A stretch of DNA of 21,180 bases from a virus: IMG/VR virus record IMGVR_UViG_3300038531_000172, positions 1 through 21,180 of that record, one strand, 5' to 3'. A program made the translations under genes and the position numbers. Position 1 is the stretch's first letter. Every line of letters starts with the position of its first letter. Positions 1 to 21,180 of this stretch are shown one piece after another. The notes beneath the pieces are model-generated. The model was not told the origin of the DNA. It searched no databases and saw nothing but the letters and a program-made list of their open reading frames with translations.

Positions 1-17
1 GTTTCCCAGTCACGATC
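1..17 (+). other. Amplification primer sequence at the contig end (artefact)
   Basis: The first 17 bases, gtttcccagtcacgatc, are identical as I recall it to primer B of the sequence-independent single-primer (random PCR) method used for viral metagenomes. It sits exactly at the contig edge, as expected for a read whose primer was not trimmed. Phage sequence probably begins at position 18, or a little further in if random bases of the companion primer mispaired. The tape-measure reading frame runs through it, but residues encoded here should not be trusted. Confidence 0.85.
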
Positions 18-1888
18 ATGGCAGGTATGATACGGTTGATGAAACCCTCATTAAAGGCTTCTCGAAATCCCCTGATGAATGGCTGTATGACTCTTTGATT
101 GAAGTCACTGATAACTCTCTGTAGCTCTAAGAAGTTATCCTTCAGTGCCAGAACAACAGGTATAATAGTTGCAGTTAAGTTAGCGGCGAATAATCCAAAC
201 GCACCTGCAATGGCAGCACTGATACCAAGTATAGGCAGTAGTGCTTTACCTAGTAAAACTATAGCTGTAGTCAATCCTCCGATGGCTACAATCGGGGCCG
301 CTACAATCGCGGTCAGACTTCCCAGTACAGTTAGGAATCCTCCAAGTGATCCAATCAGAGCCGCCACTTTTACAGAGAATTCAATAAAAGGCCTAATGGC
401 TGCTCTGTTAGCCTCGAAAAATTCTTTCAGTACTGCAACCCCACCCCTAAGCTGTGTGAGGAAATCTTTTATTGGGTCTCTGATTTCTTCAAACAATTGA
501 ATGAACAGAGAGTCCACAATACTACGCAGCTTAATGAACTCACCACGAACAGTGTCGAGCTTAATAGCTTCAATGGTTCTGGCTACGCCTTGAGAAGCCT
601 CATTGAGTCCTATAATAGTCTCTAAAGCATTGGAACCTTGATTAAGTATTGCAAGAAATGCTCTTGCAGCTCGTTTCTCAAAAATCTCAAATGTTGCCGC
701 AGTAGAGAGATTAATTCTCTCAAATTCTCGAATGATGTCGAGTAGAGAATTTACTTCAGGATTTACTTGTTCGAATGATGAGCCAAACTGACGAAGAACT
801 TTATCAACTTTTTCAATATCGTCAGTTAGATCAAGAAATACTTGGGACAGACCAGTTCCAGCCCGTGTATTCTTAATACCTGCGTCACCCAGTAAACCAA
901 GTGCCCCAACTACTTGCTCAATACTTTGCCCCAAAGTAGCGGCGATAGAGGAAACCAGAGACAGTGATTGGGCGAGGCCTTCTACAGTGGTGTTACTATT
1001 TGTGGCGGTTTGAGCTAGTACATCAACAACCCTATCTAGGTTTCTTGCTTCAAATCCAAAAGCTCTCAAAGTGTTGGCAGCTACTTCAGCGGCTCGGGCA
1101 AGTTCTAGTCCACCCACTGTAGCAAGTCTAAGAACACTGGGTAGAGCCTCTGTGATCTCTGCGGCAGTGAATCCAGCAAGTGCAAGATTTTTTGCTGCCT
1201 CTGCAACTTGACCTGCTGTGAAAACCGTAGCCTCACCAAGCTCAATAAAGACTTGAGTAAGTTCTTGTATTGATCTCTGAGCCTCTGCACTTCTATCGCT
1301 TAACTCACTAGACACAGCAACTACATCAGCCACTGCTTGCTCAAACTGAGCGCCTATGAGAACTATGGGGGCAAATGCAGCTACAATGCCAGCGGCGAGA
1401 GTGATGAGCTGTCGGCCTGCGTCTCTAAGAACAAACGAGACTTGACGGAGAGATTGTCCGAAAGAGTTTAGAGATTGTGCCCCTGCGGCAAAAGATCTAC
1501 CAAATCGTCTTAACCCCGGAAAAGATTGCAAGACTTGGGCATTGACTGCGCGAACAGCCTTTGCCATGGGTATAAGTTGAGCCCGAGTTGCTTTAACTCT
1601 TTGGGCAAGGATAGTGTTAGCTTTTGCAGCTTGGTTTTTTGCTTTAGTAGCACCCCTGAGAGAGTTCGTTTGCTCTCTCAGAGCTTTAATCATGTTGCGG
1701 GTTGTTTTAAGAGTTCTTTGAGCGTTCCGAACTAAGGCCCTCTGGACAGCATTAAACTGATTGATGTCCTTAGTTGTTTTTTTAACCTCTTTAGCAATAT
1801 CCCTAAAACCTTTTAGGAACTGCTTAAACTCTTTTAGACCCTCGCTGACGACCCTTATCTTGATCCTAGCTGTACCTAGGTCAGGCAT
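1..1888 (-). CDS. Phage tail tape measure protein, TP901 family (partial, C-terminus missing)
   Basis: Starts at ATG 1888 and stays open to the window edge, about 625 codons. Tape measure proteins set tail length by lying inside the tube during assembly and often help DNA cross the envelope. The N-terminus (MPDLGTARIKIRVVSEG) leads into a basic helical stretch. From about residue 150 comes the conserved core seen in TP901-type tape measures: FEQAVADVVAVSSEL, then Ala/Leu-rich segments such as FTAAEITEALPSVLRLA and the GDAGIKNTRAGTGLSQVF segment. A long hydrophobic region follows near residues 490-570 (Gly/Ala/Ile/Leu/Val-rich), typical of the family. Its ATG overlaps the stop of the frameshifted chaperone reading frame by one base (TAATG), so the two are probably translationally coupled. 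The last codons before position 1 lie in primer-derived sequence. Function is confident; total length is unknown. Confidence 0.93.
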   Translation of the reverse strand, partial: MPDLGTARIKIRVVSEGLKEFKQFLKGFRDIAKEVKKTTKDINQFNAVQRALVRNAQRTLKTTRNMIKALREQTNSLRGATKAKNQAAKANTILAQRVKATRAQLIPMAKAVRAVNAQVLQSFPGLRRFGRSFAAGAQSLNSFGQSLRQVSFVLRDAGRQLITLAAGIVAAFAPIVLIGAQFEQAVADVVAVSSELSDRSAEAQRSIQELTQVFIELGEATVFTAGQVAEAAKNLALAGFTAAEITEALPSVLRLATVGGLELARAAEVAANTLRAFGFEARNLDRVVDVLAQTATNSNTTVEGLAQSLSLVSSIAATLGQSIEQVVGALGLLGDAGIKNTRAGTGLSQVFLDLTDDIEKVDKVLRQFGSSFEQVNPEVNSLLDIIREFERINLSTAATFEIFEKRAARAFLAILNQGSNALETIIGLNEASQGVARTIEAIKLDTVRGEFIKLRSIVDSLFIQLFEEIRDPIKDFLTQLRGGVAVLKEFFEANRAAIRPFIEFSVKVAALIGSLGGFLTVLGSLTAIVAAPIVAIGGLTTAIVLLGKALLPILGISAAIAGAFGLFAANLTATIIPVVLALKDNFLELQRVISDFNQRVIQPFIRGFREAFNEGFINRIIPAMIVTGK

Positions 1889-2364
1889 TATCTATTACGC
1901 TTAAATCCTTGCATTGGAGAGGGCCCTCTAGGTTTCTCATGTTTCTTGTTCTCCCTAATTGGGGAACAAAGTCTATTGAAATCTCGATCTTGGGCATGCT
2001 GCGCCATTCGCATTAACTTAGTGTTCTCTATTCGGGTTTCCCAATCTTGGGTCATCCTAGATGCTCTAAGCCGTTGCAGCTGATAAAGAGTCTTGGAGAC
2101 AGTCTCTTCCCAACCCCATCCATAGGAATAAAAAAAGAAGTCTAGTAAATCACTCAGGGTGCCACTAAACTTCTCTTCTTTTTTCTGCTGGTCTTCTATT
2201 CCCCGGCTTTTTCTCGGAGTGACCTGAACATCTTGTCCAGCCCGAGTTCCGTAAAAACTGATCTCAGCTCCTCCATATCGACAACCTCTAGGAAAGTCTT
2301 GACGACTTTCAGAAGATCGCCTGCTCCCATTTGAGGGATAGCATCTTTGGGCAGGGAACTGACT
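1888..2364 (-). CDS. Tail assembly chaperone extension read by -1 frameshift (gpT-like)
   Basis: This frame is open from 2364 to a TAA at 1890-1888 and lies -1 relative to the upstream chaperone gene, overlapping it from 2364 to 2196. It has no ATG in the overlap; the first ATG is well inside the unique part, so independent initiation is unlikely. In long-tailed phages the gene just before the tape measure is usually a chaperone made in two forms, the longer by programmed -1 frameshifting (lambda gpG/gpGT). Slippage near 2208 would append about 106 residues, giving a fusion of about 238 residues. The added part contains an aromatic stretch (LLDFFFYSYGWGWEETV) and a basic end (PMQGFKRNR), which resembles the tail-associating half in such pairs. 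Position and frame are seen directly; frameshifting is inferred. Confidence 0.8.
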   Translation of the reverse strand, partial: SQFPAQRCYPSNGSRRSSESRQDFPRGCRYGGAEISFYGTRAGQDVQVTPRKSRGIEDQQKKEEKFSGTLSDLLDFFFYSYGWGWEETVSKTLYQLQRLRASRMTQDWETRIENTKLMRMAQHAQDRDFNRLCSPIRENKKHEKPRGPSPMQGFKRNR

Positions 2365-2603
2365 TTAGAGATAGCCAAGTAAACTACCTGTCGGGTTTTA
2401 GGATTGGTAATGATTGCTCTGGCGGCTCCCATTGTATCGGAGTCGTCAGTGTTCTCTACCATTTCCAACAGCTCAGGAAGATGTTCGGCTAGTTCAAAGA
2501 TTGACTCAAGAGACAAATCTTTGACGCGGATTGTGATCCCACCCTTCAACTCAACATCTTTACCTACATTTGCAAACTTTGCTTGATCGAAATTTTCTGA
2601 CAT
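2196..2603 (-). CDS. Tail assembly chaperone (gpG-like)
   Basis: 135 residues from ATG 2603 (MSENFDQAKFANVGKDVEL) to TAG. A TTG two codons upstream is in frame, but the ATG has AGGA eight bases before it and is the better start. The protein is acidic and helical, with segments such as LSLESIFELAEHLPELLEMV and LLKVVKTFLEVVDMEELRSVF. It has no signal peptide or membrane segment. The assignment rests on size, acidic helical composition, position just upstream of the tape measure, and the overlapping -1 open frame, which together are diagnostic of the chaperone that keeps the tape measure soluble and recruits tube subunits. The start overlaps the end of the upstream tail gene. Confidence 0.8.
   Translation of the reverse strand: MSENFDQAKFANVGKDVELKGGITIRVKDLSLESIFELAEHLPELLEMVENTDDSDTMGAARAIITNPKTRQVVYLAISKVSSLPKDAIPQMGAGDLLKVVKTFLEVVDMEELRSVFTELGLDKMFRSLREKAGE
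2207..2213 (-). promoter_or_regulatory. Candidate -1 frameshift slippery site
   Basis: On the minus strand the chaperone frame reads CGA GAA AAA GCC, giving GAAAAAG at 2213-2207, four codons before the chaperone stop. The Lys codon AAA is preceded by A, so its tRNA can re-pair perfectly one base back. The preceding codon GAA would re-pair poorly with AGA, so this is not a canonical X XXY YYZ heptamer. A less likely alternative in the overlap is GTT TTT ACG near 2250. I saw no strong hairpin just downstream. Confidence 0.4.
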
Positions 2604-2605
2604 AT

Positions 2606-3052
2606 TCAATATCCTATTTTACTCTTCTGGTAGTCACATCCGTCTGTAATGAGTATAGACTTAGTGGTTACCGACAAATCTATCAAGGTAGCCTTATCCT
2701 TATAACAACCATAAGTTAAGGGTAAACTAACCTCTCCTAAAAACTCCCACGTCCTGCACCCACATCCGGGGGCAGGCCCAGTTATCAAAAAGCCGTGTTC
2801 CAAACCCCCATGAAGGGGTTTGAGAACTAGCTTATCGTTTTCTTCGGACTCTACAAGTTGTTTTAACTTCATTAAGGTTTTGATGTTGTTGATACTCACA
2901 TCTACCAGTGAGGCTTTGACTGTCAAAGCCTCTGAGCCTATCGCAAAACTTATTCCACCAGAAGTCAGTCCTAAATTATGATACGACTTATCTTCCAATT
3001 GCACATGTACTTGGGCAGACCCCACACAAAAAGTATCTGTGAGATACGACAT
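2606..3052 (-). CDS. Tail protein, shorter paralogue of the tube-like protein
   Basis: 148 residues from ATG 3052 (MSYLTDTF), preceded by AAAGGA six bases upstream; an in-frame TTG two codons earlier is rejected. It shares spaced motifs with the product of 3775-4305: GLTSGG against GLTTGG near the N-terminus, TGPAPGCGCRTWEF against CGPSPGCGCRTWEF in the middle, and TDGCDYQ against TDGCTYQ near the C-terminus. The two are therefore duplicated copies of one fold that have diverged strongly elsewhere. The position between the tube-like gene and the chaperone suggests a minor tail or tail-tip component, or a second tube subunit. The cysteine pair in PGCGC could bind a metal or form disulfides. 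Paralogy is seen directly; the exact role is unknown. Confidence 0.65.
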   Translation of the reverse strand: MSYLTDTFCVGSAQVHVQLEDKSYHNLGLTSGGISFAIGSEALTVKASLVDVSINNIKTLMKLKQLVESEENDKLVLKPLHGGLEHGFLITGPAPGCGCRTWEFLGEVSLPLTYGCYKDKATLIDLSVTTKSILITDGCDYQKSKIGY

Positions 3053-3062
3053 CTTCAATCCT

Positions 3063-3329
3063 TTATCGATTTTTGGCTTCTTTTAATTGGTCCCTGATCC
3101 TGTCCATACAGTTCATGTATTTCAACGGTTCCACCGAAGTCTCACCGTTACGATACTCAGCAAGAAGAGCATCAAGCTCTTCTTGCGTCATATCAATTTC
3201 AAATTCAAACCAATAGACGGTCATTCGTCTATGGTCATTGACCCCTGCTTCAGAGATACCTAAGAATCGGACACTATCTTGAGACCAAAGAAAACTTGCG
3301 AATCGCATATCTTTAGTCTTGTAGTGCAT
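3063..3329 (-). CDS. Small unknown tail-region protein
   Basis: 88 residues, ATG 3329, starting one base after the stop of the upstream gene (TAAG-ATG), so it is probably translationally coupled. I do not recognise a family. It has an aromatic first half (FASFLWSQDSVRFLGI, VYWFEFEI) and a charged helical second half (TQEELDALLAEYRN, MDRIRDQLKEAKNR). It has no signal peptide, membrane segment or zinc motif. It lies in the tail gene run between two cysteine-rich proteins, so a tail or assembly role is likely but unproven. Confidence 0.6.
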   Translation of the reverse strand: MHYKTKDMRFASFLWSQDSVRFLGISEAGVNDHRRMTVYWFEFEIDMTQEELDALLAEYRNGETSVEPLKYMNCMDRIRDQLKEAKNR

Positions 3330-3330
3330 C

Positions 3331-3711
3331 TTAGTTCACCCTAGCAAAAGCTTGGTCAGCAACAACGGTTACTCCGAGAGAGACACCAGCAGGCTGGGAG
3401 TCAAACAAGAGAGTAGCGGTCTTGTCGCCAAAATTCCACTCAACGGTTGTAAAGCCGGTTCCGCACTCGCAACCAATGCTATCGCATTGACCCAAGAGGG
3501 CGGTTTCTCCAGCAGCATCCAATGCGGCTCGATTTGCATCGATCCAGTTTTGGATAGCCTTGCCAAGAACCATTCTCAGTTGGCGAGTCGTGGTCAGCAT
3601 GTTGCAACCATCGGTGAGGGTGAAAAGAACATTTGGGTCGGCGTCTGTAACTGCTACGTCAAACGTATCAATCCAGCAGCTACGACCATTACAAATAGAA
3701 ACTTCGGACAT
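3331..3711 (-). CDS. Cysteine-rich tail-region protein of unknown function
   Basis: 126 residues from ATG 3711 with a strong AAGGAAG site six bases upstream. No family is recognised. Six cysteines are visible, in SICNGRSCW at the N-terminus, LTDGCNM, GQCDSIGCECG in the middle. A helical stretch (LRMVLGKAIQNWIDANRAALDAA) is followed by a beta-rich end. The LTDGC segment faintly recalls the TDGC near the C-termini of the two tube-like paralogues. Location directly after the tube-like gene suggests a virion or tail assembly protein. A 63-base gap separates it from the upstream gene and holds only its ribosome site and a weak inverted repeat. Confidence 0.6.
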   Translation of the reverse strand: MSEVSICNGRSCWIDTFDVAVTDADPNVLFTLTDGCNMLTTTRQLRMVLGKAIQNWIDANRAALDAAGETALLGQCDSIGCECGTGFTTVEWNFGDKTATLLFDSQPAGVSLGVTVVADQAFARVN

Positions 3712-3774
3712 TTTTTACTTCCTTTGTGAATATCGAAAACCCCAAGTGGAGTTTAAAACGCAATCAAAAAAACT

Positions 3775-4305
3775 TTAGTTACAGGTGATACCTGCTTGGT
3801 ATGTACAACCGTCAGTAACGGTTCCAAAATTACCGGTCGAACAGTCGGCCAAAACCTCGAACTCTACTTCCATCTGAACAGCTTCAGTCTTGGTCATAGA
3901 ATACTCTGGTGAGGACGCAGAAACTACTCGGTCAAATTCCCATGTTCGGCAACCACAGCCCGGAGAGGGTCCGCAAATTACCATGGAAACTTCTGGCAGG
4001 AAACAAGCAGCATTGTAACCCAGCGACAACGAGGTAGCCGTAGTTAGGTTAGCTGCTGGCAATCCAAGAGCAATTCGGATTTGCTCCAGACTGACTTCCA
4101 GCAAAGTAGTTGTGATGAAGGCCCGTTGTGATTCTCGGAACTTACGAGCAATCCCCGGAATTTGGTCAGCCTCCACATCAATGAACGTATTGTCAAATCG
4201 AATAGTAGTACCACCCGTTGTCAATCCAACGTCAGAGCCATCGATACAAATCGTAGCTGCACCGATAGTGAGATTGTCTGGCGAGCAGTTGGGATTAAGT
4301 GCCAT
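3775..4305 (-). CDS. Major tail (tube-like) protein
   Basis: 176 residues from ATG 4305, with AAAGG about 11 bases upstream. The N-terminal part (DVGLTTGGTTIRFDNTF and DVEADQIPGIARKFRES) matches the pattern common to phage tail-tube subunits, where a Gly-rich strand is followed by a strand and a D-Q containing loop. An amphipathic helix follows (TTLLEVSLEQIRIALGL). It contains nine cysteines, including PGCGC, and a C-terminal TDGCTYQ shared with the paralogue at 2606-3052. Position between the tail terminator side and the chaperone/tape measure fits the major tube gene. The first 11 bases overlap the end of the HNH gene. Tube function is inferred from pattern and position, not from a database match. 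Confidence 0.7.
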   Translation of the reverse strand: MALNPNCSPDNLTIGAATICIDGSDVGLTTGGTTIRFDNTFIDVEADQIPGIARKFRESQRAFITTTLLEVSLEQIRIALGLPAANLTTATSLSLGYNAACFLPEVSMVICGPSPGCGCRTWEFDRVVSASSPEYSMTKTEAVQMEVEFEVLADCSTGNFGTVTDGCTYQAGITCN

Positions 4306-5203
4306 TTTTTGTTAAACCTTTATAGCTATGTTGACACGGAACTGAATAGTTGAAGTCACTTACTGAGAAAGGATGAATCTCATTATGACTAGCGCTATTG
4401 CAAGAATCATGCGCAACGTGTAAATTACACAAACAATAATACTTCTTCACCTCTTTCCAGCCTTTGGACTCCGAGACAGGAAAAATATGAGAAATATGCC
4501 AAATCTCATCTTCGTGGTTAATAGGTTCTTGGCAAATATGGCAACCCTGATGTAAGCAGTTTTCAAAGTGAATTAAGAGCTGTCCAAAGGTGTAGCCCAA
4601 TTCCTCAAACTCTAAATCAGTTTTACTAAATTTGCTCCTATTTTCCCACATGTAGTTGAGTGTATTCTTTATCTTAGTGTTCAGTCTGTTGGCCTCAGCC
4701 CTTTTAGGAGTCCTCAGCCTTGATCGTCTCTCAAGATATTTCAAATGTTCAGGTGTTTTTTCGTATTTAGTGGATGCCTCTGTGCCCGCCTTTTGGAATT
4801 TAGATCGAACACAGGTAACACAGTTTTTATCGGGTCTGTATAAGTTCTTTTGAACTTCGCCCACGTCCCCACAGTTTGGACACCACCTACAAACCTTCTT
4901 ATTGCTTTTCGGAGGCAAAAATTCTGGCAAGTACCCAAACCTATCTAGAGTTTCCTGTCGCAGGATATTACTAGCAGGCGACAAGTACTCTGGATTGTGC
5001 ATTGTAGGGATAACTGAAGTCCTGTTACAGTTTTGGCAACAGTAACTTTTCTTCAGTTTTCCGTTTGGTGCTTCGTGCGTTCCCTTGTACGTTCCTAGCC
5101 GCCCTAAACAGTGAACACAAAACCAATTTTTGTCTCTCTGACCGCCCCTAGGACCAACTAGAGGGTTATTCCAGCCGTCTAACAGTCTATTTTCGTGAGA
5201 CAT
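4295..5203 (-). CDS. Free-standing HNH endonuclease with zinc-ribbon arrays
   Basis: 302 residues, ATG 5203. The N-terminal half carries repeated Cys pairs: CVHC (29-32), CCQNC (55-59), CRWCPNC (105-111), CVTC (128-131), consistent with zinc ribbons that bind DNA. A basic linker follows (about 150-190). The C-terminal part has an HNH nuclease layout: CHIC (221-224), WHISHIFPVSES (His 236 and 239), then CLCN and NLHVAHDSCNSASHNE (about 257-275). Such genes in phages are usually homing endonucleases that spread by cutting an allele lacking them. It sits between the tail terminator and tube genes in the same direction, with a 9-base gap before it and an 11-base overlap after it. A role in packaging, as for some phage HNH proteins, is less likely this far from the terminase. 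Confidence 0.82.
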   Translation of the reverse strand: MSHENRLLDGWNNPLVGPRGGQRDKNWFCVHCLGRLGTYKGTHEAPNGKLKKSYCCQNCNRTSVIPTMHNPEYLSPASNILRQETLDRFGYLPEFLPPKSNKKVCRWCPNCGDVGEVQKNLYRPDKNCVTCVRSKFQKAGTEASTKYEKTPEHLKYLERRSRLRTPKRAEANRLNTKIKNTLNYMWENRSKFSKTDLEFEELGYTFGQLLIHFENCLHQGCHICQEPINHEDEIWHISHIFPVSESKGWKEVKKYYCLCNLHVAHDSCNSASHNEIHPFSVSDFNYSVPCQHSYKGLTKNGT

Positions 5204-5212
5204 GGAACTTAT

Positions 5213-5758
5213 TTAATCATCGGGACAATTATTACCGTAAGGCAAATCATCGTCAGTCGATGCTGCACAATTTTGAACATCTGGTTCCGTTTCCGTCCCA
5301 GTACAAGGGAAGGGGGCCCAGATCATTTCAATCAATATATCCTCTTTCCAAAGATCATCTGCTAAGAGTTCACCTTGTGGGGTGATTCTCCTCAGAAATC
5401 TACCTTCAGAATGAGTTATATTTGAGTCGGAAAAATTGTAGTAACTACAAACAGGGTCTAGCAAGTCCTCCATGTAATCAGCTATTTTCATAGCCAATGC
5501 ACGGTTAGTGCTGGACGCTCGGAATAGTACTACTGATCGCCTCCACGAGGATACGTCTTCTAACAGGGGTTCCGAGGTGACGATGCTGTAGCCCATATAA
5601 GGGCTTCTTTGTATTGTTGTTGGGCTGTCTGATCCTATGCGATATTCAGGATCATGTATTTCGCCTATTGCCTGATCGCCTACAAGAGCAACCAGAGTGG
5701 CGTCTGCCGCTAAGTCAGTGTAAATAGCGTTGTACAGGTTTGAATGGCCCCAACTCAT
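5213..5758 (-). CDS. Tail terminator / tail completion-like protein
   Basis: 181 residues from ATG 5758, which overlaps the stop of the upstream gp10-like gene (ATGA). The N-terminus (LYNAIYTDLAADATLVALVGD) resembles the start of phage tail completion proteins of the DUF3168 kind, where a first helix is followed by a short peptide discussing a variable loop and strands. Internal segments (VLFRASSTNRALAMKIADYMEDLL, then a strand with EDILIEMIWAPF) fit an alpha-beta fold of that size. The acidic C-terminal tail has three cysteines (VQNCAAS and NNCPDD among them). The order gp10-like, terminator, tube is standard in siphovirus neck regions and is the main support. Identification is moderate. Confidence 0.6.
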   Translation of the reverse strand: MSWGHSNLYNAIYTDLAADATLVALVGDQAIGEIHDPEYRIGSDSPTTIQRSPYMGYSIVTSEPLLEDVSSWRRSVVLFRASSTNRALAMKIADYMEDLLDPVCSYYNFSDSNITHSEGRFLRRITPQGELLADDLWKEDILIEMIWAPFPCTGTETEPDVQNCAASTDDDLPYGNNCPDD

Positions 5759-6276
5759 TTTCTAGCCCTCGTACCTGCAAACACAGAAACTTCAAGTTTC
5801 TGAATAACGTCTCTGAAAAAACCGTCCTTGGTTGCTTCCCACACAGGCAAAAGGACTGGGTGAGGTTCAGCGCCGTCTCTCCTCAGTTTCCTAGTGATGA
5901 GGTAGGCCTGTCTCTCAGCTTCTTTCCCTGTAACACCGTTCTTTATCTGCACCCATCTTAAAATCTTAGCGAAGATTGGGCTCTCTCGGTCTGATCCCAT
6001 CTCTAGGTTAAACCCGTATGGAACAAAGTAACCGAAAACTACTTCAGTCTCTCCCTCTCCAAATTTAAAAATAGGTCTAGCTTCGATACTATCGTGCAAC
6101 GTCTTGGTGAAAATGTGTCTGCCCTCAATTAGTTTTTTTCGTACTTGAGGTAAGACTTTTTGTTTCAGGGACCGTATTATCACTCCCTGCGGCTTCTCCA
6201 AAATATTGCTTTCTAGCCTAGCCAAGCGATTCAATACCGCAGTGTTTATGAAAGATAGCTTGATTTTTAGGGCCAT
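5755..6276 (-). CDS. HK97 gp10-like neck/tail component
   Basis: 173 residues from ATG 6276 (MALKIKLSFINTAVLNRL). The frame is open further up with only a TTG, but the ATG has AAAAGG upstream and is preferred. The layout fits HK97 gp10-family proteins, which join the neck and first tail parts: a basic helical N-terminal half (VIIRSLKQKVLPQVRKKLIEG), a central strand pair (VVFGYFVPYGFNLEMGSDRES) in place of the usual Y-x-x-x-x-E-x-G-T turn, and a C-terminal PHPVLLPVWEATKDGF resembling the family's 'P-x-L-x-P-A-x-E' end. It overlaps the preceding membrane-protein gene by 59 bases and the next gene by four. Confidence is moderate to good. Confidence 0.65.
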   Translation of the reverse strand: MALKIKLSFINTAVLNRLARLESNILEKPQGVIIRSLKQKVLPQVRKKLIEGRHIFTKTLHDSIEARPIFKFGEGETEVVFGYFVPYGFNLEMGSDRESPIFAKILRWVQIKNGVTGKEAERQAYLITRKLRRDGAEPHPVLLPVWEATKDGFFRDVIQKLEVSVFAGTRARK

Positions 6277-6595
6277 TAAACAGTGGACCTTTTTTGGGGG
6301 GAACAAACCATTTAGGTGGTGATTCGTTGGGGGCAAACCATGGGGGGAGCAGACTGAATTCTTCGTCCTCTTTTTGCCTGTTGGGCAACGAGTTTTGAAT
6401 ATCCTGCTTTCTTTTGTCCCAATATTGTTTGAATTCTTCTAGGGTTTGTCCGTTGAAACTCAGATTGAAATTCCAAATCCAATCCTTGCTGGATGTGTCA
6501 TACTTAACGCCTCCAGTTACCAACCCAATGGCGACGATACCAACCACTATAATGATGAACCCAATCACGGCGCGGTTGGTAATCAATGCCCACAT
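6218..6595 (-). CDS. Small single-span membrane protein, unknown
   Basis: 125 residues, ATG 6595, one base after the stop of the preceding gene. Residues about 9-29 form one clear hydrophobic helix (VIGFIIIVVGIVAIGLVTGG) with no cleavage motif, so it probably anchors the protein. The rest is soluble, with Trp-rich segments (DWIWNFNLSF; PPWFAPNESPPKWFVPP) and a basic end. The C-terminal 59 bases overlap the start of the gp10-like gene in another frame. A membrane protein inside the neck gene run is unexpected. Candidates include a holin-like or envelope-interacting protein, but nothing in the sequence decides this. Confidence 0.55.
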   Translation of the reverse strand: MWALITNRAVIGFIIIVVGIVAIGLVTGGVKYDTSSKDWIWNFNLSFNGQTLEEFKQYWDKRKQDIQNSLPNRQKEDEEFSLLPPWFAPNESPPKWFVPPKKGPLFNGPKNQAIFHKHCGIESLG

Positions 6596-6596
6596 C

Positions 6597-7283
6597 TTAA
6601 ATCCTCTGTAACTCGTCTATATCTTTCAATTCAACCTCAATCGAGGTGTAGGCCCAGTGACCATTGTTGTCAAGTTGATGCTTGTATTTGATTATCTCGT
6701 AATCAATTGGGGGCCCTGACAGTCGGATGAATTCCCAGTCTTCTGGGAAAGGGTAACACTTAATGCTCTCCTCTGGAGAGGACACTGGGAAACACCAATT
6801 ATCCCCTACAAACTCGTTACCATCTAAACACCATCCGTCAGGATCAGAGTAAGTTAGCGTATAACCTTCCGCCGATACGTATTGCTGTAGGCTTGCGTCC
6901 CACTCCAGTCTAACCTCACCTGCGCCAGTTAGAACCCAAACAAAAAATGCGAAAGCATTGTCAGGTGTATACACATTTGGCGGCGTTCCCCAATAGATCC
7001 TCAGAAAATCGCCTTGCCGTACTTTGTTTGGGATTCCTTGTACAGGCTTGAGTATTGTCCTTCGTTGTTTGCCGCTGTTCTTGCCGTTAACTCTAGGAGT
7101 TAAGTCGTTGACGTTAAATTGTCTCAGGTCCGTCACTCTCGCCGGAATCCGATTGTACAGTATCGTCTCCATACAAGACTTCTGTAAAATCCCCTGAACC
7201 ACTTGGTCCCCTTTCCTCACTATAGAAACTCTGTGGGGAAGTTGGGGAACTGGCAGGTAGCTCGTTGGAATCACTGAAGGCAT
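6597..7283 (-). CDS. Unknown neck-region protein, overlapping start
   Basis: About 228 residues if started at ATG 7283 (MPSVIPTSYLPVPQLPHRV), which has AGGGA about nine bases upstream. Other possible starts are ATG 7292, ATG 7172 (METILYNRIPARV) and GTG 7136; the last would nearly abut the upstream stop. No family is recognised. The body is mixed alpha-beta with many aromatic residues (GDFLRIYWGTPPNVYTPDNAFAFFVWVL broken here only in description; then GWCLDGNEFVGDNWCFPV with two cysteines) and a C-terminal strand-rich part. Neighbours on the downstream side are neck genes, so a head-completion or stopper role is possible. Depending on start, it overlaps the preceding gene by 23 to 179 bases in a different frame. 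Confidence 0.55.
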   Translation of the reverse strand: MPSVIPTSYLPVPQLPHRVSIVRKGDQVVQGILQKSCMETILYNRIPARVTDLRQFNVNDLTPRVNGKNSGKQRRTILKPVQGIPNKVRQGDFLRIYWGTPPNVYTPDNAFAFFVWVLTGAGEVRLEWDASLQQYVSAEGYTLTYSDPDGWCLDGNEFVGDNWCFPVSSPEESIKCYPFPEDWEFIRLSGPPIDYEIIKYKHQLDNNGHWAYTSIEVELKDIDELQRI

Positions 7284-7458
7284 TGATAACATCCCTATTT
7301 TTGTCGAGGTAAATCACAGGGGTGCCATCTGTGTAGTTTGCAGGTACTCGGAACCCCTCGGATACCAAGAACTCAGTTTCTCCAACAAACAGGTAATCAC
7401 CCGTCTTAACGTGCAAAACTTTTCCCTCTGGTACGAAAACATAGTGTTTAGTTGACAT
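7114..7458 (-). CDS. Small unknown protein with disordered acidic/Ser-rich tail
   Basis: 114 residues from ATG 7458; the ribosome site is weak. The first 55 residues look folded and beta-rich (HYVFVPEGKVLHVKTGDYLF, VGETEFLVSEGFRVPANY). The remainder is low-complexity Ser/Pro/Gly/Asp/Glu sequence (PASSPTSPQSF, SGDFTEVLYGDDTVQSDSG). The disordered half coincides with the region where the next gene may already be coding in another frame, which is a common pattern for overlapping genes. The function is unknown. It follows the secreted thioredoxin gene by eight bases and probably shares its transcript. Confidence 0.5.
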   Translation of the reverse strand: MSTKHYVFVPEGKVLHVKTGDYLFVGETEFLVSEGFRVPANYTDGTPVIYLDKNRDVINAFSDSNELPASSPTSPQSFYSEERGPSGSGDFTEVLYGDDTVQSDSGESDGPETI

Positions 7459-7466
7459 ATTGTTAT

Positions 7467-7907
7467 CTAACCGTTGTAGGGATTTAGCTGCGGTTGGCTA
7501 AGGAAATGGTCGAGAGAGTTATTGCCATAGACCACTCTTGTTAAAGTCCATGACACACTATCGTCTTTAACGACTCGCCGAACTACAACTGTTTGGGGAA
7601 TGCTTCTTCGCTGAACAGCGTTATTGCTTGCTTCCCATTCTTTGAAATACTCTATCCAGCTGTTGAACTTAGACCGGTTCACGGTTTGGTCGATGTAGAC
7701 AAAGTAAATCTCACCGGCATTGTGAGCTTTAACCAAGGCGGCCTTAATCTGCTCACACGCTGGGCACCATTCCGCACCCACTGTAACTACGATAGGTTTA
7801 TTATCCTCAGCAGACAACTCAATTGCTTCGCTGTAAGTAATTTGAGATTGAACTGGAGAAACAAACAACACTGTTAAAATCAACGGGAGGATTACTCGTC
7901 CGAACAT
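7467..7907 (-). CDS. Secreted thioredoxin-fold protein with WCPAC active site
   Basis: 146 residues from ATG 7907. The N-terminus is a standard signal peptide: basic start (MFGR), hydrophobic core (VILPLILTVLFV), then a likely cut after SPVQSQ near residue 22. The thioredoxin motif follows: VTVGAEWCPACEQIK with redox cysteines C48 and C51. A strand (EIYFVYIDQTVNRSK) and the loop Pro RSIPQTVVV (P104), which in this fold is the cis-proline next to the active site, complete the pattern. It would act outside the cytoplasmic membrane as a thiol reductase, oxidase or isomerase; the CPAC dipeptide does not settle which. Its start overlaps the end of the serine protease gene by 16 bases, so the pair is probably co-translated. 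A secreted thioredoxin in a phage structural operon is unusual. Confidence 0.85.
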   Translation of the reverse strand: MFGRVILPLILTVLFVSPVQSQITYSEAIELSAEDNKPIVVTVGAEWCPACEQIKAALVKAHNAGEIYFVYIDQTVNRSKFNSWIEYFKEWEASNNAVQRRSIPQTVVVRRVVKDDSVSWTLTRVVYGNNSLDHFLSQPQLNPYNG

Positions 7908-9391
7908 GCTAAGGCCCTCATTCTATTTTCATTTGTCAGGGCAAGTACAAAGAACAAGCTATTCCAAATGAAGTGGCGTACAAAAAAGAAAACAACCAAC
8001 CCAGCAACTATACTTAGCCAGACAACGTCTCTTTGAGAAATCCAAGGCGATTGTGCCTCGTCGTCTACTCCGTCGTCTGTGGAATCACCTTCTGGCGTTT
8101 CCTCGTCTGGGCTTTCTTCCTCCGAGTCGGGTTGTTGGGGCTCTTTGTCGGTATCGTCTTTTTTCTCAGGACTTTGGGGAAGCTCTGGTAGTTTAGGTCT
8201 CTCTGGAAATTTATGGGGAGGAGGATTAAAGGGGGGTGGCGCTCTTTCTTGTTCCTCGTCATTAGGTGTCTCAGGTTGTTCAGGTTCCTTGTCTTCCTCT
8301 GGTTGCTGTTCTGGCTGTTGAGGATCAGGAAACCTTCTCGGACCTTTAGGCGGGTCTATGTTGTTAAACAGGTCGTTAGGGTCGCCTTGTTGTCTTGGGG
8401 GTTGTTCAGGTCCGTTAGGATTTCTACGCCTGAACGGTGGGGCCCATTCTTGGGTCTCTACTCCAGAAATAGACTCCATATCTTCTGTGGTAATGGAGTA
8501 TTCCAAAGTGTAAGCTCGTTCCTGATAAAACGGCTCGTCCTCAAGCAAACAGTAGCTAGGATCTATTTGATTTTGTCTGAACAGTAGAGGGGCTCGGAAA
8601 GGCACTTCCGGGTTGATCAGGGGCTTTCCTCTTGCCAAAGACATTCGAACTATTTCGACATCTTCTTTACCGTAAGAAGTCCTACCTTTCATCCAGTCTT
8701 GGACTTCAAGGTAAGTCATTGCTATGCCGTGACCATCCGTCTCTGTTCGTCCGTCTTGACTGTGGTTCTCGCTGCTGGATCTCCAAGCAATAAGACCAAT
8801 TATTTTCTCTCCTCGGTAATCAAAAATAGGACTACCGCTTCGACCTCCGGCTGGCATCAACACAAAGTGAATAACATCGCCGGAACTCTGGTTTCGATCT
8901 ATGGCGTGGCCCTCAAAATTAGTTAGCCAGCTGCCTGCCGCACATCCAAAAGAGTACAGCCTCTCGAAAGACACTTTATCGCCCTCTTCGGCCAGAGGTA
9001 TGACTGTGGGCTCGTAGCCCAGCATGTCACTTTTCCGCACTTGAACTATGGCGATGTCCCGATACCTGTTTTGCTCCATCACTGTGTCGATTACGGTTCC
9101 ATTTACGGAACGGGAGAGGTAGCCTCTCCACCAAAACTGTATCTGAACTACAGCACCCCGTCGATTGCCCACCACATGCCCATTAGTCAACACGTAGTAG
9201 TTGGAGTCATCTTCGCGAAAAACACAGCCAGATCCGACAGCGTTATTCACCATTACTCTTACCGTGGCTTCTCGGCATCGTTCAAGGTTTGGGTCGTGCG
9301 TGAACAAGTCAGTTTGCGCCAGACCCACTTGACAAAAAAACTGTGTTACAGCTAGAACAACGAAAAAAGTGACGAAATTTATCGGTGACAT
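7892..9391 (-). CDS. Secreted, membrane-anchored trypsin-like serine protease
   Basis: 499 residues, ATG 9391. Residues 1-26 are a signal peptide (hydrophobic FVTFFVVLAVTQFF, likely cut after GLAQ). The protease domain (about 35-235) has a full chymotrypsin/HtrA-type triad: His72 in LTNGHVV, Asp112 in RDIAIVQV, Ser185 in GGRSGSPIF, with the substrate-pocket region IIGLIAWRS after it. No PDZ domain is visible. Residues about 310-440 form a low-complexity stalk rich in Pro, Glu, Asp and Gln. A C-terminal helix (VVWLSIVAGLVVFFFVRHFIW) would anchor it in the membrane, leaving a short tail inside. The topology thus displays a protease on a flexible stalk outside the cytoplasmic membrane. It overlaps the thioredoxin gene. 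Substrate is unknown; exclusion of other phages, receptor trimming and virion protein processing are all possible. Confidence 0.87.
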   Translation of the reverse strand: MSPINFVTFFVVLAVTQFFCQVGLAQTDLFTHDPNLERCREATVRVMVNNAVGSGCVFREDDSNYYVLTNGHVVGNRRGAVVQIQFWWRGYLSRSVNGTVIDTVMEQNRYRDIAIVQVRKSDMLGYEPTVIPLAEEGDKVSFERLYSFGCAAGSWLTNFEGHAIDRNQSSGDVIHFVLMPAGGRSGSPIFDYRGEKIIGLIAWRSSSENHSQDGRTETDGHGIAMTYLEVQDWMKGRTSYGKEDVEIVRMSLARGKPLINPEVPFRAPLLFRQNQIDPSYCLLEDEPFYQERAYTLEYSITTEDMESISGVETQEWAPPFRRRNPNGPEQPPRQQGDPNDLFNNIDPPKGPRRFPDPQQPEQQPEEDKEPEQPETPNDEEQERAPPPFNPPPHKFPERPKLPELPQSPEKKDDTDKEPQQPDSEEESPDEETPEGDSTDDGVDDEAQSPWISQRDVVWLSIVAGLVVFFFVRHFIWNSLFFVLALTNENRMRALACSDE

Positions 9392-9401
9392 TTTTTATCT
9401 C

Positions 9402-10481
9402 TTATGTGGATAATGCTCTGAACTCCCAGAGAGCCCTATTCAAAATATTGAAATCGGACAAACTAGTTCTCAGTTCTCTATTTTTGTTAGACAGTACCCC
9501 GTAGGTGCCTAGGGGCAAGATGTTGATATCTGCGTTTTCTTGAAAATTGGTCGAGGTTGTTACGTCACAGGTAGTTCGCAGATAATTATGAAGCTCAGAA
9601 TTCTCGCTTTTACTAATTATATTGATCTTGAACCTGATAGGCAAGTTTTTCGGACCAGAAAAAACAGCTAAATCGCACTTTTCTGGGCAAATGTCGTCAT
9701 ATTTCAGTGCTTTTTGGCTTATCTTTGCGTTCTCGTCCTCTGGGTCAAGAGAAAAGGACGGCTCGATCCCTGCCTTGTTGTAAGCTTTTACCCCCTCCAA
9801 TGAAGGGTATCTAGCTATTACAGCCTCTGGAGAAGTGCTGAAAAACAAGACTTTGCCCGGTATTAGACCAGTTCCAGCGACATGAGCAAACCCAGAATCA
9901 GTACCTATGAAATAACCACATCGCAGTAGAAACTTGGCCTGACCCTCCAAGGTCTCATCAGTATCAGAAAGCTTAAAAATATTAGTGGCGTTAAATCCAA
10001 ACTCATTTCTGGGCCCCAACCAAACCACTTTTTTTCCAGTCGCGGCCAGAGAGAACGCGAGTTTTTCCCACTCCTCGTTGTTCCAATGACGGTTAGGATT
10101 AGAGGCTCCGGGGTGGATTGCTACAGTGTCCTGCCAAACTCTTTCTGCCCCCTCAGGGAAAGACCAAAATCCGGGTTCCTTTACGGGCTTGCCTAACTTT
10201 TCTTCGGCGCATTGATAATAGTCATCTGTCCTAAGTGTTCTAGTCGTCGTCAAAAAACCCGCAAAGTTGATGACCTCGTCAAAAGTTCTGTAATATCCCA
10301 AGTTTCTCATCTTGTGGTCTGAGATGATCTTTTGATACCCCATGAAATTTCTCATTAAGGGCACCTGATGCTCTCTAACCACACCCACCAAGTTGCAGTG
10401 CATATAGTGGGGAGCTGCTGATCCTAAAGCTATAATTGCATCACCGATTCCGCCACTCATTTGAATAGCTACTTTTTTCAT
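9402..10481 (-). CDS. Glycosyltransferase family 9 (heptosyltransferase-like)
   Basis: 359 residues, ATG 10481. The N-terminal domain opens with VAIQMSGGIGDAIIALGSA, equivalent to the Gly-rich G-x-G-D loop of ADP-heptose:LPS heptosyltransferases. The second domain has VAIHPGASNPNRHWNNEEW (about 120-138) and FIGTDSGFAHVAGTG (about 192-206), the D-S-G-x-x-H-x-A nucleotide-sugar motif of this family. Beyond about residue 275 there is a C-terminal extension without recognisable motifs. Family 9 enzymes transfer heptose or related sugars in cell-surface polysaccharide synthesis. In a phage the product may alter the host surface or glycosylate a virion protein. It has no signal peptide, so it acts in the cytoplasm. 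It lies between the connector and protease genes with short gaps; its ribosome site is weak. Confidence 0.85.
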   Translation of the reverse strand: MKKVAIQMSGGIGDAIIALGSAAPHYMHCNLVGVVREHQVPLMRNFMGYQKIISDHKMRNLGYYRTFDEVINFAGFLTTTRTLRTDDYYQCAEEKLGKPVKEPGFWSFPEGAERVWQDTVAIHPGASNPNRHWNNEEWEKLAFSLAATGKKVVWLGPRNEFGFNATNIFKLSDTDETLEGQAKFLLRCGYFIGTDSGFAHVAGTGLIPGKVLFFSTSPEAVIARYPSLEGVKAYNKAGIEPSFSLDPEDENAKISQKALKYDDICPEKCDLAVFSGPKNLPIRFKINIISKSENSELHNYLRTTCDVTTSTNFQENADINILPLGTYGVLSNKNRELRTSLSDFNILNRALWEFRALST

Positions 10482-10505
10482 CGTAAATCTTTCTATCTTA
10501 AATTT

Positions 10506-11261
10506 TTAATGGTTGCAACCTTCTTTGCACCCACATTTGCCAGACGAACAACACTTGTTGCCTATTCCAAATAAAATACTACCGGCATGATTGTAGTAAG
10601 GAAAGATAAGTTGGTCTACTGCGGAAATTCCTGTGCCTCCAACTTCGTCAGAGCTTGCAGCATCATTACTGTACGAAATGGAGAAGTCTTCCCAGTCAAC
10701 ACGAGAAACATCTGAAGGTCTGACCAGTCCAGTGGAGCCCGGCTGTAGGCTTTCCCAAACCATAATAGCTACTGCCTTCTTAATGGCGTCTGGCATATCT
10801 ATGCCCCACTCGGCACACACCTCAATGTTCTCTGTCCCGCATGGCCAGAATTTCCCGCAATCTCTTTCCAACCAGTGACTAGTCTCGGCTAACTCGTAAT
10901 CTGTTACTGTGGTCCAAGTGTTCTCAGAATTCGAACCGCACTCACAAACTGCGCCACACTCACAGTTCTTGATACGAACGGAGGTCAAACTGTAGACGGG
11001 CTTACTTGTGGTAGGAAATAAAAACAAAGTGGATTTTCCGTTACCGTCTATCTTGTGGCAAACCTCACGAGGGCAAAACCATTGATTGGTCAGTTTTTCT
11101 ATAACGTCAATGGCTATGCAGATCTCTGTGTCGATGTGATCGTTAGAGCAGCACAACTCTTGTGTGGCACACCTAAAAGGGTAACCTGTAACGAAACTGC
11201 GCTCCAAGCAACAGGCATCACTATTGAAAGTGATTTCTGTACCTATATTAAACTCTGGCAT
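10506..11261 (-). CDS. Head-tail connector protein (gp6-like), extremely cysteine-rich
   Basis: 251 residues, ATG 11261, with AAGGTG about five bases upstream. The early part (DTEICIAIDVIEKLTNQWFC) and the segment IEVCAEWGIDMPDAIKKAVAIMVWE match the pattern of gp6-type head-tail connectors, which form the ring under the portal. The length is longer than most of this family because of inserted cysteine-rich loops. I count 20 cysteines, clustered as ACCLE, LCCSND, KNCECGAVCECGSN, and a C-terminal KCCSSGKCGCKEGCNH. Such spacing (CxC, CC) suggests disulfides or metal binding, unusual for a protein folded in the cytoplasm. It follows the repeat-like protein by eight bases. Confidence 0.75.
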   Translation of the reverse strand: MPEFNIGTEITFNSDACCLERSFVTGYPFRCATQELCCSNDHIDTEICIAIDVIEKLTNQWFCPREVCHKIDGNGKSTLFLFPTTSKPVYSLTSVRIKNCECGAVCECGSNSENTWTTVTDYELAETSHWLERDCGKFWPCGTENIEVCAEWGIDMPDAIKKAVAIMVWESLQPGSTGLVRPSDVSRVDWEDFSISYSNDAASSDEVGGTGISAVDQLIFPYYNHAGSILFGIGNKCCSSGKCGCKEGCNH

Positions 11262-11269
11262 AATTCACC

Positions 11270-12310
11270 TTAAGGGGCCGGAACCGTGATGGGAGTAGGA
11301 TTAGTAAACGTGAATCCGGCTTTCTTTACCCACATGTAATAATCATCTGGATCAAGTTGGAAAGCAGGGTCAATATTACCACTCGCATTGGTGTAACTCT
11401 GGGCGATCATATTAGTCCCGGCCAAATCAGTGGTAATAGTTACCTCTGCGTCAGCGACTGGAGTAGTTCCATCGGTTTCATAGATCTGAACTATATAGGT
11501 TTCGCTACCGTTACCACAGCATCCGCCGCCTCCGCCGCCTCCACCGGCAGGAGCATTTTCCAGAGCGTTGGTTGTAAATCGATACGTTCCGGCGTCATCT
11601 TCAAGCGTGTCGTCAAGCTTGTTCGCTATCGCTAGAATCGCGGCGACTTCCGTATCGATATAGTTTGCGATTGTTGTTAGGGTTACTGGTAGCGTCGTCC
11701 CGGTATCTGTCAAAACGTCGTCTATCGCTTGTAACAATGCCCCTGGCGTATCAGCCGTATCATGGTTCCCGCTTAACACGCGATCGAGAATGGCGTCCCG
11801 AATGGCTTCAAGCGCGTTCGCGTTCAACTTACTGGCTGTAAGCGAATCGTCATCAAGTCGCACTTGAGTGAGTGCATTGCCATTGGCTCCAATCCTTGCA
11901 AAACTGTCCCCTGTTTGTGCCGTATGCCCGTCCAGTGTGTTGACTTTGGTTACGTCTCCATCTGATTCAATTCCAAGGGATGAGAAGTTTGGCGGTCTGG
12001 TATTGATTACCGAACCACCCACTGTCACCAGTTGAACCCCTGCGGTTGAAGATTGAGCGTACCATTCAACGACATCACCATTTGTTTCTGCCTGAGTTGG
12101 GTCAAATTCGTAATAACCCTTGGCATTGGTCGCATCAATTTCCGCTGGATTGACATCGTTTGTCGCTGCAAGTGCTGCGTTATCAACTGCGGTTCTCGCT
12201 GTGATGTTTGCTGCGTCACCTGTTACCGGTTCGCCAGCATCCAATGAAGCGTGGCCAGCGTCTGCAAATGCAAATACTCGCACCTTTTGACTTGCTGTAT
12301 TTTTGAACAT
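11270..12310 (-). CDS. Probable virion accessory protein with poly-Gly hinge and beta-sandwich end
   Basis: 346 residues, ATG 12310, one base after the previous stop. The N-terminal region is beta-rich (VRVFAFADAGHASLDAGEPV; GYYEFDPTQAETNGDVVEWYA). The middle is helical with spaced Ala/Leu/Asp segments (LNANALEAIRDAILDRVLSG; TTIANYIDTEVAAILAIANKLDD), probably a coiled trimer. A run of eight glycines followed by CCGNG acts as a hinge. The C-terminal 75 residues (YIVQIYETDGTTPVADAEVTI, DYYMWVKKAGFTF) resemble a carboxypeptidase-regulatory or Ig-like sandwich. I recall similar proteins in marine phage genomes without a known function. Neighbouring the LamG gene, it could be a fibre or decoration. 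Function is inferred. Confidence 0.6.
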   Translation of the reverse strand: MFKNTASQKVRVFAFADAGHASLDAGEPVTGDAANITARTAVDNAALAATNDVNPAEIDATNAKGYYEFDPTQAETNGDVVEWYAQSSTAGVQLVTVGGSVINTRPPNFSSLGIESDGDVTKVNTLDGHTAQTGDSFARIGANGNALTQVRLDDDSLTASKLNANALEAIRDAILDRVLSGNHDTADTPGALLQAIDDVLTDTGTTLPVTLTTIANYIDTEVAAILAIANKLDDTLEDDAGTYRFTTNALENAPAGGGGGGGGCCGNGSETYIVQIYETDGTTPVADAEVTITTDLAGTNMIAQSYTNASGNIDPAFQLDPDDYYMWVKKAGFTFTNPTPITVPAP

Positions 12311-12311
12311 C

Positions 12312-13367
12312 TTAAACGCCTATTCCTACGCCTCGATAAATCCTCTGGAAGATAGCTCCATCGTCTGCTGAACTTGCTGCGCTCCAAGTCCACGTCCCCC
12401 AGAATGTTGCGTTGTCGTTGGATTGGTCGTATTCGTGGGAAATCCAGTCGGCTGAACGTGCTGTTGAATGAAGTTGCACGTCATCCATCCGACCGTCAAC
12501 TGTCCACGACTGATCATCGGTTCCACCGATATTTAGAGTATCCGTTGTGTCACTCATGCTGCCGGTTTGTGCAGTTGGACCACCAGATAAGGAACCATTG
12601 TTGTAAACTCTTATGTTTGACGAATCCCAACTTCCAACGCAGTGCTCCCATGTGCTTGTAGATAATGCTGAACCAGTCTGGTTCACTGGCGATCCGGTAT
12701 CAATGAACAACTGTGGCTGACTAGAACTATTCAATAAAAACTGATATGAGTCTGAAGTTACTCGTCTTTTTCTAATCAGGGAATAAAAACTGGAAGGTGC
12801 GGAGTCGATGTTAAGCCAACAAAAAAGTGTTATCGATCCTGTCACTGACAATGACGCTGAATCCGCACAACTTATGTAATCGTTTGATCCGTCAAAATCA
12901 GTTGCATCACCTACCTTTCCTGTAGCTCCGCCGATCGTCACTCCACCATTAGCCGTTCCATCATTACCATTGGAAGTTCTGTCTGTTTCTCCCCCATCAG
13001 GCCAGTAGCCTTCCCAATTCGGGTCGTAAGCATTGTCGCTTCCATAAGTGTCACTTGCCGCATAGCTCGAATTAGCCGCAACCGGTGGGTAAATCCTCAA
13101 AACCGGTGTTCCGCTGGATGCAAGTGTTCCCGACCACTTAACCCTCAACCAACCCGTTTCTGCTGTGTCGTCGAAATCAATCCAGTCTGTTGCCAGCTCC
13201 GTCTCATCGTCCTTTGCTGCGCGACCCTTTGTACCATCCGTCGTATCAACTTCGGCCCACCACGAACTAGGCATATCGGACAAGTCCACAAGTAAAGTGA
13301 AATCCGTGAGTGCAGACCCCGGATTAGTCACTGTTGCGGTTGCATAACCTGTAGACGGAAGTGCCAC
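12312..13367 (-). CDS. DUF2341 plus LamG-like lectin domain protein (adhesin/fibre candidate)
   Basis: 351 residues starting at GTG 13367, which shares a base with the stop of the upstream gene (TAGTG). Residues about 10-110 match the DUF2341 pattern, with the wall-like ALTDFTLLVDLSDMP, the WIDFDDTAETGWLRVKW segment and VLRIYPPVAANSS. Residues about 150-335 look like a concanavalin A-like/LamG sandwich: GKVGDATDFDGSNDYISC, SITLFCWLNIDSAP, STWEHCVGSWDSSNIRVYNNG, DGRMDDVQLHSTARSADWI. These domains bind carbohydrates in surface proteins. No signal peptide is present, so it is probably assembled on the virion as a decoration or receptor-binding part. The location between capsid and connector genes, rather than after the tape measure, favours a head fibre over a tail fibre. 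Confidence 0.8.
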   Translation of the reverse strand: MALPSTGYATATVTNPGSALTDFTLLVDLSDMPSSWWAEVDTTDGTKGRAAKDDETELATDWIDFDDTAETGWLRVKWSGTLASSGTPVLRIYPPVAANSSYAASDTYGSDNAYDPNWEGYWPDGGETDRTSNGNDGTANGGVTIGGATGKVGDATDFDGSNDYISCADSASLSVTGSITLFCWLNIDSAPSSFYSLIRKRRVTSDSYQFLLNSSSQPQLFIDTGSPVNQTGSALSTSTWEHCVGSWDSSNIRVYNNGSLSGGPTAQTGSMSDTTDTLNIGGTDDQSWTVDGRMDDVQLHSTARSADWISHEYDQSNDNATFWGTWTWSAASSADDGAIFQRIYRGVGIGV

Positions 13368-13657
13368 TAGTAACTAACCCCCAACGCATCAAGCTCCTCC
13401 TCAAGAGCAGTTTGAAGTGCGGTGAATTCTGTTGTGAAGTTCTTCTGTTCCGACTTCAAAAGTTGTTCCTGATGGTCCGTTGAAACAGCAGAATAACTAT
13501 TGGCTTCTGCTATCTCGTCAGCAAACTGCGTGCTGATGTTCGTCAGTTCATTGCGAGCGTTCTTGAGCATCGTTTTTGCCCGGTCCCGCTTTGATTCCGC
13601 GTTAGAGATCATCGTTGCGATGTCGGCCCATGCTCGCTTGACTTTGCTATGTGACAT
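13367..13657 (-). CDS. Small coiled-coil protein, unknown
   Basis: 96 residues from ATG 13657 (MSHSKVKRAWADIATMI), with AGGA seven bases upstream. A second in-frame ATG at 13699 would add 14 residues and would overlap the upstream micro-ORF; the internal start fits the local gene spacing better. The protein is nearly all helix with heptad-like spacing (NAESKRDRAKTMLKNARNELTNI; EFTALQTALEEELDALG). It has no cysteine or membrane segment. It precedes the LamG gene with an overlapping TAGTG junction. It could be a fibre chaperone or an assembly factor for the next gene; no family is recognised. Confidence 0.6.
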   Translation of the reverse strand: MSHSKVKRAWADIATMISNAESKRDRAKTMLKNARNELTNISTQFADEIAEANSYSAVSTDHQEQLLKSEQKNFTTEFTALQTALEEELDALGVSY

Positions 13658-13661
13658 TTTC

Positions 13662-13763
13662 TTATCCTGAAAACTTTGGTTGTCTTTTTTTCTTTTCATG
13701 GTTCATCTTCCACGAATCCCACCCTCGTCCGATCACGATTTTGACCCAATGTGATTCGTTCAT
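13662..13763 (-). CDS. Micro-ORF 2, 33 residues
   Basis: ATG 13763 with a GGGAAGG site five bases upstream, ending in TAA at 13664-13662, four bases before the next gene's ATG. The peptide begins MNESHWVKIVIGRGWDSWKM and ends in a basic tail with KKKRQPK. It shares W-x-x-I-V-I-x-R-x-W-D-S with micro-ORF 1 just upstream. The good ribosome site and tight spacing support translation; the short length keeps confidence modest. Confidence 0.45.
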   Translation of the reverse strand: MNESHWVKIVIGRGWDSWKMNHEKKKRQPKFSG

Positions 13764-13788
13764 AGCAGCCTTCCCTCAATCCATGTTT

Positions 13789-13869
13789 TCAAGTTGGCGA
13801 AGTTGCCGCGTCAGTGAGTGAGTCCCAGTTACGGGATATAACTATGTCTTCCCAATCCTGTTCCGTCAT
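13789..13869 (-). CDS. Micro-ORF 1, 26 residues
   Basis: ATG 13869 follows the stop of the membrane coiled-coil gene by 18 bases and has a strong AGGAAAAGG site about seven bases upstream. The peptide starts MTEQDWEDIVISRNWDSLTD and stops after AATSPT. It shares W-x-x-I-V-I-x-R-x-W-D-S with micro-ORF 2. The sequence past the motif could also be read on in another frame as RQLRQLENMD, so it might be a truncated copy of a slightly longer gene. Confidence 0.4.
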   Translation of the reverse strand: MTEQDWEDIVISRNWDSLTDAATSPT

Positions 13870-13887
13870 TCGTCTACCTTTTCCTAT

Positions 13888-14355
13888 TTAAGCGCTGAAG
13901 GTATCCCCATCAAGAGAACTTATAACTGATCTCAGTCTGGACTTCATTTCTCCGTCCTCTATTCGATCTACTTCAATTTCCAACACCATTCTCTGATGCC
14001 TTACTAGGGATAACACAAGTTTACCCATATAATCATTCTTGATTTCGACTGCTTCCACTGCCGTCTTTACATCACCAATCAACAAACAAAGCTGATCTAC
14101 TAGGGTGTTTAGTTTTTCTTCTTTTTGTTGTATTTTTTCTTTGTGTTCTTTGTCTTGTTTGAGTTGCTCTTCTTTGTAATCTTTGTCATTTTTGTCTTTT
14201 CTCTCTAAATGTGGGGAATGTATTTTCCAAAGATAAAAAACAACTATAACTGCAACTACTAGCAAACCCCCTCCAATTACGCCCCCTTGCATTAAATCAG
14301 ATAAAGGGTTTACAAGGCGGGAAGAGCTTACGACTAAATTCTCTCCAAAATCCAT
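13888..14355 (-). CDS. Membrane-anchored coiled-coil protein, unknown
   Basis: 155 residues, ATG 14355, overlapping the end of the receiver-domain gene by 22 bases. One strong hydrophobic helix at about residues 24-45 (GVIGGGLLVVAVIVVFYLW) is followed by a very charged Lys/Glu stretch (KDKNDKDYKEEQLKQDKEHK) and heptad-like helices to about residue 125. A helical end follows (IEVDRIEDGEMKSRLRSVI). The layout, a short outside segment, one span and a cytoplasmic coiled coil, would suit a spanin-like, holin-accessory or signalling partner. No catalytic motif is visible. Overlap with the receiver gene suggests that the two are made together. Confidence 0.6.
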   Translation of the reverse strand: MDFGENLVVSSSRLVNPLSDLMQGGVIGGGLLVVAVIVVFYLWKIHSPHLERKDKNDKDYKEEQLKQDKEHKEKIQQKEEKLNTLVDQLCLLIGDVKTAVEAVEIKNDYMGKLVLSLVRHQRMVLEIEVDRIEDGEMKSRLRSVISSLDGDTFSA

Positions 14356-14648
14356 TCTTTGAGACCTTTCAGACCTACTGTCTTTTTAAAATAGTCAAGG
14401 TCGGAGCGATCTTCTCCGCTAACAACCAGCACTGGACAGGAGGCCAAGGATTGGGCGATCTTCCAACTGGAATCTCTGAAACTATCGGGCATATTCAAGT
14501 CAAACAGGATGACATCAAAGACTTCTCCGTCCTTTAAGACGGAGTTGAAACTTTTGACATCCTTTACTGTGTAAACTTCCCAGCCACTTAGAGCCCTTCG
14601 TATAGCCTCTGAATCGATAGGGCAATCATCGACTACTAAGACTCTCAC
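14334..14648 (-). CDS. Stand-alone response-regulator receiver (REC) domain
   Basis: 104 residues from GTG 14648. It has the CheY-type acidic pair D7-D8 in MRVLVVDDCPID, the phospho-acceptor D50 in DVILFDLNMPDS, and the conserved Ser/Thr as S77 in VLVVSGED. The usual Lys-Pro near the end is not clear; K94 or K97 in VGLKGLKEW is the candidate lysine. The protein ends soon after the domain, so it has no output domain. It could act as a phospho-sink for, or decoy of, host two-component kinases, or regulate its membrane neighbour encoded by the overlapping next gene. Receiver-only proteins inside a phage structural region are rare as far as I know. The domain call is secure; phosphorylation is not shown. 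Confidence 0.83.
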   Translation of the reverse strand: MRVLVVDDCPIDSEAIRRALSGWEVYTVKDVKSFNSVLKDGEVFDVILFDLNMPDSFRDSSWKIAQSLASCPVLVVSGEDRSDLDYFKKTVGLKGLKEWILERI

Positions 14649-14652
14649 TAAA

Positions 14653-14889
14653 TTACTCTACTGAGTCAGAACTCCTGAACGGAGCGTTTTCCATTCTCTC
14701 TTGATGATTTTTTTCAAAAAGTCTGCCATCCCTGTGTCCTTGCATCCTGCCTACGTTGCAGGAGACAAAAGAAGTGATAACAAATACACCTACCAGCGCC
14801 ACACCTAGACGAACATTGCAGGGCCATGAATTGAAAACCGACAGCCCGTTGCTAATTGCACTTCTCACATTCTCGAAAAATTTAGACAT
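14653..14889 (-). CDS. Small membrane protein, unknown
   Basis: 78 residues, ATG 14889, with AGGAG five bases upstream. Residues about 27-46 form a hydrophobic helix (RLGVALVGVFVITSFVSC), preceded by an amphipathic N-terminus (FFENVRSAISNGLSVFNSW) and followed by a charged tail (MQGHRDGRLFEKNHQERMEN). There is no lipobox at the right distance from the N-terminus, so a lipoprotein is unlikely. It forms a tight row with the receiver and coiled-coil membrane genes. A holin-like or signalling role is possible; neither is proven. Confidence 0.55.
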   Translation of the reverse strand: MSKFFENVRSAISNGLSVFNSWPCNVRLGVALVGVFVITSFVSCNVGRMQGHRDGRLFEKNHQERMENAPFRSSDSVE

Positions 14890-14901
14890 TGTGTCTCCTG
14901 T

Positions 14902-15432
14902 TTAATAGAGTCCCAAAATATCGGTTGCCGTTGTACTGGTGGACCAAACTCTTATGGCCCTCACAGGCAGTACTTGGCCAGAGTTTACATTGCTGAAAGT
15001 CACGTCGTCTCCGTACACAGTAGTAACTCTCAGATCTCCACCTGTACCCACGTACAGGCTTCTAGTTGCTCTTGATAGGTTGGCGACATCACTGGGGGTA
15101 ATATCAAATGCGCCTCCAGCTGGATCAACTGGCCAGCCTGTAGCTCGGGTCAAATCTTCCAAACTTAATCCAGAGGAACCCGTAACTAGGTCTGTTAGGG
15201 TGTTGCTTGTTTCCAACACCACTGAACTATCTAATGCGTTTCCTTCTTTGATGATCAAAAACTGACCGCCATTAGAATTTTGCTCGTTAACATGGGCGTC
15301 TGTAAGGTTGACAGTCTTCTTCAGAGAGCCTTGACTATCGTATAAAAACAAGTTTCCGCCCTCGATCATGTACGAGGAGTACAAATTATTGTGAGTGCAG
15401 CAGCTGTCGTAACTGGGATTGGCTGTTGGCAT
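14902..15432 (-). CDS. Head-spike-base-like virion protein
   Basis: 176 residues, ATG 15432, with AAGGA six bases upstream. The C-terminal half (RSLYVGTGGDLRVTTVYGD, VTFSNVNSGQVLPVRAIRVW, STSTTATDILGLY) closely follows a pattern I associate with spike-base proteins of gene transfer agents and related small phage proteins: a strand with Y-V-G-T-x-G-D-L, a V-T-F strand, L-P-V-R, and a final T-x-A-T-D-I-x-x-L-Y. The N-terminal half is longer than in that family and has a CC pair (YDSCCTHNN). It lies just after the tRNAs and is the first gene after the capsid gene, where decoration genes are common. The family link is from memory, so confidence is moderate. Confidence 0.55.
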   Translation of the reverse strand: MPTANPSYDSCCTHNNLYSSYMIEGGNLFLYDSQGSLKKTVNLTDAHVNEQNSNGGQFLIIKEGNALDSSVVLETSNTLTDLVTGSSGLSLEDLTRATGWPVDPAGGAFDITPSDVANLSRATRSLYVGTGGDLRVTTVYGDDVTFSNVNSGQVLPVRAIRVWSTSTTATDILGLY

Positions 15433-15485
15433 TTCGATTCCTTACTTAGAAAGTCTGTTTCAAGACTGTTAAAATTTTAAGAAAG

Positions 15486-15559
15486 TCTATTAGGTAGGAT
15501 TCGAACCCACGGCATGACCTCCCCAAAAGGCCCGCTCTACCAGACTGAGCTACTAATAG
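15486..15559 (-). tRNA. tRNA-Pro (anticodon TGG)
   Basis: A complete cloverleaf can be drawn by eye: acceptor CTATTAG paired with CTAATAG (seven pairs), D stem GCTC/GAGC, anticodon stem GGCCT/AGGTC with loop TTTGGGG giving anticodon TGG and G37, and T stem GTGGG/CCTAC with loop TTCGAAT. The discriminator is A. CCA is not encoded; the next bases are CT, so the host would have to add it. It follows the initiator-like tRNA by four bases and is probably cut from the same transcript. It would read CCA and other CCN proline codons. Confidence 0.95.
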
Positions 15560-15563
15560 TTAG

Positions 15564-15638
15564 TGGCAACGGGCGGATTTGAACCGCCGATCTCCGGGGC
15601 ATGAACCCGACGAGATGGCCTGACTTCTCTACGTTGCT
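15564..15638 (-). tRNA. Initiator-type tRNA-fMet (anticodon CAT)
   Basis: The cloverleaf is complete: acceptor AGCAACG against CGTTGCC, D stem GAGA/TCTC, anticodon stem TCGGG/CCCGG with loop TTCATGC, and T stem GGCGG/CCGCC with loop TTCAAAT. Three features mark a bacterial initiator: the 1-72 position is unpaired (A against C), the anticodon stem has three consecutive G-C pairs next to the loop, and the 11-24 pair is A-T (purine-pyrimidine). The first prevents peptidyl-tRNA hydrolase and elongation-factor use and allows formylation. The second directs it to the ribosomal P site. Position 37 is G rather than the usual A. CCA is not encoded. It begins six bases after a promoter -10 box. Confidence 0.93.
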
Positions 15639-15644
15639 ACAGGT

Positions 15645-15673
15645 ATTTTACACCTTTGGTAAGTCAAAGTCAA
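15645..15673 (-). promoter_or_regulatory. Sigma70-type promoter for the tRNA pair
   Basis: Minus-strand TTGACT (15673-15668), a 17-base spacer, then TAAAAT (15650-15645). Both hexamers are one mismatch from consensus (TTGACA, TATAAT) and the spacing is optimal. The initiator tRNA begins six bases after the -10 box, which puts the transcription start at or next to the mature 5' end. The promoter sits directly after the capsid-gene terminator, so it would restart transcription for the tRNAs and the genes beyond. A second TTGACT overlaps the spacer, but its 11-base spacing is too short. Confidence 0.75.
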
Positions 15674-15687
15674 CTTGTCTGCTTACC

Positions 15688-15722
15688 ATAAAAAATAAGG
15701 GCTTAGTGACCCAAGCCCTTAT
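15688..15722 (-). terminator. Intrinsic terminator after the major capsid gene
   Basis: Ten perfect pairs (ATAAGGGCTT at one side, AAGCCCTTAT at the other, 15695-15704 with 15713-15722) enclose an eight-base loop. In the minus-strand direction the stem is followed by a run of T (15694-15690). It begins 25 bases after the capsid stop codon. The opposite direction has no T run, so it acts on minus-strand transcripts. It would limit read-through from the head genes. Confidence 0.85.
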
Positions 15723-15747
15723 GGTTAATACGAGTTTAACTGAGAAC

Positions 15748-16854
15748 TTAGTATCCAGCAGTTCCGCCAGCAGCCGGGCTACGGAAGTCCGAGCCGTCGA
15801 TGGCATCTCCACAAGGTACTCGCTCAGTAGTGGTTCCGCAGCTTACGCAAGAGGCGTAAGGCTCTCCACAGAGACTGACGTTCTTAGCAAGAACAATCAT
15901 GTCAGTGTTTTCGATTTGGAAATCAGCATACCAGTGCATGGTGAATTCCCACTTATCGCAACGAGGAATTCGTTCCTTCTCTCGCTTGAACTCACGCATG
16001 ACGTAATAGATCAGGTTTTGCAGTGGAGTCAGTGCAATGACTGTTCCGTCATTAGCTGTTGATCCAATTGGCAAGTTGTCTGGCCATTGTGGAACTTCGA
16101 ACATCGGAATTCCCCATGGACCACGGACAGAGCCATCTTCCAAGAGACGGTCACCCAGATCGGTCTGTCGTTGGGACAGTTCAAACATCCAAGCGTGCAT
16201 TACGTTGGTTGCAACAACCCATCGATACTGAGGACGAGCCACATGGTATCGGGTTGGGATTCGCTTCAACATTTCGTAATACAGTTGACCCGATGGGCCA
16301 GCGCCTGCTGCGTCGATTTGCTGACAAGCCGGAACACAAGCACACATAATTTTCAACCAACCATCGTTGACTCCAAGCAGGTTGTTCTCATCCGTTTGGG
16401 CGTTACCCGTTGGGAGAGTGCTGTCGGATTCGATAGCGGCGAATTCCATGTCATTTGCAATTTGCGTTCGGAATTGGTTGACGAGAATGCTCTCGATTTG
16501 CTCACCAGCGTGATTACAATTAATGAAATCACTTGGAAGATCAAAAGCGGATCGATACTTCTCAAGATCATAACTAACCGTTCGCTCACTGGGGGCGTGA
16601 GTAGATGGGCAGCTAGTCGTTTGGGCACCTTGAGAAACAATTCGTCCCAAGTCCAATTTGGGAGTTTCACCTTTACAGTCTACAGTTCGCACGAGTCGTG
16701 CGGCTTTCAACAGTTTGGAGGTGTCTACCATCAGATCGATGAAACCGTCTGCTCGCTTACGATCAGCCATGCTGTTCGGCAGAGTCGTCTCATCCACTGC
16801 GACGTTGTTACAGTTCTTAGCTTCCAAAAGAAGCTGGTCGATTGTCTTAGACAT
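15748..16854 (-). CDS. Major capsid protein (HK97-fold)
   Basis: 368 residues, ATG 16854, with AAAGGA ten bases upstream. It follows the protease/scaffold gene by 36 bases, the standard place. Features typical of HK97-fold capsid proteins: an N-terminal helical arm (IDQLLLEAKN), the SYDLEKYRSAFDLPSDFI segment leading into the spine helix (IESILVNQFRTQIANDMEFAA), a TGNAQTDENNLLGVNDGW loop, the YYEMLKRIPTRYH helix, RWVVATNVMHAWMF, and the GPWGIPMFEVPQWPDNLP strand. Twelve cysteines are visible, among them CACVPAC and SCVSCGTT, unusually many for a capsid. No delta-domain needed as a scaffold is present; scaffolding is supplied by the upstream gene. A terminator follows the stop. Confidence 0.9.
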   Translation of the reverse strand: MSKTIDQLLLEAKNCNNVAVDETTLPNSMADRKRADGFIDLMVDTSKLLKAARLVRTVDCKGETPKLDLGRIVSQGAQTTSCPSTHAPSERTVSYDLEKYRSAFDLPSDFINCNHAGEQIESILVNQFRTQIANDMEFAAIESDSTLPTGNAQTDENNLLGVNDGWLKIMCACVPACQQIDAAGAGPSGQLYYEMLKRIPTRYHVARPQYRWVVATNVMHAWMFELSQRQTDLGDRLLEDGSVRGPWGIPMFEVPQWPDNLPIGSTANDGTVIALTPLQNLIYYVMREFKREKERIPRCDKWEFTMHWYADFQIENTDMIVLAKNVSLCGEPYASCVSCGTTTERVPCGDAIDGSDFRSPAAGGTAGY

Positions 16855-16890
16855 TTTATTTAAATCCTTTCGGAGTTTCCTTTTATTTAG

Positions 16891-17490
16891 TTACTCGAAC
16901 CAGCCACCGAAATCAACGGTGTCTGAATCTTGATTAACTGATTTCGAAACCTCAACTGTTTCCTCTCGGGTAACAGTCTTGGGGGTGATACTCTTGAAAG
17001 AACTCAAAATGGTGACACTCTTTTGAACTTCTTCCTCTTTTTCAGACAGCTTGGCTTCGAGAGCCTCTTTTTCCTTGATAAGAGCTTCTCTCTCCTCAAG
17101 GTCTTTCTCAAGAGCGCGAGTCAAGTCATTCTCGACCTTCTCAGCGGAAATTTCTTCCTCATCAACTTGAGTTGTTTCTTCAGTCACAGCCTCAGGCTTG
17201 GGGTTTTGGATGGTCTCAAATTTGGCTTCGAGTCCATTAACCTTGTTGCCCAAATCAGTGATAACGTCCAGAAGACGTTGGGTCAGCTCGTCGCTATTAG
17301 CTGCGGGAGTGCTGGCCTGCTCTTGTTCTGGTTCATTAGTGACTTCAGTCGTATCCAATTCAAGGATATATGCCTCAGTTCCGTCTTCGAGAGTGGTTGT
17401 CTTTTTGACATCAAACTTAACTCCCGGCAACATCTCTGAAAGAGCATCCTTACTGACGGAAACGAATTCTACTTTTCCCTTTTCAGACAT
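16891..17490 (-). CDS. Nested scaffold protein from an internal start of the protease gene
   Basis: An in-frame ATG at 17490 within the protease gene is preceded by AGAAGGA with six bases of spacing, stronger than expected by chance inside a coding region. It would yield 199 residues starting MSEKGKVEFVSVSKDALSEML and ending with the shared C-terminus. This part holds a disordered acidic stretch and long coiled coils (LEEREALIKEKEALEAKLSEKEEE), fitting a capsid scaffold. Lambda makes its scaffold Nu3 from inside the protease gene C the same way. A scaffold must be made in more copies than the protease, so an internal start is logical. Expression is inferred. Confidence 0.65.
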   Translation of the reverse strand: MSEKGKVEFVSVSKDALSEMLPGVKFDVKKTTTLEDGTEAYILELDTTEVTNEPEQEQASTPAANSDELTQRLLDVITDLGNKVNGLEAKFETIQNPKPEAVTEETTQVDEEEISAEKVENDLTRALEKDLEEREALIKEKEALEAKLSEKEEEVQKSVTILSSFKSITPKTVTREETVEVSKSVNQDSDTVDFGGWFE

Positions 17491-18375
17491 TTTCTTTCCT
17501 TCTGGAATTTCTTCCTGAATTAGTTCTGCCGTTATATGAGTTCTTTCTAATCGAGGAGCCAAGAAAACATTTACATCACCTAACGGTGCGGAAATAGTTT
17601 GCTTAGTGTCGTAAAGACTGGCGTCTCTGACGCCCCCAAAGAAATACTCTTCATTTTCAGAAATTGTTAGATGATCTAAACCATGGTCCCGAGAATACTT
17701 CTCTACGAGTTCCAAATCATAGATATCCTTTGGAAACCTAAACTTATAGATTTCCAAATCGCTTTGATCGAAATCCTCAACCTCTTGAAGATTCCCATCA
17801 ACTGATTTCATCACGCTGAACGTGGATTGGTTATGGTCCGGCATGTCCACCAAACTCATTTCTACCAAATCAACTTTCCGCAGCTTTGCGGACCCATCAG
17901 CATTTTTCCGCTTTCTTGTGAAGCCTCGCCAAGAGAAAGCTCCCAGTTCACCGGATTTTACACGCTCTACAGCGTGCTTGTTTCTTACTTTTGCGGTGAC
18001 GAATAGTCCTTTGTCGCCCACCTTCAGCTCAGGTACTTTCGATTTGTCGAAAGTGTTCACCAGTTTTCCATCCCTTAGATCGGTTAGAACGTATTCTCCG
18101 TTCTCGTTTTCCGATTCAATGACAACTGGATTAGCGGCCTCAACCCGGCCAGCAGTTCGCTGGTTACCCAACTCATCGTAAACACGCTTGTGATTGACTA
18201 GCAAAGCACCTGTGTTTAGATAGGTATCTATGTTGAATTCGAGAGGACTCACTTCATGCCGTGACCGGTCCAGCGTCTCTACGCTGGCGAAACCTTTCAC
18301 GACTAGCTCCTCTTGATCCTCATCAACTTGAAAAGGAACGGAGAAACCTAAAAAATTAAGAATGTCTTCAGCCAT
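16891..18375 (-). CDS. Prohead serine protease fused to coiled-coil scaffold
   Basis: 494 residues, ATG 18375, with GAGGGA just upstream. Residues about 20-190 are the protease: the strand ELVVKGFASVETLDRSRHEV, catalytic His62 in LLVNHKRV, and catalytic Ser148 in GAFSWRGFT, followed by the family's KVDLVEMSLVDMPDHNQST ending. These proteases cut the scaffold and capsid arms during head maturation. A middle part (about 200-290; DLELVEKYSRDHGLDHLTI) is unassigned. From about 295 comes the scaffold region with a disordered linker and coiled coil near 420-470. The gene lies between portal and capsid, as expected. An apparent internal ribosome site at 17497-17503 suggests that the scaffold portion is also made alone. 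Confidence 0.85.
   Translation of the reverse strand: MAEDILNFLGFSVPFQVDEDQEELVVKGFASVETLDRSRHEVSPLEFNIDTYLNTGALLVNHKRVYDELGNQRTAGRVEAANPVVIESENENGEYVLTDLRDGKLVNTFDKSKVPELKVGDKGLFVTAKVRNKHAVERVKSGELGAFSWRGFTRKRKNADGSAKLRKVDLVEMSLVDMPDHNQSTFSVMKSVDGNLQEVEDFDQSDLEIYKFRFPKDIYDLELVEKYSRDHGLDHLTISENEEYFFGGVRDASLYDTKQTISAPLGDVNVFLAPRLERTHITAELIQEEIPEGKKMSEKGKVEFVSVSKDALSEMLPGVKFDVKKTTTLEDGTEAYILELDTTEVTNEPEQEQASTPAANSDELTQRLLDVITDLGNKVNGLEAKFETIQNPKPEAVTEETTQVDEEEISAEKVENDLTRALEKDLEEREALIKEKEALEAKLSEKEEEVQKSVTILSSFKSITPKTVTREETVEVSKSVNQDSDTVDFGGWFE
17497..17503 (-). promoter_or_regulatory. Internal Shine-Dalgarno site for the nested scaffold
   Basis: AGAAGGA on the minus strand, six bases before the in-frame ATG at 17490 inside the protease gene. 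The spacing and complementarity to 16S rRNA are near ideal. It decides that the scaffold domain can be translated independently. Confidence 0.6.
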
Positions 18376-18413
18376 ATTTTTCCCTCAATTTGAATTATTT
18401 TCTCAAAATGAGA

Positions 18414-20153
18414 TTAGTCAACTTCCGGCAATTGTTGTGAAAGGCTTTCATTAGAAAGTCCCTTGTTTTCCGGGGGATTGTCATTACCACCCGGCATTGA
18501 ACTGGACATCTCATTAAAATCATCCACGAAAACTATTCCACCTTCTTTGGCGCGAATGAAAGCTCTGTCGCCTCCCTCGATGCGGCCCTGAATCTCTTCA
18601 ATTTGATTTCTGGCCTCGTTGAGAGTGTAAATACCTCGGTCCACGTAACCAGTTAAGATGTTCATTTCCATGAACTTATCTCGGATATCCAGAGGACTGA
18701 AGAAAGCTTTGACTTTGTTGATACCCAAACCCCTCTGGAAAAGCAGGTTTATGGATCTGGCCCAAATCTTTTGCAAGGGAGAAACAATGCGGTCCTTGTA
18801 AATCTCAGCTTGAGACAATCCTTTCCCAGATCCCAACTCTGATTGCTCACTGACTCCAGAGACGGCTGGGGGAATACCGTGGGCTTCTCGTATCTCTGCC
18901 GAACGATTCTTCTTGGTTTCCAAGTAATCAGATTCTTTACTATCTGCGTCGAGTCGTTCAAAACGAATTTTAACAGGCTTACTGCCTCGCCCTTGGGGCA
19001 CTTCCAAAACGGGGATGGCGTGAGAGTTTGATTTGATACTGGTTTCAAAGTACTTTTTGATCACCTCTTTTGTGTCTGGGCCAAGTTGACCACCTTCAAC
19101 AATGATAGCCCACCTTGGGATAGTGTAGTTCTCAAAGAAATTTAGCGACCAATTACTGATATGGATCTTTTCCATGATAGATGTGATGGCAGGAGTTACA
19201 TCAGGAAACCCATAGTAAATGGAGGCCGGGTGGTACTTCTGTAGATAGAGAATCTCGTTAGCACTTTTACTAAAGGCGTCAATAAATTGTCCAAGGGATT
19301 CACTGGAAAAGGTCAATGGCTTGCCGTCTTCTTGGCCCACTAAGTTCCATCGAAGATCAGCGTTCTCCATGGACAACTCACCATCAGCAGGGGAGTAAGG
19401 TTTAAGCACTCTTTCATCGGTTATCGGATTAACTTGCTCAGTTACTACCTTTGTACCGAAGGGCATGTAGTAGCGGTAGCTGTCGGTTGAGTCGTCAAGT
19501 ATTTCAACGAAACCTACTTTACCTCGTAGGACTCTCACTCTTGGGGCGGGCACATGGGCTAGGTGTTTGATTTTCATATCAGCGCCACGGATAACCTCAA
19601 TAGCACACCAGCCAATGGATTCGTAGTCTTTTGCCGCATTTTCCAAAACGGCTTGGAAACCGTCGTCGGGATTAGCGTCCTCAATAAAACACAGCACTTC
19701 TGAAAGCTCTGCGTTGTAGTCTTCTTCAGCGATCACTCCAACCGGAGCGTCACAGTCTTCGTCTAGATCAGACTTATTGGCTAAAGGTTGTGCTGGTTTA
19801 AACTCAAGCCCTCTGCCGACAGAGTCAGTAACCTTAGTTGTTACAGCTCTGAAGTGGGTAGGGTCTTTCGTCAATAGTCCCATCATTGCATAGGGATCAA
19901 AAGGCGGCTCTTGCACCTGCGTATCGCCAAAAATAAAACCCAAGTCAGCGTTGACTACATGGGACTCTCTTATCTCGGATTGAGACTGGGTAGAGCCATC
20001 CACACTCTTTTGAAGTTCTTCAATGCTCTCAATCGGAGTATAGTCTGTTCTTCGTTTTCTCTCAGATGCCAAGATGTCTTCTTTGGTTACTACCACAGCT
20101 TCATCTTTTTCATCCATAAGGATGTATCCTGAGATCTTTTCTTTATCACTCAT
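18414..20153 (-). CDS. Portal protein
   Basis: 579 residues from ATG 20153 (MSDKEKISGYILMDEKDEAV), which has GGGGA close upstream; an in-frame TTG four codons earlier is rejected. It overlaps the terminase stop by eight bases. Portal features of the PBSX/HK97 kind: HFRAVTTKVTDSVGRGLEF (about 130-150), the wing strands around IEVIRGADMKIKHLAHVPAPRV, YHPASIYYGFPDVTPAI (portal 'YG-P-P' segment) and the crown-region REAHGIPPAVSGVSEQSEL then GLSQAEIYKDRIVSPLQKIW. The portal ring is the channel for DNA at the head vertex. The last 80 residues are acidic and disordered, which is common at the crown. Its position between terminase and protease is standard. Confidence 0.9.
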   Translation of the reverse strand: MSDKEKISGYILMDEKDEAVVVTKEDILASERKRRTDYTPIESIEELQKSVDGSTQSQSEIRESHVVNADLGFIFGDTQVQEPPFDPYAMMGLLTKDPTHFRAVTTKVTDSVGRGLEFKPAQPLANKSDLDEDCDAPVGVIAEEDYNAELSEVLCFIEDANPDDGFQAVLENAAKDYESIGWCAIEVIRGADMKIKHLAHVPAPRVRVLRGKVGFVEILDDSTDSYRYYMPFGTKVVTEQVNPITDERVLKPYSPADGELSMENADLRWNLVGQEDGKPLTFSSESLGQFIDAFSKSANEILYLQKYHPASIYYGFPDVTPAITSIMEKIHISNWSLNFFENYTIPRWAIIVEGGQLGPDTKEVIKKYFETSIKSNSHAIPVLEVPQGRGSKPVKIRFERLDADSKESDYLETKKNRSAEIREAHGIPPAVSGVSEQSELGSGKGLSQAEIYKDRIVSPLQKIWARSINLLFQRGLGINKVKAFFSPLDIRDKFMEMNILTGYVDRGIYTLNEARNQIEEIQGRIEGGDRAFIRAKEGGIVFVDDFNEMSSSMPGGNDNPPENKGLSNESLSQQLPEVD

Positions 20154-21180
20154 CACTTTCCCCAATTATGTAAGCCTTGCAAGTGTTTAGTCCATCTTCT
20201 ATGACATACTCCGATGCCAGTAAATCGTAAACATCTGCGTGTCGGCAATGGTCAGGTTTACCTACCCAAGAATATTTGATTTTCATGTCGTTAGTTTCTG
20301 TGGCCTGTCTTTTTGGTTTGGTCATTTCCTGAACAAACTCACCAGCAAGAACTGCGTCATAATTTTTCGGCAAACGGTTTCTTCCAGACTTTAGCCTAGC
20401 GTAAGCGCGGTCCATTACCTCAGTTCTGTCCACTGAAATGATCATGTCCACTTCGTTTTCTTTTTGAACCCTCTCAGATCCAATACCTAAATATTTGCAG
20501 AACCACACATCGTTTTTCAACAACTCTCTCAAGTCATTCACGTAGTTGGTTTCGGGGCCTATGTCCACGACCGTTGTCTTTACGTTAAATCTTTCCTCAA
20601 GCTCAGCTACGTACTGTTTGTTGGAGGCGTCCACTTTTCCGAAGTAAACTGCGTCTCGATTGGTGCCTACTGGGTAGGATATTCGGATGTCCAGCACAGT
20701 TCCGTTAATGTCTATTCCCATTGAGCATGGGCCTTTATGTTTGTTTTCCTTGACATACGCTTCGTTGTCTGTTATAGTGAATTCGGGCAACTTGGCGTTC
20801 TTAGCTAACAAAGCATCTGATAAGTTATTAGTGACTGACGTGAAAGGCCAACCCAAGCGACGATTGTAGAAATCCTTCATCTTTGTGGGATCGTTTATAG
20901 CTTCTTTGAATTCGGACCAAAGCTTAGCTACACTCGTCATTTTGCTGCACAGCGAGGGGACGTGGTAACCTTCCATTTTGTTGTCAGGCTTCTCTGCAAT
21001 CCACTCACTGTCGGGGGAAAACCGATCAATTTCCCCTGTCTTACAGTGGGGGCAAAGTAATTTGATATCCCGGCCACAACCTCTTTTCCACTCAGTATCT
21101 AGCAAACGATAATCTAAGACGTTTCCATCTTTATCGGTGATCTGCTCTACGGCGAGTGTCAGAAAATCTAGCTTGGATTT
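20146..21180 (-). CDS. terL: Terminase large subunit, nuclease half (partial, N-terminus missing)
   Basis: 344 codons remain; the frame is open to the window edge, so the ATPase domain lies outside. The visible part begins just before a Cys pair (LLCPHCKTGEIDRF), as in GpA-type terminases, then DFYNRRLGWPFTSV, which corresponds to the 'F-x-N-x-x-L-G-x-P' linker. The RNase H-like nuclease has its acidic residues in SMGIDINGTVLDI, TTVVDIGPETN and HCRHADVYDLLASEY. This enzyme pumps DNA into the prohead and cuts the concatemer. TGA at 20148-20146 overlaps the portal start. A TTG at 21105 is an internal codon, not the start. Confidence 0.9.
   Translation of the reverse strand, partial: KSKLDFLTLAVEQITDKDGNVLDYRLLDTEWKRGCGRDIKLLCPHCKTGEIDRFSPDSEWIAEKPDNKMEGYHVPSLCSKMTSVAKLWSEFKEAINDPTKMKDFYNRRLGWPFTSVTNNLSDALLAKNAKLPEFTITDNEAYVKENKHKGPCSMGIDINGTVLDIRISYPVGTNRDAVYFGKVDASNKQYVAELEERFNVKTTVVDIGPETNYVNDLRELLKNDVWFCKYLGIGSERVQKENEVDMIISVDRTEVMDRAYARLKSGRNRLPKNYDAVLAGEFVQEMTKPKRQATETNDMKIKYSWVGKPDHCRHADVYDLLASEYVIEDGLNTCKAYIIGESDE

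Follow-up and report, generated by a model that had tools for sequence, protein, structure and literature searches.

Why would a tailed phage keep the genes of an exported thioredoxin and of an exported, membrane-anchored protease together among its structural genes, and what might the two proteins do at the host envelope? The question is raised by IMG/VR record IMGVR_UViG_3300038531_000172, of which positions 1 to 21,180, a tailed-phage fragment of 21,180 bases, were analysed here as a whole and are called the window. Known phage envelope enzymes are mostly peptidoglycan hydrolases and membrane-disrupting proteins. In our literature search, which covered one open-access collection, we found no description of a phage that encodes an exported thioredoxin together with an exported protease, nor of any system with this layout, as a sequence-only reading of the window had supposed.

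The structural operon occupies the minus strand of the window, as judged from Pfam and PHROG profile matches, and its recognised members around the pair are as follows.

Minus strand: terminase large subunit (TerL; phrog_675, E 1.6e-30)
18414..20165, minus strand: portal protein (PF04860, E 7e-20; phrog_12, E 1.2e-32)
16891-18375, minus strand: S78-like head protease candidate (PF04586, E 0.0016, below cut-off)
15748..16854, minus strand: major capsid protein (phrog_1623, E 3.3e-49)
Minus strand: laminin-G-type protein (PF13385, E 6.4e-24)
10506..11261, minus strand: head-tail adaptor, upstream of the island that includes the pair (phrog_442, E 7.4e-13)
9402..10481, minus strand: glycosyltransferase family 9-like (GT9) gene, directly upstream of the pair (PF01075, E 8.4e-8)
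3775..4305, minus strand: tail/Ig-domain protein, downstream of the pair (phrog_2175, E 1.3e-10; phrog_885 major tail protein, E 4.4e-5)

The pair follows the GT9-like gene, with the head-tail adaptor on one side and small genes leading to the tail on the other; beyond it come tail genes and then the start of a long tape-measure-like ORF, the rest of which is in a sister contig. The same arrangement is found in a second IMG/VR contig of this metagenome, which spans window positions 16-11546 at 99.97% identity, and is thus not an accident of one contig. In all, two other contigs of the metagenome overlap the window (99.97-100% identity) and carry its sequence further at either end. The 17-base tag GTTTCCCAGTCACGATC, which we take to be a random-PCR primer, or its complement stands at the start of the window and at the starts and ends of both sister contigs, so that these ends are library artefacts and not genome ends. 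The GT9-like gene, the protease gene, and the thioredoxin gene look like a cargo island within what would be a late operon, the GT9-like gene being a possible third member of it. The GC content at third codon positions (protease 0.45, thioredoxin 0.47) is the same as in the neighbouring genes, and therefore gives no sign of a very recent acquisition of the pair. Neither an endolysin nor a holin was recognised adjoining the pair in this incomplete genome; a transmembrane (TM) gene at 13888-14355 has a weak Rz-like similarity (E 0.04-0.08). In the closest isolate phages, the matches to the portal and capsid proteins have an identity of only about 21-28%.

The pair itself is composed of the following features.

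7892..9391, minus strand: exported trypsin-like serine protease (HtrA/DegS-like fold; PF13365) with stalk and C-terminal anchor, 499 aa, ATG start
9317..9391, minus strand: probable signal peptide of the protease, hydrophobic N-terminus, residues 1-25 (hydropathy peak 2-20, mean 1.72)
9176..9178, minus strand: predicted catalytic His72 (sequence motif TNGHVV)
9056..9058, minus strand: predicted catalytic Asp112 (sequence motif RDIAIV)
8837..8839, minus strand: predicted catalytic Ser185 (sequence motif GGRSGSP)
8042..8446, minus strand: Pro/Glu/Asp-rich stalk, residues 316-450 (52% Pro+Glu+Asp, about 135 residues)
7934..8026, minus strand: C-terminal hydrophobic anchor, residues about 456-486, interrupted by R472-H473 (hydropathy and sequence)
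7892..7907, minus strand: overlap of the thioredoxin and protease genes, 16 nt
7467..7907, minus strand: exported thioredoxin-fold protein, 146 aa, ATG start, WCPAC (ORF, Pfam, and PHROG)
7845..7907, minus strand: probable signal peptide of the thioredoxin, hydrophobic N-terminus, residues 1-21 (hydropathy peak 1-19, mean 2.05)
7755..7766, minus strand: thioredoxin active site C48-P-A-C51

In other words, the two overlapping ORFs, their complete active sites, the stalk, the anchor, and the place in a structural operon that the sequence-only reading had described all hold, and the hydrophobic N-termini that it had read as signal peptides probably are such. The overlap alone is not special, because short gaps and overlaps are common in this operon (overlaps of 20 nt between TerL and portal, 22 nt between a receiver gene and the next gene, and 11 nt between an HNH-like gene and a tail protein gene), and we rejected it as proof of a special unit. 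Since the pair lies between the head-tail adaptor and the tail genes, either enzyme might be imagined to be a virion or assembly protein, for example, one that processes head or tail proteins; this is very improbable, given that both proteins have export-like N-termini, that the protease also has an anchor, and that the operon already includes a separate head protease candidate of the S78 type, albeit below the cut-off.

The window protease matches the Pfam family PF13365 (Trypsin_2; E 5.5e-14, 53.6 bits against a cut-off of 27.6), and its apparent H-D-S triad is found at the expected motifs. A structure prediction, which the sequence-only reading had called for, returned HtrA/DegS-like matches from a protease-domain model of low confidence (mean pLDDT 52.6). 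On this low-confidence model, Foldseek ranked DegP (E 2.7e-8), MarP/Rv3671c, DegQ, and DegS first, with E values of 2.7e-8 to 1.2e-7, and VIA-align gave Z 16.2 for DegS (178 residues, rmsd 3.8) and Z 16.0 for Rv3671c (167 residues). The Pfam match and this modelled fold suggest that the protease groups with the HtrA/DegS/MarP trypsin-like proteases. With the HtrA/Deg proteases (S1C; DegS, DegP, MarP/Rv3671c) it shares the trypsin-like domain, the predicted triad, a probable extracytoplasmic location, and a modelled fold at Z about 16 to DegS and MarP. It differs from them in being phage-encoded in a structural operon, and in having a C-terminal anchor on a 135-residue acidic/proline stalk and no detected PDZ domain: there was no Pfam match to one at E 0.1, and residues 316-450 form the low-complexity P/E/D stalk instead. 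The NCBIfam HtrA matches were below the cut-off (best TIGR02037, 18.9 bits against 416).

The HtrA/DegS-like fold and these sub-cut-off HtrA matches could mean that the protease and the thioredoxin serve as a periplasmic quality-control or oxidative-stress aid that keeps the host envelope working during phage replication. A role of phage thioredoxins in defence against reactive oxygen has been proposed in an excerpted source (PMC6802176). We consider such an aid rather improbable, because no PDZ domain was detected, the long stalk and the anchor at the C-terminus set the protease apart from HtrA, the pair is among late structural genes, and the partners of exported thioredoxins in other phages are HExxH, CAP, and M28 proteins, not HtrA.

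With its signal peptide cleaved, the protease would lie outside the cytoplasmic membrane, a topology read from hydropathy only, which places the C-terminal hydrophobic stretch at 451-469; a short tail follows the anchor. Its cysteines are at positions 20, 39, 56, 150, 281, and 496, and four of them (39, 56, 150, and 281) would be in the extracytoplasmic part. Such a display at the cell surface is plausible and, together with the GT9 glycosyltransferase-like gene directly upstream, which is possibly surface-modifying, it would fit superinfection exclusion or receptor alteration, in which surface receptors or the tail proteins of incoming phages would be cleaved by the anchored protease. Periplasmic exclusion proteins do exist in T4, Spackle being the one described in an excerpted source (PMC7677548). 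Nevertheless, the pair is located in a late structural operon and not in an early or lysogenic module, our literature search found no phage-encoded exclusion protease, and no specific sequence evidence points to this function, which the sequence-only reading had also put forward and which we regard as quite improbable.

It should be mentioned that PADLOC found a similarity between residues 37-207 of the window protease and the protease-type effector LmuA of the Lamassu system (E 5.8e-11). The two share the trypsin-like domain, whereas the window protease would be exported and anchored, and inspection of the window showed no other Lamassu component. We therefore rejected Lamassu membership: the similarity is limited to the LmuA domain, the annotated neighbours are structural or unrelated, and the N-terminus is export-like.

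The thioredoxin of the window is a more borderline match to its families: PF13899 (Thioredoxin_7) at E 4.9e-6 and 27 bits, exactly the cut-off of 27; PF00085 at E 8.5e-5 and 22.9 bits against a cut-off of 23.5; and the thioredoxin domain phrog_22 at E 1.8e-4. C48 and C51 are its only cysteines and, with P104, form the three invariant columns in an alignment (A4) of 16 exported thioredoxin-like phage proteins, so that both the CxxC and the conserved cis-proline position of the thioredoxin superfamily are present. It resembles the exported thioredoxin-like proteins with Thioredoxin_7, DsbE, or DsbD-type domains in its export-like N-terminus, CxxC, and P104, and differs from them in the WCPAC motif, in a Pfam score only at the cut-off, and in that no DsbD-like electron supplier was seen in the phage contigs. 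Disulfide exchange is predicted from the fold and the motif, and we infer that it would run in the reducing direction. The CPAC motif, with proline first, is presumably closer to DsbA or glutaredoxin than to a reducing thioredoxin, and we take it to be compatible with an oxidase or isomerase.

The leading rival to an action on envelope proteins starts from these features. The thioredoxin would be a dedicated foldase or redox switch for the adjoining protease, and disulfides among Cys39, Cys56, Cys150, and Cys281 would be made, broken, or shuffled, so that the protease is folded or activated after export and envelope substrates need not be reduced. The four extracytoplasmic cysteines, the overlap of the two genes, the presumed suitability of CPAC for an oxidase or isomerase, and the presence of Rv3671c/MarP among the best fold matches (Z 16.0) all favour this view; the activity of Rv3671c/MarP depends on a disulfide. 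However, other phages have their trypsins at greater distances from the thioredoxin, and the exported thioredoxins of phages often adjoin quite different proteins (HExxH, M28, CAP). Even as the leading rival, a foldase or switch seems to us somewhat unlikely.

In IMG/VR, isolate phages, and plasmids, no relative of the pair was found except in the sample that yielded the window, and the linkage is therefore known from a single case in this phage type. When IMG/VR was scanned individually with the protease, the capsid protein, the thioredoxin, and the full terminase, only contigs of the same sample matched. A tblastn search of isolate phages and plasmids gave no match with the thioredoxin and, with the protease, one weak Staphylococcus match in the isolate phages and one in the plasmids, the latter annotated “PDZ domain-containing protein”. 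BLASTP of the window protease against the phage trypsins of L169, L171, and L172 gave nothing significant, the trypsin of L132 had no match among 50,697 isolate phage records, and the thioredoxin of L150 had four weak matches. Several pattern searches were discarded. A degenerate serine-motif pattern returned the same contig and one chance match (L138) from IMG/VR, and five Acidobacteriota matches from GTDB, three of which (L140, L142, and L144) are trypsin-type ORFs in frame and two out of frame; no thioredoxin partner was seen near these Acidobacteriota matches, which are thus uninformative on the host. The matches listed for a loose WCPAC pattern were for the most part short, glutaredoxin-like proteins with no sign of export at the N-terminus.

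Other exported thioredoxins were found in uncultivated phages by a pattern scan and an alignment-based scan. Outside the sample of the window, the matches are weak (24-47% identity over short stretches), which indicates the same kind of protein and not close homologues. Three loci resemble the window in having an exported thioredoxin close to an exported trypsin. The trypsin of L156 has its own C-terminal TM segment and is one gene (0.6 kb) from the thioredoxin, whereas in L132 and L163 the trypsin is two to three genes (1.8 and 1.9 kb) away and the TM part is a separate gene, a small TM protein between the two enzymes. All three differ from the window in the one to three intervening genes, in the classic trypsin motif GDSGG, in belonging to different, mostly large phages, and in having no such stalk.

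In nine records (L148, L149, L151-L155, L157, and L158), the thioredoxin gene overlaps by 16-28 nt the gene of an exported protein with an HExxH motif, which is invariant in the seven of these proteins that were aligned. These loci share with the window the overlap of an exported thioredoxin gene with an exported putative peptidase gene and differ in that the gene order is reversed (thioredoxin first) and that neither Pfam nor the PDB has a match to the HExxH protein; its model has a pLDDT of 86.9, and Foldseek against the PDB gave no match (best E 0.5). It is a putative peptidase by its motif. A CAP-like gene follows the HExxH gene in several loci (PF00188 E 1.5e-16, tested in L148), and an M28 peptidase stands beside the thioredoxin/HExxH pair in L148 (E 3.8e-36) and L158 (E 1.8e-41). 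An HMM of the HExxH family matched 10 of 27 records, namely, the nine known ones and G004 (E 3.8e-20), where the relative is a lipoprotein-like exported ORF that has HEGTH and retains the conserved DEWTAY stretch. The thioredoxin of G004 (L014) is lipoprotein-like too and is not adjacent to the HExxH relative; G004 is a different phage type, with a terminase distantly related to that of the window (E 8.9e-10). Exported thioredoxin and the exported HExxH family thus co-occur in two phage types.

The neighbourhoods are not uniform. There is no peptidase near the exported thioredoxin in L146, L147, and L150, and no export-like neighbour in L013 and L061; in L136, a Trypsin_2 protease is 9 kb away. 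We dropped a by-eye reading of two L084 proteins as C39/NlpC-like, for which Pfam returned nothing more than a C92 match below the cut-off (E 0.056) in one protein and a lipoprotein-signal match in the other. An M15 endolysin (phrog_894, E 1e-35) is about 0.8 kb from the thioredoxin in L134, and an M15 peptidoglycan endolysin is near that of G013, so that lysis may not depend on the digestion of proteins. Two peptidoglycan-hydrolase families were searched for and found in 0 of 27 records (PF01520) and 1 of 27 (PF08291).

The co-occurrence can be counted. The trypsin family PF00089 is over the cut-off in 13 of the 26 viral records chosen for an exported thioredoxin, from which the window records are excluded, and in none of the 33 controls (Fisher p 2.6e-6). 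With two of the window's own records added, the family matched in 15 of 28 records, 13 of them over the cut-off and none of these 13 being the window; in the same 28 records, PF13899 matched in 21 and PF04389 in 2, and PF13365 matched in 14 of 29 records. Among records over 60 kb, 11 of 14 have the trypsin (not G004, G008, and G019), and among those that also have a PF13899 match at E 0.01, it is found in 10 of 11, against 0 of 5 controls (Fisher p 0.0014). Both Fisher p-values ignore the kinship of the records, many of which share neighbouring genes, and overstate independence; the exported-thioredoxin records probably belong for the most part to a single broad group of large phages. The controls were 28 IMG/VR contigs and five isolate phages, 1.33 Mb in total compared with 2.33 Mb, without matching by host or size; those among L016-L092 are, by inspection, glutaredoxin-like, cytosolic-looking, or unrelated motif matches, and the 14 from L093-L125 were not inspected singly.

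The trypsin is mostly not adjacent: three records have it 0.6-1.9 kb from the thioredoxin, nine at about 9-30 kb, and one (G016) at 272 kb, so that a protease within 2 kb is found in three records, in one of which it is membrane-anchored. Export-like ORFs are nevertheless more frequent beside the thioredoxin (17 of 75) than among random ORFs of the same loci (11.6%; permutation within loci, p 0.0012), and also when the window is excluded and each family is represented by one locus (9 of 40 against 9.1%, p 0.0022). This test scored 19 of 21 loci, L084 and L020 being dropped because an ORF filter hid the thioredoxin; its hydropathy criterion is crude and failed to flag the HExxH neighbours in L149 and L154 as well as the L014 thioredoxin.

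Which envelope might be attacked in this way? The DUF1559 family (PF07596) occurs in 7 of 29 records, i.e., in 7 of the 26 non-window records, against 0 of 14 control genomes. An excerpted source reports this family as exclusive to PVC bacteria, and the large phages with exported thioredoxin and trypsin therefore probably infect members of this group; DUF1559 is in none of the three contigs of the window, which are fragments. The view that the planctomycete wall lacks peptidoglycan has been revised by later work. The older account of this wall, as excerpted, has “a protein sacculus with disulfide bonds” without peptidoglycan (PMC2754498). A more far-reaching speculation, which we rate as unlikely, is the following: phages of bacteria with disulfide-bonded protein walls, planctomycetes and their allies, would repeatedly have assembled kits of an exported thioredoxin and an exported peptidase of any clan (HtrA-like, classic trypsin, HExxH, or M28) that open the protein wall at release as endolysins open peptidoglycan, the overlapping, membrane-anchored pair of the window being the most compact version.

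For the window itself, our best, and still tentative, explanation is a late-expressed, envelope-directed pair that reduces and then cuts. The exported thioredoxin would exchange, and then open, the disulfides of proteins outside the cytoplasm. Its partner, the HtrA/DegS-like protease, would be fixed to the outer side of the cytoplasmic membrane by the C-terminal anchor, extend outwards on the stalk, and cut these proteins once their disulfides are open. The most likely use would be the weakening of a protein-rich, disulfide-bonded envelope late in infection, which would aid the release of particles. A precedent for the order of events is that a Deg/HtrA protease degrades PsbO once thioredoxin has reduced it, as an excerpted source reports (PMC3446894). 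The likeness lies in an HtrA-family protease that cuts its substrate after thioredoxin reduction; as far as this excerpt goes, the PsbO system differs in belonging to the cyanobacterial/plant lumen, in its separate genes, and in an in vitro reduction by the thioredoxin reductase system. The proposal to reduce and then cut, which had come with the sequence-only reading, thus gains indirect support from this precedent and from other phages in which exported thioredoxins and exported peptidases again occur together. Its reducing direction is a supposition; the CPAC motif may be oxidising, and no electron supply was seen. The recurrence in other uncultivated phages strengthens the view that the pair is active at the envelope.

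If this explanation is true, a phage-borne redox-plus-protease pair would act on the host envelope through another kind of chemistry, and would suggest how phages handle bacteria with walls rich in disulfide-bonded protein. The pair offers two small, testable enzymes, and the recurrence of this kind of pairing in other uncultivated phages opens the question to comparative genomics as well as to bench work.

Two types of uncultivated phage that encode exported thioredoxins also carry a family of exported HExxH proteins, which are putative peptidases:

L148:10309-11097 and relatives, exported HExxH protein
G004:8737-9105, exported HExxH protein

In L148 and its relatives and in G004, the HExxH motif is invariant and a DEW[ST]AY stretch is conserved. 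A Pfam search with the family gave zero matches, and no fold match was found in the PDB, although the structural model is confident (pLDDT 86.9). Directly upstream of the exported thioredoxin gene of L148 lies another gene, whose product has a cysteine-rich C-terminal tail:

L148:9366-9851, second exported thioredoxin-like protein (PF13098, E 4.2e-8)

In the L084 and L014 phages, a lipoprotein-like WCPAC thioredoxin is co-encoded with a stalked protein, and the L084 phage also has, near the terminase, a lipoprotein of papain-like look (by eye):

L084:107-2064 and L014:9419-11904, protein with signal peptide, proline-rich stalk and TM segment, near the terminase
L014:2-3855, long collagen-like ORFs with G-A-T-G-P/S repeats, in the same phage as the L014 stalk protein

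Within the structural operon of the window, the first two of the following genes overlap, and a Pfam search with the third gave zero matches:

14334-14648, response-regulator receiver-like gene, stand-alone (PF00072, E 1.2e-6, slightly below the cut-off)
13888-14355, TM and coiled-coil-looking gene (faint Rz-like spanin similarity, E 0.04-0.08)
4295-5203, HNH-endonuclease-looking gene (by eye), between tail genes

It should be mentioned that contig ends of the window and its sister contigs, L042 and L139, are capped by a 17-base tag known as a random-PCR primer, and these ends are therefore library artefacts rather than phage termini:

window 1-17; L042 1-17, 14396-14412; L139 1-17, 14988-15004, GTTTCCCAGTCACGATC or its complement

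In several large phages, the exported trypsin has as its direct neighbour a subtilisin-like protease that lacks an export signal:

L161:1984-2898, L167:906-1817, L168:2535-3467, L169:2604-3527, L170:1007-1909, exported trypsin/subtilisin-like protease pair

The subtilisin-like protease of L161 matches phrog_3677 (E 4.9e-78), and those of L167, L168, L169 and L170 were assigned by eye. The exported trypsin and the subtilisin-like protease are a second recurrent protease pair in large phages.

What the first reader, a model, noticed from the sequence alone, without database searches (positions are those of the whole stretch)
15564..15638. Phage-encoded initiator tRNA(fMet) with its own promoter
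The CAT tRNA has all three identity elements of bacterial initiators: unpaired 1-72 (A against C), three G-C pairs at the base of the anticodon stem, and an A11-T24 pair. Phage tRNAs are mostly elongators. An initiator could raise translation starts on phage mRNAs, replace a host initiator that the cell cuts as an anti-phage response, or favour non-ATG starts (the receiver gene and LamG gene use GTG). G at position 37 is odd, because a purine A is normal next to a CAT anticodon.
Basis: partly seen in the sequence, partly recalled or inferred. Interest (0 to 1): 0.72.

Follow-up and report, generated by a model that had tools for sequence, protein, structure and literature searches.

The report
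Phage initiator tRNA, altered anticodon loop
A virus of an unknown bacterium carries its own copy of the tRNA that starts every protein, driven by its own promoter, and the copy is altered exactly where bacterial toxins are known to cut that tRNA, a change almost never seen in bacteria themselves.

Summary
A CAT tRNA lies at 15564-15638 (minus strand). A held-out covariance model scores it as an initiator (80.9 bits against 53.7 for elongator CAT), and the 1-72 mismatch, three G-C pairs and A11-U24 are all present. It heads a tRNA-fMet/tRNA-Pro pair between capsid and tail genes, behind a strong terminator. A sigma70-like promoter is spaced so that the predicted transcription start is tRNA nucleotide 1 (no 5' leader).

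Phage initiators as such are not new: 294 phage records hold initiator-like genes. The anticodon loop, UUCAUGC, is unusual. In 303 cellular initiator genes from four phyla, 37 and 38 are always A; G37 occurs in only 10 places in 84,980 genomes. Viral A37 initiators have a pyrimidine at 38 in 13 of 95 cases (p=4e-9). G37 together with Y38 was found only in phage or prophage DNA (seven loci), each time beside head or packaging genes. VapC toxins cut initiator tRNA between A38 and C39.

Best reading: an initiator supplied late in infection, with a loop that escapes initiator-cutting nucleases. Identity is well supported; nuclease escape and leaderless transcription are inferred; the host is unknown.

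The parts
15564..15638 (-). initiator tRNA(fMet), anticodon CAT, no encoded CCA
   Evidence: ARAGORN; Rfam; initiator model 80.9 bits against elongator 53.7
15599..15605 (-). anticodon loop UUCAUGC; anticodon 15601-15603, G37 at 15600, C38 at 15599
   Evidence: sequence; cellular comparison; viral comparison
15645..15673 (-). sigma70-like promoter TTGACT-17-TAAAAT, at -35 and -12 counted from tRNA nucleotide 1
15695..15722 (-). intrinsic terminator between the capsid gene and the tRNA unit
   Evidence: dG -18.5, none of 200 shuffles as stable
15486..15559 (-). tRNA-Pro(TGG), second gene of the unit, 4 bases behind the initiator
14902..15432 (-). tail fibre-like gene downstream, probably on the same transcript
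   Evidence: ORF; phrog_12296; co-transcription inferred
15748..16854 (-). major capsid-type protein gene upstream
   Evidence: phrog_1623; capsid relatives

Best explanation
This is a functional-looking phage initiator tRNA. It is transcribed from its own promoter, probably starting at its first nucleotide, together with a tRNA-Pro and the tail genes behind it, in the late structural region. The host adds CCA, charges it with methionine and formylates it (inferred), and it starts phage proteins late in infection. Its anticodon loop keeps CAU and the P-site G-C pairs but changes 37 and 38 (A to G, A to C). These lie just 5' of the bond that initiator-specific anticodon nucleases such as VapC cut (A38|C39), so it can stay intact when the host destroys its own initiator to block the phage. 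Shown: identity, anatomy, promoter sequence, and the near absence of this loop in cells with its recurrence in unrelated phages. Inferred: expression, formylation, nuclease resistance, and start at nucleotide 1.
For: Initiator model 80.9 against 53.7 bits. Cellular loops: 303 initiator genes from 241 matching genomes in four phyla, the centre genomes' own G37 copies left out, all A37 A38 (rows counted by me). G37 in only 10 stretches of 84,980 genomes, five of the nine genomes also holding a normal-loop copy. Viral A37 initiators: 38 is C or U in 13 of 95 (Fisher p 4e-9); 50 distinct viral initiators with 38Y. G37 with Y38 seen only in seven phage or prophage loci, all in head/packaging modules. 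VapC cut site A38|C39: PMC4105405. Phage tRNAs with loop changes at nuclease sites: PMC10264068. Structural relatives lack the tRNA, so it was probably gained in this lineage. Promoter placement.
Against: The host is unknown, so neither its initiator loop nor any initiator-cutting nuclease was seen. 82 of 95 A37 viral initiators keep A38, so escape cannot be the general reason for phage initiators. Whether G37/C38 blocks any VapC is untested. U32/C38 also occurs in elongator Met loops (UUCAUAC), so drift to another workable loop is possible. PMC10264068 reports that phages generally avoid tRNA-fMet where VapC cuts it. Host sigma factors are unknown.
Confidence: 0.5

Rival explanations
1. Plain initiator supply. 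The phage carries an extra initiator to raise translation starts on its abundant late mRNAs; the loop changes at 32, 37 and 38 are neutral or mildly tolerated drift in a gene under weaker constraint than the host's.
For: Late position and own promoter. Most viral initiators keep A38, and many phage initiators have lost G-C pairs, showing weaker constraint overall. The loop U32/C38 is also used by elongator Met tRNAs.
Against: In the window 13-22 and 46 changed together (A13-U22 with A46), so the body is maintained rather than decaying; of the free positions compared, 38 departs from the cellular state more often (13 of 95) than 44, 45 or 46 (3, 3 and 8 of 95). G37 and Y38 go together more often than expected (5 of 6 distinct viral G37 tRNAs against 13 of 95, p 6e-4).
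Confidence: 0.33
2. Altered start-codon choice. G37 stabilises weak first-position pairing so that the phage initiator favours GUG or UUG starts.
For: 37 stacks on the first codon pair; two window genes start with GTG.
Against: GTG starts are at an ordinary level; most genes start with ATG. No published support found.
Confidence: 0.05
3. Elongator-like or dual-use methionine tRNA: the elongator-type loop marks a tRNA on its way to reading internal AUG codons.
For: Loop UUCAUGC resembles elongator Met UUCAUAC.
Against: A1xC72, G-C pairs and A11-U24 are all of initiator type; model difference 27 bits. By established knowledge the 1-72 mismatch disfavours EF-Tu binding and favours formylation.
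Confidence: 0.04
4. A relic without function, left from a host gene.
For: No CCA; loop departs from consensus.
Against: Intact cloverleaf with every tertiary-contact base; well-placed promoter; identical in a second contig; coherent change of 13-22 with 46.
Confidence: 0.08

Closest known systems
Phage-encoded tRNA-fMet genes (e.g. Mycobacterium phage Erdmann, Caulobacter and Aeromonas phages)
   Same: Initiator-type tRNA-Met in a tailed phage genome.
   Different: Most of those looked at keep the CUCAUAA loop and many have lost the three G-C pairs; this one keeps the stem and changes 32, 37 and 38, and has a promoter set at nucleotide 1.
Phage tRNAs proposed to resist anticodon nucleases (van den Berg et al. 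2023, PMC10264068)
   Same: Loop substitutions at or beside a known nuclease cut site.
   Different: That work says phages generally avoid tRNA-fMet where VapC targets it; here an initiator carries the change. Host and nuclease are unknown here.
Initiator-specific VapC toxins of Shigella, Salmonella and Leptospira (PMC4105405)
   Same: Their target bond A38|C39 (mapped for the enteric toxins) is where this tRNA differs.
   Different: They are bacterial toxins; none was seen in the window and cleavage of this tRNA is untested.
Leaderless tRNA genes of Nanoarchaeum equitans (RNase P-free archaeon, PMC10100707)
   Same: Transcription begins at the mature tRNA 5' end.
   Different: Here only a sequence prediction, in a virus whose host presumably has RNase P; the tRNA-Pro behind it still needs processing.

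Membership tests
Bacterial initiator tRNA(fMet) | no Watson-Crick pair at 1-72 | tested here: met
   A1 against C72
Bacterial initiator tRNA(fMet) | three consecutive G-C pairs 29-31/39-41 in the anticodon stem | tested here: met
   GGG/CCC
Bacterial initiator tRNA(fMet) | purine 11 - pyrimidine 24 (A11-U24) | tested here: met
   sequence
Bacterial initiator tRNA(fMet) | scores higher with an initiator model than with an elongator CAT model | tested here: met
   80.9 against 53.7 bits, window held out
Bacterial initiator tRNA(fMet) | A37 A38 in the loop (universal in the cellular genes sampled; not an identity rule) | tested here: not met
   G37 C38 here; cells 303 of 303 A37 A38
Bacterial initiator tRNA(fMet) | charged, formylated and used at the P site | not testable with these tools
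   needs tRNA sequencing or a reporter
Nuclease-evading phage tRNA (PMC10264068) | loop differs from the host tRNA at or beside the nuclease cut site | tested here: inconclusive
   differs from all sampled cells at 37/38, but the actual host is unknown
Nuclease-evading phage tRNA (PMC10264068) | resists the nuclease that cuts the host tRNA | not testable with these tools
   needs an in vitro cleavage assay
Leaderless tRNA gene | promoter positioned so that +1 is tRNA nucleotide 1 | tested here: met
   -35 box at -35..-30 and -10 box at -12..-7 from A1; consensus match only
Leaderless tRNA gene | 5' end carries a triphosphate in vivo | not testable with these tools
   needs differential RNA-seq or primer extension

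The most novel reading that the evidence does not exclude
Phages have repeatedly evolved initiator tRNAs hardened at the 37/38 site against initiator-cutting defence nucleases, and some, including this one, are transcribed without a 5' leader, so that neither RNase P nor an intact host initiator is needed to keep translation starting late in infection.
Probability: 0.25. Interest if true: 0.85.

Novelty: new variant of a known kind. Interest (0 to 1): 0.6.

Why it matters
Why phages carry tRNAs has been debated for more than fifty years. The nuclease-escape idea was built mainly on other tRNAs, and its authors noted that phages tend to avoid the initiator where VapC targets it. Finding that viral initiators often differ at exactly the bond VapC cuts, while none of the sampled cellular ones did, makes the idea directly testable with one purified toxin and a few transcripts. 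It also asks whether initiator tRNA is an under-recognised battlefield between phages and bacteria. Leaderless transcription of a phage tRNA, if confirmed, was not found in any paper searched here.

Tried and rejected
Elongator Met or Ile2 identity: rejected by the model comparison. Host identification: capsid relatives appear at 24-34% identity in 6 of 246 Planctomycetota genomes and at 26-28% in Streptomyces phages, so the host stays open; single-protein scans of IMG/VR with capsid and portal found only the twin contig, and a capsid alignment found only distant relatives. GTG-start preference: no evidence. A general link of phage initiators to terminase genes: downstream neighbours of 83 viral initiators are diverse, so the head/packaging location is claimed only for the seven G37+Y38 loci. 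Literature searches for leaderless tRNAs in bacteria or phages found only Nanoarchaeum and related work. Protein structure prediction was not relevant and not run.

Full report
Observation. The window is a 21,180-base virus record holding late genes of a tailed phage on the minus strand: terminase, portal, capsid, head-tail adaptor and tail genes. Two tRNA genes lie between the capsid gene and a tail fibre-like gene: tRNA-Met(CAT) 15564-15638 and tRNA-Pro(TGG) 15486-15559. The Met tRNA has A1xC72, GGG/CCC in the anticodon stem and A11-U24, and no encoded CCA. To test identity I built one covariance model from 30 initiators (29 viral, one cellular) and one from 16 elongator CAT tRNAs, leaving out the window and its twin contig. 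The window tRNA scores 80.9 and 53.7 bits; cellular initiators about 96 and 60; a cellular elongator Met 48.7 and 73.9 (that elongator and a few other controls were in the training sets). It is an initiator.

Expression unit. A 12-pair terminator follows the capsid gene (dG -18.5; none of 200 shuffles as stable). Then comes TTGACT-17-TAAAAT, six bases, and tRNA nucleotide 1. Counting A1 as +1, the hexamers occupy -35 to -30 and -12 to -7, the textbook positions, so the predicted transcript begins with the tRNA itself. I checked whether this recurs. Among 138 distinct viral initiator genes, six have a sigma70-like promoter whose -10 box starts at -13 to -11 (window, L020, L061, L083, L112, L215), against 0.32 expected in shuffled upstream sequence (maximum 4 in 200 shuffles); one of 143 other first-in-cluster tRNAs in the same contigs does. 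As a share of the 24 promoter-like sites found, six in three offsets has p 4e-4. This is exploratory: the bin was chosen after seeing the window, numbers are small, and I did not verify that all six contigs are free of host DNA.

Anticodon loop. The loop is UUCAUGC. With one pattern that leaves 32, 37 and 38 free, 303 initiator genes from the phyla of four centre genomes (Planctomycetota, Bacillota, Pseudomonadota, Bacteroidota by the centres' record titles; 241 matching genomes; the centres' own G37 copies left out) all read A37 A38, and all but one read CUCAUAA (the row count is mine). G37 with the same flanks occurs in 10 stretches of 84,980 genomes; five of the nine genomes involved also hold a CUCAUAA match. 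A scan for 38Y gives 82 viral stretches, 50 distinct tRNAs, with loops CUCAUAU, UUCAUAC, UUCAUAU, UUCAUUC and others.

Is this just relaxed constraint? Partly perhaps. Position 46 is A in 8 of 95 viral initiators, and 44 and 45 change in 3 each, while cellular rows show A44 G45 G46 throughout apart from one G37 centre copy (L143). In the window A46 goes with an A13-U22 pair in place of C13-G22, the three bases that form one tertiary contact, so the body looks maintained. G37 and Y38 also go together (5 of 6 distinct viral G37 tRNAs have Y38; p 6e-4).

G37 together with Y38. This double change was found in seven loci with different tRNA bodies: the window and its twin; L005-L008 with L012; L009; L010/L013; L015; L139; L142. 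The last two came from the genome collection but lie in phage DNA: L139 just upstream of a major head gene, L142 beside terminase and portal genes of a Mu-like prophage. In all seven the tRNA is in or beside the head/packaging module: after the capsid gene, before the terminase small subunit, before the portal, or between minor head and major head genes. Cellular-looking G37 initiators keep A38 (L136-L138, L140, L141, L143-L145). Neighbours of viral initiators at large are diverse.

How it most likely works. VapC toxins of Shigella and Salmonella cut tRNA-fMet at a single bond, A38|C39, and Leptospira VapC also cuts this tRNA (PMC4105405). Van den Berg et al. proposed that phage tRNAs carry loop changes that make them insensitive to host anticodon nucleases, and noted that phages generally avoid tRNA-fMet where VapC targets it (PMC10264068). 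The window tRNA, and a minority of viral initiators, change the two bases just 5' of that bond while keeping CAU and the three G-C pairs. The reading that explains both what is kept and what is changed is an initiator that stays usable when the host's is cut. The late position and own promoter fit use when late proteins are made. None of expression, charging, formylation or resistance was shown. The main rival, plain initiator supply with drift in the loop, is not excluded, since most viral initiators keep the normal loop and many phage initiators have lost the G-C pairs.

Evolution. Eight IMG/VR contigs with related capsid genes (24-35% identity) gave no match to the initiator model, though several are fragments. 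The gene was probably gained in this lineage.

Known and new. Phage initiators are known: 294 phage records have an initiator-like hit. I found no paper in the library on loop changes in phage initiators or on leaderless phage tRNAs. Filed as a new variant of a known kind.

Noticed in passing
L248-L251, L256, L261-L267, L271 (phage records with known hosts): Many phage initiator-like tRNAs have lost one or more of the three G-C pairs (e.g. Caulobacter phage CcrColossus UUUGG/CCAAA, Sinorhizobium phage phiM19 UCUGC/GCAGA, Aeromonas phage phiAS5 UUAGC/GCUAA) while keeping initiator-type D arms and CAU. Whether they still initiate is unclear.
   Followed up: partly
L020, L061, L083, L112, L215 and window 15645-15673: Promoter-like sites placed so that transcription would begin at nucleotide 1 of a viral initiator tRNA; six of 138 against 0.32 expected.
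   Followed up: partly
window 15486-15559: The partner tRNA-Pro(TGG) has loop UUUGGGG (G38); five of the other six Pro(TGG) tRNAs in the fetched loci have A38, L115 also has G38.
   Followed up: no
L136, L138, L140, L141, L144, L145: A few bacterial genomes (two Bacillota MAGs, a Desulfobacterales, a Myxococcota, Peptoniphilus genitalis) carry a G37 initiator with A38, several of them besides a normal A37 copy.
   Followed up: partly
window 7467-10481 and 12312-14648: Unusual cargo inside the structural region: a thioredoxin-like protein with a signal-like start, a trypsin-like protease with a long proline-rich stretch, a family 9 glycosyltransferase-like protein, a LamG-type lectin-domain protein and a small response-regulator receiver domain.
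   Followed up: no
L261 (Synechococcus phage S-PM2 164824-164895) and L257 (Pseudanabaena phage Pan5 31585-31653): Initiator-like tRNA sequences lie under annotated protein genes ('putative ATPase', 'omega transcriptional repressor'), so these annotations are doubtful.
   Followed up: no
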